From Mucilaginibacter agri (GTDB lineage: Bacteria; Bacteroidota; Bacteroidia; Sphingobacteriales; Sphingobacteriaceae): a stretch of 64,000 nucleotides of DNA. Every line of letters starts with the position of its first letter. Within the stretch, counting starts at the first letter, position 1. Under the pieces are notes generated by a model. It saw nothing but the letters and a program-made list of their open reading frames with translations. It had not been told where the DNA came from and ran no database searches. Both the position numbers and the translations under genes were made by a program. Shown piece after piece: positions 1-64,000 of this stretch. The stretch covers positions 1-64,000 of the forward strand of contig NZ_WWEO01000040.1 of NCBI RefSeq assembly GCF_009928685.1, written 5' to 3'.

Positions 1-98
1 AACCTTAAAAAATAGCCGCATTATTATGTAAAGTGATATTGTAAAGTAGACGGCTAAACGCACAGGTTTAACCCCTTTTATGATGTTGCTTTACATAA

Positions 99-299
99 TC
101 TTTTACTTTCCATAATGATGGTTATGCAAAGCTTTGCATAAGCGTTACGGGTTATTTCCAAAATGTGCGCGGTTTTAAAAGTGATGAAGCCAAATTTAAA
201 TCCATCATGGACGGTACAGCGAAACAACGGGCACAAACCGCCTTTAATCTGTGTCGGGATTTTGCGACACAGGGAAGCGAAGCATTGATTTATAATTAA
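99..299 (+). pseudogene. 3' remnant of an unrecognised gene
   Basis: An open frame of 66 codons follows a stop at 96-98 and ends with TAA at 297-299. It has no in-frame ATG in its first 36 codons, so it is either a 5'-truncated or frameshifted relic, or it begins at a rare start codon. The C-terminal part (MDGTAKQRAQTAF, then a segment ending EALIYN) has normal, non-repetitive protein composition, which favours a real former gene. I do not recognise the family. Its position next to the hairpin-rich spacer suggests leftover mobile-element DNA. Confidence 0.35.
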
Positions 300-601
300 T
301 TGTTAGGGGGAGCAATCCCCCTTGTTTCTAAAATTGCCCGGCGGCGGGCTATCGCCCGCCCGAAGAACGCCCCCTGTTTTCATAGTGTTAAATGATTTTC
401 GGTGAAAACAGGGTGCGCCTTGATTTACCATAAACCGACCTGAAATATCATTCATTTATTTTCCATCAAAAATTGTAGATTGCCACCCTTAATGGCAGGC
501 ATCCTTGCTTGCCTTGTGATAAGGTTTAGGTTGAAAGTCCCTTGCAGCGAGTGTTAAGGGACTTTTGTTATAAACCGCATTTTTTGATGAATCATTCAAA
601 C
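300..601. other. Hairpin-rich non-coding spacer
   Basis: No convincing gene lies here. Three perfect inverted repeats stand close together: GGGGG/CCCCC at 306-321, GGCGGGC/GCCCGCC at 343-360, and an 11-bp pair (CCCTGTTTTCA / TGAAAACAGGG) at 372-382 and 403-413. A fourth hairpin at 534-565 is listed separately. Several strong hairpins between a gene remnant and an unrelated minus-strand operon fit terminators or mobile-element end sequences. No function can be assigned. Confidence 0.5.
534..565. terminator. Bidirectional rho-independent-type hairpin
   Basis: AAAGTCCCTT at 534-543 pairs with AAGGGACTTT at 556-565 (10-bp stem, 12-nt loop), with an A tract on one side and a T tract on the other. 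It lies just past the 3' end of the minus-strand gene ending at 602 and could stop transcription from both directions. Confidence 0.6.
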
Positions 602-1156
602 TTAGGCTCCAAGTTTTTCAAATAATTGCGAACATAGTGTTTGCAGGAGGCTGAGAAGGGGCTCTAACAAAAAGCGCTGGTATTCTTGAATGTCTTTATT
701 ACCATGAACCATATTGTTTCTGACTGCATATATGATTTTTAGGATTGCCATTATTTTAACGTCTGAAGATTCGGATTTTAACCCGAGAAGCAGTTCTTTA
801 TCTCGTTCTGATTTAGAATTTCCAGCCCGGTCAAGCACGATGTTAAAATAACCTTCTTCAATGATCCATATTAAAGAATGAATATCTTTTTCATTACCCC
901 ATTCCAAAAATTGGTTGTAAATATTTTCTTCCCCTAAATACTGTGCTACAAGATCAGTTGCTTTATGATTGTCATCGTCTTTAGCCCTTAATTTAACATT
1001 TTGCTTTGCAAGTGAAGCCGGGACTTCATTATACAGCATGTTATATCCGGTATAGGTTGTCGAATATTTATCATACAATCCGCTAATCGTATCGACATTA
1101 TAACCGTCCGCTTTCTGGCGATGGTTGTTATATTTCTGTATTAACTCCTCAGTCAT
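602..1156 (-). CDS. HEPN-like small protein (putative)
   Basis: A 184-residue soluble protein without signal peptide or membrane segment. Near the C-terminus it carries RNNMVHG (Arg146 to His151), which fits the R-x4-6-H motif of HEPN domains, many of which are RNases in toxin-antitoxin, abortive-infection and CRISPR systems. The surrounding sequence is predicted helical, as in HEPN folds. A 68-residue gene lies 11 nt upstream on the same strand, so the two are probably one transcript. RNase or defence activity is inference; the N-terminal 120 residues match nothing I know. Confidence 0.55.
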   Translation of the reverse strand: MTEELIQKYNNHRQKADGYNVDTISGLYDKYSTTYTGYNMLYNEVPASLAKQNVKLRAKDDDNHKATDLVAQYLGEENIYNQFLEWGNEKDIHSLIWIIEEGYFNIVLDRAGNSKSERDKELLLGLKSESSDVKIMAILKIIYAVRNNMVHGNKDIQEYQRFLLEPLLSLLQTLCSQLFEKLGA

Positions 1157-1167
1157 CGTTCGATTTA

Positions 1168-1374
1168 CTACTGCTTAATCTTTTCCAGTTGTTGTAAGTT
1201 ATTTAGCGCTACCTTTTGTGTCTTACCATTGGAAAAGTTAGTGAACAAAAACGCCGAGCCATCGAAGCCATCCTGAAACGAGCCAGTAAATCCTTCGCCT
1301 GTTTCGATCATTAGATAAATCAGATCACCAAACTGGAGGTGCAATTTTTGAAAATATATTTGGTCTATATACAT
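1168..1374 (-). CDS. Small protein upstream of the HEPN-like gene
   Basis: The open frame extends back to 1602, but I place the start at the internal ATG at 1372-1374 (68 residues). The upstream part reads through a non-coding-looking inverted-repeat region and gives an implausible Cys/Leu-rich stretch. The retained part begins MYIDQIYFQKL and is rich in beta-favouring residues (GDLIYLMIE, then SAFLFTNF), suggesting a small beta-barrel. It is not recognised. The 11-nt gap to the next gene suggests co-expression, so it could be an antitoxin or a partner subunit. Confidence 0.45.
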   Translation of the reverse strand: MYIDQIYFQKLHLQFGDLIYLMIETGEGFTGSFQDGFDGSAFLFTNFSNGKTQKVALNNLQQLEKIKQ

Positions 1375-1444
1375 GATTGAAGATACTAAACAATATGTTG
1401 TATAACGGTTTAAAAGAAAAAGGAAAAAAAGAAAGCATAATAAA

Positions 1445-1566
1445 TTACCCGCAATAAGGCAAATGGAAACGGAATAAGTCCCGTAGGGCGAGCGCGCCGC
1501 GCTAAGAAGGCGGCTCGTTATGCCGTAGTCTTTTGCGGATATATGAATTCTACGAATTGCGGGTAA
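1445..1566. repeat. 122-bp segment bounded by 11-bp inverted repeats
   Basis: TTACCCGCAAT (1445-1455) and its exact reverse complement ATTGCGGGTAA (1556-1566) bound a GC-rich core with a CG-dense run around 1488-1503. No credible gene crosses it. The layout could be a miniature inverted-repeat element, a transfer-origin-like site or a regulatory structure; the sequence alone does not decide. Confidence 0.45.
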
Positions 1567-1668
1567 AGCTTTGCTGTACTTTTTTTGTTTTAACCTGACC
1601 ACACTTCTCTTGGTGTTCTATGCCCCTTAACAGGTTTAACATAAATTAACATTTCTATGAAGTTTAAT

Positions 1669-1701
1669 TTTGTAATAATTGACCTGTAAATCATATGTTT
1701 G
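1669..1701 (+). promoter_or_regulatory. Bacteroidota promoter of the czc-type operon
   Basis: A -33 TTTG at 1669-1672 and an exact -7 TAnnTTTG (TATGTTTG) at 1694-1701 are 21 nt apart. The ATG at 1708 follows the -7 box by only 6 nt, so transcription probably starts at or next to the start codon and the mRNA would be leaderless. Confidence 0.6.
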
Positions 1702-1707
1702 TATCAA

Positions 1708-2028
1708 ATGAAGTATGTAGGAATCATATTCAGCGTTTACATGACCTTACTGGCAGTGTTGCCATGCAGGGACAGTGACGACTTTGGGGATATGGTGAAA
1801 TCTTATACTACTTTTACTAAAAGCCATTCAGGTGACGAAAAAGCAGGCAAAGAAACCTGCACGCCGTTCTGCACCTGTTCCTGCTGTTCTACTGTTCGGA
1901 CGCTAACACCCTACCATCACGTGGGGAGCGTTTTCATACAAGAAGTTAAAAAAACTTTCGGTGAGCCGACAGTTCCGGCGCTTCTTGAACAATCCATTTC
2001 TATCTGGCAGCCGCCTCAGATCGGTTAA
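1708..2028 (+). CDS. DUF6660-like small secreted Cys-rich protein
   Basis: About 106 residues. The N-terminus (MKYVGIIFSVYMTLLAVLPC) is a signal peptide or membrane anchor. The middle has a dense cysteine cluster (CTPFCTCSCC), and the end reads SIWQPPQIG, an ending I associate with DUF6660 proteins placed before metal RND pumps in Bacteroidota. The ATG at 1708 is preferred over a TTG 9 nt upstream because the TTG overlaps the -7 promoter box. The RND pump follows after about 80 nt. Role unknown; periplasmic metal binding or sensing is inferred from cysteines and context. Confidence 0.65.
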   Translation: MKYVGIIFSVYMTLLAVLPCRDSDDFGDMVKSYTTFTKSHSGDEKAGKETCTPFCTCSCCSTVRTLTPYHHVGSVFIQEVKKTFGEPTVPALLEQSISIWQPPQIG

Positions 2029-2108
2029 TACATTCGCTTCAATTTTGTTCGTGATGGGATAGCGTCTGCGCTATGCCACAAGCACGTTTACGTATTAACC
2101 ATAAATCC

Positions 2109-5100
2109 ATGTTTGATAAGATCATTGCGTTCTCGATCAGCAATAAGCTGGTCGTAGGGGCATTTATAATATTATTAGTAGCGGCCGGTATTTTTTCGCT
2201 TACACGCCTGCCAATTGATGCACAGCCTGACATTACCAATAACCAGGTTCAAATTATTACCCAGGCACCTACTTTGGGCGCTCAGGAAGTGGAGCAATAT
2301 ATTACCGCGCCGATAGAACTGGCGATTGCCAACGTGCCTAAAGTAATTGAAAAACGGTCAATTTCCCGTTCCGGACTGTCGGTGATAACGGTAGTATTTG
2401 AGGACAATGCAGATATCTATTGGGCGAGGCAGCAGATCAGCGAAGGTTTAAAGGAAGCTGAAAGTCAGATTCCCAAAGACACCGGCGAACCTATGTTGGC
2501 ACCTATCACGACCGGCCTCGGGGAGATCTACCAGTATGTCATACATACAAAACCCGGCTATGAAAACAAATATTCCGCTACAGACCTGCGTACCATGCAG
2601 GATTGGATCGTCCGCAGACAACTGGCCGGAACCCCTGGAATTGCCGAAATCAGCGGTTGGGGCGGCTATGTGAAGCAATACGAGATCGCTATTGACAACG
2701 AAAGGCTGAACAGCCTTAATATTACGATCAGCGATATTTATACTGCACTTGAAAAGAATAACCAAAACACAGGTGGATCGTACATTGAACAGCGAAGTAA
2801 CGCCTATTTTATCAGGGGGCTGGGTCAGGTTAAAACACTGGATGATATTGAACATATCGTGGTTAAGAACCGTGAAGATGCACCTGTGGTTATCGGTGAT
2901 ATTGCCAAGGTGCAATATGGCAGTGCTAACCGCTATGGCGCAGTTACCCGTAACGGACAAGGCGAAGTCGTTGCCGGTGTCGCCCTGATGCTAAAAGGTG
3001 AGAATTTCAGTGATGTTATCGAGCGCGTTAAGGAACGCATGGCCCAGGTACAAAAGTCATTGCCCGAGGGTGTGGTCATTGAGCCGTTCATTGACCGTAC
3101 GGAACTTGTTGGCAGGGCTATGGGTACGGTAGAACGGAACCTTATAGAAGGCGGCCTTATCGTCGTTTTTGTATTGGTCCTGCTGTTGGGTAACTGGCGT
3201 GCAGGTTTAGTAGTTGCTTCCGTTATTCCCCTGGCCATGCTGTTCGCCGTAACGCTGATGTATCTCTTTGGGGTATCCGGAAATTTGATGAGCCTGGGTG
3301 CAATTGACTTTGGACTGATCGTGGATGGGGCGGTTATTATTGTCGAAGCCATCGTTCACCGGATCACAGAAAGCAACCGCTTCGCAGGCAAAGAAACACT
3401 TGATCAATCTGAAATGGATGGCGAAGTTTACGAAGCAGCATCCAAGATCAGGGACAGCGCCGCTTTTGGCGAGATCATCATCCTTATCGTTTATCTGCCG
3501 CTTTTCGCACTGGTAGGTATCGAAGGAAAGATGTTCCGGCCAATGGCAGAAACGGTAGCTTTCGCCATCCTGGGTGCTTTTATCCTTTCGCTGACCTATG
3601 TGCCTATGGCAAGTGCCTTATTTTTAAGTAAGAAAACCCACCATAAGCGGAATATTTCTGACCGGCTGGTTGATGCCATGCACCGCATTTATACGCCGGC
3701 GTTAAACGCCGTGCTGAAGGCTAAAAAGTTTACCGTTTTTTTGTCTGTCGTTTTATTAGCCATCGCCCTGTGGGCTTTTGCTAAAATGGGCGGTGAGTTC
3801 ATCCCGACTTTAGAAGAAGGTGATCTGACGGTTGAAATTGCCATGATGCAAGGCACCTCACTATCGCAGGTAGTGCAGACCTTTGGAAAAGCAGAGAAGC
3901 TCTTAAAGCAGAAGTTCCCGGAGATCAAGCAGGCAGTAACCCGTATAGGAAGCGCGGAAGTGCCTACAGACCCGATGCCGTTCGAGCGTGGTGATATGAT
4001 GCTATCTATGAAACCGAAAGATGAATGGACTTCTGCCGGTGATCGCGCTGAAATAATGGAGAAGATCGAAGAAACACTAAAAGATATTCCCGGCATTAAT
4101 GTAGAAGTTACCCAACCTATGCAGATGCGATTCAATGAGCTGATGACAGGTATACGGCAGGATGTTGCCATTAAAATTTTTGGCGATGATCTGGACGTAT
4201 TGGCTTCCCAGGCGTATCAAACTGCAAAACTGATCAGCGGCGTTAAGGGGGTAAGTGAACCAATGGTAGAAAAGGTAAGCGGCTTGCCCCAGGTAGCGGT
4301 TGTTTATGACCGCCATAAGATCGCCCAATATGGTTTGAACATTGAAGATGTCAACACGGCGTTAAGTACCGCTTTTGCCGGTCGGGTGGCTGGTGCGGTG
4401 TTCGAGGGTGAGAAACGTTTTGAGATCGTTTTGCGCCTAAGCCGTGAACTGCGTTCCGATATAGTGAACATCGAAAACCTTTATATCCCGCTTCCAAGCG
4501 GCAGCAAGGTTCCGTTAAGCCAGGTGGCATCGATCAGAACCGAGGATGCACCCTCACAGATCAGCCGTGAGGATGGTAAACGCCGGATCTACGTTGGCTT
4601 TAACGTCCGCGGCCGTGATGTGGAAAGTACGGTTAAGGAGATACAGGAGCTCTTAAATCAAAAATTAAAAATGCCTGCCGGTTATTACACGACCTATGGC
4701 GGACAGTTCCAAAATTTGCAGGAAGCCAAAGGCCGTTTAGCTATAGCTGTGCCGGTAGCACTGCTGCTGATCCTCGTGTTGCTGTATTTTACCTTCCGTT
4801 CCGTTAGAGAGACCCTCCTGATCTTTTCTGCCGTACCGCTATCAGCAATTGGTGGTGTTGCTGCCTTGTACTTACGAGGAATGCCTTTTAGTATCAGCGC
4901 AGGCGTCGGTTTTATCGCCCTTTTTGGTGTTGCCGTTTTGAACGGGATCGTTCTGATCGGTTATTTCAACCAGCTTCAAGCTGAAGGCATTACCGATATC
5001 ATCGAGCGTGTAAAGAAAGGAACGCAGGTCAGGTTAAGGCCCGTGTTGATGACGGCCTCTGTAGCTTCGTTAGGTTTCCTGCCGATGGCTATATCGTCTA

Positions 5101-6503
5101 CCGCTGGTGCCGAAGTGCAAAGGCCCTTGGCAACGGTTGTGATCGGCGGGCTAATATCAGCGACCTTGCTTACCTTACTGGTTCTTCCGGTGCTTTATAT
5201 TCTTTTTACCAAAAATCATCCGCCAAAAACAGACAAGACAATGCCATTATCACCCAAGATCGGAGCTATCTTATTGTTTCTTACAGGCAGCTTAATTGCT
5301 TCGTCGGTCAACGCGCAGAGTGATAAACCGCTTACCTTATCAGAGAGCATTGAGACCGCAATCCGAAATAATCCGCAATTGCGCAGAGCAACGCTGGAGA
5401 TCGGTCAGAACCGAACTTTACAAGGTACGGCATTCGACCCCGCCAAAACCGACATCACCCTTACACAAGACCCTACATCCGGTGGGAATATCGATAATAG
5501 TTTGGGGATCACCCAAAGCTTTGCTTTTCCGACCGTTTACAGCGCTCAGGCAAAAGTACTCAAAGCACAGACCGCATTGAGCGAACGCTCAAAAGCTATT
5601 ACCGAAAACGAAGTCGTCAAACAGGTCACAGCAGCCTATTACGAGGTTCAATATGCGCAGAATAAGTTACGGCAGCTTACCAGCCAGGATAGCTTATATA
5701 AACGCTTTTCAGAGCGGGCGGCTTTGCGCTATAAAACAGGTGAAACCTCCTACCTTGAACAGCTTTCGGCTACGAACGCTTACAAAGAGATCAGCGTTTC
5801 CAGGCGACAGGCGGAAGCGGATGTACTGATCGGCAGGCAGGAATTACAGCAGTTATTGAGCATTAACTATTTGCCTGCAATAACTGATGGGCCTTTAGAA
5901 AAGCTTTCTTTTATTGCTGCCGATAGTATTGTGACCAGCAATCACCCACAAGTAGCTTATTATGAACAACGAAATGCTTTAGCTGATGCACAACTGAAAG
6001 CGGAAAAAAGCCGTTATTTCCCTGACCTGACCATTGGTTATCGCCAACAACTTTTAGTCGGCGCGTTTAATCCTGCCAATATCAGCCGCAACTATTTTCC
6101 CGGCACCAGGGTTGGTGGTTTTGAAGTCGGTGTTTCGGTGCCATTATTTTTCGGTGCTCAAAAGAGCAGGGTTAAAGCCGCCCAGGTGGGACAGCAGATC
6201 GCTCAGGCTGAACAGCAGAACGCCAGCCTTTTACTCAACAAGCAATATAATCAGGCACTGCAGCAACTCGCTAAATATGAGGCGGCAGTCCGCTATTACG
6301 ACGAAGGTGGTTTAAAGCAGGCAGCCGAGCAAATACGGATCGCCCAGTTTGCTTATAGCAAGGGTGAGATCGGCTATGTCGAATTTATTCAGAATATGAC
6401 ACAGGCCATGAACATCCGCCTGTCCTATCTTTCAGCACTTCGTGATTACAACCAGGCGGTTATTGAACTTACTTACCTCACTACAACATCGAAATCAAAA
6501 TGA
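2109..6503 (+). CDS. czcA: CzcA-type RND metal pump fused to TolC-like outer-membrane factor
   Basis: The first ~1,040 residues are a complete heavy-metal RND transporter. In transmembrane helix 4 the segment GAIDFGLIVDGAVIIVEA places Asp400, Asp406 and Glu413 with the spacing of the three acidic residues essential in Cupriavidus CzcA (D402, D408, E415), which points to divalent Co/Zn/Cd rather than Cu/Ag. The C-terminal ~420 residues are a TolC-type outer-membrane efflux domain with coiled-coil character. A signal-peptide-like segment starts at internal Met1045 (codon at 5241) and ends near SSVNAQ. I chose the ATG at 2109 because MFDKIIAFSISN is the family's normal start; an in-frame ATG exists at 2073. 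The stop overlaps the adaptor start by 4 nt. Confidence 0.9.
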   Translation: MFDKIIAFSISNKLVVGAFIILLVAAGIFSLTRLPIDAQPDITNNQVQIITQAPTLGAQEVEQYITAPIELAIANVPKVIEKRSISRSGLSVITVVFEDNADIYWARQQISEGLKEAESQIPKDTGEPMLAPITTGLGEIYQYVIHTKPGYENKYSATDLRTMQDWIVRRQLAGTPGIAEISGWGGYVKQYEIAIDNERLNSLNITISDIYTALEKNNQNTGGSYIEQRSNAYFIRGLGQVKTLDDIEHIVVKNREDAPVVIGDIAKVQYGSANRYGAVTRNGQGEVVAGVALMLKGENFSDVIERVKERMAQVQKSLPEGVVIEPFIDRTELVGRAMGTVERNLIEGGLIVVFVLVLLLGNWRAGLVVASVIPLAMLFAVTLMYLFGVSGNLMSLGAIDFGLIVDGAVIIVEAIVHRITESNRFAGKETLDQSEMDGEVYEAASKIRDSAAFGEIIILIVYLPLFALVGIEGKMFRPMAETVAFAILGAFILSLTYVPMASALFLSKKTHHKRNISDRLVDAMHRIYTPALNAVLKAKKFTVFLSVVLLAIALWAFAKMGGEFIPTLEEGDLTVEIAMMQGTSLSQVVQTFGKAEKLLKQKFPEIKQAVTRIGSAEVPTDPMPFERGDMMLSMKPKDEWTSAGDRAEIMEKIEETLKDIPGINVEVTQPMQMRFNELMTGIRQDVAIKIFGDDLDVLASQAYQTAKLISGVKGVSEPMVEKVSGLPQVAVVYDRHKIAQYGLNIEDVNTALSTAFAGRVAGAVFEGEKRFEIVLRLSRELRSDIVNIENLYIPLPSGSKVPLSQVASIRTEDAPSQISREDGKRRIYVGFNVRGRDVESTVKEIQELLNQKLKMPAGYYTTYGGQFQNLQEAKGRLAIAVPVALLLILVLLYFTFRSVRETLLIFSAVPLSAIGGVAALYLRGMPFSISAGVGFIALFGVAVLNGIVLIGYFNQLQAEGITDIIERVKKGTQVRLRPVLMTASVASLGFLPMAISSTAGAEVQRPLATVVIGGLISATLLTLLVLPVLYILFTKNHPPKTDKTMPLSPKIGAILLFLTGSLIASSVNAQSDKPLTLSESIETAIRNNPQLRRATLEIGQNRTLQGTAFDPAKTDITLTQDPTSGGNIDNSLGITQSFAFPTVYSAQAKVLKAQTALSERSKAITENEVVKQVTAAYYEVQYAQNKLRQLTSQDSLYKRFSERAALRYKTGETSYLEQLSATNAYKEISVSRRQAEADVLIGRQELQQLLSINYLPAITDGPLEKLSFIAADSIVTSNHPQVAYYEQRNALADAQLKAEKSRYFPDLTIGYRQQLLVGAFNPANISRNYFPGTRVGGFEVGVSVPLFFGAQKSRVKAAQVGQQIAQAEQQNASLLLNKQYNQALQQLAKYEAAVRYYDEGGLKQAAEQIRIAQFAYSKGEIGYVEFIQNMTQAMNIRLSYLSALRDYNQAVIELTYLTTTSKSK

Positions 6504-7750
6504 GACTATTCCGTTTAAAAAAATATAAAACAGCGTTCGCGCTGACACTTGTCGCAACTATCATTTTGGCGTCCTGCACACAGCAACCCAAGACAGAAGA
6601 AAAAGAAGCAGCGGAGAAGGAAAAACCTAAAAACAAAACTGTCGGTATAACCATTTCTCGAAGCCAGTTGGATGCCGTTGGTATTCAATTAGGCTATTTG
6701 GAGCAAAAGAATTTAAAGTCGGTCGTTAAGGCCAGCGGCCAGTTGGAGGTGCCACCACAGAATAAAGCAGAAGTTACCTTGCTGATGGGCGGCGTTGTCA
6801 ATCAGGTGTTCGTTCTGGAAGGACAGCATGTCAACAAAGGTCAAAAATTGGCTGCTATAGAAAATAACCAACTGATCCAATTACAGCAGGATTATATGGC
6901 TGCACAAAGCAGTCTGATGTATGCTACCAAAGAATATGAACGGCAAAAAGAACTGAATGAGGCAAACGCCGGTACGGGAAAGGTGTATCAGCAATCACAA
7001 AGCGCGTTACAGACCGAACAAGCTAAGGTAGCTGCATTAAGCCGTCAGCTTCGGCAGGTAGGCGTAAGTCCTGAGAGTGCATCACATGGCCGTTTTATCA
7101 CACAGATTCCGGTATACGCGCCGATCAGCGGTACTATCGGGAAGATCGTTATTCAGACCGGCTCTTATGCCGAACCTGCAAGACCGCTGATGAACATCAT
7201 TGATAACTCAAAAGTGCATTGCGATTTGGTCGTGTATGAAAAAGACCTGTTTAAGGTTAAGGCTGGTCAGCATGTTTATTTCACCTTGACCAACCAGAAT
7301 AACAGGGAGATCACAGGAAAGATCTACGGGGTGAACCAATCTTTCGAAAATGAAAGCAAGGCGATCATCGCCCATGCAGTGATCGAACAGGCTGCCAAAA
7401 GTAATCTTATCCAGGGAATGTATGTCTCCGCCTTAATTGACGTTGGCCAGCAATTGGCGACTGCCGTTCCAACTGAAGCCGTCATAAAAACCGGTGGTAA
7501 GGAATATATCTATTACTTAGTCAAGGTAATGGAGAAAGATAAAGACGAAACCGCAAAGGATAAAGACGATAAGCCAAAGCCGGGAAGAAAGTATGTGTTT
7601 GAAAAAGCAGAGGTCGTGACGGGCGTAACGGACCTGGGCTATACCGAAGTCAGGCTGGTGACGTCGCTGCCAAAAGATGTGAAGATCGTAACAAAGGGTG
7701 CCTTTTATATCCTTTCATCAGAAAGCGCCACAGGGGAAGACGAAGAATAG
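6500..7750 (+). CDS. czcB: RND periplasmic adaptor (CzcB/CusB type) lipoprotein
   Basis: A 416-residue membrane-fusion protein linking the inner-membrane pump to the outer-membrane factor. The N-terminus has a lipobox (ILASC, Cys26). Next come a charged linker, a biotinyl-lipoyl-like domain (around SGQLEVPPQNKAEVTLLMGG), an alpha-helical hairpin (about 130-185), the second half of the lipoyl domain (APISGTIGKIVIQ) and a beta-barrel. A Lys/Asp-rich insert (around KDKDETAKDKDDKPK) interrupts the membrane-proximal domain and may be flexible. Its ATGA start overlaps the czcA stop, indicating translational coupling. No metal-binding His/Cys domain is visible, unlike the two adaptors near 34-37 kb. 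Confidence 0.88.
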   Translation: MRLFRLKKYKTAFALTLVATIILASCTQQPKTEEKEAAEKEKPKNKTVGITISRSQLDAVGIQLGYLEQKNLKSVVKASGQLEVPPQNKAEVTLLMGGVVNQVFVLEGQHVNKGQKLAAIENNQLIQLQQDYMAAQSSLMYATKEYERQKELNEANAGTGKVYQQSQSALQTEQAKVAALSRQLRQVGVSPESASHGRFITQIPVYAPISGTIGKIVIQTGSYAEPARPLMNIIDNSKVHCDLVVYEKDLFKVKAGQHVYFTLTNQNNREITGKIYGVNQSFENESKAIIAHAVIEQAAKSNLIQGMYVSALIDVGQQLATAVPTEAVIKTGGKEYIYYLVKVMEKDKDETAKDKDDKPKPGRKYVFEKAEVVTGVTDLGYTEVRLVTSLPKDVKIVTKGAFYILSSESATGEDEE

Positions 7751-7798
7751 AATTGAACTTAAAAACGCAGGCAATTAGTCTGCACGAAGGAAAAGATC

Positions 7799-8233
7799 AT
7801 GGAAACGATTGTAATTGCAGATGATGTCATATTGAAGGATTTAGTAAACGAGAAAACACGCCGGAAGGCTTTCGGCCAGTTGCTCGCTAAATATCAGCAG
7901 CAGATTTACTTCTTTATCCGTCACCAGGGCCTGGATCACGAGGATACTGACGAGGTCACACAGGACGTATTTCTGACGATCTATAGAAACGTTAGTGCAT
8001 TAAAACTATTGGATGAACTCGACTGGATCATCTACGGGTTCGCAGCGGAAGCCTGTAAGAAGTATTTTAAATTGAAGCCCCTGGAAGAATGGCTCCCAAC
8101 AATGACCGCTCACCTGAAACAAAAAGGTTTCAGTTTTAAGAACATCGCATTCAGGCTCGAATTACCGCTAAAAGAGGTCAAGTACGCTTATCATACGTTC
8201 CTGTCGAAACAAACAGCGGTGCAAAACGCTTAA
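7799..8233 (+). CDS. Short ECF sigma-factor-like protein
   Basis: 144 residues. The N-terminal half resembles sigma-70 region 2 (QQQIYFFIRHQGLDHEDTDE, then VTQDVFLTIYRNV). The C-terminal half keeps a helix-turn-helix-like segment (KGFSFKNIAFRLELPLKEVK) in the place of region 4. It is shorter than typical ECF factors (about 170-200 residues), with a compressed linker. It lies between the adaptor and a Zn/Cd ATPase in the same direction, with a fair ribosome-binding stretch (AAGGAAAAG). It could direct transcription of this operon, or be a degenerate DNA- or polymerase-binding regulator. No anti-sigma gene is adjacent. Confidence 0.6.
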   Translation: METIVIADDVILKDLVNEKTRRKAFGQLLAKYQQQIYFFIRHQGLDHEDTDEVTQDVFLTIYRNVSALKLLDELDWIIYGFAAEACKKYFKLKPLEEWLPTMTAHLKQKGFSFKNIAFRLELPLKEVKYAYHTFLSKQTAVQNA

Positions 8234-8243
8234 CTACCATATC

Positions 8244-10280
8244 ATGAAAGAAGAACAAGAAAACCAGGTACGGCAAGAACAATTCAAATCGGATGAACAT
8301 TTAGCCAATACCTCGGGCGCTGAAAAAGAGGCCCATGAGGCTGACCAACATGCCGCGTCTGAACACGATCATGATGACGAAGATGAATCTTTAGATCTTA
8401 CGAAAGCACCGGCAGAGGAAGAAACCTGGCTGAGCCATTGGCCGCTGCTTACCGCGCTGCTTATTTTGATCGTCATGCTGACGCTCGAATATGGGTTTAA
8501 GTACCAACCGCCATTTCCCGTCAATCTGATCATTTTTTTGATTGCATTCGGGTTGGCTGGCTACAATGTTTTGGCTATGGCCTGGCGCAAGGCAAAGCAT
8601 TTTGATTTTTTCAATGAGTTTTTCTTAATGAGCGTAGCGACCATCGGTGCTTTCAGCATTGGTTCCTACAGTGAGGGCGTTGCCGTAATGGTTTTCTATT
8701 CCATAGGCGAATGGTTTCAGGATGCTGCCGTGAATAAAGCAAAGAAAAGCATTAAGGCGTTGTTGGATATCAGGCCGGATAAGGTAACTGTTATGCGTGG
8801 CGGTAAGCCAACTGAAACAGACCCGAAAACTGTTAAGGTGGATGAGGTCATTCAAGTGAAAGCAGGTGAAAAAGTTGCGCTGGATGGTGAACTTTATTCA
8901 GATGCCGCCAGTTTCAACACCGCAGCCTTGACCGGTGAGAGTAAACCGGATACTAAACGTAAGGGCGAAAAGGTACTTGCGGGTATGATCAATTTGGACA
9001 AAGTGAGCGAGGTACAGGTCAAGGCGCTGTTTAAAGACAGTAAGCTCAGCCAGATACTGGAAATGGTGCAGGATGCGACCGCCCGTAAATCTCAAACGCA
9101 GCTTTTTATCAGCCGCTTTGCTAAAATTTATACACCGATAGTCTTTGCACTGGCCTTGTTGGTATGCTTTGCACCCTACTTTTTTACAGACCCTTATAAC
9201 TTTCATCAATGGTTTTATCGGGCATTGGTGTTTTTAGTGATCAGCTGCCCTTGTGCGCTGGTGGTTTCCATCCCATTGGGCTATTTTGGAGGCATTGGGC
9301 TGGCTTCAAGAAATGGTATTTTATTCAAAGGCTCGAACTTCCTGGACGTAATGACCAAGATCAACACCGTCATTATGGACAAGACCGGCACACTTACTAA
9401 AGGCGTGTTTAAAGTACAGGAAGTTGTTACCGAGAATTTTGATAAGAATGAACTGATCAGAACCGCCGCTGCTATCGAAGCCAATTCTACACACCCTATT
9501 GCCAAAGCCGTCGTTGAATATGCAGGTCAGCAGGAAGGTCAATTAAAGGCAGAAAACGTCGAAGAAATATCAGGTCATGGTTTGAAGGGAACAGTTAACG
9601 GCAAAACGGTACTTGCCGGGAATGCCAAGCTGCTCAAAAAGTTTAATATAAGTTATCCTGCTGACGTAGATAATTTGGTTGACACCGTTGTGGTACTGGC
9701 CGTTGATGATAAATATGCGGGTTATATCACGATTGCTGACGAAATTAAGGAAGATGCAAAAGAGGCAATTGAGCGAATGCATGCTTTAAAATTGCAGACC
9801 GTCATGTTATCAGGGGACAAACAGGCGGTAGTAGATAAAGTTGCTAAGGCACTTGGCATCGATAAAGCTTTTGGTGATCTGTTACCAGACGGAAAAGTGG
9901 AAAAAGTACAAGGGTTCAAAAATGCGGGCAGTCGTATCGCTTTTGTCGGTGATGGAGTGAATGATGCGCCGGTAGTTGCGCTTGCTGATGCCGGCATTGC
10001 GATGGGCGGCTTAGGCAGTGATGCGACGATAGAGACAGCGGATATTGTAATTCAGAACGATCAGCCTTCTAAACTTACCTCCGCGATTGAGATCGGCAGG
10101 ATTACTAAACGGATCGTATGGCAAAACATAACCATTGCCATGGTGGTAAAGGTCATCGTTTTGGTTCTTGGTGCTGGTGGTGTCGCTAATCTGTGGGAAG
10201 CAGTGATCGCAGATGTAGGTGTCGCTTTGCTGGCCATTTTAAATGCGGTGCGGATTCAGCGGATGACGTTGCATGAGTGA
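8244..10280 (+). CDS. zntA: Zn/Cd/Pb-type P1B-ATPase (ZntA/CadA-like)
   Basis: 678 residues. Instead of an HMA domain the N-terminus has an acidic His-rich tail (EHDHDDEDE), a likely metal-binding stretch. The membrane CPC motif is at 335-337 (SCPCALV), the phosphorylation motif DKTGT at Asp379, and GDGVNDAP in the hinge. The last membrane segments carry a Lys (VVKVIVLVL) and an Asp (ADVGVALLA), as expected for the P1B-2 (Zn/Cd/Pb) class. It follows the sigma-like gene by 10 nt and complements the CzcA-type pump by moving metal from cytoplasm to periplasm. Its function is well supported; the preferred metal is inferred. Confidence 0.9.
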   Translation: MKEEQENQVRQEQFKSDEHLANTSGAEKEAHEADQHAASEHDHDDEDESLDLTKAPAEEETWLSHWPLLTALLILIVMLTLEYGFKYQPPFPVNLIIFLIAFGLAGYNVLAMAWRKAKHFDFFNEFFLMSVATIGAFSIGSYSEGVAVMVFYSIGEWFQDAAVNKAKKSIKALLDIRPDKVTVMRGGKPTETDPKTVKVDEVIQVKAGEKVALDGELYSDAASFNTAALTGESKPDTKRKGEKVLAGMINLDKVSEVQVKALFKDSKLSQILEMVQDATARKSQTQLFISRFAKIYTPIVFALALLVCFAPYFFTDPYNFHQWFYRALVFLVISCPCALVVSIPLGYFGGIGLASRNGILFKGSNFLDVMTKINTVIMDKTGTLTKGVFKVQEVVTENFDKNELIRTAAAIEANSTHPIAKAVVEYAGQQEGQLKAENVEEISGHGLKGTVNGKTVLAGNAKLLKKFNISYPADVDNLVDTVVVLAVDDKYAGYITIADEIKEDAKEAIERMHALKLQTVMLSGDKQAVVDKVAKALGIDKAFGDLLPDGKVEKVQGFKNAGSRIAFVGDGVNDAPVVALADAGIAMGGLGSDATIETADIVIQNDQPSKLTSAIEIGRITKRIVWQNITIAMVVKVIVLVLGAGGVANLWEAVIADVGVALLAILNAVRIQRMTLHE

Positions 10281-10339
10281 ATGCAGGCGAACAAAGCAAA
10301 GTTTCACAGCGCTATTGGCGTTCGCTTAAAGTTCTTTCT

Positions 10340-11059
10340 TTAAGCCTTTCGGAAATAGGCATGGTTATATTGGTTACCCCAGAGGCAAACGATCTTTTCC
10401 GGCTTGTCCGCAAAAAATTCATCATAGGCCAATTTAACACCGGGATTGATATCAAGGCCTTCAGCACCTGCTTCGGCATCATAATAATCCATCAGGATAC
10501 AAATAGCATTCTTGCTCATGCGTGGATAAATGCTTTCGAAACAATGGAGCATCACCGCTTTGTGTTCCAACTTGTCGCCACCAAAACCGCAATCAATATG
10601 AACAAACGCGATCTCCGCAGGTAACTCGTTCGGTAACGTGGTTTTAAAATCACCCTTATGAACAATGGGCTGCTTCAGTTTGGCCTTTTCAAAATTGGCT
10701 TTCAGTTGTTCCTCAACACTTCCTTTAACAGTGAAGGTGGCGAAAAAGCTGTCGTACAAATGAAGCTGTTTTGAAGAAGCGTTTAATTCAATCACTTTTT
10801 CAAAAATAAGCGCGCATTGACCTGTGAAGCAACCTAACTCTACAACATCACCCGCAACTCCGTTGAAGATCACGGAATCTAATAAGTGATAATAATTGAT
10901 GCGCTGTTCAGGCGTATTCATATCTACATTGGTATCCAATTGTTTAACCTGGTAACCGGTACGCATGAACCGCAGTCCTTTGTTAACGAAATCTACCAAC
11001 GCTGACCGTTTCAATTCATTTACGGCATACGGCTGTTTGACCAGGAAGTAATTGTCCAT
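10340..11059 (-). CDS. TylF/macrocin-type O-methyltransferase family protein
   Basis: 239 residues with a class I SAM-dependent methyltransferase core: the glycine motif VVELGCFTGQ (about residue 70) and an acidic HIDCGF motif near 150. A DYYD segment and a C-terminal HAYFRK resemble the TylF family. The substrate cannot be read from sequence. It is convergent with the ATPase gene and divergent from copA, which makes it the odd gene between two metal modules. Its ATG is separated from copA by 174 nt containing a palindrome and a promoter. A metal-related role is not evident. Confidence 0.72.
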   Translation of the reverse strand: MDNYFLVKQPYAVNELKRSALVDFVNKGLRFMRTGYQVKQLDTNVDMNTPEQRINYYHLLDSVIFNGVAGDVVELGCFTGQCALIFEKVIELNASSKQLHLYDSFFATFTVKGSVEEQLKANFEKAKLKQPIVHKGDFKTTLPNELPAEIAFVHIDCGFGGDKLEHKAVMLHCFESIYPRMSKNAICILMDYYDAEAGAEGLDINPGVKLAYDEFFADKPEKIVCLWGNQYNHAYFRKA

Positions 11060-11090
11060 GAGGTTATAAGTTTACAAGGTGTTTAGACAA

Positions 11091-11102
11091 TAGTTTAAAC
11101 TA
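11091..11102. promoter_or_regulatory. 12-bp perfect palindrome between methyltransferase and copA
   Basis: TAGTTTAAACTA at 11091-11102 is perfectly self-complementary and lies in the divergent intergenic region, 32 nt before the methyltransferase start. It is a candidate operator; no regulator can be assigned. Confidence 0.35.
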
Positions 11103-11207
11103 TCAACCAATATTCAATAATAGTAAAATTGTGGCAAACGCTGAAACTTAAACGGTATTCTGTAAAATTTCCGCATAATCCTGTAACGCAAATTTTCGGT
11201 GGCCCCG

Positions 11208-11215
11208 TAATTTTG
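11208..11215 (+). promoter_or_regulatory. -7 promoter element of copA
   Basis: TAATTTTG exactly matches the Bacteroidota -7 consensus TAnnTTTG and ends 18 nt before the copA ATG. No clear -33 TTTG stands at the usual spacing. Confidence 0.5.
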
Positions 11216-11233
11216 TACCATAAATAAAGAATA

Positions 11234-13468
11234 ATGGCAGCGCAATCGATCACCACAATTACTTTTCCCGTTACCGGCATGACCTGTGCAGGCTGCGCAT
11301 CAAGCGTTGAATCAATGCTCGGCGCACAAAACGGTGTTGAGCAAGCGGCTGTGAACTTTGCAACGCAAACCGTAAAGGTCGAATTTCACCCTGAAATCGT
11401 TGCACCAGAAGTGTTAAAACGTTCATTACAGTCGGTAGGTTACGACCTGCTCATAGATACAGCTAACGGTAAAGAACAGCAGGAACAAATCCGGGAAACT
11501 CACTACCGTGCATTAAAGAGAAATATCCTATGGGCTGGTGCCCTTACCTTACCCGTAGTGATCATCGGTATGTTCTATATGGACATGCCTTATGCCAATT
11601 ACATCATGTTATTGCTGACCGCGCCCGTGCTTTTTGTTGCAGGACGTAACTTTTTTATCGGGGCCTGGAAACAGGCAAAGCATGGACGCGCCAATATGGA
11701 TACGCTGGTAGCTATGAGTACGGGCATTGCTTTCCTTTTCAGCGTCTTCAATACCGTTTACCCGGATTTCTGGCACAGGCAGGCCTTGCACCCGCATGTA
11801 TATTACGAGGCGGCCTCGGTTGTCATTGTCTTTATCATGCTGGGAAAATTGCTCGAAGAACGGGCAAAATCCAACACGTCTTCCGCTATCAAAAAGCTAA
11901 TCGGACTCCAGCCAAAGACTGTTTTACTGATCACTCCGGCAGGTGAAAAGGTTATGCCGGTAGAAGAAGTCAGGGTTGGTGACTTGTTGCTGGTACGCCC
12001 TGGTGAAAAGATCCCCGTCGATGGTACGGTACAGGAGGGTCATTCCTATGTCGATGAAAGCATGATCAGTGGCGAACCTGTCGCTGTAGCAAAGCAAAGC
12101 GGCGACCCGGTTTTCGCGGGCACGATCAATCAAAAAGGCAGTTTTCAGTTCCGTGCTGAAAAAGTCGGCAGTGAAACGCTCCTCGGACAGATCATTAACC
12201 TTGTACAGGAGGCGCAGGGCTCTAAAGCGCCGGTTCAAAAACTGGTCGATAAAATTGCAGGTATATTCGTGCCGGTCGTAATGCTGATCGCGCTGATAAC
12301 ATTAGGTGCCTGGCTGCTATTCGGCGGTCAGCAAGCCTTAACGCAAGGGCTTTTGGCAATGGTGACGGTGCTGGTGATCGCCTGTCCTTGTGCGCTTGGC
12401 CTGGCTACGCCCACCGCTGTAATGGTCGGTATTGGCAAGGGCGCTGAAAATGGCATCCTGATCAAAGACGCGGAAGCACTTGAAATCGGTTATCAGGTGA
12501 ATGCAGTCGTGCTGGATAAGACAGGGACGATCACGGAAGGCAAACCAGTAGTAACAGACCTGATCTGGGCGAATCAGGCGGCTGGTAAAGAAAATCCCTT
12601 AGCTGCAATACTGTTATCACTCGAACAGCAATCGGAACATCCACTTGCGACAGCAGTTGTAGCCTACTTAAAGGAGCAAAACACGGGAACTGTAGCGTCG
12701 AACTATTTTCACAGTCTCACCGGTCAGGGAATTGAAGGCATGTTCGACGGACAGCCGTTCTATGCCGGTAACCTGAAACTCGTAGATTCCTGTAAAACCA
12801 ACTTGCCTGATGAACTTCGTGTTGCGGCAGAAGCACTATCTGGTTGGGGTAAAACGGTCATCTATTTCGCTTCACATCTTTCTGTACTGGCGATTGTTGC
12901 CCTGCAAGACCGGGTGAAAATTACTTCTGCCCAAGCGATTGCCGAATTACAAGGCAGTGGTATCACGGTCTATATGCTCACCGGTGACCACGCGGTTACT
13001 GCTGCACATATCGGTAAAGAGGCCGGTATCACTGAAATTATTGCAGGTGCTTTACCGGCCGACAAAGCGGAGTTTGTGAAGACCTTGCAAAGCCAGGGCA
13101 AAATAGTCGCGATGGTAGGTGATGGCATCAATGACAGCCAGGCGCTGGCACAGGCTAACCTTTCTATAGCAATGGGCCATGGTTCGGACATCGCCATGGA
13201 TGTAGCTAAGATCACGCTCGTCTCTTCCGATCTCTTACAGATACCCAAAGCACTTAAACTGTCCCGGCTCACTGTTCGTACAATTCGGCAAAATCTGTTC
13301 TGGGCATTTATCTATAACCTCATCGGCATTCCGCTGGCTGCCGGCATATTGTATCCGTTCAACGGCTTCCTGCTTAATCCCATGATCGCGGGTGCAGCTA
13401 TGGCCCTTAGTTCTGTATCGGTGGTCAGCAACAGCCTTCGGCTTAAATATTCAAAAATTAACATATAG
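11234..13468 (+). CDS. copA: Cu(I)-exporting P1B-1 ATPase CopA
   Basis: 744 residues. One N-terminal HMA domain carries GMTCAGC (Cys18, Cys21). The membrane copper-site motif CPC is at 384-386 ([11 protein letters not shown]), DKTGT has its aspartate at 428, and GDGIND lies in the hinge. The C-terminal segment has the Met-Ser-rich [13 protein letters not shown] typical of the P1B-1 Cu(I) class. It would pump Cu(I) from cytoplasm to periplasm, where the downstream multicopper oxidases can act on it. An HMA chaperone gene starts 10 nt after its stop. Confidence 0.95.
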
Positions 13469-13478
13469 CATAAAAACA

Positions 13479-13694
13479 ATGGAAACTCTAAAATTCAAGA
13501 CCACCATCAAATGTGGTGGCTGCATAGCAACGGTAACCCCGGTACTTAATAATTTGGACGGCGTACAAAAATGGGAGGTCGATACGGCTAACCCTGATAA
13601 GGTACTGACTGTAGATACAAATAAAGGTTTGAATCCTAATGAAGTGATTAGCGCATTGAAGGCCAAAGGCTTTCAGGCAGAAGTCATCAAATAA
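13479..13694 (+). CDS. Small HMA-domain metallochaperone (CopZ-like)
   Basis: A 71-residue single heavy-metal-associated domain with the metal site CGGC (Cys12, Cys15) in the first loop and a beta-alpha-beta pattern. The ATG at 13479 is chosen because the open frame upstream of it overlaps the end of copA in another frame. Directly following copA, it is likely to carry Cu(I) to CopA. The motif lacks the usual Met before the first Cys (KCGGC rather than MxCxxC), a minor variation. Confidence 0.82.
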   Translation: METLKFKTTIKCGGCIATVTPVLNNLDGVQKWEVDTANPDKVLTVDTNKGLNPNEVISALKAKGFQAEVIK

Positions 13695-13799
13695 ACCGAT
13701 ATTTGTAAGAGCCGCACTGAAAGGCAGGAATAGCGCTTTGACTATTAAGAAAAAACGGTAGCTTTTAAACAAATGTAACTTTTTTGTGTATCTAATATA

Positions 13800-14273
13800 A
13801 TGAGAAAATTCGGTGCCTTCGGCTTGGCTGCGTTTTACCTGTTGCTGACAACGGGTATGTTCGTATGCCTGGTTCACTGCGGTGCCGAATTTTTATTGGA
13901 AAAGTCGGGCCACGAATTAACGGCGCTTGCGCTTGATGACCATATGGGCGATGGCCACGATGAAGAATCTCTTGCCGGACATGATAGCGACCATCATGAG
14001 GACAAAGAACATGGACACAAAAAATCTTGTGGTGAAGGTAAAGATTGCAGTTGCTGTAACCAGCACGGCAATTATGTGATCAAAGAAAACTCTTCCGCTT
14101 CGCTGGAATTTCAACTGAGCGCATTACAGGTCGCCGTGATTTTTTTACCTTATGATTCAGCAGCGCCTGTTCGGGGCATTTATGAGGCTAAAGTATCCTG
14201 GTTAAACGCCACGGGGCCGCCGCGGTCGGCTGTACAGCCTTTATTTCTTAAATACCGTTCTCTTCTGATCTGA
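13800..14273 (+). CDS. His/Cys-rich envelope protein (HYC_CC_PP-like)
   Basis: 157 residues. An N-terminal hydrophobic segment (LAAFYLLLTTGMFVCLVHC) acts as signal or anchor. A long His/Asp/Glu-rich stretch follows (about 45-80, including DHHEDKEHGHKK), then a CSCC cluster, and the end is TGPPRSAVQPLFLKYRSLLI. Genes at 21372 and 29150 share this layout: anchor, His/Cys-rich middle, a Pro-Pro and an aliphatic end. It heads the unit leading into the HMA-AraC regulator and the first multicopper oxidase. Periplasmic copper binding or sensing is likely but inferred. Confidence 0.6.
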   Translation: MRKFGAFGLAAFYLLLTTGMFVCLVHCGAEFLLEKSGHELTALALDDHMGDGHDEESLAGHDSDHHEDKEHGHKKSCGEGKDCSCCNQHGNYVIKENSSASLEFQLSALQVAVIFLPYDSAAPVRGIYEAKVSWLNATGPPRSAVQPLFLKYRSLLI

Positions 14274-14283
14274 TTCAAGCATT

Positions 14284-14299
14284 GCCGCATTTCTGCGGC
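14284..14299 (+). terminator. Short GC hairpin between envelope protein and regulator
   Basis: GCCGCA (14284-14289) pairs with TGCGGC (14294-14299) around a TTTC tetraloop. There is no strong T tract, so it may attenuate transcription rather than stop it fully before the HMA-AraC gene. Confidence 0.4.
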
Positions 14300-14342
14300 C
14301 TGAAGTAGTATTGCCTTCACTTTCTTTAGCTTGAATTAAAAC

Positions 14343-14906
14343 ATGACATTATATATTAAAAATATGGTTTGCGACCGCTGCATTATGGTCGTTAAACAAC
14401 AACTGGAAAATTTAGGTTTCCGCGTCACTGCAATTGCTCTAGGCAGCGCGGATGTACAGCCTGAGCCGGATGCCGTTCAATTAAGTGCTGTTTCCTCCGC
14501 TCTGAAGCTGCTTGGCTTCGAACTGATTGACAATGAAAAAGACCGCGTTGTGCAGCGCATCAAAGACCTGATCATTGAAAAGGTCCATCACAGCGACCTT
14601 GCCGACAATCGCCTTAGTTTTTCAGATTACCTGTCCGATCAGGTTCATAAGGATTATACCTACCTCAGCCGGATGTTCTCGGAATCCGAGGATACCACCA
14701 TAGAAAAATTCATTATTCAGCAAAAGATCGAAAAAGTGAAAGAACTGCTGGAGTACGGTGAACTCAACATGAATGAGATCGCCTGGAAAATGGGCTACAG
14801 CAGCAGCGCCCATTTGTCCACACAGTTCAAAACCATAACCGGGTTAACGCCGAGCCAGTATAAATCCTCCGATCAGCTGCCCAGAAAATCATTAGATAAG
14901 GTATAA
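14343..14906 (+). CDS. HMA-like domain fused to AraC-type regulator
   Basis: 187 residues. The first ~70 look like a heavy-metal-associated fold with a CxxC site (MVCDRC, Cys10 and Cys13). The C-terminal ~100 form an AraC-type helix-turn-helix pair (MNEIAWKMGYSSSAHLSTQF, then KTITGLTPSQYK). There is no membrane segment, so it should read cytoplasmic metal directly and bind DNA. It sits 10 nt before the first multicopper oxidase and downstream of copA, making it the best candidate copper regulator of this block, since no CueR, CsoR or CusRS gene is visible. Confidence 0.78.
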   Translation: MTLYIKNMVCDRCIMVVKQQLENLGFRVTAIALGSADVQPEPDAVQLSAVSSALKLLGFELIDNEKDRVVQRIKDLIIEKVHHSDLADNRLSFSDYLSDQVHKDYTYLSRMFSESEDTTIEKFIIQQKIEKVKELLEYGELNMNEIAWKMGYSSSAHLSTQFKTITGLTPSQYKSSDQLPRKSLDKV

Positions 14907-14916
14907 AGCATTTGTT

Positions 14917-17664
14917 ATGAAAAACCTGAAGACAGTACTCCTAATAAGTTATCTCTGCGTGACTTTGGTTGCCCATGCCCAACAACATGAAATGCCCGGT
15001 ATGAACATGAATTCATCGCAGAAAAATCAGCCTGAAAAATCAAAAATTTCGCAAACAAACCCGAAAACGAAAGCGAGTACGGCGCAAAAGCGATCGAGGA
15101 AAAGAACGGCGAACAGGAAAGGTGTGGGTAGCATGATTGGAATGAAAATGAACCATTCCGATAGTGGTATAATGCCCGGAAGAAAAATGCCGGAAAAGTC
15201 CGCTGCAAATAGCATGCAAAATATGGACATGTCTGAGCCAGCACATGGAATGAGTATGGGAACAGGCAGCATGCCGGGCATGAAGATGACCGCACAGCCG
15301 GCGAATCCAGGCGATACCATTAAAAGTACGTCATCCACACTAAATGATCACCTTATTCATGCAGGCAAACGGGTATATTATGATCTTAATATCGGCGATA
15401 CCATAGTTAACTACACCGGTAAGCGCGTCAAAGCCCTGGCTATTAACGGCCAGATACCAGGCCCTGTTTTAAGATTTACGGAAGGTGACACGGCTTATAT
15501 CCGTATCCATAACCACCGAAAAACTACAACATCTATCCACTGGCACGGCTTGCTCGTACCCAATAAATACGATGGCGTACCTTACATCAGTACCGTGCCC
15601 ATAGAACCAGGCACGACGTTTACGAACGTCATACCCATCCGTCAGACCGGTACCTACTGGTATCATACTCACACCGAGTTAGACGAGCAGGCTGGCCTAT
15701 ACGGCCCTATTGTGATACAGCCGCAGGTTCGCAAAGATAATTACCCGGAACAGGTCTTTATGTTGTCCGATTGGACCGATTACCGGCCAAAAGAGGTTTT
15801 AAGAATGCTTAAGCGGGGCAGCGACTGGTTCTCTATCCAGCGGGGCAGCGTACTGAGCTATGGCGGAGCTATAGAAAAGGGTTACCTGAGCGACAAATTG
15901 AAGCTGGACTGGATGCGTATGCCAGCGATGGACCTTGTGGATGTAAAATATGACCGTTTTCTGGCCAACGGGCAAGGCAATCAGGATTTTACACGGTTCA
16001 AGGCTGGGGAAACCGTGAAGATGCGCATCATTAATGGTTCAGCGTCCAGTTACTTCTGGCTTAATTATGCAGGCGGGTCAATGACCGTGATAGCTGCGGA
16101 TGGCTTAGCTGTAAAGCCAGTTCAGGTCGATAAAATTTTAATTGGAACAGCTGAGACTTATGACGTGCTCATTAAGATACCTGCCTCCGGTAAATATGAA
16201 TTCCGGGCCACGGCGCAGGATATTACCGGAAAAGTTTCGGCATGGTTTGGTAGCGGCAAAGAATTTAAAACCACGGACATTCCAAAAGTGCCCTATTACC
16301 GGTTTACCCATACTTTCAATCAAATGATGGGCATGATGAATATGCCCATGAACTCCGTTCCGAATTCCAAAGTAAAAAACGACGGTCTCGAGTTTTCAAA
16401 AAGTGATGGGATGATGAAGATGGGAAATATGAAGATGAATGGACAAGATCCCAGTCGTCAAAATATGCAGAAAATGAACATGCCCGGAATGAAGATGGAT
16501 CAAATGTCCGGAATGGCCTCCGATAGTTCAAAGAATGGAAAGCAAGATAAGGAAAAAACGCCGGGTATGGCCATGCAGCCGGGAATGGACGATATGAACA
16601 TGGGTGGGATGGCTATGAAAATGAAAGATGATGGGAAAGGAACGCCTATGGGGCCCGGCCAATCCATGCTGCTGGGTTTAGGCGGGAAAGGAAAAATTCT
16701 AAGCTATGATATGCTGGAGGCTAATTCTACTACAGCCATTGAAGGAAAACACACTGTTCGAACCTATCATTTATATCTTACTGGCAGCATGCTACGTTAC
16801 ACCTGGTTTATCAATAATAAACCGCTATCAGAAGCAGACAGGTTACTAATCAGGAAAGGAGAAATTGTCCGCTTTGTGTTTCATAATACGACGATGATGG
16901 AACACCCGATGCACCTGCACGGACATTTTTTTCGTGTACTGAATGCTAAAGGCGATTCCGCACCACTTAAACATACGGTGAGTATTGAACCGATGAAGGT
17001 ACAAACGATAGAGTATCTGGCCGACGAAGCACACGACTGGTTTTTCCATTGCCACACACTTTATCACATGATGTCAGGTATGGCAAGGGTGGTACGTTAT
17101 GAAGATTCGCCAAGTAACCCTGATGTAGCGAAATATCAGCCGAACAACCCGGTAATTAATGATGACCGGCAGTTTTACACCTGGGCGCAGCTGTCCTTTC
17201 ATTCTCAGACCAACACCGGAAGCATCTTTGTCTCCAATACCCGTTATGAGTTCAATGCAAACTACCGTGCGAGCTACGATGGAAGATACGAATTTGAACC
17301 GCGCGCGGAACGTTACCTGGATAACCCGCAATACCTTGCGGCTTATATCGGTGGAAGCTTTGAAAAAAACACGAAGGGTGGCCGGTTCACACAGTATAGT
17401 GAAAATAGTGCAGTTGTAGGCTTAAGATACTTGTTGCCGCTATTTATACAAACGGATGCACGCGTCAGCTCAAAAGGAAAGTTCCGATTTGCTTTGAGCA
17501 GGGAAGACATCCCGCTTTCCAGCAGGCTTTATCTTGGTGCGTCTTATAATACTGACAAGGAATTCCAAATGGATACGCGGTATGTGCTCACCAAATATTT
17601 TGCGTTATCACTCAGTTACGATAACCAGTACGGCTTTGGAGGGGGCCTTACTGTCATTTACTAA
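14917..17664 (+). CDS. Multicopper oxidase with Met-rich insert and C-terminal barrel-like domain
   Basis: 915 residues with a signal peptide ending near VAHAQ. The cupredoxin copper ligands are complete: HWHG (His208, His210), WYHTH (His250, His252), HPMHLHG (His663, His666, His668) and HCHTLYHMMSGM (His711, Cys712, His713, His717, axial Met722). Met/His-rich stretches near the N-terminus and at about 465-570 (repeated MxGM patterns) resemble CopA/CueO copper-loading loops. After about residue 750 comes ~160 residues of alternating aromatic/polar strands ending GGGLTVIY, like an outer-membrane beta-barrel. Likely periplasmic Cu(I) oxidase, possibly anchored to the outer membrane by the tail (inference). 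The gene at 23485 has the same architecture. Confidence 0.88.
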   Translation: MKNLKTVLLISYLCVTLVAHAQQHEMPGMNMNSSQKNQPEKSKISQTNPKTKASTAQKRSRKRTANRKGVGSMIGMKMNHSDSGIMPGRKMPEKSAANSMQNMDMSEPAHGMSMGTGSMPGMKMTAQPANPGDTIKSTSSTLNDHLIHAGKRVYYDLNIGDTIVNYTGKRVKALAINGQIPGPVLRFTEGDTAYIRIHNHRKTTTSIHWHGLLVPNKYDGVPYISTVPIEPGTTFTNVIPIRQTGTYWYHTHTELDEQAGLYGPIVIQPQVRKDNYPEQVFMLSDWTDYRPKEVLRMLKRGSDWFSIQRGSVLSYGGAIEKGYLSDKLKLDWMRMPAMDLVDVKYDRFLANGQGNQDFTRFKAGETVKMRIINGSASSYFWLNYAGGSMTVIAADGLAVKPVQVDKILIGTAETYDVLIKIPASGKYEFRATAQDITGKVSAWFGSGKEFKTTDIPKVPYYRFTHTFNQMMGMMNMPMNSVPNSKVKNDGLEFSKSDGMMKMGNMKMNGQDPSRQNMQKMNMPGMKMDQMSGMASDSSKNGKQDKEKTPGMAMQPGMDDMNMGGMAMKMKDDGKGTPMGPGQSMLLGLGGKGKILSYDMLEANSTTAIEGKHTVRTYHLYLTGSMLRYTWFINNKPLSEADRLLIRKGEIVRFVFHNTTMMEHPMHLHGHFFRVLNAKGDSAPLKHTVSIEPMKVQTIEYLADEAHDWFFHCHTLYHMMSGMARVVRYEDSPSNPDVAKYQPNNPVINDDRQFYTWAQLSFHSQTNTGSIFVSNTRYEFNANYRASYDGRYEFEPRAERYLDNPQYLAAYIGGSFEKNTKGGRFTQYSENSAVVGLRYLLPLFIQTDARVSSKGKFRFALSREDIPLSSRLYLGASYNTDKEFQMDTRYVLTKYFALSLSYDNQYGFGGGLTVIY

Positions 17665-17700
17665 TTCAAACGCATTAAATTTTAATAATCAATAATATCT

Positions 17701-18366
17701 ATGAAAACATCAATTGTAATGATTCCACTTTTTGCGCTAGGCGCAACAGGAATGAACGCCGAAATGGCAATGAACGGCCGATTAATGAGCAGCCACTACT
17801 ATCCAACGACGGATGTATCAATGTTAGCTCAAATGCAAGGCGACCCGCTTATGGAAGCAATGAATAAAATGATGAAGGAGATGCATGCTCAGCAGATGAA
17901 GGGTAATATCGACCTTGATTTTGCAACTATGCTCAGAATTCACCACATGGGCGCAATTGACATGGCCAAGGTGGAAGTGCAGCAGGGTAAAGATGCCGTA
18001 ATGAAAAGTTTGGCACAAAAAATAGTGGACGCGCAAACTAAGGAGGTTACAGAGCTTGATCAATTAATCCCTACCCTACAAAGCGGAAATAAAAATTATG
18101 ATCCGGCCAATAAAAATTCAGGTGCGGGTAAGGCTATGAGTGACAATATGATGGCGATGATGAAAACTGGGAACATGTCCATGTCTTCCATAGATCATGA
18201 ATTTGCAGATATGATGACCAAGCACCACAAAGACGGGTTGATAATGGCGAAAAGCATCTTAGCAAATGCAAAAAATGGCAAGCTCCGATCGATGGCTCAA
18301 AAATCCATTCCTGAACAAACCAGTGATATCAGTAAAATGGAACATTGGATGCAATCACATAAATAA
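17701..18366 (+). CDS. Exported protein with two DUF305 repeats
   Basis: 221 residues with a weak N-terminal signal sequence (IPLFALGATGMNAEM). Two DUF305 units carry the His-His signature (HHMGAIDMAK and HHKDGLIMAK). These are ferritin-like helical domains often found in copper and silver loci and believed to bind metal through His and Met. The protein is unusually Met-rich. It follows the multicopper oxidase by 36 nt and precedes a second DUF305 gene by 27 nt, so it is probably co-transcribed with both. Copper binding is inferred. Confidence 0.8.
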   Translation: MKTSIVMIPLFALGATGMNAEMAMNGRLMSSHYYPTTDVSMLAQMQGDPLMEAMNKMMKEMHAQQMKGNIDLDFATMLRIHHMGAIDMAKVEVQQGKDAVMKSLAQKIVDAQTKEVTELDQLIPTLQSGNKNYDPANKNSGAGKAMSDNMMAMMKTGNMSMSSIDHEFADMMTKHHKDGLIMAKSILANAKNGKLRSMAQKSIPEQTSDISKMEHWMQSHK

Positions 18367-18393
18367 ATAAGGGGATAACTAAAAACTGAAACC

Positions 18394-19011
18394 ATGAAAA
18401 ACGTAATAAAATTGACCTGGCTACTGGTTATCGCAGGCTTTTTTGCTGCCTGTACGAAAGACAACAATGAAATCAAAATTCAGAATCACGATCAGGATCA
18501 GATGATGAGCATTATGCATCAAATGATGTCGAAAATGGATACCATGAAGATGACGAAAGATCCCGACAACGATTTTGCTATGATGATGCGCATGCACCAT
18601 CAGGGCGCAATTGATATGGCCAATCTCGAACTGAAAAGTGGCAGCGATGCAACAATGAAACAAATGGCCCAATCTATTATGACCAGCCAACAAGCAGAAA
18701 TAACGCAGCTTACCGCCTTTCTCGCCTCACATCCACCTCATACCAACGATCCTGATTTTGATACCATGCAGATGGATAACATGAAAAAAGCAGGAAAACA
18801 GGCGGATTTGCAGATCATAAACGGGGACATCGACCACGACTTTGCTATTCTAATGATCGGCCACCATCAAAGTGCAATTGAAAACGCTCGTCTCGAACTT
18901 CTGCATGGGCAGGAACAGCGTATGAAAACGATGGCTACCAATATTATCGATGCACAAATGAAGGAAATAGATCAGTTCCAGGACTGGCTATTGGCCAGGG
19001 GCAATAAATAA
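18394..19011 (+). CDS. DUF305 lipoprotein (two repeats)
   Basis: 205 residues with a lipobox (FFAAC, Cys20), so membrane-anchored on the periplasmic side. Two DUF305 units carry HHQGAIDMANLE and HHQSAIENARLE, with Met-rich helices before the first unit (MMSIMHQMMSKMDTMKM). It is a close paralogue of the preceding gene but lipid-anchored. It probably sequesters or hands over periplasmic copper together with the oxidase. Confidence 0.82.
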   Translation: MKNVIKLTWLLVIAGFFAACTKDNNEIKIQNHDQDQMMSIMHQMMSKMDTMKMTKDPDNDFAMMMRMHHQGAIDMANLELKSGSDATMKQMAQSIMTSQQAEITQLTAFLASHPPHTNDPDFDTMQMDNMKKAGKQADLQIINGDIDHDFAILMIGHHQSAIENARLELLHGQEQRMKTMATNIIDAQMKEIDQFQDWLLARGNK

Positions 19012-19043
19012 TGTAATTCACTAAGTTTATAACTATAAAACAA

Positions 19044-19385
19044 ATGATTATGTCACATCAAAAATTTCAGGATTGTATCGATGAGTGTGTTGCCTGTGCA
19101 GTGGCTTGCAGCCATTGTGCAACTTCATGCCTTCAGGAAGAGGATATTAAGATGATGTCCCGTTGTATCCAATTGGATTTAGAATGCGCGGCAATATGCC
19201 GGGCTGCAGCAGAGGTCATGAGTTTGGGAAGCGGGTTCAGTGCACACTTGTGCAGGGTCTGTGCAGATGTTTGTAAAGCGTGCGGAGATGAATGCGCCAA
19301 GCACGATATGGAGCATTGTCAGGCTTGTGCGGAAGCTTGCCGCAAATGCGCCGAAGCTTGTGAGGAGATGGCAACTGCCGCTTAA
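19044..19385 (+). CDS. Cys-rich four-helix copper-storage-type protein (Csp/DUF326)
   Basis: 113 residues with 19 cysteines, mostly in CxxxC spacing along helices (for example CIDECVACAVACSHCATSC and CQACAEACRKCAEAC). This is the pattern of Csp-type four-helix bundles that store many Cu(I) ions inside the bundle. No signal peptide is seen, so it is likely cytosolic. An alternative start lies 6 nt downstream (MSHQKF). A strong hairpin follows the stop. Placed between two DUF305 genes it suggests one transcript covering periplasmic and cytosolic copper buffering. Confidence 0.82.
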   Translation: MIMSHQKFQDCIDECVACAVACSHCATSCLQEEDIKMMSRCIQLDLECAAICRAAAEVMSLGSGFSAHLCRVCADVCKACGDECAKHDMEHCQACAEACRKCAEACEEMATAA

Positions 19386-19396
19386 TCAACAAATTC

Positions 19397-19425
19397 AGCC
19401 ATTGCCCCGTTTCGGGGCAATGGCT
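19397..19425 (+). terminator. Strong 13-bp hairpin after the Csp-type gene
   Basis: AGCCATTGCCCCG (19397-19409) pairs perfectly with CGGGGCAATGGCT (19413-19425) around a TTT loop, followed by an A/T-rich stretch. It probably ends or attenuates the copper-storage transcript before the membrane DUF305 gene. Confidence 0.7.
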
Positions 19426-19456
19426 ATTTAATTCTTTAATCAAAATTTACCAAAAA

Positions 19457-19909
19457 ATGGAAAAAGGAAATTATAAAAAATTCGTCTTGATGCTGTTGGC
19501 ATCCTACATCGTCATGTACGCCATCATGTACCTGGACGATGACCAAATTGACCATATTTATCTTAATATGACGCGGTTTTATATGACGCTCATCATGATC
19601 AGCGCGATGGCTCTCATCATGCTTGCCATGATGCGGATGATGTACCAGAATAAAAAGCTCAATGCGATCATTGTTATTTCCAGCGTCGCTGTTTTTGGGT
19701 TAGCACTGACAGGCGTTCGTACACAGGCCGGTATTGGTGACGTACAATACATGAAAGGGATGATCCCGCACCATTCCATTGCCATTATGACCAGTAAACA
19801 TGCCAACATCAAAGATCCGGAAGTGAAAAAACTATCCCGTGACATTATTGATGCACAGGAAAAGGAGATTGCTGAAATGAAGCAGATTCTAAGTAGAATG
19901 GAAAAATAA
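19457..19909 (+). CDS. Membrane protein with C-terminal DUF305 domain
   Basis: 150 residues. Three hydrophobic segments (about 8-27, 39-60, 70-90) precede a single DUF305 unit with MKGMIPHHSIAIMTSKHA. The helices are very Met-rich (MISAMALIMLAMMRMM), consistent with copper handling in the membrane. It is the third DUF305 protein in a row, each with a different location: soluble, lipid-anchored, integral. It lies 72 nt downstream of the Csp-type gene behind a hairpin, so it may have lower or separate expression. Confidence 0.8.
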   Translation: MEKGNYKKFVLMLLASYIVMYAIMYLDDDQIDHIYLNMTRFYMTLIMISAMALIMLAMMRMMYQNKKLNAIIVISSVAVFGLALTGVRTQAGIGDVQYMKGMIPHHSIAIMTSKHANIKDPEVKKLSRDIIDAQEKEIAEMKQILSRMEK

Positions 19910-20048
19910 ATATCCGCAAAGGAAATTATCAATAGGAATATGAGTCGAGTGAAGAAAACATTGGTCTGGCTTTTTAAAGTGCTTTTCGTAAAAAAATGCT
20001 GTAGATAACATCTTCTCGCTTTTATAGTATATTAGTTTTTTTTAATAC

Positions 20049-21299
20049 ATGAGCGATCACTTATTATCTATAATTCATCAGTATAAAAATGATCAGGAAT
20101 CAGTTTACAATACCTGGTTTATCAATAATGAAGAACGCTTAAAAGCCTTCCGCTCGATCCGGCGGGGTGTATTGCAAGTGATCGAAGACATCAAAAGCAA
20201 GCGTTTCGGGAACGATTTTAAAGGCAGTTCCCTGGAATTTGTGCTGTCCTGCATTACGGAACAAAAGCAGGTTTTCGAGGGCGCTTCGCATCCCTTTTAC
20301 TGGAAGCCCAAATTGAGAATTCCTGATATCTACGAAAATCAGTCGAATAAGATCGCTTTCGGGCAATTCCTGGAAAATTGCATCCATGCAAAAAATGAAG
20401 AGCAGGTGGTTAAAGAGATTGAAAAATTGGATGCGCTTAAGATCAAAGGCCTGGGGCCTGCGGTAGCGAGTATCCTGTATTTCCTGCACCCCACCTGGAT
20501 ACCGCCGTTCAATACCGCGATCATCAATGGGTTCAATTACCTTTTTAAGGACAAAAAAAAATTAGGCAGTTGGGGCGAATACCTGAAGATCAGGGAGGTC
20601 ATTATGGACATGAACCGCCAACATTGCAATGAATTATCGCTTGACACCGGTGCGTTCTCTGGATTGCTATTTGAGATCGGCACCCAAAAACTGCTTTTAG
20701 GAAAAGATGAATACCTTTCAGAGACCGAGCGTAACCGGTTGGAAAAACTCATTGAAAAACGTCATAAAGAAAAGCGTGCGGAAACTGCCGATGAACATCT
20801 TCACAATGAAATGCAGTTCCATCTGCTAAAGATCGGGCATGCACTCGGCTACGATGTGATCGCCGCCTCTAACGACCGCTCTAAAGAGTGGAACGGAAAT
20901 AAGTTCACCTTTATTTCGCTGGCCAACTTCCCCCCGTTAGTTTTGGACAAAGAGGTACTGAACACCGTTAAGTTGATCGACGTTCTTTGGTTCCAAAAAG
21001 GCACCCCTAAAGTCATCGCCGCGTTTGAAGTGGAGAAAAGCACAAGTATCTATTCCGGGATACTGCGGCTGACCGATCTGAGTTGCAGCCTGAATAGCAA
21101 GGAGGAAGTATTATATCTCGTGGTGCCTGACCAACGCGAAAAAGATGTTGTTATGCAGCTTACCAGGCCATCGATCCGGCAAGGGAATATGGAAATGAAA
21201 TACATTTGCTTTTCTGACCTTCGGCAGCATTGTGACGCGCTGTGCAAATTTGGCGACGATCATTCCATTATGCAGAAGATTGCAAAGGAAGCAGTGTAA
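20049..21299 (+). CDS. HhH plus PD-(D/E)XK nuclease-like protein
   Basis: 416 residues, soluble. A helix-hairpin-helix-like segment (IKGLGPAVASILYFLHP, Gly134-Leu135-Gly136) resembles DNA-glycosylase or other DNA-binding HhH elements. The C-terminal part has IDVLWF (Asp311) followed by AAFEVEKSTS (Glu327, Glu329, Lys330), the arrangement of restriction-endonuclease-like PD-(D/E)XK folds. It lies alone among copper genes, in a separate unit. It may be a repair or restriction-type nuclease; no methyltransferase or helicase is adjacent. The domain calls come from motifs, not a search. Confidence 0.5.
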   Translation: MSDHLLSIIHQYKNDQESVYNTWFINNEERLKAFRSIRRGVLQVIEDIKSKRFGNDFKGSSLEFVLSCITEQKQVFEGASHPFYWKPKLRIPDIYENQSNKIAFGQFLENCIHAKNEEQVVKEIEKLDALKIKGLGPAVASILYFLHPTWIPPFNTAIINGFNYLFKDKKKLGSWGEYLKIREVIMDMNRQHCNELSLDTGAFSGLLFEIGTQKLLLGKDEYLSETERNRLEKLIEKRHKEKRAETADEHLHNEMQFHLLKIGHALGYDVIAASNDRSKEWNGNKFTFISLANFPPLVLDKEVLNTVKLIDVLWFQKGTPKVIAAFEVEKSTSIYSGILRLTDLSCSLNSKEEVLYLVVPDQREKDVVMQLTRPSIRQGNMEMKYICFSDLRQHCDALCKFGDDHSIMQKIAKEAV

Positions 21300-21357
21300 T
21301 GTTCGTAGCCTATAAAATATTGACGGAATTATATAAATGTTATTGCTAATGGTTTTT

Positions 21358-21365
21358 TAGTTTTG
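21358..21365 (+). promoter_or_regulatory. -7 promoter element giving a probable leaderless mRNA
   Basis: TAGTTTTG matches TAnnTTTG exactly and ends 6 nt before the ATG at 21372. The TTG that could extend the frame upstream (21363) lies inside this box, which supports the ATG as start. No good -33 box is visible. Confidence 0.5.
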
Positions 21366-21371
21366 TATAGG

Positions 21372-21785
21372 ATGAAAAGTAAAGCGCTTTTGTTACTCTT
21401 TATATTTATGCTGAATACCGTTGCCGGGTTTAGCTGCGCTTTACATATGTCCCACGATAACCATCACGAAGCTGTCGAAAGTCATGAACACCATCATGCT
21501 GCCGTTAAACACACGCATCGTCAACTGCTTCCCGGACAAACTACGATAGGCACTGATGAACCTTGCTGCCAAAGCGCGGTAAATAACTTTATTTCATTGG
21601 CCAAGCTTGTCCCGTCGACCGACCACCTGGTCTTAAAAGCGCCACTGTTATATACCAGCGACAACCTCATATTTTCGTTGGTGCCTGATCCTGGCGTTAT
21701 TATTATACCCCGTATCGTTATTGACGAGCGACAGCGTCCCCCGACAAGAAATATTTATATCATTCATCGCAGCCTGTTGATCTGA
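21372..21785 (+). CDS. Small His-rich envelope protein (HYC_CC_PP-like)
   Basis: About 137 residues. A signal-like N-terminus (ALLLLFIFMLNTVAGFSCAL) is followed by a His-rich stretch (HDNHHEAVESHEHHHAAVKH), a CC pair (EPCCQS) and an ending with a Pro-Pro (QRPPTRNIYI) and HRSLLI. It resembles the gene at 13800. It heads the unit DUF3347, DUF3347, haem-binding protein, multicopper oxidase, CopB. Likely periplasmic, with metal binding or sensing inferred from residue content and repeated genomic placement. Confidence 0.6.
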   Translation: MKSKALLLLFIFMLNTVAGFSCALHMSHDNHHEAVESHEHHHAAVKHTHRQLLPGQTTIGTDEPCCQSAVNNFISLAKLVPSTDHLVLKAPLLYTSDNLIFSLVPDPGVIIIPRIVIDERQRPPTRNIYIIHRSLLI

Positions 21786-21857
21786 TTACGATTAAGTTTA
21801 AACCGTTACATGGCGTAGCCATGCCCGAATTTTATACTTTATTTTAATTCTCAGATC

Positions 21858-22358
21858 ATGAAAAAGACATTTTTACTGGTTGCCTTCATTGCAACTGCGT
21901 TTACACAACAACTTTTTGCCCAGGATGCGAAAACATCATCCCTTTCTTCTTTATTGTCCTCTTATTACGGCGTCAAAGACGCGCTTGTCACCTCAAACAG
22001 CCCGGACGCAGCCACTCATGCTACCGAGTTCCTGAAAGCGATCAATGGGGTCGATATGAAGACGCTGGACAAGCCGGAGATGGACACTTTTATGCTTTTA
22101 CAGGAAAAGCTTGCCTTTGATGCGCGGCATATTTCGGAGAGCAAGGATATCGCCCATCAGCGGGAACACTTTGCCAATTTCTCGTTGAACTTCTTCAAAC
22201 TGGCAAAAGCAGTAAAATTATCGGATAAGCCGGTTTATTATGCTTATTGCCCGATGAAGAAAAGCTATTGGCTTTCTGCTGAAGCTGCGATCAAGAACCC
22301 ATACTACGGAAACCAAATGCTCACCTGTGGCAAGGTTACCGAAACCCTTAATAAATAA
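21858..22358 (+). CDS. Periplasmic DUF3347 protein
   Basis: 166 residues with signal peptide (cleavage near LFAQ). The C-terminal part has YCPMKKSYWLS and NPYYGNQMLTCGKV, the DUF3347 signature also found as a tail on some CusB-type adaptors. The Cys, Met and His residues suggest copper binding. A helical region (about 30-110) precedes it. The second DUF3347 gene follows after a hairpin. The two may act as copper-binding partners of the export machinery; the exact role is unknown. Confidence 0.82.
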   Translation: MKKTFLLVAFIATAFTQQLFAQDAKTSSLSSLLSSYYGVKDALVTSNSPDAATHATEFLKAINGVDMKTLDKPEMDTFMLLQEKLAFDARHISESKDIAHQREHFANFSLNFFKLAKAVKLSDKPVYYAYCPMKKSYWLSAEAAIKNPYYGNQMLTCGKVTETLNK

Positions 22359-22376
22359 GTTTATCCATAAAGCTTA

Positions 22377-22403
22377 ACCGGCAAATGTTGATCATTTGCC
22401 GGT
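22377..22403 (+). terminator. 11-bp hairpin between the DUF3347 genes
   Basis: ACCGGCAAATG (22377-22387) pairs perfectly with CATTTGCCGGT (22393-22403) across a 5-nt loop. There is no clear T tract, so partial attenuation between the paralogues is more likely than full termination. Confidence 0.55.
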
Positions 22404-22430
22404 CATTGCTCATTACAAAATTTAGACATC

Positions 22431-23012
22431 ATGAAAAATTTAATCATAGTTAGCTTAGCCATCACCGCAGTTTCATTCACAGCTTGCAATAACAATAAAT
22501 CCACATCAACCTCCACGGCTACTGATTCAACCAAAACGGCAAATACGCCAGGACAATCCGCTACTTCTTCAAAGCCTGCTACAGCGGTAAATGGCCTCGT
22601 TGGCAGTTATTTGGAATTGAAAAATGCGCTGGCGCAAGACAACAGTAAGGACGCTGCAACGGCTGGTAAAGCCCTCGCTGATGGTTTTGGAAAGTTTGAT
22701 AAGTCCGCACTTTCAGCCACCCAGAAAAAATCTTTCGAGGACATTGCCGACGACGCGCATGAAATGGCCGAGCACATTGGCGAAAGCGCGGGAAAACTGC
22801 CGCATCAGCGTGAACACTTTGATATGCTGAGCAAAGATATGTATGATCTGGTCAAGCTTTTCGGTGCGGGACGGTCATTATTCGTCGATCATTGCCCCAT
22901 GTATAATGATAAAAAAGGGGCGATCTGGCTAAGTGAAAGTAAAGAGATCAAAAACCCCTATATGGGTTCAGGCATGTCAACCTGCGGAAATGTGAAGGAA
23001 GAATTAAAATAA
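22431..23012 (+). CDS. DUF3347 lipoprotein
   Basis: 193 residues with a lipobox (VSFTAC, Cys19) and a Ser/Thr-rich linker. The C-terminal DUF3347 part carries DHCPMYNDKKGAIWLS and NPYMGSGMSTCGNVK. The helical middle includes HQREHFDMLS, matching HQREHFANFS in the preceding paralogue. It is the anchored counterpart of the soluble protein upstream, the same soluble/anchored pairing seen for the DUF305 genes. Its stop directly abuts the next start. Confidence 0.82.
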   Translation: MKNLIIVSLAITAVSFTACNNNKSTSTSTATDSTKTANTPGQSATSSKPATAVNGLVGSYLELKNALAQDNSKDAATAGKALADGFGKFDKSALSATQKKSFEDIADDAHEMAEHIGESAGKLPHQREHFDMLSKDMYDLVKLFGAGRSLFVDHCPMYNDKKGAIWLSESKEIKNPYMGSGMSTCGNVKEELK

Positions 23013-23474
23013 ATGACCATGAACAGGACGGTTAAGATCATCGGATCAGGGGCGCTGCTGCTTGCTGCTATGCAATTTTTCCCGCGCGACCATAACCAAG
23101 GAAAAGCTCCTGCCGGTAAAACGATGGCAGAGGTTATCCAGGTTCCATCAAACGCTCAGGTCATATTGAAACGGTCATGTTATGATTGTCATAGCGATCA
23201 TACCAACTATCCCTGGTACGCGCAACTGCAGCCAGTCCGATATATACTGGATGGTCATATCAGGCGCGGCAAAGATGAACTGAATTTTGACGAATTCGGT
23301 GATTACGCTGCCAGGCGGCAGCGAAGCCGCATAAGGGCAATCGGCGAAAGCCTGGAGGAAGGCGCTATGCCCTTGGGTTCCTATACAATGATACACCGTG
23401 ATGCAATACTTACAAAAGAAGATAAGGCAACGTTGCTGAATTGGGCTAAAGAGACCAGCAGCACACTGCCGTAA
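23013..23474 (+). CDS. Haem-binding domain protein (c-type CxxCH)
   Basis: 153 residues with an N-terminal membrane anchor and one CxxCH haem site (CYDCH, residues 56-60) in the context SDHTNYPWYAQLQPV, typical of the small Haem_bd family in Bacteroidota. Starts at 23013 or 23019 are both possible; the first directly abuts the upstream stop. It lies 10 nt before a multicopper oxidase. It might pass electrons between the oxidase and the respiratory chain, but such proteins also occur alone, so this is inference. Confidence 0.8.
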   Translation: MTMNRTVKIIGSGALLLAAMQFFPRDHNQGKAPAGKTMAEVIQVPSNAQVILKRSCYDCHSDHTNYPWYAQLQPVRYILDGHIRRGKDELNFDEFGDYAARRQRSRIRAIGESLEEGAMPLGSYTMIHRDAILTKEDKATLLNWAKETSSTLP

Positions 23475-23484
23475 AAGTTAAAAG

Positions 23485-26238
23485 ATGAAAAATATAACAC
23501 TTATGGTGCTGATACTTTTATTCGGGCAGATAGCGAAGGCTCAAACCGATATGCAGGGTATGCCGGGAATGCAGAAACAGCAGCAGGTCACTTATACCTG
23601 CCCTATGCATCCGGAAATCCATGACGCAAAACCTGGTAATTGCCCCAAATGCGGCATGAAGCTGGTTAAAGAAAAACCAAAGGCAGTTGCCCCAAAGACA
23701 GCCGCTAAAAACATGACACTAAAGGGAAAAAACCTGAAGGCGGATAACAAGCCGATGGAAAAAGCGCCTGCGGCAAGTGCTGTCAGTTATACATGCCCGA
23801 TGCATCCTGATATTCATTCGGCCCAACCAGGCAACTGCCCCAAGTGCGGGATGAAACTGGTCAAAGAGCAACCAAAAGCTATGAATATGTCTGGACTGAA
23901 CATGCCCGCAACGGACAGTGCGAAAACAGGTGGAAAAATGGAGGGTATGAAGATGGATGGTATGAAAATGAGCAGCGGACCGGCCGATATTCAAGCTGCA
24001 AAAGACCATTTAGGGTCTATCAAAACCATTAGCGCTAAATATCCGCCCCGTACGGTTCGGTATGACCTTTTTATAGCCGACACTACCGTTACCTATGGTG
24101 GAAAACCAAAGCGTGCCATTGCCGTAAACGGCAGTATTCCCATGCCGACATTGACATTTACGGAAGGCGATACTGCGGAAATCTATGTTCACAACAAACT
24201 GAAAGAAGAAACCTCGCTGCACTGGCACGGACTGTTTCTACCCAACCGTTACGACGGAGTGCCTAACATGACCCAGATGCCGATCAAGCCGGGTGAAACG
24301 CATTTATATAAGTTTCCCATCAAACAACATGGCACCCATTGGTATCACAGTCATACCGGTTTACAGGAACAGATCGGCATGTACGGTGCATTTATCATGA
24401 ATAAACGCCAGGAATGGGACATTCCGACCATTCCGCTGGTATTAAGTGACTGGACGAATATGAATCCCAAGGAGGTTCAGCGGAGCCTTCATGCCGCTAC
24501 GGATTGGTTCGCCATCAAAAAGGGAACAACGCAAAGCTACCTCGAAGCGATAAGATCAGGCAACTTCAAAACGAAGGTTGCCAATGAATGGAAGCGTATG
24601 ACCGCCATGGATGTGAGCGATGTATACTATGATAATTTTCTCATCAATGGAAAAAATCAAAATGAACAACCACAATTCAAAGCCGGTGATAAAGTGAGAT
24701 TGCGCATCGCCAACGGTGGTGCTTCCTCTTATTTTTGGTTGAAGTATGCAGGTGGTAAAATGACCGTGGTTGCAACGGATGGCAATGACGTAGCGCCTGT
24801 TGAAGTCGACCGGCTGATCGTTGCAGTTTCCGAAACCTACGATGTGGTGGTGACCATACCGGAAAATAAAAGCTATGAATTCCTGGTCACCCCCGAAGAC
24901 CGTACGAAGTCCGCGTCACTTTGGCTGGGCAAAGGCGATAAAGTTTATGCCGGTAAAATGCCAAAGCTGAAATACTTTGCCGGTATGAAAATGATGAATG
25001 ATATGATGGACATGAATGGTAATATGGTACAGATGGATGGCATGACCATGCAAAACCAGATCATGGATATGAACACCGTCATGTACCCGGAGATTACCGG
25101 CGAGGAAAAACCAGCCGCTAAAAAAACAAAAGCTACCATGGCTGGAATGCAAATGGCAAATGACCAAAGCATGTCAGGCATGAATATGGCCGCTGAAAAC
25201 CCGGACATCGTAACATTGAATTATAACATGCTTCGCGACCCTGGAAAGACCAGCTTGCCTGCGGGGCCGTGGCGGGAGCTAAAGTTTGACCTGACAGGAA
25301 ATATGAACCGTTATGTCTGGACACTGGATAATAAGACGGTATCCGAGTCTGATAAGATCCTGATCAAAAAAGGCGAGAACCTGCGGATCATCCTCTACAA
25401 TAATAGCATGATGCGGCACCCGATGCACCTGCACGGACATGACTTCAGGGTGCTCAACGGGCAGGGCGAGAATGCTCCTATGAAGAATGTCCTTGACATT
25501 ATGCCGATGGAGAGGGACACGATAGAATTTGCGGCCAATGAGCCTGGTGGTGACTGGTTCTTCCACTGCCATATCCTTTACCACATGATGAGCGGCATGG
25601 GACGCGTATTCAGCTATGAGAACTCCCCGCCGAATCCTGATGTGCCTGATCCGAAGCTGGCGCAGCGCAAGCTCTTTTGGGACGACCAGATGCCACACCT
25701 AATGGGAAAAGTCGGATTGGAAAGCAACGGAACAGACGGACAGGTAATGCTGGGCAGTACACGCTGGAAAGCGATGACCATGTGGCATCTTGGCACGGAT
25801 GCCATGATGGGTTACGAAAGTGAAACGACGGTGGGCCGTTATATCGGACGGAACCAATGGCTTTTTCCATATGTTGGTTTTGATTATCACTACAAGAAGT
25901 TTAACCCAGATGAAAAAAATATTTTTGGCAGCGATTATAAGAACCTGTTCGGTCAGGTGAGCAACAAGGAAAACCGCCACACGGTAGTCGCGGGTGTTGC
26001 CTATACCTTGCCCATGTTATTTGTGGCGGACATGCGGATTGACGGGAACGGCAAACTGCGTTTCCAGTTAGGACGTGAAGACATTCCGGTTGCGCAACGG
26101 CTGCGTATGTCATTAATGATCAACACGGATAAAGAGTATTCAGCAGGATTTCGGTATATTCTAACTAAATACTTTTCATTATCCACGCACTATGACAGTG
26201 ATATGGGTCTCGGCGGGGGTTTGACGTTAACTTATTAA
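23485..26238 (+). CDS. Multicopper oxidase with two N-terminal heavy-metal-binding domains and barrel-like tail
   Basis: 917 residues. After the signal peptide (ending near AKAQ), two heavy-metal-binding domains at about 37-63 and 102-128 each carry TCPMHP and CPKCGM. The cupredoxin ligands are HWHG (His246, His248), WYHSH, HPMHLHGHDF and HCHILYHMMSGM (Cys695, His700, Met705). Met-rich loops lie at about 140-165 and 490-575. The last ~160 residues have alternating beta-strand pattern ending GGGLTLTY, as in the paralogue at 14917. It would oxidise periplasmic Cu(I); the two extra metal domains may load or buffer copper. Confidence 0.88.
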   Translation: MKNITLMVLILLFGQIAKAQTDMQGMPGMQKQQQVTYTCPMHPEIHDAKPGNCPKCGMKLVKEKPKAVAPKTAAKNMTLKGKNLKADNKPMEKAPAASAVSYTCPMHPDIHSAQPGNCPKCGMKLVKEQPKAMNMSGLNMPATDSAKTGGKMEGMKMDGMKMSSGPADIQAAKDHLGSIKTISAKYPPRTVRYDLFIADTTVTYGGKPKRAIAVNGSIPMPTLTFTEGDTAEIYVHNKLKEETSLHWHGLFLPNRYDGVPNMTQMPIKPGETHLYKFPIKQHGTHWYHSHTGLQEQIGMYGAFIMNKRQEWDIPTIPLVLSDWTNMNPKEVQRSLHAATDWFAIKKGTTQSYLEAIRSGNFKTKVANEWKRMTAMDVSDVYYDNFLINGKNQNEQPQFKAGDKVRLRIANGGASSYFWLKYAGGKMTVVATDGNDVAPVEVDRLIVAVSETYDVVVTIPENKSYEFLVTPEDRTKSASLWLGKGDKVYAGKMPKLKYFAGMKMMNDMMDMNGNMVQMDGMTMQNQIMDMNTVMYPEITGEEKPAAKKTKATMAGMQMANDQSMSGMNMAAENPDIVTLNYNMLRDPGKTSLPAGPWRELKFDLTGNMNRYVWTLDNKTVSESDKILIKKGENLRIILYNNSMMRHPMHLHGHDFRVLNGQGENAPMKNVLDIMPMERDTIEFAANEPGGDWFFHCHILYHMMSGMGRVFSYENSPPNPDVPDPKLAQRKLFWDDQMPHLMGKVGLESNGTDGQVMLGSTRWKAMTMWHLGTDAMMGYESETTVGRYIGRNQWLFPYVGFDYHYKKFNPDEKNIFGSDYKNLFGQVSNKENRHTVVAGVAYTLPMLFVADMRIDGNGKLRFQLGREDIPVAQRLRMSLMINTDKEYSAGFRYILTKYFSLSTHYDSDMGLGGGLTLTY

Positions 26239-26250
26239 AACATTAGAGGA

Positions 26251-28350
26251 ATGGAAAATCAACACGATCATCACGCCATGACAGGGCACCAACAACCTGC
26301 CCGTACACAGGCAAATTATAACGCTGAAGCTGGATCAATGGATCATGGTAAAATGCTTAAAGGTCATGGTCCAAATATGGGAATGGCTGGTCATGATCAT
26401 CATGCGATGATGATCGCTGATTTTAGAAAGCGTTTTTATGTGGTACTGGTATTGACGGTTCCGGTGATGTTACTGTCTATGCAAATTCAGCAATGGCTGC
26501 ATTTGGATTTTCGGTTCGGCGGCTCAGGCTACCTGCTTTTTGGCTTGTCAAGCATCGTTTTCCTTTACGGCGGCTGGCCATTTTTGAGTGGGTGGTTTAA
26601 TGAATTAAAGGCTAAAAACCCCGGCATGATGACCCTGATCGGCTTTGCCATAACAGTAGCCTACATTTACAGCGCGGCAACGGTTTTCGGATTGAAAGGA
26701 ATGGACTTCTTTTGGGAACTTACCACGCTGATCCTGATCATGCTGCTCGGGCACTGGATCGAGATGCGGTCGGTAGCGGGAGCTTCCAGGGAATTGGAGC
26801 TTTTAGTGCAACTCATGCCGGCAGAGGCGCACTTAATTAAAGGCAAAGACACGACCGAGATTAAAACAGAAACCTTAAAGACAGGAGACCTGATCCTGAT
26901 CAAGCCAGGTGAAAAAATTCCCGCCGACGGGATTATCGAGGATGGCGAAAGCTATCTGAATGAATCCATGCTTACCGGTGAGGCTACACCCGTACAGAAA
27001 ACTAAAGGACAGGACGTGATTGCCGGGTCGGTCAATGGCAACGGCTCTTTAAAGGTTAAAGTCACGCATAGCGGCGCAGATTCATATCTGTCCAAAGTAA
27101 TAACCCTGGTCAAAAATGCACAGGACGCCAAATCAAACACCCAACTGCTGGCTGATAAGGCCGCCAAATGGCTAACCGTCATCGCCCTTATTGCGGGGCT
27201 TAGTACCTTTGCTTTTTGGCTTGCGGATGGCAAAGATCTGGCTTTTGCTATGGAAAGAATGGTAACAGTGATCGTGATCTGTTGTCCACATGCTCTGGGT
27301 CTCGCCGTGCCGCTTGTGGTAGCCAAGTCTACTTCGCTTTCTGCCCAGCACGGGTTGTTGATCAAAAACCGTACAGCATTTGAAAACTCCCGCAAGATCA
27401 GCACCATTGTTTTTGATAAAACAGGTACGCTGACCGTTGGAAAATTCGAGGTAGCCCGGGTGGTTGTTATAGATCATCAAAGTAATGACAAAAAGCAAAA
27501 TGAAAACGAACTGTTGCGAACCGTAGCAGCGCTGGAACAAAATTCAGAACACCCGATTGCCACCGGAATCCTCGCCGAAATAAAAAAACGTTCATTAAGC
27601 ATTCCCGAAGTAAAAGATTTTAAGGCGATCACCGGTCAGGGTATTGAGGCGTTGGTAGAAGGCAAGCAACTCAAAGTCGTCAGCCCCGGCTATTTAAAAG
27701 AACACGAATTTTCCGAACCTGAAGACTTTGTCGCTAACGGTAACGAAACAGTTGTCTTTGTCATCATCAATGAGATATTATATGGTTATATCGCATTATC
27801 GGATACCATTCGCCCGGAATCAGCTGACGCCATACAGACGCTGCATAACAATGGCATTAAATCATTGCTGTTAACAGGAGATAACCAAATGGTGGCGGAA
27901 AGCGTGAGCAACCAGTTAAAAATGGATGGTTTTTTTGCTGAAGTTCTGCCACATCAGAAGCTGGATAAAATCAAAGAATTGCAGCAAAAAGGTGAGTTTG
28001 TTGCCATGACGGGCGATGGCGTAAATGACGCCCCCGCGCTGGCGCAGGCAGATATTGGGATAGCCGTAGGCTCCGGCAGTGACATTGCAGCGGAAACTGC
28101 AGGTATTGTTTTGGTTAACAGTAATCCAAAGGATATTGTTAGCCTGATATTATTCGGAAAAGCGACTTATCGTAAAATGATTCAAAACCTGGCCTGGGCT
28201 ACGGGTTATAATGTGGTCGCATTGCCGCTGGCGGCAGGCGTGCTGTATAATCAGGGGATTGTTTTGAGCCCGGCAGTGGGAGCCGTATTAATGACGGTCA
28301 GCACGGTTGTTGTGGCTATTAATGCCAGCTTGTTAAAAGTAAAGACTTAG
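26251..28350 (+). CDS. copB: CopB-type copper P1B-3 ATPase
   Basis: 699 residues. The His/Met-rich N-terminus (HDHHAMTGHQQ, DHHAMMIADF) replaces an HMA domain. The membrane metal motif is CPH (345-347, CCPHALGLAVP), which defines the P1B-3 class associated with Cu(II)/Ag export, and DKTGT has its aspartate at 389. The ending AVLMTVSTVVVAINASLLK is typical of this class. A good ribosome-binding site (AGAGGA) precedes the ATG, 12 nt after the oxidase stop. Together with CopA upstream, the island has both main copper ATPase types. Confidence 0.92.
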   Translation: MENQHDHHAMTGHQQPARTQANYNAEAGSMDHGKMLKGHGPNMGMAGHDHHAMMIADFRKRFYVVLVLTVPVMLLSMQIQQWLHLDFRFGGSGYLLFGLSSIVFLYGGWPFLSGWFNELKAKNPGMMTLIGFAITVAYIYSAATVFGLKGMDFFWELTTLILIMLLGHWIEMRSVAGASRELELLVQLMPAEAHLIKGKDTTEIKTETLKTGDLILIKPGEKIPADGIIEDGESYLNESMLTGEATPVQKTKGQDVIAGSVNGNGSLKVKVTHSGADSYLSKVITLVKNAQDAKSNTQLLADKAAKWLTVIALIAGLSTFAFWLADGKDLAFAMERMVTVIVICCPHALGLAVPLVVAKSTSLSAQHGLLIKNRTAFENSRKISTIVFDKTGTLTVGKFEVARVVVIDHQSNDKKQNENELLRTVAALEQNSEHPIATGILAEIKKRSLSIPEVKDFKAITGQGIEALVEGKQLKVVSPGYLKEHEFSEPEDFVANGNETVVFVIINEILYGYIALSDTIRPESADAIQTLHNNGIKSLLLTGDNQMVAESVSNQLKMDGFFAEVLPHQKLDKIKELQQKGEFVAMTGDGVNDAPALAQADIGIAVGSGSDIAAETAGIVLVNSNPKDIVSLILFGKATYRKMIQNLAWATGYNVVALPLAAGVLYNQGIVLSPAVGAVLMTVSTVVVAINASLLKVKT

Positions 28351-28473
28351 TACAATACGATATAAATTTTTGTCCGAATAGTATAAAATAATAAAAGCGT
28401 ACTTCCTTACCTTGTCGCAGTAATAACGTGAAATTTATTGCACTATCTTTAAAAAATAAAAGTTTAACACATA

Positions 28474-28809
28474 ATGAAAGCGATCGCTGTTTTCCTCACC
28501 GTATGTATCTTGTTGGTATCCCCAATGTCGCGGATGGCAAATACTTTGCATACTCAGGTACATGCGTCCTGCTACAAAAAAAGTGCGTACAAGGCTTGCG
28601 GTAAGCATCAAAAGCAGGCTTCAGATAACAGTTGTTCCAAAGGTACCTGTAATGCAATGCTATCTTGCAGTGCCTGCGGGTTTAGGATTATTCAATCTGT
28701 TTCCCTTTCACCAGCAATCATTGATTTGCACGATCAGACTACCCGGTTTTTTGCTTTAGGTGAATTATCGGATTACCAGGACAACGACTGGAACCCGCCG
28801 AAAGTTTAA
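28474..28809 (+). CDS. Small secreted Cys-rich protein (DUF6660-like ending)
   Basis: 111 residues with an N-terminal signal sequence (AVFLTVCILLVSP) and about eight cysteines spread through the mature part (CYKKSAYKACGKH, CSKGTCNAMLSCSACG). The C-terminus (DYQDNDWNPPKV) loosely resembles the ending of the DUF6660-like protein at 1708. It heads the group of small Cys-rich genes before the Cus operon. Function unknown; metal binding is inferred from cysteine content and place. Confidence 0.5.
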   Translation: MKAIAVFLTVCILLVSPMSRMANTLHTQVHASCYKKSAYKACGKHQKQASDNSCSKGTCNAMLSCSACGFRIIQSVSLSPAIIDLHDQTTRFFALGELSDYQDNDWNPPKV

Positions 28810-28879
28810 TAGTTAAATCCGAACCCTGTTAATCTTAGATTGACAAATCGTTTAATTATTAATCTTAAATATTCAAATC

Positions 28880-29071
28880 ATGAAAAAGTTTCTTTTCATC
28901 ACGATGGTGATGCTATTATCTGTTATATCGATTACTTATGCCAATACTCCTTGCTGCAACAGCAAATTCACCTGTTCTAAATGCGCAAAAGGCTGCGGGC
29001 CAAACTGCAAGGATTATTGCAGTAAAACCTGTAAGGATTCCGGGGAATGCAAGACTAAATGTAAAGTGTAA
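28880..29071 (+). CDS. Exported metallothionein-like mini-protein
   Basis: 63 residues. A clear signal peptide (FLFITMVMLLSVISITYA) is followed by about 41 residues with ten cysteines in CC, CxxC and CxxxC patterns (CSKCAKGCGPNCKDYCSKTC, then CKTKC). Lys-rich with almost no hydrophobic core, it resembles a metallothionein sent to the periplasm. A perfect 12-bp terminator hairpin follows. It could buffer Cu, Ag, Cd or Hg outside the cytoplasm. Disulfide-rich or toxin-like alternatives are not excluded. Confidence 0.6.
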   Translation: MKKFLFITMVMLLSVISITYANTPCCNSKFTCSKCAKGCGPNCKDYCSKTCKDSGECKTKCKV

Positions 29072-29077
29072 CTAAAC

Positions 29078-29108
29078 CAAGAGCCGCCCCTTAGCCGGGC
29101 GGCTCTTG
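29078..29108 (+). terminator. Terminator after the metallothionein-like gene
   Basis: CAAGAGCCGCCC (29078-29089) pairs perfectly with GGGCGGCTCTTG (29097-29108) across a 7-nt loop, followed by TTACC. It is a strong GC-rich stem right after the stop codon. Confidence 0.75.
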
Positions 29109-29149
29109 TTACCTGCCTTTAATTAAATAAAAAATTGTAATTTCGATTT

Positions 29150-29518
29150 GTGAAACGTACCGCACTCATATTTTTAACGGCGATTTATCTTTTATCCCTT
29201 GTGGGTATCGGAATAAGTCGTTTTTATTGCTGCGGTAAACTTGCTGGCATAACATTGACCCTTGCTTCAGCCGATCATTCAGATAAGGATAACTGCTGCA
29301 AACATGAAAGCAAAAGTTTTAAAATAAAGGATAGCCATGTGTCGGTGAACGCCACGGTGCTAAACCCAATCACACCGGCTATATTGCCGGAGCCTGCTTA
29401 CGGGATTGCAGTTAACATCCTTTCGGAATCAGCCATTCGTACCGGTTACCAGGCGAACGCTCCTCCGGGAGACCCTGATATACCCATCTATACCCTCAAC
29501 TGCGCCTACAGGATTTGA
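29150..29518 (+). CDS. HYC_CC_PP family small envelope protein
   Basis: About 122 residues starting at GTG (29150). An N-terminal hydrophobic segment ends in an aromatic-Cys-Cys motif (FYCCGK). It continues with DNCCKHE and a Pro-Pro motif (NAPPGD) near the end, matching the family pattern that NCBI calls HYC_CC_PP. The layout parallels the genes at 13800 and 21372. It precedes the HMBD protein and the Cus-type pump. Role unknown; likely periplasmic metal binding or signalling. Confidence 0.65.
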   Translation: MKRTALIFLTAIYLLSLVGIGISRFYCCGKLAGITLTLASADHSDKDNCCKHESKSFKIKDSHVSVNATVLNPITPAILPEPAYGIAVNILSESAIRTGYQANAPPGDPDIPIYTLNCAYRI

Positions 29519-29639
29519 CCTGTACTTTTCATAGCCATACAATCCTGTACCGGCTATAATTCAATTAGAATCCATCTTAATTCATAATTAACGCATTGGC
29601 TTTGCCTGTGCTATTTATTCATTTTCAATTTTTTAACAC

Positions 29640-29888
29640 ATGAAAAAAGTAATGCTGATGGCTGTTGCCATCCTGTTTTCTGCCACGACCGTTTTTGCTT
29701 CCAATGGCACCAATGCTGTTTCAGACACGACTAAAACTAAAAAGGTAAAGCCTGCCCCAAAAGTGCAGTACACCTGCACCATGCACCCGGAAGTGCTGAG
29801 TGATAAACCCGGCAAATGCCCGAAATGTGGTATGACCCTGGTTAAAAAGACCGATAAAAAGAAACCGGCAGAAAAAATGAAAATGTAA
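29640..29888 (+). CDS. Small periplasmic heavy-metal-binding-domain protein
   Basis: 82 residues: signal peptide (cleavage near TVFA), Lys-rich linker, then one HMBD at about 44-70 with TCTMHP and CPKCGM. The same domain is attached to the second oxidase and to both Cus-type adaptors, so this is a free-standing version that could shuttle metal to the pump. The tail is Lys/Met-rich (EKMKM). A strong hairpin lies between it and cusA. Confidence 0.78.
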   Translation: MKKVMLMAVAILFSATTVFASNGTNAVSDTTKTKKVKPAPKVQYTCTMHPEVLSDKPGKCPKCGMTLVKKTDKKKPAEKMKM

Positions 29889-29894
29889 TTCATT

Positions 29895-29922
29895 CAACCC
29901 TCCGCTGTTTGGCGGAGGGTTG
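29895..29922 (+). terminator. 11-bp hairpin just before the Cus-type pump
   Basis: CAACCCTCCGC (29895-29905) pairs perfectly with GCGGAGGGTTG (29912-29922). Lying between the HMBD gene and cusA, it likely reduces read-through into the pump genes or shields the upstream mRNA. Confidence 0.65.
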
Positions 29923-29937
29923 ATTAAAGCAATTAAG

Positions 29938-31212
29938 ATGATAAACCAATTGATCAGCCTGTCCTTAAAAAACAGGTATATCGTACTGCTGATCGCCATT
30001 GCCCTGTTTGCGTGGGGGGCTTATGCGGTCAAACAAAATCCGATTGACGCCATACCCGACCTGTCGGACAACCAGGTGATCGTTTTTACCGAATGGCAAG
30101 GGCGCAGCCCGCAGATCATGGAAGACCAGGTAACCTATCCGTTGGTTAGTAACCTGCAAGGTATCCCAAAAGTAAAAGCCATTCGTGCGACCTCTATGTT
30201 CGGGATGAGCTTTGTGTACATCGTTTTTGAGGATAAAGCCGATGTGTACTGGGCGCGTAGCCGGGTATTGGAAAGACTAAACTACGCACAGCGTTTATTG
30301 CCGGAAGGCATTACACCCACATTGGGGCCGGATGGCACAGGCGTCGGCCATGTGCTTTGGTACACGCTCGACGCCAAAGGCATGGATCTGGGCGAACAGC
30401 GCGCCCTACAGGACTGGTATGTGAAATTAGGCCTGCAAACCGTATCCGGTGTAAGCGAAGTGGCCTCTTTTGGCGGCTTTGAAAAGCAATACCAGGTCAG
30501 CATCGATCCGCACAAGCTGAATTATTACAACATATCCTTAGCGCAGGTGCTTAAAGCGGTTAAAAGCAATAACAATGATGTGGGCGGGCGTAAGTTTGAA
30601 ATGAACGGCACCGGCTATATCGTTCGCGGCCTGGGCTATATTAAAAGCTTAGCGGATGTCGAGAACATGCCTATCGGTGTGATCAATGCTATACCAGTTA
30701 AGATCAAAGATGTGGCCACCGTTCAAATGGGCGGCGATGAACGTCTGGGTATCTTTGACCGGAATGGCGACGGAGAAGCCGTAGGTGGTATCGTCGTGAT
30801 GCGCTATGGTGAAAATGCCGACAAAGTTATCCATGCCGTTAAGGATAAGATGGCCGATATTCAAAAAGGCTTGCCTGCGGGTGTAACGTTCAAGATCGCT
30901 TATGACCGCAGCGAACTCATTGAAAGCGCGGTTAATTCAGTGAAACATACGCTGATAGAAGAAATGGTCACCGTATCCATTATTGTCATCCTGTTCCTAT
31001 TTAGCTGGCGAAGCGCTTTAAGTATCATTATTCAGATACCCATTACCATTGCTGCCAGCTTCATTTTGTTAAACTTCTTTGGTATCAGTTCTAATATTAT
31101 GTCCTTAACAGGTATCGCTTTAGCTATCGGGGTTATCGTGGATAATGGCATCGTCATGGTCGAAAACTCGCACCGGAATTTATCCATCGCCCAACAACAA
31201 GAAAAATCATGA
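29938..31212 (+). CDS. cusA: CusA-type RND pump, N-terminal part (split gene)
   Basis: 424 residues covering the first membrane segments, the first porter domain half and helix 4 of a heavy-metal RND pump. Helix 4 reads GIALAIGVIVDNGIVMVEN: Asp402 and Glu409 are kept but the first acidic position is Ala396, as in Cu/Ag (CusA) pumps and unlike the CzcA-type gene at 2109. The frame ends at TGA overlapping the next ATG (ATGA at 31209-31212). The two parts together give a full-length protein of about 1,050 residues. I start at the ATG at 29938 (MINQLISLSLKNRYIVLL), the normal family N-terminus. Confidence 0.82.
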   Translation: MINQLISLSLKNRYIVLLIAIALFAWGAYAVKQNPIDAIPDLSDNQVIVFTEWQGRSPQIMEDQVTYPLVSNLQGIPKVKAIRATSMFGMSFVYIVFEDKADVYWARSRVLERLNYAQRLLPEGITPTLGPDGTGVGHVLWYTLDAKGMDLGEQRALQDWYVKLGLQTVSGVSEVASFGGFEKQYQVSIDPHKLNYYNISLAQVLKAVKSNNNDVGGRKFEMNGTGYIVRGLGYIKSLADVENMPIGVINAIPVKIKDVATVQMGGDERLGIFDRNGDGEAVGGIVVMRYGENADKVIHAVKDKMADIQKGLPAGVTFKIAYDRSELIESAVNSVKHTLIEEMVTVSIIVILFLFSWRSALSIIIQIPITIAASFILLNFFGISSNIMSLTGIALAIGVIVDNGIVMVENSHRNLSIAQQQEKS

Positions 31213-33101
31213 CCACAGCAGAAAGAATAAAGATCATTGAAGCCTCCTGCAAGCAGGTTGGCCGTGGCGTGTTTTTCTCTACGCTCATCATCGTCGCGTC
31301 CTTCCTGCCGGTTTTTTTACTGGAGGGACAGGAAGGCAAATTGTTCGGCCCTTTAGCCTGGACAAAAACATTTATACTGGCCATTGACGCCATACTTGCA
31401 GTGACATTAGCGCCTGTTCTCATCTCTTTCTTTCTGAAAGGGAAGTTAAGGACGGACGACCATAACCCGCTGAACCGTGGCCTGGAAAGGGTTTATCGCC
31501 CGGTACTGGATTGGTGCGTGACCTGGCGTAAAACAACCATAGGTATCAATATCATTGCTTTAGTAATTAGCATACCCTTATTGCTTTCTTTAGGCAGCGA
31601 GTTTATGCCGCCACTGGATGAGGGAACGATCCTCTTTATGCCGGTTACCCAGCCGGACGTCTCCAATGCCCAGGCCAAACAGGTTTTACAGGTACAGGAC
31701 AAGATCATTAAAAGCGTACCTGAAGTTGCTAACGTTTTGGGCAAAGCCGGGCGGGCGAATACCGCTACCGATAATTCACCGATCAGCATGACAGAAACCA
31801 TTATCCTGTTGAAACCAAGGGAAGCATGGCGAAAAGGGATTAAGAAGGAAGATATTATTAATGAGCTGAATGCCAAACTGCAAATTCCCGGTGTGGTGAA
31901 CGGCTGGACACAGCCTATCATCAACCGTATCAATATGTTGTCTACGGGTATCCGCACGGATGTGGGGCTAAAAGTTTACGGCCAGAACCTGGACACCATC
32001 AACACACTTGCAAATCAGATGAAGCAGGCTTTGAACGGCTTGAACGGCGTCAAAGACCTCTATGTTGACCCGATAACCGGCGGCAAATACCTGGATATCC
32101 AGGTCAATAAAGAAGCAATCGGTCGTTACGGTTTAAGCGCGGATGATGTCAATGAAGTCGTGGAAAGCGCCATAGGCGGCATGAACCTGACCAGGACAAT
32201 TGAAGGCAGGCAGCGATTTAGCGTCAATGTCCGCTTTGCGCAGGATTACCGCAACAACCTGGATGCTATCAAACGCACGCTCGTACAAACGTCCGGCTAT
32301 GGCCCCATACCACTATCATCCGTGGCGGATATCAGGATCAGCAATGGCCCGGCCATGATCCAATCGGAAAATGCTTTATTACGGGGCACCGTATTGTTTA
32401 ACGTACGTGACCGTGACCTGGGCAGTACCGTCAAAGAAGCCCAGGACAGGTTGAATGCGATGGTTAAAACTTTACCAAAGGGCTATTATATCGAATGGAG
32501 CGGCCAGTATGAGAATTTGATCCGGGCAGAGCATACCTTGAAGCTGATACTGCCGATTGTCCTCCTTATCATTTTTGCCTGCCTGTACTTTGCTTTCCAT
32601 TCTATCCGGGAAGCATTTTTTAGCCTGATCTCCATTCCTTTTGCCCTCATTGGCGGGGCTTATATGGTTTACTTCTTCGGCGTGCATTTATCTGTCGCAG
32701 TTGCGGTTGGCTTTATCGCCTTGTTTGGCATCGCTGTAGAAACGGGCATCGTGATGGTCATATACCTGAACGATGCCATGCAACAAATGGTCGCCCTGAA
32801 GGGCAACAGTAAAGAAACGATCACTAAATCTGATTTAAGGGAATATGTGATGAACGGCGCAGTAAAACGCCTGCGGCCAAAATTGATGACCGTTTGCGTG
32901 GCGTTATTTGGTTTAGTACCGGTGCTGTGGGCAACCGGGACAGGCAGCGATGTCATGTTACCCATCGTATTGCCGATGATCGGCGGGGTATTAACTTCTT
33001 CCACACATATCTTGCTCGTCACACCGCTTATCTTTTTGATGGTAAAGGAATATGAGTTGAAGAAATATGGCAAACTGGAAGTATTGGAGGTAAAGGAATA
33101 A
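31209..33101 (+). CDS. cusA: CusA-type RND pump, C-terminal part (split gene)
   Basis: 630 residues beginning in the cytoplasmic loop after helix 4 (MTTAERIKIIEASCKQVG) and covering helices 5-12 and the second porter domain half, including INMLSTGIRTDVGLKVYG and late membrane segments (FALIGGAYMVYFFG, AVGFIALFGIAVETGIVMV). The break falls in a cytoplasmic loop, so separately made halves could in principle assemble. One extra A in the run GAAAAAT at 31201-31207 would restore a single frame. Its stop overlaps the TolC start by 1 nt. Confidence 0.82.
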   Translation: MTTAERIKIIEASCKQVGRGVFFSTLIIVASFLPVFLLEGQEGKLFGPLAWTKTFILAIDAILAVTLAPVLISFFLKGKLRTDDHNPLNRGLERVYRPVLDWCVTWRKTTIGINIIALVISIPLLLSLGSEFMPPLDEGTILFMPVTQPDVSNAQAKQVLQVQDKIIKSVPEVANVLGKAGRANTATDNSPISMTETIILLKPREAWRKGIKKEDIINELNAKLQIPGVVNGWTQPIINRINMLSTGIRTDVGLKVYGQNLDTINTLANQMKQALNGLNGVKDLYVDPITGGKYLDIQVNKEAIGRYGLSADDVNEVVESAIGGMNLTRTIEGRQRFSVNVRFAQDYRNNLDAIKRTLVQTSGYGPIPLSSVADIRISNGPAMIQSENALLRGTVLFNVRDRDLGSTVKEAQDRLNAMVKTLPKGYYIEWSGQYENLIRAEHTLKLILPIVLLIIFACLYFAFHSIREAFFSLISIPFALIGGAYMVYFFGVHLSVAVAVGFIALFGIAVETGIVMVIYLNDAMQQMVALKGNSKETITKSDLREYVMNGAVKRLRPKLMTVCVALFGLVPVLWATGTGSDVMLPIVLPMIGGVLTSSTHILLVTPLIFLMVKEYELKKYGKLEVLEVKE

Positions 33102-34324
33102 TGAAAAAGTATTATATTATATTAACGGCGTTGTTAGGTCTGGCCGGCTTTGCACAAGCACAGCGCTTCCCTTTAGACAGCGTGACCGCCCGTGTAAGCA
33201 CCAACCCGGCCTTGCAGGCTTATGATGCCAAAGGCAGCGCACAGAATGCTTATGCTACGGGGGCAAGGAGTTTGGATGCCCCTAAGATCAGCGCAGGCCA
33301 GTACCAGGTGCCTTACCAGCTGAACCCCAGCGGCGGCTCATTTATGGTACAGGCAGAGCAAATGTTTACCAACCCGGCCAAGCTAAAAGCCAAAGAAGAT
33401 TATATGAAAGGCCAGTCCCAGGTAACGGCAGCCGATAAGGGCTTTCTCAAAAATCAACTCATTTCCCAGGCCAAACAATACTATTATGAACGCGTGGTTT
33501 TGGAAAAGAAACTGGCCCTGTTACAGCACACCAAAGAATTACTGGATTATATGCTCAAAGATGCCAATATCCGGCTAACCTATAGCAAGGAGAAGCTGCC
33601 GAACATCTATAAGGCCAAGGCAGAGCTTTTTCAACTGGACAACGTCCGTGAGCAGTTGACCAACGATATCAGCCAGAAGAATATCATGCTCAATACCTTG
33701 ATGAACCGGGATAAACAAGCCGCTTTTTCGGTGGACACTACTATCATTTTAAAAGATTACGAAACCATCATAACGGACACCGCCCGCCTTGCTGCCGGCC
33801 GGAGCGATATTAAAGGGATCAACCGCAATATTGACCTGCAACAATTAAATGCAAAAATGGAGTATGCCAAACGCAAACCCGATTTTGGCATTCAGGCGGG
33901 ACATATGCAAAGTTACGGCGGGTTTGCGAATCAATATATTTTAATGGGTACCGTAACCATTCCAATTGTGCCCTGGGCAGCTAAGGAATACAAAGCGAAC
34001 CTTAAAGGTATCCGCTATGAGGTGGAGGAACTGCAACAGAAAAAACTGGATATCCTCAACCAGGCACAAGGTCAACTCGCGGCATTAAGAACGGATATGG
34101 GCAGCAAAAAAAGGCAGTTGAAAAACTATGAACAGAACATCATACCCGCTTTGCAAAATAGCTATAAAACGGCACTGCTGGCCTATGACCAAAATACAGG
34201 CGATCTCCCGTCGGTTTTAGATGGTATCAAAAGCCTGCAAACCGTACGCATGGAGGCTTTAGACCGATTACAGGAATTGTTAACGTTACAGGTAGCTTAT
34301 GAAAGGGAATATGAAAGCAATTAA
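33101..34324 (+). CDS. TolC-family outer-membrane efflux protein (CusC-like)
   Basis: 407 residues with a signal peptide ending near AQAQ. Long helical segments (for example around QLISQAKQYYYERVVLEKKL and QNIIPALQNSYKTALLAY) match the TolC coiled-coil barrel. It is the outer-membrane channel of the split CusA pump, separate here, whereas the CzcA-type pump carries this domain fused. The start overlaps the pump stop (TAATG). Confidence 0.85.
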   Translation: MKKYYIILTALLGLAGFAQAQRFPLDSVTARVSTNPALQAYDAKGSAQNAYATGARSLDAPKISAGQYQVPYQLNPSGGSFMVQAEQMFTNPAKLKAKEDYMKGQSQVTAADKGFLKNQLISQAKQYYYERVVLEKKLALLQHTKELLDYMLKDANIRLTYSKEKLPNIYKAKAELFQLDNVREQLTNDISQKNIMLNTLMNRDKQAAFSVDTTIILKDYETIITDTARLAAGRSDIKGINRNIDLQQLNAKMEYAKRKPDFGIQAGHMQSYGGFANQYILMGTVTIPIVPWAAKEYKANLKGIRYEVEELQQKKLDILNQAQGQLAALRTDMGSKKRQLKNYEQNIIPALQNSYKTALLAYDQNTGDLPSVLDGIKSLQTVRMEALDRLQELLTLQVAYEREYESN

Positions 34325-35558
34325 AATCCTCCTGATCGCTTTTGTGGCCGTCATGAGCGCCTGCACGAATCCAAAAACGACTGCTGTCGCGAACCAGGCA
34401 AAAAGCGAAGTCAAATACACCTGCCCGATGCACCCGCAGGTACTCGAAGATCATCCCGGTAGTTGCCCGATCTGCGGCATGACGCTGGTTAAAAAATCTG
34501 GACAGGCCAGTGAAGGTGCCGGCATTAGTTTAAATACCGTGTTGCAACCGGTCAATTCTACGGTCGTTTCTTCGGTTAAGACGATTACACCCGAGCAAAA
34601 AGAAGTACCAACCACAATTTCGGCGGACGGTTACCTTGATTTTGATACGCGGACGTTCAATAATATCGCCTCTCGCTTTTCAGGGCGCATTGAAAAGCTT
34701 TACATCAAATATGCCTTTCAGGAAATCCACCAAGGTCAGCGCATTTTCGACATTTACAGCCCGGAAATGGTAACGGCTCAACAAGACCTGCTCTACCTCA
34801 GCAAAAATTCACCTGCGGAAACAGCCTTGCTGAATGCAGCCAAACAAAAGCTATTGTTACAGGGCATGACCTATGAACAGGTGAAGCAGGTCATAAAAAG
34901 CGGTAAGCCGTATTACAGCCTGCCGGTTTACAGTCCTTATGAAGGCCATGTACATGATATGCCGCATGGCCAGATGGGCAGCACGGCAGATACGCGCCCA
35001 GTAACGGAGTTTGCTAATAACCTGCCTTTAGCCATCAAGGAGGGCATGTATGTCCAAAAGGGGCAAACCTTGTTCAATGTGGTTAACCCGCATCAGTTAT
35101 GGGCGATCATCAAAATTGACCCTTCGGATATGGCGGCTTTAAAATTGAACCAGCCGGTTAAGATCACGTTACCCGATCTGCCGGGCAAAAAGATCAGCTG
35201 CAAGGTGAACTTCATTGAACCTGTTCTACAGAATGGAGATAAGACGACAAGCATCCGGGTTTACCTCGACAACATGGATCACAATCTAAAAATAAACAGC
35301 CTACTTAAAGCCGAAATCCAAACCGGGCGGACTAACGGCTTGTGGATACCGCGTTCTGCTGTTATTGATCTGGGCCGGACACAGATCGTATGGCTGAAAC
35401 AAGGAGCAGCATATCAGGCAATTCAGGTAAGCACCGGTGCGATAACTAACAATCAAATACAAGTGACAAAAGGTTTAACTGCTACTGATACCTTGGCAGC
35501 AAACGCCCAATATTTAACCGACAGCGAAAGCTTTATTAAAACGGAAAGTCATGACTAA
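34311..35558 (+). CDS. cusB: CusB-type adaptor with N-terminal heavy-metal-binding domain
   Basis: About 415 residues from the ATG at 34311; an upstream in-frame ATG at 34299 would overlap tolC by 26 nt instead of 14. The lipobox is VMSAC (Cys18). An HMBD at about 35-62 has TCPMHP and CPICGM. After it come the usual adaptor domains, with the lipoyl half SGRIEKLYIKYAFQEIHQGQ and a barrel (VKITLPDLPGKKISCKVNF). A Met/His-containing segment (EGHVHDMPHGQMGS) lies in the hairpin region. It should deliver Cu/Ag to CusA. Confidence 0.86.
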   Translation: MKAIKILLIAFVAVMSACTNPKTTAVANQAKSEVKYTCPMHPQVLEDHPGSCPICGMTLVKKSGQASEGAGISLNTVLQPVNSTVVSSVKTITPEQKEVPTTISADGYLDFDTRTFNNIASRFSGRIEKLYIKYAFQEIHQGQRIFDIYSPEMVTAQQDLLYLSKNSPAETALLNAAKQKLLLQGMTYEQVKQVIKSGKPYYSLPVYSPYEGHVHDMPHGQMGSTADTRPVTEFANNLPLAIKEGMYVQKGQTLFNVVNPHQLWAIIKIDPSDMAALKLNQPVKITLPDLPGKKISCKVNFIEPVLQNGDKTTSIRVYLDNMDHNLKINSLLKAEIQTGRTNGLWIPRSAVIDLGRTQIVWLKQGAAYQAIQVSTGAITNNQIQVTKGLTATDTLAANAQYLTDSESFIKTESHD

Positions 35559-36759
35559 ATTGAAAATTTTATTGCTGCTCTTAATTTTAGTAGCGACTGC
35601 GTGCAAGCAAAAACCGCAGCAAGTAGTTCAGCAGCAAACCAAAGCTTATTATACCTGTTCCATGCACCCCCAGATACATGAGGATCATCCTGGTAATTGC
35701 CCGGTTTGCGGCATGAAACTGATCAAAGTGGAACTTACCGGCTCAGGTAACACCGCATCAGATAAACTCACCCTGACAGCAACGCAGATTGAATTGGCCG
35801 GAATCCGAACCGATACCGTGCGCGAACAAAATACAGGTAATGAAAAAACGCTCACTGGCACAGTAACCACTAATGAAAACACAGCTGCCGAATTGAGTGC
35901 AAGAATAGCGGGCCGGGTACAGCAGCTATTCGTAAGAACCGTTGGAGAAAAAGTCGACGTCGGGCAACCCGTGTATGCTTTATATAGCGAGGATTTGCAG
36001 GAAGCGGAAAAGGAATACCTGTTGGCTAAACAGCAGCAAAAGCTTTTACATAATCCTGATGTAGACTACCTACAACTGATCAGCGCCGCTGAAAATAAAC
36101 TCAAATTATGGGGTTTAACCGCCGCACAGATCAATAAGCTGGCCGCTTCAAACAAAGTAGCTGCTACAACCACCGTATTAAGTCAAGTCAGTGGAACTGT
36201 AAGCGAAATAGCGGTGCACGAGGGAGATTATGTGACTGAGGGGATGATGGTATTGAAAACTCAGGCATTGAACAGCTTATGGGTGGAAGCCCAGTTATAC
36301 GCCGGTGAGGCCGGGAGCTATAAATTAAATGATCGGGTAAGCGTCTCCTTTCCTGATCTGAATGGACAAGTAATCAATGGCAAGGTAGCGTTCATTAACC
36401 CTGAATTATCGGATGCGTCCAAAGTTGATCTGATCCGCGTCAGCATTCCTAATCCACAGGGGCTGATCCGGCCGGGTATGCTGGCTTATATTTCACTTGG
36501 TGGTAATGGTGCACGTTCGTTAGCTGTTCCGACATCTGCGGTATTAAGTGACGGCAAAGGCAGTAAGGTATGGGTAAAAAATGCAGAAGGCAGCTTTTCA
36601 CCAAGGATGATTAAACCTGGCCAAGCCAATCAAAACTATGTGCAAGTGCTATCCGGCTTAGATGCAGGTGCCATTGTCGTTACCAATGGAGCCTATTTAT
36701 TGAACAGCGAAGCGACCTTCAAGAACGGGAATGATAACATGGCTGGCATGAAAATGTAA
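35551..36759 (+). CDS. Second CusB-type adaptor with heavy-metal-binding domain
   Basis: 402 residues with lipobox VATAC (Cys18) and an HMBD at about 34-59 (TCSMHP, CPVCGM), followed by a lipoyl half (SGTVSEIAVHEGDYVTEG) and barrel (VSVSFPDLNGQVINGKVAF). The tail ends NMAGMKM. It overlaps the previous adaptor gene by 8 nt. Two different adaptors directly after one pump suggest a hetero-adaptor complex or alternative adaptors. The Met-rich tail may bind copper. Confidence 0.85.
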   Translation: MTKLKILLLLLILVATACKQKPQQVVQQQTKAYYTCSMHPQIHEDHPGNCPVCGMKLIKVELTGSGNTASDKLTLTATQIELAGIRTDTVREQNTGNEKTLTGTVTTNENTAAELSARIAGRVQQLFVRTVGEKVDVGQPVYALYSEDLQEAEKEYLLAKQQQKLLHNPDVDYLQLISAAENKLKLWGLTAAQINKLAASNKVAATTTVLSQVSGTVSEIAVHEGDYVTEGMMVLKTQALNSLWVEAQLYAGEAGSYKLNDRVSVSFPDLNGQVINGKVAFINPELSDASKVDLIRVSIPNPQGLIRPGMLAYISLGGNGARSLAVPTSAVLSDGKGSKVWVKNAEGSFSPRMIKPGQANQNYVQVLSGLDAGAIVVTNGAYLLNSEATFKNGNDNMAGMKM

Positions 36760-36767
36760 GTCGATCT

Positions 36768-37412
36768 CTAATAAGCTTTTCGTAACCTGTCCGCCAACTC
36801 GTCCGGTAAGGGGCTTGCTTCAACAGCGTTAGCGGCTCTTTCTATATCGTACGCAAATCTGATAAATTCAACCTTGATACTGTCTTCTATAGTTAATAGC
36901 ACGTAACAACCGTCGGGGTTGCCATCTTTGGGTTTGCCGACCGAGCCGATATTAACGACATGTTTTTCGCCAATGATCCGGTGGTATGGTAAGTGCGAAT
37001 GGCCTACGCAAAGCACATCGGCTTTTGCTTCACTCATCATCCCCAGCACATAGCTTTCATCCAGGTCTTCGAGTACGTATTCATTAATGCTACGAATGCT
37101 ACCGTGTGCCAGTACAATATTCACGTTTGAATATTCGAGCCTGATATGAGCCGGTAACGTATTTAGGTAAGCGCGGTTATCAGACGACACCAATTCATAG
37201 GCATGCCCTTTTATTTTTTGGTCGTGATTGCCTGCTAAAGTAGCGATACCACGATTACGTATTTGCGCAATGACTTCATTCGGCCAGATGTTATAACCAA
37301 TCATATCGCCTAAGCAATAAACCGCATCAACTTTACGGCTACCCAGGTCGGTCAAAAACGCTTCAAATGCCGGTAGGTTGGCGTGTATATCTGAAAAAAG
37401 TGCAATCCTCAT
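36768..37412 (-). CDS. Metallophosphoesterase, second of a tandem pair
   Basis: 214 residues with the calcineurin-like metal-site motifs SDIHAN, GDMIGY, GNHDQ and GHSHLPYHR. It shares NIWPNEVI and GSVGKPKD with its upstream neighbour, so the pair arose by duplication. It is the last gene of the arsenic operon, 1 nt after its paralogue. No signal peptide, so cytoplasmic. The substrate is unknown; dephosphorylation of an arsenate-related or nucleotide compound is only an inference from context. Confidence 0.8.
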   Translation of the reverse strand: MRIALFSDIHANLPAFEAFLTDLGSRKVDAVYCLGDMIGYNIWPNEVIAQIRNRGIATLAGNHDQKIKGHAYELVSSDNRAYLNTLPAHIRLEYSNVNIVLAHGSIRSINEYVLEDLDESYVLGMMSEAKADVLCVGHSHLPYHRIIGEKHVVNIGSVGKPKDGNPDGCYVLLTIEDSIKVEFIRFAYDIERAANAVEASPLPDELADRLRKAY

Positions 37413-37413
37413 C

Positions 37414-38172
37414 TTAACCGTTCTTTAACATGTCTGCGTACTCGTTAGGTAGGGGGCTATCCTCAACCGCTTTCGCTGCTTTTTCAATATCATAATCAAA
37501 GCGGATAAACTCAACCTGGATGCTATCCTTAGTTGTTTTAGAACTATGCTCGTTGATATGCAATAACACATAACCGCCACGCGGGTCTTTATCTTTCGGC
37601 TTACCTACGGAACCGATATTGATAGCGTGATAAAACTGGTCATTCGCTGTCAGTATTCGGTGGTATGGCTGATGGGTATGGCCAAAGCATAGCACGTCCG
37701 CATCCGCAGTTTCCATAATGCGCAGCATGCTCTTTTCGTCCCGGTCTTCAAACAAGTACTCGTTCACTTTACGGGGACTGCCATGTACGAACATTACATT
37801 AAGCTTGTCGCCATTCAGTTGGTATTCTAACCTGATATGTGCTGGCAGTGTACGCAAATAAGCGCGCTGTTCATCTTTTATAACTTCGTTGGTATAAGCG
37901 ATTGATACTTTACCTAAAGCCTTCTCCTCGTCTGTTTTATAGGCGCAGCCACAATCATCGCTATGTCTGCCGATACCAAAGTCGTAATTACCGGTTATGC
38001 ACGGAATATTACGCTTACGTATTTCATCGATCACTTCGTTTGGCCAGATATTATAACCTACCAAATCACCGAGGCAATAAATGGCATCAGGTTGTTGTTT
38101 TTCTACGTCGGCAAAGAACGCCTCCAGCGCAGGCAGGTTGGCGTGTATATCAGAGAAAAGGGCTATTTTCAT
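37414..38172 (-). CDS. Metallophosphoesterase, first of a tandem pair
   Basis: 252 residues with SDIHAN, GDLVGY, GNYD and GHTHQPYHR. The usual GNHD is GNYD here, and a ~30-residue insert containing CGC follows it, absent in the shorter paralogue. The start overlaps the acr3 stop by 4 nt (ATGA), implying coupled translation with the arsenite pump. The Tyr substitution could change catalysis or metal preference. The arsenic link comes from position. Confidence 0.8.
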
Positions 38173-39251
38173 TTAGCTACAGATAATGGTTTGTTATAAT
38201 ATTTCTTACGGAAGTAAAAGGCCAGGTTCACTAAAGCGATCAGGGCAGGTACTTCAACGAGCGGGCCGATCACGCCAGCAAAAGCTTCACCTGAATTGAT
38301 ACCGAACACGCCGATGGCTACGGCAATAGCCAGTTCAAAGTTATTGCCGGTTGCCGTAAAGGCGATAGATGTAGAACGCGAGTAATCCGCACCGAACGAC
38401 TTGCCAATAAAAAAGCTCAGCACGAACATAATCGTAAAGTAGATCACGAGCGGTAATGCTATACGAAGCACATCAAAAGGGATCTGCACGATCAGGTTAC
38501 CTTTCAAACTGAACATCACAACGATGGTGAACAGCAAAGCAATCAGGGTGATCGGTGAGATAAAAGGCACATATTTGGTTTGGAACCATTCTTCACCTTT
38601 TAGTTTGATCAGCGTATAACGGCTGATGACACCCGCAGCGAAAGGGATGCCCAGGTAGATACCGACGCTTTTGGCGATCTCCCCAATTGTAATATTCACA
38701 GCCAAACCTTTCAGGCCGAACAATGGCGGTAATACCGTAATAAACAAGTACGCATAAACGCTATACAATAGCACCTGGAAGATACTGTTTAAAGCGATAA
38801 GGCCAGCAGCATATTCACGGTTACCTTCGGCTAGTTCATTCCAAACCACCACCATCGCAATACAGCGGGCAAGGCCGATCAGGATCAACCCAACCATATA
38901 GGCAGGATGGTCGCGCAGCAAAGTGATAGCCAGAACAAACATAAGAACCGGCCCAATGATCCAGTTGAGGATAAGTGATGCGCTCAATACTTTGGTGTCT
39001 TTAAACACTTCGCCCATGTTCTCGTATTTCACTTTTGCCAGTGGCGGATACATCATCAGGATGAGACCAATAGCCAAAGGAATATTGGTCGTTCCGCTGG
39101 AAAACGAATTGATGAAAGTGGACGACGAGGGAATGAAATAACCTACGGCTACCCCAATGGCCATGGCCAGGAATATCCAAAGCGTTAGATAGCTATCGAG
39201 GAAACTTAGTTTTTTACGTTCGGCCACCGGGGCACAATTGTTTGCTGACAT
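38169..39251 (-). CDS. acr3: ACR3-type arsenite efflux permease
   Basis: 360 residues with about ten membrane segments. The conserved cysteine in [15 protein letters not shown] is Cys130, matching the essential Cys129 region of characterised Acr3 proteins. The C-terminal part has the family's [17 protein letters not shown] segment. It exports As(III) produced by ArsC. The metallophosphoesterase gene overlaps its stop by 4 nt, and 43 nt separate its start from the secreted phosphatase-like gene. Confidence 0.93.
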
Positions 39252-39294
39252 AATTGATTGCGTATATCGGGTTTTAATGTGAATTGAATATTAA

Positions 39295-39921
39295 TTATTT
39301 CCAGTTTTCTTTGAATTTAGAAGCGGCAAAAAGCATTTCTGCGGTCACCAATTTAGCCTGTGCCTCGTATTGTTCATCAGTTGCATCCGCAGCCAATGGC
39401 GCATATTGTAATTTCACCGCAAACTTATCTTTGCTGGCCAGCAGCGATGCCGAACTTTCCTGCGCCAGTACGTGAATAACTTGCGGATTAGATGCTGTAG
39501 TTTCTAATGTTACCGAACCGCCCTGGTCGTTGTATTTGATTTCATTGCCGTTTACTTTAAAGCCAAGTTTTGCCAATGCGGGTGCAACTTTCGCAGAGGT
39601 TGCCGAACCTGCCAAGACAATCTTAACATCGTTTATACCGTAAGAAGCCAGTGCTGCTTTTAATACCGCCATCGCTACAGGCGCACTAAAACCGTCATCG
39701 CCCAAAAATTCCACGATCACCGGCTGTTTCCGGGCCCTGGTCGTTATTCCCAACTGTTGTATGCCACCAAGTACATCCTGACGATCATAAGTGACAGCGT
39801 TACTCTTTTTGAGCAGTTTGAATGACTGTGCCAGTTCTGGAAAAACAGGTTCACCCACAGGGGCGAAAGCGGAACTTACTACCAGTAAAGCCGCTAAAAA
39901 TACAAAGGAAAATTGTTTCAT
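39295..39921 (-). CDS. Secreted LMW-phosphatase-like protein lacking the catalytic loop
   Basis: 208 residues with a signal peptide (LAALLVVSSAFA). Residues about 68-122 follow the low-molecular-weight phosphatase/ArsC layout: a strand-loop (VIVEFLGDDGFSAPVAM) and then GINDVKIVLAGSATSAKVAPALAKLGFKV. The CX5R loop essential for catalysis is absent, with GDDGFSA in its place. It sits between arsC and acr3 in the operon. Possibly a periplasmic arsenate-binding or scaffold protein. The fold assignment is my pattern judgement. Confidence 0.5.
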   Translation of the reverse strand: MKQFSFVFLAALLVVSSAFAPVGEPVFPELAQSFKLLKKSNAVTYDRQDVLGGIQQLGITTRARKQPVIVEFLGDDGFSAPVAMAVLKAALASYGINDVKIVLAGSATSAKVAPALAKLGFKVNGNEIKYNDQGGSVTLETTASNPQVIHVLAQESSASLLASKDKFAVKLQYAPLAADATDEQYEAQAKLVTAEMLFAASKFKENWK

Positions 39922-39984
39922 GATTTAGTTTTTAAGATTAATTGGTTTATTGCTATTTAACGATAGAATTGGTTAAAAAAACAG

Positions 39985-40407
39985 TTAGTTAACGTGTTCA
40001 TTTACAAAGTCAGCAGCATAAACTTTGATCATATCCCTCACACGGCGAAACTCATTTATTACTTGTTCGGGTGTGCCGGTTGCTTTGGCCGGATCAGGAA
40101 AATTCTCATGGAAACGTTCTACCTTGCCGGGAAAGAACGGACAAGCTTCGTTCGCATTATCACAAACGGTGATCACCTGATCGAATGAGATAGCCTGATA
40201 CTCATCCACGTGATTAGAGGTATGCCCGGAAATATCGATATGATCCTCAGCCATTACTTGCACAGCTTTGGGATTGACACCATGTGTTTCGATACCCGCA
40301 CTGTAAACGTTGGCTTTATCGCCTGCAAAGTAACGAAGGTAACCTTCAGCTAACTGACTGCGGCAGCTGTTACCGGTGCAAAGCACTAATATATTTTTCT
40401 TGCTCAT
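39985..40407 (-). CDS. arsC: Thioredoxin-coupled arsenate reductase ArsC
   Basis: 140 residues from the ATG at 40407, chosen over the longer frame because it overlaps the upstream stop as ATGA. The catalytic loop is CTGNSCR (Cys10 to Arg16, CX5R), and Cys82 and Cys89 (VCDNANEAC) sit at the positions used by the thioredoxin-linked pI258-type ArsC for disulfide relay. It reduces arsenate to arsenite for export by Acr3. Confidence 0.94.
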   Translation of the reverse strand: MSKKNILVLCTGNSCRSQLAEGYLRYFAGDKANVYSAGIETHGVNPKAVQVMAEDHIDISGHTSNHVDEYQAISFDQVITVCDNANEACPFFPGKVERFHENFPDPAKATGTPEQVINEFRRVRDMIKVYAADFVNEHVN

Positions 40408-40829
40408 AATGTTTTTTTCATCACTATTGCCGACACCGGACAAACATGGCTAAATTCAGTTGATTGCTGTATTTCTTGGGGCACTTCGACCCTCGTTATT
40501 CGAACAAAGCCTTTCCGTTCAAAGTAATCAGGCGCGGTTTCCGTTAAGAGGTACAAAGCCGATAAGCCTTTAAGTTTACTCACTTTATCCAGCCGTGCCA
40601 GCACTTTGGCTGCTATCCCTGTTCCGCGATAGTCTGATTGGGTGGCTAAAGACCGAAGCAAGCCGAACTTCCCGTAAACTTCAACGCCACCAACTCCTAC
40701 GACTGAACCATCTTGAATGGCTACGATAAAGTTGTCGAGTGTTTTTGGCAGATCTGCTACTGGCAGATTTTCAGCTGCCAGCAGTTCGATCACTTTATCT
40801 TTATAGGGTTGGGCCTCGTCGAGTATCAT
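40404..40829 (-). CDS. arsN2: GNAT acetyltransferase, ArsN2 type
   Basis: About 141 residues from the ATG at 40829 (MILDEAQPYKDKV), placed 10 nt after the previous stop; an earlier in-frame ATG would overlap the DUF6428 gene. The GNAT core reads VVGVGGVEVYGKFGLLRSLA and YRGTGIAAKVL (acetyl-CoA loop), ending YFERKGFVRI. ArsN2-type proteins accompany arsC and are thought to acetylate organoarsenicals; the substrate here is not shown. The stop is coupled to arsC. Confidence 0.85.
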   Translation of the reverse strand: MILDEAQPYKDKVIELLAAENLPVADLPKTLDNFIVAIQDGSVVGVGGVEVYGKFGLLRSLATQSDYRGTGIAAKVLARLDKVSKLKGLSALYLLTETAPDYFERKGFVRITRVEVPQEIQQSTEFSHVCPVSAIVMKKTL

Positions 40830-40839
40830 CTTTAATTTA

Positions 40840-41412
40840 TTAGCAGCAGCCGCCACCTGGTGTGCAGCAAGCTTCAGCAGGAGCAGCAGCGAGGTTCACT
40901 AATTGTATTTTCGGTTTTTCGGCAACGGCAGGTGCACAGCATTCTTCACCGTTATCGTTCGTACCACAACTGCCACCACGGCTTATTGCTTTGCATTGTA
41001 CTGCATCTGGGCGCAGGTCAACTGTTAAAGCGTTGCCATCAATGATCATTTCATTAGGAAACATCTGGCGGGTATCAAATTCGGAATTGCCGAATTCAAT
41101 CTTCACCGTACCGTTCGGATTAAGCGGCAGCATTTTTTCAACAATATCAACGATTGATAAGGCCTTAGCAACTTTCATGGAGCGTAGCTGTTGCTCGCCT
41201 TCAGGAACCCATAGCTGGACGATGATCTCTGTCCAGGCATTCATTACACCACCACAGTCAACGGATGTAATCGGCGCTTGCTTAATTTCGGTGATATGGT
41301 AGGCCGCATCAACTAATTTGCCTTCTGCGTATTGAAATTGCAGGTCAAGATCAGGATGCTGTAATAAGGTATCTTTAAAGGTTTTCCAGTTAATCGCTTC
41401 TGCTTTATTCAT
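40840..41412 (-). CDS. DUF6428 protein with Cys-rich tail
   Basis: 190 residues. The body resembles the DUF6428 family seen in Bacteroidota arsenic operons. The C-terminal third is cysteine-rich: GGSCGT, EECCAPA and ACCTPGGGCC at the very end, a likely soft-metal or metalloid site. Cytoplasmic. It is the first gene after the internal operator, before arsN2. It may bind arsenite or hand it to Acr3; no direct evidence is in the sequence. Confidence 0.78.
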   Translation of the reverse strand: MNKAEAINWKTFKDTLLQHPDLDLQFQYAEGKLVDAAYHITEIKQAPITSVDCGGVMNAWTEIIVQLWVPEGEQQLRSMKVAKALSIVDIVEKMLPLNPNGTVKIEFGNSEFDTRQMFPNEMIIDGNALTVDLRPDAVQCKAISRGGSCGTNDNGEECCAPAVAEKPKIQLVNLAAAPAEACCTPGGGCC

Positions 41413-41430
41413 GGCTTTCTATTTATTTAA

Positions 41431-41447
41431 TATTGTAATATTACGAT
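41431..41447. promoter_or_regulatory. Probable ArsR operator before the DUF6428-arsN2-arsC genes
   Basis: TATTGTAATATTACGAT contains a near-perfect 16-bp palindrome (ATYGTAATATTACRAT). It is 16/17 identical to the copy before arsR at 41802-41818. It lies in the 53-nt gap upstream of the DUF6428 start, in the promoter region, as expected for a repressor site. Confidence 0.7.
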
Positions 41448-41465
41448 GGATGTATTCAAATTTTT

Positions 41466-41795
41466 TTAACAGCAGGTCGCTTTCACATCAAAGGCGGAAA
41501 AAAAACTGCCCATCTGTTCTTTTAGCTCGTTCCAAACCGGTGGATTAATACAGTAACAAACGCTAACGCCTTCAATGGTGCCTTGTATCAAACCGGCGTT
41601 CTTCAGTTCTTTTAAATGCTGTGAAATGGTCGGCTGCGCTAAACCCAGTTCATCCACCAGGTCGCCGCAGATACAGGTATTCGATTTAATGATCTCCTGT
41701 AAAATAGCGATACGTGCAGGATGCGCAATGGCTTTCAGCATCACAGCTAACCTGTTTTGTTCGTCGGTGAATATTTCTGTTTTTGTTAAGCCCAT
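41466..41795 (-). CDS. arsR: ArsR-family repressor of the arsenic operon
   Basis: 109 residues, winged helix-turn-helix with the metalloid-binding pattern TCICGDL (Cys41, Cys43) before LAQPTISQHLKELKNAGLI. A CYC (about residue 90) and a C-terminal CC are additional thiols. It is the first gene of the minus-strand arsenic cluster. Two matching palindromic operators flank it, so it most likely represses itself and the downstream genes until arsenite binds. Confidence 0.93.
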   Translation of the reverse strand: MGLTKTEIFTDEQNRLAVMLKAIAHPARIAILQEIIKSNTCICGDLVDELGLAQPTISQHLKELKNAGLIQGTIEGVSVCYCINPPVWNELKEQMGSFFSAFDVKATCC

Positions 41796-41801
41796 TGTTT
41801 A

Positions 41802-41818
41802 TATTGCAATATTACGAT
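41802..41818. promoter_or_regulatory. Probable ArsR operator before arsR
   Basis: TATTGCAATATTACGAT matches the second site (41431-41447) at 16 of 17 bases and lies 6 nt upstream of the arsR start, inside the divergent gap toward the ankyrin gene. It could therefore also influence the ankyrin/VOC pair. Confidence 0.7.
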
Positions 41819-41857
41819 TAATATTCAATAGCAAGAAACAAATTATCAAAATTTAAT

Positions 41858-41865
41858 TAGCTTTG
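41858..41865 (+). promoter_or_regulatory. -7 promoter element of the ankyrin gene
   Basis: TAGCTTTG exactly matches TAnnTTTG and ends 15 nt before the ATG at 41881. It is divergent from arsR. Confidence 0.5.
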
Positions 41866-41880
41866 GGATAATGATATAAA

Positions 41881-42504
41881 ATGCAAGCCAGCGAATTATA
41901 TAAATTAGTTAACCAGGTGGATCTTGTGTCGTTGAGAACGGTACTTGAGGGCGACCCAAGCCTGGCTAATGGGGGTATTCCGTGCAGCGATGCTCAGCCG
42001 GAGATGAAAGGCCATCCTTTGCATCGGCTATGTGATTTGGTTTTTGCTAAGATCATTACTGAAGAAAAAGCTATTGAAATAGCAAAAATCTTACTTGAGT
42101 TTAATGCTGACATTAATGGTTATCAATCAAAAGGCGATAACAACACCCCATTGCTCGCGGCAGCAAGCCTCCACGCGGAGAAATTAGGAATATTCTACAT
42201 TGAGCAGGGTGCGGATTTTTCTTACACCGATCATGACGGGGCCACGGCCTTGCATTGGGCGGCTTTTTGCGGAAGGGATCAATTAGTTGAAGTATTAATT
42301 GCAAAAGGAGCAAATATTGATCAACCCGATATCACCTTCAACTCCACACCGATAGGCTGGGCAGTACACACATTAACTTCCGGTGACAATGGTAACCAGT
42401 ACCATCAGATCAATTGCATTCAACTGCTGTTGAAAGCGGGTGCGGATAAAACAAAACTGGATGCGGATACAATAGCTTATGTTAATACTTTAGCGGCGGT
42501 TTAA
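41881..42504 (+). CDS. Ankyrin-repeat protein
   Basis: 207 residues, cytoplasmic, with about three to four ankyrin units recognisable from DNNTPLLAAASLHAEKLGIF, DHDGATALHWAAFCGRDQLV and a final LLLKAGADKTK. Ankyrin repeats bind proteins, so this is probably an adaptor or inhibitor. It is divergent from arsR across an 85-nt gap and lies 3 nt before a VOC-family gene, likely co-transcribed with it. No link to arsenic can be seen beyond position. Confidence 0.82.
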   Translation: MQASELYKLVNQVDLVSLRTVLEGDPSLANGGIPCSDAQPEMKGHPLHRLCDLVFAKIITEEKAIEIAKILLEFNADINGYQSKGDNNTPLLAAASLHAEKLGIFYIEQGADFSYTDHDGATALHWAAFCGRDQLVEVLIAKGANIDQPDITFNSTPIGWAVHTLTSGDNGNQYHQINCIQLLLKAGADKTKLDADTIAYVNTLAAV

Positions 42505-42507
42505 ACG

Positions 42508-42921
42508 ATGACAAAATTAAAAGGAAGCATCCCGGCTTTACCTGTGGTAAACATTCCCGAAGCTGTAGCTTTCTATGAAGGTAAAATGGGTTTTAAAGCG
42601 CGGCATCAAGAAGATCGCTTTGCTATTTTAACGCGTGATGGTTTAGATATACACCTTTGGGCGGCTTGCGACCACGATTGGCGATATAAGTTCTGGCTCG
42701 TTTTACGGCCCGTCAGTACCGGTGCGGAAAGTTTTTTGGCAGGCACTGCTAGTTGCCGAATAGAAGTAACCGGGATCGATGAACTTTACGAGGAGATGAA
42801 AGCCAGTGGCGTAATCTATAACGCCGAAACAGTAGTAGAAGATCAGCCCTGGGGCAACCGTGATTTTCCCACACTTGACCTGCATGGTAACCTGATCACT
42901 TTTTTTGAGATCGTAAACTAA
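42508..42921 (+). CDS. VOC (glyoxalase/bleomycin-resistance) family protein
   Basis: 137 residues with the two beta-alpha-beta-beta-beta units of the vicinal-oxygen-chelate fold. It begins IPALPVVNIPEAVAFYEGKM and ends DLHGNLITFFEIVN (with the usual metal-ligand Glu), and matches bleomycin-resistance-type members in its DGLDIHLWAA strand. Substrate unknown. It follows the ankyrin gene by 3 nt and is convergent with the mercury operon, 1 nt from its last stop. Confidence 0.82.
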   Translation: MTKLKGSIPALPVVNIPEAVAFYEGKMGFKARHQEDRFAILTRDGLDIHLWAACDHDWRYKFWLVLRPVSTGAESFLAGTASCRIEVTGIDELYEEMKASGVIYNAETVVEDQPWGNRDFPTLDLHGNLITFFEIVN

Positions 42922-42922
42922 C

Positions 42923-43138
42923 TTAGCCGCAGCAGGAAGTACCTTGCTGTATAGGCGGGCATTTTACGGTTCCATAGCTGCAAAAAACACAGCAATCACC
43001 AGCCAGCGGCTTTAGTCGGGCTTTACAGCTTTCACATTCGTAAAAATACTGACAGGCATCTGTCGGCATTTCTTCTTCTTTTTGAAAGCCACAGTTAGGA
43101 CACATAATTACCGAATTGAGTTGGATGGTAGCAGCCAT
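42923..43138 (-). CDS. GDCCVxC-domain small protein (cysteine version)
   Basis: 71 residues with the family motif GDCCVFC (47-53) plus CPNC and CESC pairs, probably zinc-ribbon-like or mercury-binding. Some relatives are selenoproteins; this one uses TGC/TGT codons and no in-frame TGA, so no selenium is needed. It is the last gene of the mercury-type operon, 2 nt after MerTP. The family recurs in mercury loci; its biochemical role is not known to me. Confidence 0.82.
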   Translation of the reverse strand: MAATIQLNSVIMCPNCGFQKEEEMPTDACQYFYECESCKARLKPLAGDCCVFCSYGTVKCPPIQQGTSCCG

Positions 43139-43140
43139 AT

Positions 43141-43743
43141 TTAATTGTTTTTGATGAGCGTTGGCTGATAGCCTATTGCTTTGATTTTATGATCGATACT
43201 ATCTGCATTGGTTTTGGCCGGATCGTATCGCACAATAGTTTGCGCTTTTTCAAACGATGTATTCGATGACGTCACACCGTATAGGCCCATTAATGAACCG
43301 TCAATATGTTTAGTGCAATCCGCGCAACCCATACCTTTAATATCTATACGAATGGACTTTAAGTTACCTTGCAAATCAACAAATTTTGTCTTCGGGGTCA
43401 CTTTATAGATCATTGGGAAATAATAAGGGAAGGCCGTCAGTACCGCTGCGAACAGGGTAACGATCAACAGGAACTTTTTAGATTGCCAAAAGGAACGGTT
43501 GGCTGGTGTGCAGCAGTCTTTTTCTTTTATAGGCGTAAACACCAATTGCTCGTACCAGGCAAAAGCGAATACCAGTATCGTTATACCGATCAGATAAGGC
43601 CGGTAAGGTGCTATCCAATTAAAATAAGTAGCGGCGCTGCTTAAGCCGCCAAAGATGGATAACAAAGGCGCGATACAGCAAAGCGATCCGGCAATTGCAG
43701 CAAGCAAGCCACCTATCCAGCCTTTATGATCTGTTTTTTTCAC
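43141..43743 (-). CDS. merTP: Mercuric transport fusion protein MerTP
   Basis: 200 residues. The first ~115 are MerT-like with vicinal cysteines in helix 1 (SLCCIAP, Cys22-Cys23) and a second pair in a cytoplasmic loop (KDCCTP, Cys77-Cys78). A third membrane segment links to a MerP-like HMA domain with GMGCADC (Cys140, Cys143), which would be periplasmic. Such proteins take up Hg(II) for reduction by MerA, but no merA lies in the window. The start overlaps the regulator by 4 nt. Confidence 0.88.
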   Translation of the reverse strand: MKKTDHKGWIGGLLAAIAGSLCCIAPLLSIFGGLSSAATYFNWIAPYRPYLIGITILVFAFAWYEQLVFTPIKEKDCCTPANRSFWQSKKFLLIVTLFAAVLTAFPYYFPMIYKVTPKTKFVDLQGNLKSIRIDIKGMGCADCTKHIDGSLMGLYGVTSSNTSFEKAQTIVRYDPAKTNADSIDHKIKAIGYQPTLIKNN

Positions 43744-44108
43744 GCTCTGACTTCGATTAAGGGTTCTTGTATAATCTGGAAGAATGGTTGGAGTAAGGTA
43801 ATCTGCGAAGGGTCGACTGAATAGAAAACGGTTTGTCCCGACTTGCGTGATCGGATAACGCCACCATCCTTCAATTTGCGGAGGTGCTGCGACACTGCCG
43901 GGATCGTCATGTCAAGTATGTCGCTCAGATCGCAGGGGCATAATTCCTTCTCTTGTGTCAACAGGAATAAGATCTTCAAACGAACTTCATTACCTGCTAA
44001 CGCCACCACTTGTGAAAGATCCGTAAAAGCCTGCTGATGTTCTTTTACCACATTACGGCAGATATTGATCTGCCTGCTGTCTGCAAATATCCGGGTGCAA
44101 TTATCCAT
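43740..44108 (-). CDS. ArsR/SmtB-family regulator of the mercury-type operon
   Basis: 122 residues from the ATG at 44108; the open frame reaches 44126, but that would cover the -7 box. Winged helix-turn-helix with ELCPCDL (Cys57, Cys59), the ELCxCDL-type metal site, and IPAVSQHLRKLKDGGVIRS as recognition helix. An extra N-terminal Cys pair (DNCTR, NICRN) could add thiols. Together with MerTP it probably forms a mercury-responsive switch in place of MerR. Confidence 0.85.
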   Translation of the reverse strand: MDNCTRIFADSRQINICRNVVKEHQQAFTDLSQVVALAGNEVRLKILFLLTQEKELCPCDLSDILDMTIPAVSQHLRKLKDGGVIRSRKSGQTVFYSVDPSQITLLQPFFQIIQEPLIEVRA

Positions 44109-44113
44109 TGGGT

Positions 44114-44121
44114 CAAAGATA
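44114..44121 (-). promoter_or_regulatory. -7 promoter element of the mercury-type operon
   Basis: On the minus strand TATCTTTG matches TAnnTTTG and ends 5 nt before the ATG at 44108, suggesting a leaderless transcript. The palindromic operator sits immediately upstream of it. Confidence 0.55.
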
Positions 44122-44124
44122 AGC

Positions 44125-44144
44125 ATTTAAGCAACTGCTTAAAT
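44125..44144. promoter_or_regulatory. Palindromic operator of the mercury-type operon
   Basis: ATTTAAGC (44125-44132) and GCTTAAAT (44137-44144) form a perfect 8-bp inverted repeat with a 4-nt spacer, directly upstream of the -7 box and 16 nt before the regulator ATG. It is the likely binding site of the adjacent ArsR/SmtB-family repressor. Confidence 0.65.
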
Positions 44145-44268
44145 ATATTTGACGTAATTTAATGGTTTTTTGTATATTTGTTTAGTCAATAGGGCGTGTT
44201 ACCTATGTAACTACCTTAAACAACAAGAATAAAGGCAAATCATTGAAATACAGTGATTTAAGGAAATA

Positions 44269-44291
44269 GGTTCGAGCCCAGGTGGGCGCAC
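44269..44291 (+). other. tRNA-3'-end-like sequence, candidate attachment site
   Basis: The run starts GGTTCGAGCCC, the T-arm consensus of tRNAs, and continues into GGTGGGCGCA, resembling an acceptor strand. No matching 5' acceptor, D-arm or anticodon arm is present upstream, so it is not a complete tRNA. Such fragments commonly mark attR/attL of integrated elements. An att site also requires a second copy outside the window, which I cannot see. Confidence 0.4.
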
Positions 44292-44315
44292 TAAGTAGAC
44301 AAGTTCTACATCTTG

Positions 44316-44349
44316 AAATCCCTTAAATCGATGATTTAAGGGATTTTTT
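44316..44349 (+). terminator. Perfect 14-bp stem with T tract
   Basis: AAATCCCTTAAATC (44316-44329) pairs exactly with GATTTAAGGGATTT (44333-44346) around a 3-nt loop, followed by a T run. Upstream, GTGATTTAAGGAAAT (about 44253-44267) repeats part of the stem, suggesting duplication or recombination here. Confidence 0.75.
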
Positions 44350-44545
44350 ATTAATTATCTCCATACTTACCTCTTGTAAAGCCTAGATTCTTGTTACCTG
44401 TCGGCCTACCTTTATATACTTAGGCGATATAGATCGCTTCAATTAACTGTCTTAAAAACTGCGATGGAAACAAAAGCACTAAATGGAACAAGCGTCGCCG
44501 ATCGGTAGAAAAGGGGCTAAAAGTTCGCATTAGCCCATTATTTCG

Positions 44546-45211
44546 TTACGCTTCTTCGTTGTTACTTTCCGCTTCTGCTTTTTTTGCAGCATCATTGAGA
44601 TTTGTTGTAATCGGATTTGCCGCCAGCAACTTTGCGAAAAAGGCCAGATTGGCGGTCATATAGCGCAGGCTTTTATTTGTATAAAGGTAACGCTCGCCGC
44701 CGGCTTCTACATAGTCCTTCTCGCCGCCTGCCAGGCCAACCCAATAGGCGTTCACATTTGGCGGTATGGTAAAGCCCACTTCCTGCAGCGACCACAAAAC
44801 CTGAGCCGCACAGCTGTGTGCACCGTCCTCGTTACCGGTAATTAGGCAGCCACCTACCTTATTGTAAGGCATATATTGGCCAGTATTTTTATCCATCAAG
44901 TCTTCATCGCGGAAAACGGCATCCAGGCGCTCAATTACTTTTTGCGATGTAGAGGCTAAATGGCCCATCCAAATCGGGGTTGCGATAATAAAGATCTGGC
45001 AGGCTTTAATTTTTTCCAGTATTTGCGGCCATTCGTCACCATCGCCTTCGTCGGAGGTGTTACCGGTAAGCACGTTAAAATCGTTAAGACGAATGATCTC
45101 GGTTTCAATATCCTGTTCTTTAAGCTGCCGTGCAGCTTTTTCGGCCATTGCGCCGGTATTCGAAAAATGGGGACTGCGTTTAAGTGTGCAGTTAATGATC
45201 AGTGCTTTCAT
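44546..45211 (-). CDS. Flavodoxin-like NAD(P)H-dependent oxidoreductase
   Basis: 221 residues with an FMN-binding flavodoxin-like fold: INCTLKRSPHFSNTG as phosphate loop, FIIATPIWMGHLAS in the central strand and NEDGAHSCAAQVLWSL later. It resembles the NADPH-dependent FMN reductase/flavodoxin family. The Glu/Asn-rich tail (AEAESNNEEA) is probably disordered. First gene right of the putative island edge. Substrate unknown; quinone or azo-type reduction is possible. Confidence 0.82.
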   Translation of the reverse strand: MKALIINCTLKRSPHFSNTGAMAEKAARQLKEQDIETEIIRLNDFNVLTGNTSDEGDGDEWPQILEKIKACQIFIIATPIWMGHLASTSQKVIERLDAVFRDEDLMDKNTGQYMPYNKVGGCLITGNEDGAHSCAAQVLWSLQEVGFTIPPNVNAYWVGLAGGEKDYVEAGGERYLYTNKSLRYMTANLAFFAKLLAANPITTNLNDAAKKAEAESNNEEA

Positions 45212-45292
45212 AATTTATGGAGTGTTTTATTAATTGGTCGGCTTTGAAATAGCGGGGGAAGAATTTCGATACACTTACAGCTTCATCTAACA

Positions 45293-45320
45293 AAAATGAC
45301 CGCCCTGAGGCAGTCATTTT
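45293..45320 (-). terminator. Terminator of the four-helix-bundle gene
   Basis: AAAATGAC (45293-45300) pairs with GTCATTTT (45313-45320), and an inner GCC/GGC extends the stem. It lies just beyond the stop of the minus-strand gene at 45339. Confidence 0.6.
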
Positions 45321-45338
45321 GATAAATTGTTTAACGAT

Positions 45339-45794
45339 TTATTTTGAGGCGTCGCGTAGTGCTTTAATGCGATCATGCGCGGCGTTGATCTCAGAAGCCT
45401 GCGCGCTTATTTTGCTTTGGGCTTCAGGGCTTAGCTCGTTTTCTGATAGGGCCTGCTGGTAAGCCTTTTTAATCGCGTCTTCGCCACGTTCGGCTTCACT
45501 TAAAATGCTGGCGCGGTCGTTACCGCCAAAAATCGATTTCACATCAATCCATGCACGGTGCAAGCTCCCGCCCGCGCTGGTTCCGGTTTCGGCCTCACCG
45601 CCTTCATTGGCTACAATCTGCGTCAACTCCTGGCTGAAACGGCGACTTTGTGCAGTATATTCCTGGAACACTGCTTTAAGATCTACGTTCTCGTCTTTAA
45701 TATCCGCGATTGCCTTTTCAAAACCGGCTACGCGGTCGTTGTTGATCTCAATAAGATCATTCAATACTTCTAATGATTTTTCTAACGTTGCCAT
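45339..45794 (-). CDS. PA2169/DUF2383-type four-helix-bundle protein
   Basis: 151 residues, almost entirely helical (begins MATLEKSLEVLNDLIEINND), matching the ferritin-like PA2169/DUF2383 family common near stress genes in Bacteroidota. A Gly-rich loop (EGGEAETGTSAGGSLHRAW) splits the bundle. No signal peptide. Likely a stress-related, possibly metal-binding protein; exact role unknown. It lies downstream of the FAD/NAD(P)-binding gene with a 20-nt gap, so the two are probably co-transcribed. Confidence 0.8.
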   Translation of the reverse strand: MATLEKSLEVLNDLIEINNDRVAGFEKAIADIKDENVDLKAVFQEYTAQSRRFSQELTQIVANEGGEAETGTSAGGSLHRAWIDVKSIFGGNDRASILSEAERGEDAIKKAYQQALSENELSPEAQSKISAQASEINAAHDRIKALRDASK

Positions 45795-45814
45795 AGGTAT
45801 ATGGTTTTATTTGT

Positions 45815-47512
45815 TTAAGAAGCTTTTGCAAGAGGTGTGCCAAGTATTCCCTCCAGCACAAGTTTGGAAGCGGCCTCGCTAAAATCAAGACCGGAATAAT
45901 CAGGATTGAAGCCGCCAATAAAGGGCACCGCCATCACGTAGATCCTGTCGTTCAATGCGTTGAATTCGTCCAGCAATTGAAAATGATCATTGATTGCCAG
46001 GCCCGGAACCGTTAGATAATAATTTCCATCAATATCTTTAGTAATATTTTTATTGTTTGAATTAAATAATTGTCGTCCTGATTTTTGGTCGCGAAATGCC
46101 AACTGTGCCTTACTGCCGCTCCGTTTCAATCCTTCGAAAGGTATGTCTTCAAAGGGAATGTGTAGCTGGCCAATGCAATCAATGAATAGAGCGTAATGTT
46201 TACCTGCGTAATTTGCTCCTCCATTTTTATTTGGTTCGGGTTGTTCATCATCATCTACCTTTACCATAGTTAGCCTGCCAGCCTCATGTAGGGCCATTAG
46301 CGTTTCGGCGGAGCTTTGAGGCACGAAAGCGATGACGACCGAAATAAGTGGCATCAGGGTTTTCTGTAGGCGGAGCATATCTTCCGCAGAGAAATATTTG
46401 GCCGGGTAATTCATCGCAAAGCTTAGGATAGCTAACATTTCTTTCCAGTATATGGATTGATGTTTCCTAATCGAGCGTTCCGCCTCTGCATACTCCGCTT
46501 TCAGCAGCTCAAACGGATCTTTCTCTTCTCGTTTAGCCATCATATAATCTACAAACTGCTCCATGTTGAAGTCTTTTATTTCGGCATAGCAGGCTGGATC
46601 ATGTTCCTTAATCCCATTCTTGAAGTTTTCTTCAAAAACATAGTCCAATGAAAGAAAACCATCATTGGCTGCACGGTTTGCTGAGATTTTTTCAGATGGC
46701 AGAACAGTGTCTTTTCCAAGGTGAGAGTCTTCGAGATGGAAGCGCACAGCAGGAAGAAGGCCGTCGCGCGAATGCAGGACGATTCGGAAATCAGGACTTT
46801 CGGGATTGGCATAAAAACACAGTTTGCCCCGTTCATCTTTTTCGAAACGACCGTTATGCCGCCCCAGGGTACGTATGGCATCAATAGCCGTAAGAGAAGA
46901 ACCTCGGATAGCAACGGCATGATTGGCGTTTAAGGCAATTTTTTCAGGAGGGTAGGGCGAATCAAACCACCCCGGCAGTTTGCCTTCGTGTTTTTTTGGC
47001 CAAAAGTGCCCTGTACAGATAATAACATGATCATAGTCTTTCTCGTTCTTGTTTGTAATAACACGTACGTTTTCCTTTTTAGGATCATCGACTATATCTA
47101 TCACCGGCGTATTAAAGTATAGGTTGGTTTCCATGCCAGCATGTTTCGCCTTTTCCAGCAACAATTTAAATTGTTCGGAAAGATACCTGCCGAAAAGAAG
47201 GCGCGGCAATACTTTATAATCGTTAAAACGCTCCGGATCGATATGATATTTGTTCAGGGTATCTTTCTCAACGGTTTTAATCCAGTCAGCCACCCCGGTA
47301 ATCAGGTCAGGTATTTCATTGCCGGAAACATTCGTGATATGTTCGTCTGCCGCACCATTATTACTATAGGGCATGCCGCAGCCTATGCAATCACCTTTTT
47401 CATAAATGTCGACTACGAAATTTTCCCGGGAAGCATTTTCGATTAATCGTTTATATAAAAAGATAGCACTCGGTCCGCCGCCTAGGATTGCCAGGGTTGT
47501 CATGGTTGTCAT
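45815..47512 (-). CDS. FAD/NAD(P)-binding oxidoreductase
   Basis: 565 residues. The N-terminus holds a Rossmann dinucleotide loop (LAILGGGPSAIFLY) followed by an acidic strand end (DIYEKGDCIGCGMPY). A second nucleotide-binding segment reads HVIICTGHFWPKK, then AVAIRGSSLTAIDAIRTLG. This is the FAD/NAD(P)-binding (NAD_binding_9) type with broad distribution. Two start codons are possible (47512 or 47503). Substrate and partners are not evident. Confidence 0.82.
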   Translation of the reverse strand: MTTMTTLAILGGGPSAIFLYKRLIENASRENFVVDIYEKGDCIGCGMPYSNNGAADEHITNVSGNEIPDLITGVADWIKTVEKDTLNKYHIDPERFNDYKVLPRLLFGRYLSEQFKLLLEKAKHAGMETNLYFNTPVIDIVDDPKKENVRVITNKNEKDYDHVIICTGHFWPKKHEGKLPGWFDSPYPPEKIALNANHAVAIRGSSLTAIDAIRTLGRHNGRFEKDERGKLCFYANPESPDFRIVLHSRDGLLPAVRFHLEDSHLGKDTVLPSEKISANRAANDGFLSLDYVFEENFKNGIKEHDPACYAEIKDFNMEQFVDYMMAKREEKDPFELLKAEYAEAERSIRKHQSIYWKEMLAILSFAMNYPAKYFSAEDMLRLQKTLMPLISVVIAFVPQSSAETLMALHEAGRLTMVKVDDDEQPEPNKNGGANYAGKHYALFIDCIGQLHIPFEDIPFEGLKRSGSKAQLAFRDQKSGRQLFNSNNKNITKDIDGNYYLTVPGLAINDHFQLLDEFNALNDRIYVMAVPFIGGFNPDYSGLDFSEAASKLVLEGILGTPLAKAS

Positions 47513-47680
47513 GGTTATTTTCGTTAGTGATATATTTTCTTACAATGAAAATGAAGTCCTTTTGTTTGTTGGGCAGTAATTGAGTCGTAGTAATAAATAG
47601 GTATCAAAAAGAACCTTGTTATCTTAAATATTATGGCGATATGTAGATAGAAGGCAACACTCTCATCAATATCAAATCGA

Positions 47681-47688
47681 TATATTTG
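47681..47688 (+). promoter_or_regulatory. -7 promoter element of the DUF1223 gene
   Basis: TATATTTG exactly matches TAnnTTTG and ends 6 nt before the ATG at 47695. This is another probable leaderless start and it supports the ATG over an upstream TTG in the box. Confidence 0.5.
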
Positions 47689-47694
47689 TGTACT

Positions 47695-48471
47695 ATGAAA
47701 AACAGAATTATTGGTTTTGGGCTGCTTAGCCTATTGCTTTTAACGTCTTTTAAAACCGCTGACCATAACAAGCAGGTTGTATTAATGGGGTTTGCGGTTG
47801 TAGAATTGTTTACCTCGGAGGGGTGTTCTAGCTGCCCGCCCGCCGATCAAACGCTGATGCAATTGAGTAAAGAGTTTGCCACCAAGCCTGTTTATTTTCT
47901 AAGCTTCCATGTAGATTATTGGGATAATAAAAGTTGGAAAGATCCTTATAGCGACCATGATTATACGGATCGCCAGCGCCATTATACTCAATTATTTCAC
48001 GCCGAAACTTATACCCCTCAGGCTGTTTTTAATGGCAAGCAGGAACTTATTGGCTCGGAGGGTGATAAATTACGAGCTTTGATTAAAGCTTCCTTAAAGG
48101 TCTGGCCATCCAATTCTATAAGTTTTGGCGCTACTATAGCCAATAATCAACTGAACATTAAATATGATTTGCATTCAGTTACCGATGACGATCTTGTGAA
48201 CGTTGCCTTAGTGCAGGAGCGCGCTACGGATAAAATAACAGGCGGCGAAAATAACGGTGCTACCATCAGCCATGTAAATGTGGTGCGTGCTTTTAAAACA
48301 GTTAGTGCAAAACTCAGCGGCACAGCACAATTAACGATTCCGTCGGACATGGCGGGTAAAGCATTCCGGATTATCACTTACATTCAAAGCAAAAGCACCT
48401 GGAATGTTACCGCCGGTAATACCATTGTTATCAGTCCATCGAGAATAATTACGGTTTCTAAATCAAAATAG
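47695..48471 (+). CDS. DUF1223 thioredoxin-like exported protein
   Basis: 258 residues with a hydrophobic N-terminus (IIGFGLLSLLLLTSF) and the DUF1223 signature VVELFTSEGCSSCPPAD, a CxxC thioredoxin-like site. Later parts (FHVDYWDNKSWKDPYS, QAVFNGKQELIGS) match the family. Probably periplasmic or membrane-attached redox protein of unknown substrate. It is monocistronic, between a divergent oxidoreductase and a GH3 gene. Confidence 0.83.
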   Translation: MKNRIIGFGLLSLLLLTSFKTADHNKQVVLMGFAVVELFTSEGCSSCPPADQTLMQLSKEFATKPVYFLSFHVDYWDNKSWKDPYSDHDYTDRQRHYTQLFHAETYTPQAVFNGKQELIGSEGDKLRALIKASLKVWPSNSISFGATIANNQLNIKYDLHSVTDDDLVNVALVQERATDKITGGENNGATISHVNVVRAFKTVSAKLSGTAQLTIPSDMAGKAFRIITYIQSKSTWNVTAGNTIVISPSRIITVSKSK

Positions 48472-48546
48472 TTACACGGCGGCGGTTGTGTGTTTTTAAT
48501 AAATTGATTTAATTGCGGGTAGCAATTCTGCCTGTAAACCTAGTCA

Positions 48547-50955
48547 ATGAGAAAGAAAAACAACCTGCTTTTACTGCTGGCCGTTTGTGCCGTTCAAGGC
48601 GTATCCGCCCAAAATACCAATATATATCACAAGGGCTGGATAGATTTCAACAAGAACGGAAAGAAAGACATATTTGAAGACCAGCAGCAACCCATAGATA
48701 AGCGTGTAGCCGACCTGCTGTCGCAAATGACCGTAGAAGAGAAGACCTGCCAAATGGCTACGCTATACGGCTATAAGCGCGTTTTGAAAGACGAGATGCC
48801 TGTGCCATCATGGAGAAACGAAGTTTGGAAAGATGGCATCGCCAATATTGACGAAGAACTTAATAGCCTTACTTCTTATACTGATGACGCACAGTCGCAA
48901 TACTCATTTCCTTACAGCAAACATGCGGAGGCCATCAATACCATTCAGCACTGGTTTGTAGAGCAAACCCGTATCGGTATCCCGGTTGATTTTACTAATG
49001 AAGGTATTCATGGTTTAAACCACGATAGAGCAACTTCTTTGCCGGCACCAATAGGTATTGGCAGTACCTGGGATAAAGACCTCGTACGCAAAGCTGGCCA
49101 AACGGTTGGGCGCGAGGCTAAGGCTCTGGGTTATACCAACGTATATGCACCTATACTTGATCCCGCCCGCGACCAGCGTTGGGGCAGGGTAGTGGAGTGT
49201 TATGGCGAAGACCCATTCCACATTGCCGAATTAGGCAAGCAGATGACACTTGGCATCCAGGACGAGGGCGTAGCTTCTACCTTGAAGCACTTTGCCGTTT
49301 ACAGCGTGCCCAAGGGCGGACGCGACGGTAATGCACGTACAGACCCGCATGTGGCCCCACGCGAAATGTATCAGATCTATCTTTACCCATTCCGTAGGGT
49401 AATTCAGGAAGCACATCCCTTGGGCGTAATGAGTAGTTATAACGATTGGGATGGTGTGCCGGTAACGGGTAGCCATTTCTTTTTAACAGAGTTGCTTCGC
49501 GAAAAATTTGGTTTTACAGGTTACGTGGTTTCTGATAGCGAAGCAGCCGAGTTTTTGTACAGCAAACACCACGTGGCCGAAGATTATAAAGAAGCCGTAA
49601 GGCAGGTAGTTGAAGCCGGCCTGAACGTGCGTACCAATTTCACCATGCCGCAAACTTATATTATGCCGCTTCGCGAATTGATACGGGAAGGTAAACTTTC
49701 AATGAAGACCATAGATGAGCGGGTGGGTGATGTGCTACGCGTTAAGTTTAAACTAGGCTTGTTTGATAACCCTTATGTAAGTGATCCGAAGGCAGCCGAT
49801 AAATTGGTGCACACTACGGATGCCACCGCTATGGGTTTAGAAATGAACCGCGAGAGCATGGTGTTGTTGAAAAATGCCAACAACCTTTTACCGCTTGATA
49901 AACAAAAATTAAAAAATATATTAGTTACAGGCCCGCTTGCAGCCGAAACCAATTACGCCATCAGCCGTTATGGCCCATCGCATAACCCGGTTACAACCGT
50001 GGTTGACGGAATAAAAAATTATGTAGGGAACAACGCAACTGTTACCTACGCCAAGGGCTGCGATATTATTGATGCCACCTGGCCCGAAAGTGAGATCATT
50101 GAAACGCCGTTAACAGACAAAGAGCAGGCCGATATTAACGAAGCAGTCGAAAAAGCCAAACAAGCTGATGTGGTGATTGCCGTTGTGGGCGAGGATGCCA
50201 AACGGGTAGGCGAAAGCCTTTCGCGTACCGGGCTTAACTTGCCGGGTCGCCAGCTTAAACTGATACAGGCTTTGCAGGCCACGGGCAAACCTGTGGTTAT
50301 GGTAATGGTAAACGGACAGCCGCTTACCATCAATTGGGAAAACAGGTATGTGCCGGCAATCCTGGAGGCTTGGTTTCCTGGGCCGGAGAGCGGTAAGGTT
50401 ATTGCGGAAACTTTGTTTGGAGATAACAACCCGGGCGGTAAACTACCCATCACTTTCCCGAAAACAGTTGGGCAAATTGAAATAAACTTTCCTTTTAAAC
50501 CGGCTTCGCAGGCAAAACAACCAACTTCCGGACCTAATGGTTATGGAAAAACCAGTGTTAACGGCGCCCTATACCCCTTTGGCTATGGTTTAAGTTACAC
50601 CACTTTTGAGTATAAAAATTTGCAGGTTAGCCCCGATAAAGCGAACAACCAGGTCGATATTAACGTATCAGTGGAAGTAACAAACACTGGTAAGGTAAAA
50701 GGTGACGAGGTAGTGCAGCTTTACCTTAAAGACAAGGTAAGCAGTGTAACCACTTACGAATTTGATTTACGTGGATTTGAGCGTGTGAAACTGGCACCGG
50801 GCGAGACCAAAAAGGTGAGCTTTACGCTTCATCCCGACGATTTGGCTTTGCTGGATAAAAACATGAACTGGACGGTAGAGCCAGGGGCGTTTGAGGTGAT
50901 GATCGGAAGCTCTTCGGAAGATATCAAATTGAAAAAAGAATTTGTAATTCAGTAG
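48547..50955 (+). CDS. Glycoside hydrolase family 3 (beta-glycosidase)
   Basis: 802 residues with a signal peptide (ending near VSAQ). The GH3 N-terminal barrel has the nucleophile Asp330 in GYVVSDSEAAEF. The C-terminal sandwich domain carries VIAVVGEDAKRVGE, and a fibronectin-III-like end (YPFGYGLSYTTFEY) closes the protein. Periplasmic exo-acting beta-glucosidase or xylosidase is likely; specificity cannot be read. A GH53 gene follows, and the two may act on the same plant polysaccharide. Confidence 0.9.
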   Translation: MRKKNNLLLLLAVCAVQGVSAQNTNIYHKGWIDFNKNGKKDIFEDQQQPIDKRVADLLSQMTVEEKTCQMATLYGYKRVLKDEMPVPSWRNEVWKDGIANIDEELNSLTSYTDDAQSQYSFPYSKHAEAINTIQHWFVEQTRIGIPVDFTNEGIHGLNHDRATSLPAPIGIGSTWDKDLVRKAGQTVGREAKALGYTNVYAPILDPARDQRWGRVVECYGEDPFHIAELGKQMTLGIQDEGVASTLKHFAVYSVPKGGRDGNARTDPHVAPREMYQIYLYPFRRVIQEAHPLGVMSSYNDWDGVPVTGSHFFLTELLREKFGFTGYVVSDSEAAEFLYSKHHVAEDYKEAVRQVVEAGLNVRTNFTMPQTYIMPLRELIREGKLSMKTIDERVGDVLRVKFKLGLFDNPYVSDPKAADKLVHTTDATAMGLEMNRESMVLLKNANNLLPLDKQKLKNILVTGPLAAETNYAISRYGPSHNPVTTVVDGIKNYVGNNATVTYAKGCDIIDATWPESEIIETPLTDKEQADINEAVEKAKQADVVIAVVGEDAKRVGESLSRTGLNLPGRQLKLIQALQATGKPVVMVMVNGQPLTINWENRYVPAILEAWFPGPESGKVIAETLFGDNNPGGKLPITFPKTVGQIEINFPFKPASQAKQPTSGPNGYGKTSVNGALYPFGYGLSYTTFEYKNLQVSPDKANNQVDINVSVEVTNTGKVKGDEVVQLYLKDKVSSVTTYEFDLRGFERVKLAPGETKKVSFTLHPDDLALLDKNMNWTVEPGAFEVMIGSSSEDIKLKKEFVIQ

Positions 50956-51114
50956 CCGAAGTGGTGCATGGTGCAATATTCCACATGCACCACTGTGTTC
51001 CTACTTAAAAGTCATTTTTGCCATATTTTGTGTGTTTGTTGCCTGATAATTAATCAATTACATGCATTTGCTGTTTTGAGAAGAGACGCTAATGTTCCAC
51101 TTTTCATGACTAAT

Positions 51115-51154
51115 AAGTCTTTTTGCTGACATGCGTTTGTCATTAAAAAGACTT
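51115..51154. repeat. Long nested hairpin between the GH3 and GH53 genes
   Basis: AAGTCTTTTT (51115-51124) pairs perfectly with AAAAAGACTT (51145-51154), and inside the loop TGACA (51127-51131) pairs with TGTCA. The two-level stem lies about 50 nt before the GH53 start, where it could act as a regulatory structure or operator. Terminator use is possible but it is 160 nt past the GH3 stop. Confidence 0.5.
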
Positions 51155-51202
51155 GTTAAGTAATGGCAGCAGCTTGCATAACGAAATCTTTTTAGGTGTA
51201 GA

Positions 51203-52255
51203 ATGACATCAACAAAAAAAGTATTATTAATGGGCCTACCTTTTTTGCTAGCCTTGTTCAGCGCCTGCAAAAAGGGGGGAGATGGCACCGATAAATCAGA
51301 TCAGGATTCGACAGGCAAAATCCGGGCTGATTTTGTGAAGGGGGCGGATGTAAGCTGGCTTACCCAAATGGAAGGGTCGGGTGTTAAATTTTACAACAGT
51401 ATCGGCATAGAGAAAGACTGTTTCCAGGTGTTGAAAGACAAAGGCATTAACACCATTCGTTTACGTGTTTTTGTAAACCCAACAGATGGCTGGTGCGACA
51501 CTGAAGATATGATCGCTAAAGCGGTACGTGCTAAAAAGTTAGGTCTCAAAATCATGGTCGATTTTCACTATAGCGATGGTTGGGCCGATCCTGCCCACCA
51601 AACCAAACCATTTGCCTGGGCTGGGCTCAATTTTGCCGGGGTAGTTAACGCCATGCACGATTATACCGTTAACGTGATGGATTCGCTCAAGGTAAAAGGC
51701 ATAACACCCGAATACGTACAGGTGGGCAATGAAACGAATGATGGCATGCTTTGGCCCGAGGGGCAGGCATCTAAAAGTATGGTCAATTTTTCTACGTTAG
51801 TTACTGCAGGATACAATGCTGTTAAAGAGGTAAGCAGCACATCTAAAGTAATTGTACATATTTCTAACGGGTATGATAATGCACTGTTCCGCTGGGTGTT
51901 TGATGGCTTAAAGAAAAATGGTGCCAAGTGGGACGTTATCGGCATGTCATTATACCCAACAACTGTAGATTGGGCCGATTATAATAATATGTGCCTGGCC
52001 AATATGAAGGATATGATAGCGCGTTACGATACGCCGGTAATGATTTGCGAAGTAGGTATGGACGTTAACCAGCCTGCCACCACTAAGCTCTTTATAAGTG
52101 ATCTTGCTGCTAAAGTAAATAGTTTGCCCAACAACAAAGGCCTTGGTGTTTTATATTGGGAGCCAGAAAGCTATGCCAATTGGGCTGGGTACACGATGGG
52201 TGCTTATAGTAATTTAGGCAGGCCAACTATAGCGTTAGATGCGTTTGCTAATTAG
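51203..52255 (+). CDS. GH53 arabinogalactan endo-beta-1,4-galactanase (lipoprotein)
   Basis: 350 residues with lipobox (LFSAC, Cys22), so anchored in the membrane. It matches GH53: FVKGADVSWLTQME, INTIRLRVFVNP, then acid/base Glu177 in VGNETNDGM and nucleophile Glu283 in ICEVGMD. It would cut beta-1,4-galactan of pectin side chains, with the GH3 enzyme possibly finishing the oligosaccharides. No SusCD pair is adjacent, so this is a small utilisation cluster rather than a full PUL. Confidence 0.9.
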   Translation: MTSTKKVLLMGLPFLLALFSACKKGGDGTDKSDQDSTGKIRADFVKGADVSWLTQMEGSGVKFYNSIGIEKDCFQVLKDKGINTIRLRVFVNPTDGWCDTEDMIAKAVRAKKLGLKIMVDFHYSDGWADPAHQTKPFAWAGLNFAGVVNAMHDYTVNVMDSLKVKGITPEYVQVGNETNDGMLWPEGQASKSMVNFSTLVTAGYNAVKEVSSTSKVIVHISNGYDNALFRWVFDGLKKNGAKWDVIGMSLYPTTVDWADYNNMCLANMKDMIARYDTPVMICEVGMDVNQPATTKLFISDLAAKVNSLPNNKGLGVLYWEPESYANWAGYTMGAYSNLGRPTIALDAFAN

Positions 52256-52294
52256 GAGGTTTTTTTAAGGGCTCGAAGGGTATAATCAATAAGA

Positions 52295-52940
52295 ATGAAA
52301 GTCAATATCTTATATATCGTTATCTGTTTGTTCTTTTTAAGCTGTTCGGATAGGAATAAAAAAGAAAGAAAGTCTATTGGTTAAACCGGCATTGTCAGAA
52401 CGCAACTTGAGTTATAATGGTTCTTTCGATAATCTTGTATGGATTACGAGGAAGAGCCTCCGAATATCTCAAATTACAAGGAAAGGAGACACTTTAAGTT
52501 TAGTGATAATGAACAGAACTGTTTATTATCCATTTGGAAAAATTAGGGATGTAGATAGTCTTAAAATGCTAAACGCCCAATTGACTTTGACTAAAGAAAT
52601 AGCTAAAGATCCGTCGCTTAATTCGTACGAATTAATGAGACTGGCCTATAAGAATAGCTTTATTAAATTCTTTAAAAGAAGCGATACCGGTTTTTTTGAA
52701 ATAGTGTCAGCAAGAATGTCTGATAAAGAAATAACGCTTCCTAATTATGTTCATATTGGAATGGCGCTTGAAGATTTTCTCGATTTATATTTTGAAAAAA
52801 ATATAAATCGTTATACGCAAAAAATAAGCACCGTGCAACTGATATCAGGGGTAGACGGAATATGGCAATATTATCATTTCAAAAACGGAGTTTTGTCATC
52901 AATTAATTTTAACAGCGACTACACATTCAACAAAGACTAA
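52295..52940 (+). pseudogene. Frameshifted lipoprotein of unknown function
   Basis: The ATG at 52295 opens a lipoprotein signal peptide (FFLSC, Cys17) that stops at 52382-52384, while the remaining ~180 residues continue in another frame from within the overlap (LSERNLSYNGSFDNLVW onward to TAA at 52938). One indel in the A-rich run near 52356-52370 would join them. Family not recognised. It may be a true pseudogene, a phase-variable gene or a sequencing error. Confidence 0.5.
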
Positions 52941-53068
52941 GATATAAGGCTCCCTTGTGGAAAAAGAGTAGGTCTTATAACATGTAATCGGCCACAAGTA
53001 GGACGCTTGCGGTAGCCGGGAGATAAAACTATAACAACTGTGTTGAGAAAGTTGAAAGACAATGGAGT

Positions 53069-53461
53069 ATGGCTATGATTTATAAGACAATATTGTTACT
53101 GTCGATTTGGATGATTGACTTAGAAGGCAATAATGAAAAAGCATGTAAAGTATTTAATGACAATTTAACCATTATTAAACAGCGTATAAAGCATGACAAA
53201 AATGTGAATGCTGCTAAAGTGAACGGGGCGATTATGTTTTTCGAAGAACTTACGAGTATAAATTCGCAATCAACCGGCAATTATTATGGCCGTTTTTATC
53301 CTACAACTTCCGATTACAATAATTGGATGAAGTGGTATAAGAAAAATAGACAAAACCTCATTTGGGACGATAAGTTGGATAGAGTTCGCTTGAAACCTAA
53401 ATTTACAACATGCTCAAAGTCCTCTGCGAGAGACCCTGAGGAAACTATAATAAGAAATTAA
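53069..53461 (+). CDS. Unrecognised small protein
   Basis: 130 residues, starting at 53069 or 53075. The N-terminus is moderately hydrophobic (IYKTILLLSIWMI), perhaps a weak signal. The middle reads GNYYGRFYPTTSDYNNWMKW, then YKKNRQNLIWDDK, a pattern I have seen in uncharacterised Bacteroidota proteins. Base composition is AT-richer than nearby glycosidase genes, hinting at recent arrival. A second small frame follows after 4 nt. Confidence 0.45.
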   Translation: MAMIYKTILLLSIWMIDLEGNNEKACKVFNDNLTIIKQRIKHDKNVNAAKVNGAIMFFEELTSINSQSTGNYYGRFYPTTSDYNNWMKWYKKNRQNLIWDDKLDRVRLKPKFTTCSKSSARDPEETIIRN

Positions 53462-53465
53462 ACCA

Positions 53466-53714
53466 ATGATATATTTCTGCTCATTATTGTTGCTTAACTT
53501 GTTATTAATCAATTCTATAAAGGAAGTTAAAAGTGATAGTGGTAAAAAATTAAAACTGAATGCAACGGTTAATGCTACCGAATCTTTTGATCTGTTTCTT
53601 GAAAAGTTTAAAACTCAAAAGCCTGTTCAACTTAATTGGATTATATTCCCTTTAAAAGCTGTTTCCAAGTCTGAGGATAGGTGGAAAATGGTGGTTAATA
53701 GGAATTACCGATGA
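53466..53714 (+). CDS. Unrecognised small exported protein, possibly truncated
   Basis: 82 residues with a signal-like N-terminus (FCSLLLLNLLLINS), then FDLFLEKFKTQKPVQLNWII and FPLKAVSK, loosely similar to the start of DUF4348-type domains. It stops early relative to such domains, so it could be a truncated relative. Only 4 nt separate it from the gene upstream, so they are probably co-expressed. Confidence 0.35.
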   Translation: MIYFCSLLLLNLLLINSIKEVKSDSGKKLKLNATVNATESFDLFLEKFKTQKPVQLNWIIFPLKAVSKSEDRWKMVVNRNYR

Positions 53715-54097
53715 TTCTGACTAGAATTTAAGATCTCATCATGGTCGCTCCCCAATCTGGCGCAAGTATGCCGCGTTAGGTTTGAAGGCAGAGTACTTGT
53801 GCCTTTATAAGCGATATTTATTTAACTGTTTATCGTATAGGCGCAAGAACCGTTGCTAGTGCCTCCCATCGCTGGCGCGTGTGCTCAAGTCCTGTCAACA
53901 AAGCTTTCTTCCACCGTACAATTACGCATAATTAAATCCCGGTAGTTTTACGCTTCCCTGGCGTGTTGGTTTGCTGCAACTTTGTATTGTCAGTTCGAAA
54001 CAACCGGTTGAGCAGCTCAGGTTTAAACCGACAAAGGAAAGACCCCAAATTCCTGAACTAGAGGGGATAATTTTATGAACCTTAAAAACCTACAACT
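53715..54097. other. Non-coding stretch before the lectin gene
   Basis: No credible gene in 383 nt. Two short similar stretches, ATCTGGCGCAAGT (around 53756) and TCGCTGGCGCGTGT (around 53869), may be decayed repeats. The final part, TAGAGGGGATAA, gives a purine-rich patch about 25-40 nt before the lectin ATG. I see no clear TAnnTTTG promoter; CAACTTTG (around 53968) misses by one base. Confidence 0.4.
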
Positions 54098-54460
54098 ATG
54101 TCAGCATTTGTTCCTGGTGGAAGTTACACCAAAACCTCAAACAACATCAAAAGTACACTGTACTGCAATTCAAAAAAACGCGATCAGGCCAGCATCCCAG
54201 CCGGTATGGATTTAACCAGCCTTAGCCAGGCTAATATCGAAAACCTGGATGGTTTTCTGGTAAATAACCCTGGCAACGGTGGCAGCAACGGTTATGTACC
54301 GGGCGGCAGCTATACCATTACTTCAAGCGGCGAAGTGGTTATCTTATCGGCAAATTGCCAAAAGAGAGACCAAAGCTGGCAATATTCAACGTTGGATATT
54401 ACGCATCTGCCTGTTGGCAAAACGCTGTCAAATATTGATGGTGTGTTAACGGTAGACTAA
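54098..54460 (+). CDS. Cyanovirin-N-homology (CVNH) lectin-like protein
   Basis: 120 residues in two homologous halves: about 4-55 (FVPGGSYTKTS ... ENLDGFLV) and 66-119 (YVPGGSYTITS ... NIDGVLTV). The halves share the order GSYTxTS, a Cys (Cys23, Cys87), KKRDQ or QKRDQS, an alternating beta stretch and NxDG near the end, as in cyanovirin-N repeats that bind oligomannose. Unlike cyanovirin, the first Cys of each repeat disulfide is missing (Thr/Ser instead). No signal peptide. A terminator follows. Confidence 0.7.
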   Translation: MSAFVPGGSYTKTSNNIKSTLYCNSKKRDQASIPAGMDLTSLSQANIENLDGFLVNNPGNGGSNGYVPGGSYTITSSGEVVILSANCQKRDQSWQYSTLDITHLPVGKTLSNIDGVLTVD

Positions 54461-54504
54461 TATCTAAAGCGTTTACGCAACATAGCCTAAACCGTTATTG
54501 ATAC

Positions 54505-54558
54505 AAATCCCTGATAAATTGGCCCGGATTCCGGATCCGGTATATCAGGGATTTTTTT
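54505..54558 (+). terminator. Terminator of the lectin gene
   Basis: AAATCCCTGATA (54505-54516) pairs with TATCAGGGATTT (54543-54554) and is followed by T residues. The loop contains the palindrome CCGGATTCCGGATCCGG region, which can pair further. Confidence 0.65.
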
Positions 54559-54560
54559 AG

Positions 54561-54854
54561 GTTTTAACGGTAGAAACTTGCGGCAAGCCAATCGATTGGT
54601 TTTTTCAAGATCTTCCTTATTATAGTAACATCAGTCAGAGACAATTACGGTCGGATACACATTTCTCTACACAGTAATGTGTGCCAATTTCTGTTAGTGC
54701 CAAAAAACTAGTCCTAAATTAAGGTGTGATTTCTGGGTCTGTGTTAAAATGAGGCACTTTAACGAGGAGTTGGGATAAAAGGTTACATATTGTTCTCGTG
54801 CTTAATAGTATTTATTATTATTTTTATAGCAACTATTTTAAATGCCCAAACTTT
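54561..54854. other. AT-rich gap with no recognised gene
   Basis: About 290 nt between the lectin terminator and the next start. I see no convincing gene or promoter; an upstream in-frame ATG at 54798 would extend the next gene by 19 residues lacking normal coding character. Confidence 0.4.
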
Positions 54855-55160
54855 ATGAAATCTCCTTTACTTATCATTCTATTATTAGGCGCATTCTGTG
54901 CCCAGGCAAAGTCTAAGACAGACAGCACCGCTGTTGCCACTACTAATCCCGTTAACAAAGCAGATACTGTTGCATGCTGGTTTAAAGAGCTTAAGTTATC
55001 CCGTTATTCTTACGGCTGGTTCCGTCGCTCACAAGATAGTACCTACAAAGAGGTATGGCAGCATGGCTACATGGTTAAAGCTCCAACCGTTGCTTACTTA
55101 TACGCCGACAAAAAAACACCTGTAAAAAATAAGGTGGTTAATAGTTTCGAGCGTAAGTAG
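54855..55160 (+). CDS. Unrecognised small exported protein
   Basis: 101 residues with a clear signal peptide (MKSPLLIILLLGAFCAQAKS). The mature part is Lys/Tyr/Trp-rich (CWFKELKLSRYSYGWFRRSQ) and contains a single Cys. No family recognised. The upstream ATG at 54798 is rejected because the signal peptide should begin the protein. Confidence 0.5.
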   Translation: MKSPLLIILLLGAFCAQAKSKTDSTAVATTNPVNKADTVACWFKELKLSRYSYGWFRRSQDSTYKEVWQHGYMVKAPTVAYLYADKKTPVKNKVVNSFERK

Positions 55161-55365
55161 TAAATAAAATACTCAGCAAATTTATTAGTATACAACCCGT
55201 AGTTGCTTTTAAAATAAGTAAGGGTGTATGTTATTGCCCAGTGTAACAGGGAGTAACGCTTTGGGCATAGTACGTTCAAAATGTTACAGTAATTAGCTTA
55301 AATATGTGTTTTTATAATTCGTATTTATTTATAGACTTGTAAAACTAATTATTAAGGCTTTTTTT

Positions 55366-56082
55366 ATGCAGAGATATACCGGTCAGAAAAGATTACTAGT
55401 GGCTGTAGATTGTATTGTTTTTGGCTTCGACGGCCAGAGTATCAAATTATTGCTGGTAAAACGGTCTATCGAACCTTATAAAAATAAATGGAGCCTGATG
55501 GGCGGTTTTATGCAGCCCGATGAAACGCCCGATGACGCAGCTAACCGGGTGCTCGAATACCGTACCGGCCTTAAAAATGTATATCTGGAGCAACTGCATG
55601 TGTTTGGCTCGCCAGATCGCGACCCGGTAGAACGCACCCTGTCAATTGCCTACTTTGCTCTAATTGACATTAATAAGTACGAGCAACAACTGGTCGACGA
55701 GTTCCACGCCGAATGGATTGAGATCAAAGACTTACCCGAGTTGATATTTGACCATGGTGATATGGTGCGTATGGCTAAAAAGCAATTGCGTTATAAGGCC
55801 GCTTTGCATCCTATATTGTTCCACCTGCTCCCAGAGCGTTTTACCATACCACAGCTTCAGGCGCTTTACGAAGGTATTTTCCAGGCCGAATTTGACGATC
55901 GCAACTTTAGCCGCAAAGTGCTGTCTACCGGCTTGCTTGTTAAGCTGCCCGAAAAGGATAAACAATCCTCAAAAAAAGGGGCATTTTATTACCGCCTCAA
56001 TCAAACAGAGTATCTCGAAAATTTCGATTCATTCTTAAACTTTGTCCCTAATCCGGATAAGTTGCTTACCGAGAACCTGTAA
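55366..56082 (+). CDS. Nudix-domain transcriptional regulator (NrtR/AraR-like)
   Basis: 238 residues. A Nudix fold at about 10-140 contains a degenerate Nudix box (GGFMQPDETPDDAANRVLEY, then RTGL) in which the catalytic REXXEE pattern is broken (VLEY), so hydrolysis is unlikely. The C-terminal part (LPERFTIPQLQALYEGIF, then NFSRKVLSTGLL) is a winged-helix DNA-binding module. This is the layout of NrtR and of Bacteroidota Nudix-type sugar regulators. It might control nearby carbohydrate genes; ligand unknown. Confidence 0.75.
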   Translation: MQRYTGQKRLLVAVDCIVFGFDGQSIKLLLVKRSIEPYKNKWSLMGGFMQPDETPDDAANRVLEYRTGLKNVYLEQLHVFGSPDRDPVERTLSIAYFALIDINKYEQQLVDEFHAEWIEIKDLPELIFDHGDMVRMAKKQLRYKAALHPILFHLLPERFTIPQLQALYEGIFQAEFDDRNFSRKVLSTGLLVKLPEKDKQSSKKGAFYYRLNQTEYLENFDSFLNFVPNPDKLLTENL

Positions 56083-56097
56083 TTAGCGCATTTGTTA

Positions 56098-58233
56098 TTA
56101 AGCCAGATTTTTAGGTAGTTTGATTAAAAAGCTGGTTCCTTCGCATGGTTTGGATACCACTTCGATACTACCTTCATGTTTTTCGATAATACCGAATACA
56201 ATGGAGAGCCCCAATCCAGTGCCCTCGCCGACTTCTTTGGTGGTAAAAAACGGATCGAAAATGCGTTGTTTAACATCGTCGGTCATCCCTCCGCCAGTGT
56301 CGGTAATCTCTATGCTGATGTACTCTGCATGGTCATTAGTAATAATAGAGATAGTCTCATTATAATGTTCGGGCTTACTCTTAATGGCTTGTATGGCGTT
56401 GGTAATAACGTTAATAAGTACCTGTCCAATTTTACCCGGATAGCAGTTGATAGGAGGGAGCCGGTTTAAAACCGGCGTTACCGAAATGTAAGTAGGGGTT
56501 GTGTTTCGTAAAATAACCAGTGCATTAAGTATCGCTTTATTGATATCGGCCATTTTAAGGCTTTGCGAATCTGTGCGGCTAAAGGTGCGTAGGCTATCTA
56601 CAATTTCTGATGTTCTGTTTGCACCTTCTTCAATACCTTCCAATAAGGTTAATATCTCTTCTTGTATATATTTGATATCTATTTGCTCGCGGTACTCTAT
56701 TATCTGATCTAATAATGCTTTGTTTAATGGATCTCGCTCAAAGTCCCTGTATTTCTCAATCAAGTTAAAAACTTCCAGAAAGTCCATTCGGAGGGGCTTT
56801 ACATTAGAACTTACAAAGTTAATGGGGTTGTTTATTTCGTGGGCAATGCCTGCAGTCAATTGACCCAATGAAGCCATCTTTTCAGTTTCTACCAGCTGTT
56901 TCTGCGCTGCTTTCTGATGTTCAATGCTTTTAGAAAGGTTTTGGTTGCTTTCAATCAGTTCGCGGGTACGGGCATTTACCATGTTTTCGAGTATGAGGTT
57001 TTGCTCGGTTATCAGCTTCTCATTCTCCAGCGCAATGGTGAGGGCCGCAAGTTGTGACTCATTTTTCTGCTGACGATAAAAGTTGATCTTGTCTGCCAGG
57101 GCCACAGAAAATAAAATAAGTTCAAGAGCCGAAGCGTACAGTATGATATTGCCGGTAAAGTTATCGTAAGTAATTAAACCCTGATTGCGGGCGATAGAAA
57201 GGATAATAGAAATGAAAAATAGCGTCCACCCGATTAGAAAGTATTTTGCCGGTTTAAAGCCCTTTAAATAAAGTGCAATGCCAATACTTATTAACGCTAT
57301 CGAAATAACAAAAGCACTTATGCTGATAAGGTTATAAGCGATGTGTGTGTAGCCCAGTATAATGCAGATTAGCGCCGCCGTATAAAGCAAATACAACGAC
57401 CAGTAAAATTTGTGCGATTTTTTGCCATTTTGTTTGATCTGCAAAAACTCGTAAACAAAGAGCAATATAGAGTACCCAAAAAGAACCCGGCATATTGGTA
57501 TAACCATAGTGTTGATTATAGTTTTATCGCCCGATATAAGATTGGTGCCATAGCCCCTCAGTAGCATCTGATTAAGCCCTAAAAAGATAATATACAGCAC
57601 ATAATACAGGTAGCTACGGTCTTTTACTATCAATAACAGCATAAGGTTATATACCGCCATAATGGCAATAATCCCTATAAAGCCACCCATGGCCAGCGTT
57701 TGGCTGCTGGTGCTTTGCAAAAATTCGTTAGCGCTGTATACGTGTATAGGTATAACTGTATTTGAGTTGCTTTGTACCCGCAGGTAAATAGTACGGGCCG
57801 AGTCGGGCAAAATAGAGCAATTTATATGGATGAGATTTTGCGATACATGCCTTAGGTTTGTATGCGGGAAATCTGAAAAAAGGTGTACTATTTTATTGTT
57901 ACCGGCGTCTTTATAATAGAGATCGAAATTATCAATAACACTACTGGTGATCGTAATTGGCAGAAAGGGTTGGTTGGTTTTGTTTTTTATCGTGATTTTA
58001 AGCCAGATAGCCTTAGTTGTGTAATTAATAAAAGGCAACGTTTGCGTTGTAGTATGAAAGTTGGGGTTATTAATAATATTATCTATTTTGATGGTGCCAT
58101 CTGAGTCTTCGAGAAGTTTATAATAGGTATTGGTAATAAACTTTGAGCCGTCTTCTTTAACCGTCAGTGTATCAATGGCGTAGGCTGAAAAACCTTGGAT
58201 AGCAATAAATAAAAAAACTAAAATGGCTTTCAT
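56098..58233 (-). CDS. 7TMR-DISM sensor histidine kinase
   Basis: 711 residues: signal peptide, periplasmic 7TMR-DISM extracellular domain (about 25-180), seven membrane segments (about 185-390), coiled coil, then HisKA with phospho-acceptor His465 in GIAHEINNP. The HATPase domain has ITNAIQAIKS, DTGGGM and GEGTGLGLSIV. The periplasmic domain probably binds a carbohydrate or other small ligand. The nearby receiver-only regulator at 58355 is divergent and may be its partner. Confidence 0.9.
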   Translation of the reverse strand: MKAILVFLFIAIQGFSAYAIDTLTVKEDGSKFITNTYYKLLEDSDGTIKIDNIINNPNFHTTTQTLPFINYTTKAIWLKITIKNKTNQPFLPITITSSVIDNFDLYYKDAGNNKIVHLFSDFPHTNLRHVSQNLIHINCSILPDSARTIYLRVQSNSNTVIPIHVYSANEFLQSTSSQTLAMGGFIGIIAIMAVYNLMLLLIVKDRSYLYYVLYIIFLGLNQMLLRGYGTNLISGDKTIINTMVIPICRVLFGYSILLFVYEFLQIKQNGKKSHKFYWSLYLLYTAALICIILGYTHIAYNLISISAFVISIALISIGIALYLKGFKPAKYFLIGWTLFFISIILSIARNQGLITYDNFTGNIILYASALELILFSVALADKINFYRQQKNESQLAALTIALENEKLITEQNLILENMVNARTRELIESNQNLSKSIEHQKAAQKQLVETEKMASLGQLTAGIAHEINNPINFVSSNVKPLRMDFLEVFNLIEKYRDFERDPLNKALLDQIIEYREQIDIKYIQEEILTLLEGIEEGANRTSEIVDSLRTFSRTDSQSLKMADINKAILNALVILRNTTPTYISVTPVLNRLPPINCYPGKIGQVLINVITNAIQAIKSKPEHYNETISIITNDHAEYISIEITDTGGGMTDDVKQRIFDPFFTTKEVGEGTGLGLSIVFGIIEKHEGSIEVVSKPCEGTSFLIKLPKNLA

Positions 58234-58354
58234 TTCTTATAGTAACGGAAAGGAATTTCTTGGGCGATGTATGGCTGTGCGCTATAAAAATAAAATAAAT
58301 ACTGTTTTAATTTATAAAAAGCTCCAGATTTGTAATCTAAACAACTAATCATAT

Positions 58355-58801
58355 ATGCAATACGGCGTATTATATGTCGATGACGAAATAAATAACCTAA
58401 ACAGCTTTAAAGCTGCTTTCAGGCGCGATTTTACAATTTTTACTGCCCAGTCTGCCAAAGAAGGGCGTAAGATATTGGATAATAATGAAATCGGGGTAAT
58501 CATTACCGACCAGCGCATGCCTACTATGACAGGCATCGAATTTTTGGAATCTATTTTGCCGGTATATCCAGATACCATCCGCATTTTGCTAACTGGCTTT
58601 GCCGATATTAATGCCGTAATGGATGCCATTAACCGTGGCCAGGTTTATAAATACCTGGTAAAACCATGGCACAACGAAGAGCTAAAAATGTACATCCAAA
58701 ACGCGCTCGAGATTTATCACCTGCGCCGGGAGAACAAAGAGCTTGCCCAAAAGCTAAAGCAAGCCAATATAGAACTCGAAAACCTGCTTAAATCGCAGTA
58801 A
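58355..58801 (+). CDS. Receiver-only response regulator
   Basis: 148 residues: one receiver domain with phospho-acceptor Asp52 (IITDQRMP), the acidic pair VDDE and the Lys of LVKPW near the end, followed by a coiled-coil tail (REN KEL AQKLK repeat pattern). No DNA-binding or enzymatic domain, so it signals by protein contacts. It lies divergent from the histidine kinase gene, which is likely to phosphorylate it. Confidence 0.88.
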   Translation: MQYGVLYVDDEINNLNSFKAAFRRDFTIFTAQSAKEGRKILDNNEIGVIITDQRMPTMTGIEFLESILPVYPDTIRILLTGFADINAVMDAINRGQVYKYLVKPWHNEELKMYIQNALEIYHLRRENKELAQKLKQANIELENLLKSQ

Positions 58802-58802
58802 A

Positions 58803-58838
58803 CAAAAGAGGCTTCCTGAATGGAAGCCTCTTTTGTTA
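58803..58838 (+). terminator. Strong terminator after the response regulator
   Basis: ACAAAAGAGGCTTCC pairs perfectly with GGAAGCCTCTTTTGT across a 5-nt loop. It is a long stem with A and T flanks, so it can work in both directions. Confidence 0.8.
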
Positions 58839-58842
58839 TGTT

Positions 58843-58920
58843 TATAGCTTATGGTTGATAGTTCATGGCAGGAAGCTAGTAGTCCATATTTTATAACTAT
58901 GAACCATCAGCTATAAACTA
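58843..58920. repeat. Heptad-based inverted repeat
   Basis: Both arms (58843-58868 read on the minus strand, 58897-58920 on the plus strand) consist of 7-nt units of form CYATNAR: CCATGAA, CTATCAA, CCATAAG, CTATA on one side, and CTATGAA, CCATCAG, CTATAAA, CTA on the other. They lie between two transcription units, rpoN and the response regulator. Possibly a family of intergenic repeats. Confidence 0.6.
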
Positions 58921-58923
58921 CTG

Positions 58924-60399
58924 TTATACCTCTCTTCTTAGCCTCGCTACCGGGATGTTCATTTGTTCGCGGTATTTTGCTACGGTACGGCGGGCGATGT
59001 TGTAACCACGCTCTTTCAGTATTTCGGTTAGTTTTTCATCTGCAAGCGGATGGCGTTTGTCTTCACCTCCGATGCAGTCCTCCAAAATTTTCTTAACCTC
59101 TTTGTTTGATACCTCTTCACCGCTTTCGGTTTGTATCGCTTCGGAGAAGAATGATTTCAGCAGGAATGTACCATGCTCGGTTTGTACGTATTTAGAGTTA
59201 GCTACGCGCGATACGGTTGATATATCCATACCAATGCGGTCGGCAATGTCTTTTAATATCATGGGGCGAAGGTTACGCTCGTCGCCGGTTAAGAAGAAAT
59301 CGTACTGATACTGCATAATAGCATTCATGGTTTTCAGTAAGGTTTGCTGGCGCTGTTTAATGGCATCAATAAACCATTTGGCCGAGTCGAGCTTTTGTTT
59401 TACAAACTGCACGGCCTCTTTCATCTTTTTATCCTTCTGCGATGCCTTGTCGTAATGTTCAAACATGTCCATGTATGAGCGGCTTACGCGTAAGTCAGGG
59501 GCATTTTTGGCATTCAGGGTAAGTAATAGCCGCCCGTCATCATTCACAATGTGGAAATCGGGAATCACCTGCAGCTGCTTGGTGTTTACTGCATTAGAGT
59601 CGCCCGGTTTGGGGTTCAGTTTTAAGATCTCGTTAATTACGGCACGCAGTTCCTGCGATGTCATATTCAGCGAGCGCTCCAGCTTATCGTAGTGCTTACG
59701 GGTAAACTCGTCGAGGTAGTTTTGTACCACCAGGATAGCCTTTTTAACAATCGGGTCGGTAAGGTCTTTACGGCGCAGTTGCAGTAATAAGCATTCCTGC
59801 AGTGTACGTGCACCAATACCCGGAGGATCGAAAGATTGAATTACCTTCAGCATTTCTTCAACCTCTTCGTCTTCGGCCATCACGTTTTGTGAAAAAGCCA
59901 GATCGTCGGTAAGAGACATGATAGGGCGGCGCAGGTAACCATCATCATCCAAACTGCCGATGATCTGCTGGCCTATCATAAAGTCTTTATCAGACACAGG
60001 CAATAAGTCTAACTGCGCTTGCAGGCTCTCAAAAAAAGAAGTTTGTATAGCTATTGGAATTTCCTTGCGGTCATCCTCATCGTCGCCATTTTGGTCATAG
60101 CGCGATCCATAGTCGTTAACATTGTCTTCCTGTAAATAGTCGTCAATGTTAAACTCATCGTATTCGCCGCCTTCGTCATCGCTGTTATAGTTATCCTCAT
60201 CCGGATCGCGGTCGGGGTATTGTTCTTCGGGCTCGTTTAGGTTTGTTAAACTCAGATCTTCGAGTGCAGGGTTTTCCTCCAGCTCTTCTTTAATACGGGT
60301 ATCTAGTGAAACAGTGGGTACCTGTAACAATTTGATAAACTGTATTTGCTGGGGCGAAAGTTTTTGTAAAAGTTTTTGTTGAAGATTCTGTTTAAGCAT
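58924..60399 (-). CDS. rpoN: RNA polymerase sigma-54 factor RpoN
   Basis: 491 residues. Region I is Gln/Leu-rich (LQQKLLQKLSPQQIQFIKLL). An acidic middle (DPDEDNYNSDDEGGEYDEF) follows, then core-binding and DNA-binding regions, and the RpoN box ARRTVAKYREQ near the C-terminus. It directs transcription from -24/-12 promoters together with enhancer-binding proteins. The start is supported by a -7 box (TAATTTTG on the minus strand at 60413-60420). Confidence 0.95.
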   Translation of the reverse strand: MLKQNLQQKLLQKLSPQQIQFIKLLQVPTVSLDTRIKEELEENPALEDLSLTNLNEPEEQYPDRDPDEDNYNSDDEGGEYDEFNIDDYLQEDNVNDYGSRYDQNGDDEDDRKEIPIAIQTSFFESLQAQLDLLPVSDKDFMIGQQIIGSLDDDGYLRRPIMSLTDDLAFSQNVMAEDEEVEEMLKVIQSFDPPGIGARTLQECLLLQLRRKDLTDPIVKKAILVVQNYLDEFTRKHYDKLERSLNMTSQELRAVINEILKLNPKPGDSNAVNTKQLQVIPDFHIVNDDGRLLLTLNAKNAPDLRVSRSYMDMFEHYDKASQKDKKMKEAVQFVKQKLDSAKWFIDAIKQRQQTLLKTMNAIMQYQYDFFLTGDERNLRPMILKDIADRIGMDISTVSRVANSKYVQTEHGTFLLKSFFSEAIQTESGEEVSNKEVKKILEDCIGGEDKRHPLADEKLTEILKERGYNIARRTVAKYREQMNIPVARLRREV

Positions 60400-60412
60400 A
60401 ATTAGATAAAGC

Positions 60413-60420
60413 CAAAATTA
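60413..60420 (-). promoter_or_regulatory. -7 promoter element of rpoN
   Basis: The minus strand reads TAATTTTG, an exact TAnnTTTG, 13 nt before the rpoN ATG. Confidence 0.5.
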
Positions 60421-60572
60421 CATCAATTTAGTAGAATATAAAAGGGCGTATTGTTTAACGTGTGTATCAATGTGTAAACACAATACACCATAATTGTTTT
60501 GGAATTAATAGAAGTTGTGACAGTTTTTTTAAACTGATAATTATATCTTAGTGTAAATTAAAAAATTAGCTT

Positions 60573-60965
60573 ATGGGATTTGTTAAAGAGTTTAAGGAAT
60601 TTGCCGTTAAAGGCAATGTGTTAGACCTGGCAATAGCTGTGGTTATAGGTGGTGCTTTCGGTAAAATAGTAAGCTCGCTGGTAGAAGATATAATCACGCC
60701 GGCTATTTTAACACCGGCGCTTAAAGCTGCTCACTTATCCAATCTTAGCCAATTGGTAGTGCCGGGTACGGCAATTAAGTATGGCAACTTTTTATCACAG
60801 GTAATCTCGTTTTTTATCGTAGCCCTTTCATTATTTGTTATAATTACGGCTATAAATCGTTTCAAGAAAAAAGAAGCAGTAGCGCCAACTGTTGCACCTC
60901 CACCTACTGCAGAAGAAACGTTATTAACGGAGATAAGAGACCTTTTGGCCAAAAAAAGCGTTTAA
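60573..60965 (+). CDS. mscL: Large-conductance mechanosensitive channel MscL
   Basis: 130 residues with the MscL pattern: amphipathic start (MGFVKEFKEFAVKGNVLD), first membrane helix with LAIAVVIGGAFGKIVSSLV, a second helix (VISFFIVALSLFVIITAINR) and a helical C-terminus (EETLLTEIRDLLAK). It opens under membrane tension to release osmolytes. Chromosomal housekeeping gene. Confidence 0.95.
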   Translation: MGFVKEFKEFAVKGNVLDLAIAVVIGGAFGKIVSSLVEDIITPAILTPALKAAHLSNLSQLVVPGTAIKYGNFLSQVISFFIVALSLFVIITAINRFKKKEAVAPTVAPPPTAEETLLTEIRDLLAKKSV

Positions 60966-61038
60966 ATACGTATATTTGTGTGTTTAATTGCTTGTTGAGC
61001 GCATAACTGCAAATGTTAATAAATTGTTTATGCATCTA

Positions 61039-61069
61039 TTTGAAAAACAAAAATTAAACAGTAGATTTG
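61039..61069 (+). promoter_or_regulatory. Promoter of rpmH
   Basis: TTTG at 61039-61042 and TAGATTTG at 61062-61069, separated by 19 nt, exactly fit the Bacteroidota vegetative promoter. The rpmH ATG is at 61113. Confidence 0.7.
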
Positions 61070-61112
61070 CACTCTTATTTTTTAAAGCAACGAATACAAC
61101 AATAATACAGTT

Positions 61113-61271
61113 ATGAAAAGAACGTTTCAGCCTTCTCAGCGTAAAAGAAGAAATAAACACGGTTTCCGTGAGCGTATGTCAACTGCTAACGGCAGAAGAA
61201 TTTTAGCTGCAAGAAGAGCTAAAGGCAGAAAAAGATTAAGCGTATCTGACGAAAAACGTCACAAAGCATAG
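61113..61271 (+). CDS. rpmH: 50S ribosomal protein L34
   Basis: 52 residues beginning [20 protein letters not shown] and including [20 protein letters not shown], the invariant L34 signature. Very basic. It precedes rnpA in the usual bacterial order. Confidence 0.97.
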
Positions 61272-61345
61272 TTTTTAGGTTGCTTTCTTCCGTAACTGGG
61301 TTTGAACCGGTTATTAATTTAAGTTCGGTTCAATAGTTAAGCAAC

Positions 61346-61750
61346 ATGTATACTTTCAAAAAAGAAGAACGTTTGTGTAATAAAAGGCTTTTAGAAAAGC
61401 TTTTTCACAAGGGTTCTTCTTTTTTATGTTACCCTTACCGGGTATCATGGATAATGGCCGAAGCCGAACAACCCGTACCTGTACAGGTTGTTTTCCCTGT
61501 GCCTAAAAAGCGCTACAAGCACGCTGTAGATCGCAATCTCATTCGCCGGCGCATGCGCGAAGCCTACAGGCTCCATAAGCAGCAAAACCTTTACAGTTTT
61601 TTAAACGAAGCTAATATTAAGCTCTCGCTTTCGTTAAGTTATATCGGTAAGGAGATAGAGCCTTACCCCGTGATGGAAAAAAAAATGCTAAAGCTGTTTG
61701 TGCAACTTTGCGATCTGGTAGCTAATGAAAAGCCTCAGCCAATTAATTAA
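61346..61750 (+). CDS. rnpA: Ribonuclease P protein component
   Basis: 134 residues with the RnpA central cleft motif, here [20 protein letters not shown]. The N-terminal [20 protein letters not shown] is typical. It supports RNase P RNA in 5' maturation of tRNAs. It overlaps yidD by 26 nt. Confidence 0.93.
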
Positions 61751-61967
61751 AGCCGTTTTCGGATATATCTTCATCGTACTGATTAAAGTTTATCAGTACT
61801 TATTGTCGCCATTGCTGGGGGCATCGTGCCGTTATACGCCTACGTGTTCGCAATATGGGGTAGAAGCCATAAAAAAATATGGTCCGTTTAAAGGCGGATG
61901 GTTAACTTTGAAACGGATTGGGCGCTGCCATCCCTGGGGTGGGCATGGGCACGATCCGGTACCATAA
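61725..61967 (+). CDS. yidD: Membrane protein insertion efficiency factor YidD
   Basis: 80 residues with the YidD motif: an amphipathic start ([16 protein letters not shown]), [19 protein letters not shown], and the closing [15 protein letters not shown]. It aids YidC-dependent membrane insertion. Its start lies inside rnpA, typical for this neighbourhood. Confidence 0.95.
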
Positions 61968-61982
61968 ATACCTATAGTAAAA

Positions 61983-62675
61983 ATGAGTTTGATCCTTCAA
62001 ATAGAAACCGCCACCACCGTATGTTCTGTAGCATTGGCGCAAAACGGAGAGCTACTTGCCGTTAAGGAAGTAAAGGAACGTAATGTGCATGCAGAGATGA
62101 TTACGCTGTTTATTCAGGATGTATGTGCGATGGCAGGCAAGCAGCTGAAAGATATTGATGCTGTTGCCGTGAGTAAAGGCCCTGGCTCATACACCGGTTT
62201 GCGCATTGGAGTATCTACCGCAAAAGGAATTTGCTTCGGGCTGGATAAGCCATTAATAGCTGTTGATACCCTTGCCGCTATGGCAACTGGCGCAGCTACG
62301 TTTGCAGGCGAGTATGATAGCAACGCTATACTTTGCCCCATGATTGATGCCCGCCGCATGGAGGTTTATACAGCCATGTTTACTACCACTGGCGAATTGG
62401 TTAGACCTACCGCTGCTGAAATAATTGACGACAATAGCTTTGCAGAACTTCCCTCAGAACAGCAACTGGTAATATTTGGGGATGGTGCCGAAAAATGCAT
62501 TCAGGCTTTGGCGCATCGCGGTAAATTGGCTTTCCTTTCACAATTTGAAAACTCGGCCAGTCAACTTACTCAGCTTGCGGCGCAAAAGTTTGCCAACAAA
62601 GAATTTGAAGATGTGGCTTATTTCGAACCGTACTACCTCAAAGAATTTATAGCTGGCGTAAAAGGCGCGAAGTAG
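61983..62675 (+). CDS. tsaB: tRNA threonylcarbamoyladenosine protein TsaB
   Basis: 230 residues with the actin-like fold of TsaB/YeaZ: IETATTVCSVALAQNGELLA at the N-terminus and KGPGSYTGLRIGVSTAKG in the middle. It partners with TsaD in forming t6A37 on tRNAs. It follows yidD by 15 nt. Confidence 0.93.
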   Translation: MSLILQIETATTVCSVALAQNGELLAVKEVKERNVHAEMITLFIQDVCAMAGKQLKDIDAVAVSKGPGSYTGLRIGVSTAKGICFGLDKPLIAVDTLAAMATGAATFAGEYDSNAILCPMIDARRMEVYTAMFTTTGELVRPTAAEIIDDNSFAELPSEQQLVIFGDGAEKCIQALAHRGKLAFLSQFENSASQLTQLAAQKFANKEFEDVAYFEPYYLKEFIAGVKGAK

Positions 62676-62679
62676 ATAA

Positions 62680-64000
62680 TCAAAATATATTTTGAAACAA
62701 CCGGCCAAAAAATCCTGGCTGTTCGCCCATTGGTATGTGGCTTGCGTTAGCTGCTGTTTCGATATCGGGGCCAAATTTAACCGAAAAGCCGAGGTAGATC
62801 CCGACATCGGTATATGATTTTACCTTCATAATAGAGCTGTTATCTCCAAACGCTGATTGTAATACATTACTATCCTGCAGTAATTGCTCCGTGCCGATAA
62901 AAAACTCAAAATTCGGGGCTTTATACATTAGCTGTGCCCCGAGATTGTACTGCTGCAGATCGTCAAAACTGCTGGAGAGGCCCAGTACCCATTTTTTGTA
63001 TTGGATATTATTTACAAATGCGCCCACATAGCCCTTGTAAAACAGCTCTTTAGAGCCCACTAATATAGGTTGATATCTGAAGTTGTTATTCTCATCAAGC
63101 CCAAATACTTTAGTTGCACTTACCTCAATCAGGGCATCTGTCGGCGAATAAAATGAGCCACGTGCATGTCCTGATCCGAAAATATTATAAAGCGAATTGT
63201 AAATTCTGGTTCCCACATCACTACTCCGGGCATTGGTTAACACACGCGTGCCACCAAAATGGGTGTTATAGGAGTCGCTGTTCCAATGTATAAAACCGAG
63301 ATCTTTAAGATTGTACTGAAATTTGAGGCCCCCCTCGGTAGTTTGTGCTAAACCAAAACTTACCGAAGCTCCGGGGTTTTTAAAAAGCGGCATTACATCA
63401 TTTACAGATAGAAGCCGTTGATCGAGATTGGCCTGATATTTACCGCGTAACGTAAGACTTATCTGGTTGTTGGTTTTGTCGAACGTAACGGCCGACTGAT
63501 CTATTTTAATCTGGTTATAAAGGATACCCGATAGGACACTAAACTTAAAGCCAGCCGCCCAATTATTGTTGAGTTCTTTACGGTAAAGCAGGCTAAATTG
63601 ATGGTAGGTTTGATATCTATATTTGTCGTTTAAAATATCGTCGTAGGTGCCATTCGGAAACCTCGAGCCGCCATCAAACAGAGCCACGCTTTCATTATTA
63701 AAGCGCAAGTTACCTTCACCTTTTATCTGGGCTGCAAAACCAAGCTCCTGATTGCCATCTAAGCTCGTAAATATCCTGAACATGGCAAGGTATACGTTGG
63801 CATCTACCTTTGCCTCGTTAACATATCCGCTATTAATAGGTAGCCGCGGGCGGGTAGTTCTGTTGGGTAAAAAAAGGTATTGCCTTAATGCGTTTTGCGC
63901 GTTACCGCTTACGCTAACGTTGGCGCTTATATTTGAAAGCAGAAAGTTGAAAGCATATTTTTTGCTCGAATCGGGAATGAAAGCTCCCTGGGCCGGGTTC
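62680..64000 (-). CDS. DUF5723-like outer-membrane-type protein, 5' end outside window
   Basis: The frame is open from 62680 to the window end, about 440 residues without a start, so it is cut by the window boundary. Alternating strand patterns (FQYNLKDLGFIHWNSDSYN, FEFFIGTEQLLQDSN) suggest a beta-barrel, and the N-terminal-proximal NPAQGAFIPDSSKKYAFNF is like DUF5723 (a porin- or PorV/Q-related Bacteroidota family). The last residues are GRLFQNIF. Its function is unknown. Confidence 0.7.
   Translation of the reverse strand, partial: NPAQGAFIPDSSKKYAFNFLLSNISANVSVSGNAQNALRQYLFLPNRTTRPRLPINSGYVNEAKVDANVYLAMFRIFTSLDGNQELGFAAQIKGEGNLRFNNESVALFDGGSRFPNGTYDDILNDKYRYQTYHQFSLLYRKELNNNWAAGFKFSVLSGILYNQIKIDQSAVTFDKTNNQISLTLRGKYQANLDQRLLSVNDVMPLFKNPGASVSFGLAQTTEGGLKFQYNLKDLGFIHWNSDSYNTHFGGTRVLTNARSSDVGTRIYNSLYNIFGSGHARGSFYSPTDALIEVSATKVFGLDENNNFRYQPILVGSKELFYKGYVGAFVNNIQYKKWVLGLSSSFDDLQQYNLGAQLMYKAPNFEFFIGTEQLLQDSNVLQSAFGDNSSIMKVKSYTDVGIYLGFSVKFGPDIETAANASHIPMGEQPGFFGRLFQNIF

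Follow-up and report, generated by a model that had tools for sequence, protein, structure and literature searches.

A gene of Mucilaginibacter agri encodes an AraC-family one-component regulator type with an HMA sensor, and the protein is the Mucilaginibacter member of a widespread, apparently unnamed Bacteroidota HMA-AraC family. Judged from the sequence, with a probability of roughly three in four, it would be a cytosolic Cu(I) sensor and a transcription activator that acts at a predicted 21-bp operator, newly found here, to drive copA and copper-export genes. We infer that the metal is copper, that it is bound as Cu(I) and that control is positive. The gene lies in a 64-kb stretch of DNA, referred to as the window, whose relevant features are collected in Table 1.

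Table 1. Positions of the regulator gene, its domains, and the predicted sites and targets in the window
Feature	Position	Strand	Basis or remark
Predicted operator, copA cluster	11156..11186	+	TATTCTGTAA-n11-AATCCTGTAA, 21-bp direct repeat 5' of copA
-7 promoter element of copA cluster	11208..11215	+	TAATTTTG; TTTG 25 nt past operator
copA, Cu(I)-type P1B ATPase, predicted target	11234..13468	+	TIGR01511, 589.7 bits against cut-off of 397
Small HMA (CopZ-like) protein, predicted target	13479..13694	+	Pfam HMA, 34.6 against 24.8 bits
CopL-like His/Cys-rich exported protein, weak assignment	13800..14273	+	CopL_fam below cut-off
HMA-AraC regulator gene	14343..14906	+	Intact ORF, 187 aa; start MTLYIKNMVCDRCIMVV
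HMA-like ferredoxin-fold N-terminal sensor domain	14343..14534	+	Residues 1-64; AF2, Foldseek, profile matches
C10-D-R-C13 motif codons, predicted Cu(I) site	14370..14381	+	Cysteine conservation in family
Linker helix	14535..14591	+	Residues 65-83; AF2
AraC-type DNA-binding domain, two HTH motifs	14619..14867	+	Residues 93-175; Pfam, AF2, Foldseek
Multicopper oxidase (MCO), copper-resistance type	14917..17664	+	TIGR01480, 387.9 bits, below cut-off of 479; 10 bp 3' of regulator
Second predicted operator	21306..21336	+	TAGCCTATAA-n11-AATTATATAA; TAGTTTTG at 21358-21365
Predicted target cluster	21372..28350	+	CopL-like, two DUF3347-like, small CxxCH protein, MCO (23485-26238), CopB-type ATPase (26251-28350)

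Domain structure of the regulator

An earlier note on this DNA had proposed a CxxC-containing HMA-like domain and two helix-turn-helix motifs on one chain, and Pfam, profile comparisons, the AF2 model and Foldseek all bear this out. The C-terminal half matches HTH_18 (7.4e-17; 61.9 against a gathering cut-off of 33.6 bits) and HTH_AraC (2.1e-9; 37.7 against 26.6 bits) in Pfam, and is also found as AraC-type by NCBIfam and by a PDB sequence search. The two-HTH domain scores above the curated cut-off, which places the protein in the AraC/XylS family. Pfam gave no match to Trns_repr_metal (PF02583, the CsoR domain) in the protein, and no MerR-type family or CueR model is among the matches listed for it.

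What is the N-terminal domain? The Pfam HMA model (PF00403) scores 12.9 bits, below its cut-off of 24.8, and HMA matches are seen in 14 of 33 family members at E<=1, the best being 1.8e-4. Despite this sub-threshold score, the domain reading is considered right because a PDB profile search with the N-terminal domain puts Cu-ATPase HMA domains and CopZ at the top (E 7.7e-7), and because HMA domains are matched at 95.7% (E 9e-9) in a profile-profile comparison, with CxxC aligned to CxxC. The AF2 model, made with 33 relatives (mean pLDDT 88.8), consists of E2-6, H11-23, E27-32, E35-39, H44-56 and E60-62, the linker helix 65-83 and then the AraC helices; the N-terminal domain has the beta-alpha-beta-beta-alpha-beta fold. 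The CxxC is at the start of helix 1 of this HMA-type fold, and both fold and homology assign the domain to the HMA superfamily. With the model as Foldseek query, AraC DNA-binding domains rank first, and GolB, CsoZ, TTHA1718 and Atx1 are matched in alignments of about 65-70 columns. As judged by profiles and model, the N-terminal domain is a divergent but genuine HMA relative.

Copper genes in the window

The CopA of the window has the P1B-1 Cu(I) motifs, i.e. an N-terminal HMA domain, CPC, N-x6-YN-x4-P and MxxSS. The genes for CopA, the CopZ-like and CopL-like proteins, the regulator and the multicopper oxidase are co-directional with gaps of about 10-105 bp, and thus the regulator probably lies within its own target operon.

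Several other loci of the window are related to metals. Zn/Cd-type transport genes are present. A CusA-type RND pump at 29920-33101 appears as two overlapping open reading frames (29920-31212 and 31209-33101), which represents a frameshift, an assembly error or a true split. The 1476-aa open reading frame at 2073-6503 resembles a CzcA-type RND pump fused with a TolC-like outer membrane factor, and the very Cys-rich, exported-looking protein of 63 aa at 28880-29071 is possibly metallothionein-like. On the minus strand (43141-44126), an ArsR-type regulator and a MerT-like membrane protein whose C-terminal domain is of the HMA type lie side by side and form a second likely metal-responsive unit.

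The family and its CxxC/SxxC split

By profile search, 153 of 295 Bacteroidia genomes carry the family, as do 119 of 247 genomes from a sample of the whole phylum. Scanning GTDB genomes with a pattern gave 430 encoding stretches, and the best 80 of the 430 are nearly all from Bacteroidota. Bacteroidota plasmids carry relatives as well (NZ_CP051683.1:60893-61453 and 29 more records, from Mucilaginibacter, Hymenobacter, Spirosoma and others); these are annotated mostly as generic AraC or HTH regulators. The M. agri genome has one full-length paralogue with 49% identity (C15:220797; L002:1495-2058), and downstream of it lie a predicted operator of its own and the gene of an HMA-MauE membrane protein.

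Prominent among the family motifs is K6-N-M-V-C-x-R-C13, which is practically invariant in the scan set, a set partly chosen by a pattern that includes this stretch; C10 and C13 are found in 81 of 81 members. Such near-invariance in the CxxC family argues that the motif is not there by chance. In the 69 loci from a whole-length profile search, C13 is present in all 69 and C10 in 56, with Ser replacing C10 in the remaining 13. These 13 SxxC members form one clade (support 98 in a quick tree).

Does the neighbourhood follow the cysteine? CopA, a CopZ-like HMA protein, HMA-MauE or CopB is encoded within 5 kb in 18 of 27 profile-found CxxC loci (those with the same flank as the SxxC set) vs. none of the 13 SxxC loci, a strong contrast but not 13 independent tests, as the SxxC clade represents a single evolutionary event. 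A third of the profile-found CxxC loci have none of the tested copper gene kinds within this distance. Among scan-found CxxC loci, 62 of 79 have CopA, HMA, HMA-MauE or CopB within 5 kb. CopA is the commonest neighbour of the family, and HMA-MauE is found instead beside some relatives. The SxxC loci (L130, L136, L137, L141, L142, L145, L148-L151, L153, L156 and L158) are followed by PAS-domain kinases, CsbD-like stress and other genes, and the direct repeat of this clade is of the GAATnATGTAA type.

A predicted operator and promoter

Where might the regulator act? In many loci where the regulator gene comes first, the short gap between it and copA or HMA-MauE contains the direct repeat AATnnTRYAA-n11-AATnnTRYAA, with a 21-bp period; the repeat is also found 5' of copA in Mucilaginibacter. 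In diverse loci the operator sits 3' of the regulator, ahead of copA, and inspection of the region 5' of the regulator in such loci revealed no obvious common site besides the -7 element. When a 32-column EM motif trained on 50 gaps was applied to 50 held-out gaps, 25 of these scored 12 bits or more, vs. 0.1% of shuffles. At 80 distinct sites of CxxC loci, counted with 24-27 nt allowed, the distance from the repeat to the start of the TTTG in the Bacteroidota -7 element is 25 nt (21 sites) or 26 nt (59 sites); in a count with freer spacing, 21 of 22 sites had 25-26 nt. A TTG at the -33 position is nearly absent (2 of the 80 sites), which is the layout expected for an activator-dependent promoter.

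The composite pattern has 88 matches in the fetched loci vs. none for the reversed control. The next gene is most often that of CopA (50), followed by HMA-MauE (9), CopZ-like HMA (8) and CopL-like (7) genes. The strict form occurs in 82 of the 295 Bacteroidia genomes, the control pattern in two; the family is carried by 73 of these 82 genomes vs. 80 of the 213 that lack the strict site. Genome G273 is below threshold for the family in spite of its 13 strict sites. The composite site is absent from 17 of the 27 profile-found CxxC loci. In SxxC members the operator is related and shares this geometry, as would fit divergence inside one family, and because of this similarity the operator by itself is no proof of metal control.

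The earlier note had regarded the protein as a copper-linked one-chain regulator that might bind intergenic DNA at 11.0-11.2 kb and 13.7-14.3 kb. The linkage to copA, the natural control provided by the SxxC clade and the predicted operator 5' of copA support the copper link. Of the two intervals, the first holds a predicted operator, but pattern and motif scans of the window found none at 13.7-14.3 kb. The first operator pattern was too strict for the 64-kb window, and the relaxed pattern was written with the site at 21306 already known; this second operator has counterparts in one MAG labelled Pedobacter and in six Mucilaginibacter loci besides the present one. A match at 28356-28386 was rejected as a target, as TTTG is missing at the right distance. 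Matches at 11068, 47777, 51018 and 60571 are weaker, lack the composite promoter pattern and are attributed to chance.

In the whole 5.6-Mb genome there are five composite sites vs. no control matches, and three of the five precede copper/heavy-metal genes, including copA. The sites precede copA, the CopL-DUF3347-MCO-CopB cluster, the HMA-MauE gene of the paralogue, an alcohol dehydrogenase gene and a cyclase-like gene. The same 21-bp operator/promoter layout is seen after a different AraC gene, ahead of the alcohol dehydrogenase gene just named (L212, C15:421592-421652). Thus, the geometry may be general to AraC regulators here.

Proposed mechanism and alternatives

How would the regulator respond to copper? 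Cu(I), possibly also Ag(I), would be bound by C10 and C13 of the HMA-type domain and might be passed on to it by the CopZ-like HMA protein from the same gene cluster. The signal would travel from the HMA-type domain via helix 65-83 to the AraC domain. Two protomers may occupy the 21-bp direct repeat, with the downstream half abutting the -33 element position, and RNA polymerase would be recruited to -7 TAnnTTTG promoters, one ahead of copA and one ahead of the CopL-MCO-CopB cluster. As the regulator gene is inside the copA cluster, induction would raise the regulator too, i.e. a positive feedback.

Could the signal be something other than copper? The same regulator and operator might respond to another soft metal (Ag, Hg, Zn or Cd) or to thiol/redox stress. 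HMA CxxC domains bind several metals, some relatives adjoin HMA-MauE rather than CopA, and the Zn/Cd-type transport genes of the window also fit. However, CopA is not only the commonest neighbour but also the commonest gene after the operator, the window CopA has Cu(I)-type motifs, and copper HMA domains are the closest profile matches in the PDB; a different signal is therefore considered unlikely. A further proposal is that the HMA-like domain is no more than a relic of the fold or a module for dimerization, and that the regulator senses an unrelated signal or is governed by its abundance alone. This is very improbable, as both cysteines are invariant in all CxxC members phylum-wide and ties to copper genes are limited to these members, even though the SxxC sister clade retains the fold without the first Cys and adjoins PAS-kinase and CsbD-like stress genes.

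The direction of control might also be the opposite, with the apo-regulator repressing copA and the metal releasing it, as with CsoR and CopY. Repressors indeed make up three of the four known families of Cu(I) sensors, namely CsoR, CopY and ArsR-type (PMC7558416). Against this, the predicted operator lies entirely 5' of the -7 element, with its end close to -33, where the rarity of TTG is that of an activator-dependent layout. Among AraC proteins, those whose direct repeats lie close to -35 are mostly activators. Repression is thus quite doubtful, and activation by Cu(I) is the preferred reading.

Relation to known copper sensors

The absence of CueR and CsoR from the vicinity, pointed out previously, extends to the whole genome, where a PF02583 search found no CsoR and CueR is below cut-off, and almost to the whole class: of the 295 Bacteroidia genomes, 11 have CsoR and none has CueR above cut-off, and CopA is present in 221. 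The earlier note had taken the regulator as a likely substitute for CueR, CsoR or CusRS. The genome-wide survey covered CsoR, CueR and CusR/CopR. All 14 CusR/CopR-like response regulators of the M. agri genome are below cut-off (best 219 vs. 279 bits), and a CusR-like regulator or a periplasmic two-component copper system may be present elsewhere in the genome. As Bacteroidota are mostly without known cytosolic copper sensors, the family would fill a sensing gap.

Like CueR, the regulator would be a cytosolic one-component protein with two Cys and is predicted to activate copA, but CueR has a MerR fold, a C-terminal metal site and a long-spacer promoter, whereas the M. agri protein combines an HMA domain at its N-terminus with an AraC domain, and its predicted operator is an upstream direct repeat. 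CsoR controls copA in bacteria without CueR; however, it is a tetrameric repressor of another fold, and is missing here and in 284 of the 295 Bacteroidia. The C-terminal two-HTH domain is common to AraC and AraC/XylS proteins, and the AraC half-sites I1-I2 (araI1-I2) are, like the predicted operator, direct repeats with 21-bp spacing next to the promoter. The AraC sensor, in contrast, is a cupin-type arabinose-binding domain and not an HMA-type ferredoxin fold. CopZ, Atx1 and the N-terminal HMA domain of CopA have the same fold and CxxC loop, but they are chaperones or ATPase domains with no DNA-binding fusion, and carry GMTCxxC where the regulator consensus is NMVCDRC. The SxxC sister clade, with about 43-49% identity, the same architecture and similar operator geometry, differs in its Ser for the first Cys and in having stress-type instead of copper neighbours.

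A 2020 review lists four families of Cu(I)-sensing regulators for efflux, MerR, CsoR, CopY and ArsR; it remarks that DNA-binding domains are usually placed first (PMC7558416). For the Bacteroidota that it included, a 2023 survey gives only two-component and ECF-type copper systems, with no one-component sensor (PMC10141476). A literature search found no described HMA-AraC copper regulator; subscription papers were mostly outside its coverage, and thus an earlier description is possible. A paper on metal islands in Mucilaginibacter mentions neither AraC nor CopA.

Significance

With the four families of the review and only two-component and ECF-type systems in the survey (PMC7558416, PMC10141476), cytosolic copper sensing in Bacteroidota, including gut and soil genera, has so far been poorly explained. 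The balance is somewhat in favour of HMA-AraC regulators being one more structural class among cytosolic Cu(I) regulators, beside MerR, CsoR, CopY and ArsR, and the main Bacteroidota copper sensor, which uses an operator code of its own; in this view, a sub-clade has lost a metal-binding Cys and been re-used for general stress. The regulator is also a possible copper-biosensor part. Present in about half of Bacteroidia, the family offers a concrete candidate, with a defined predicted site and predicted targets, and with the Cys-to-Ser change as a control provided by nature.
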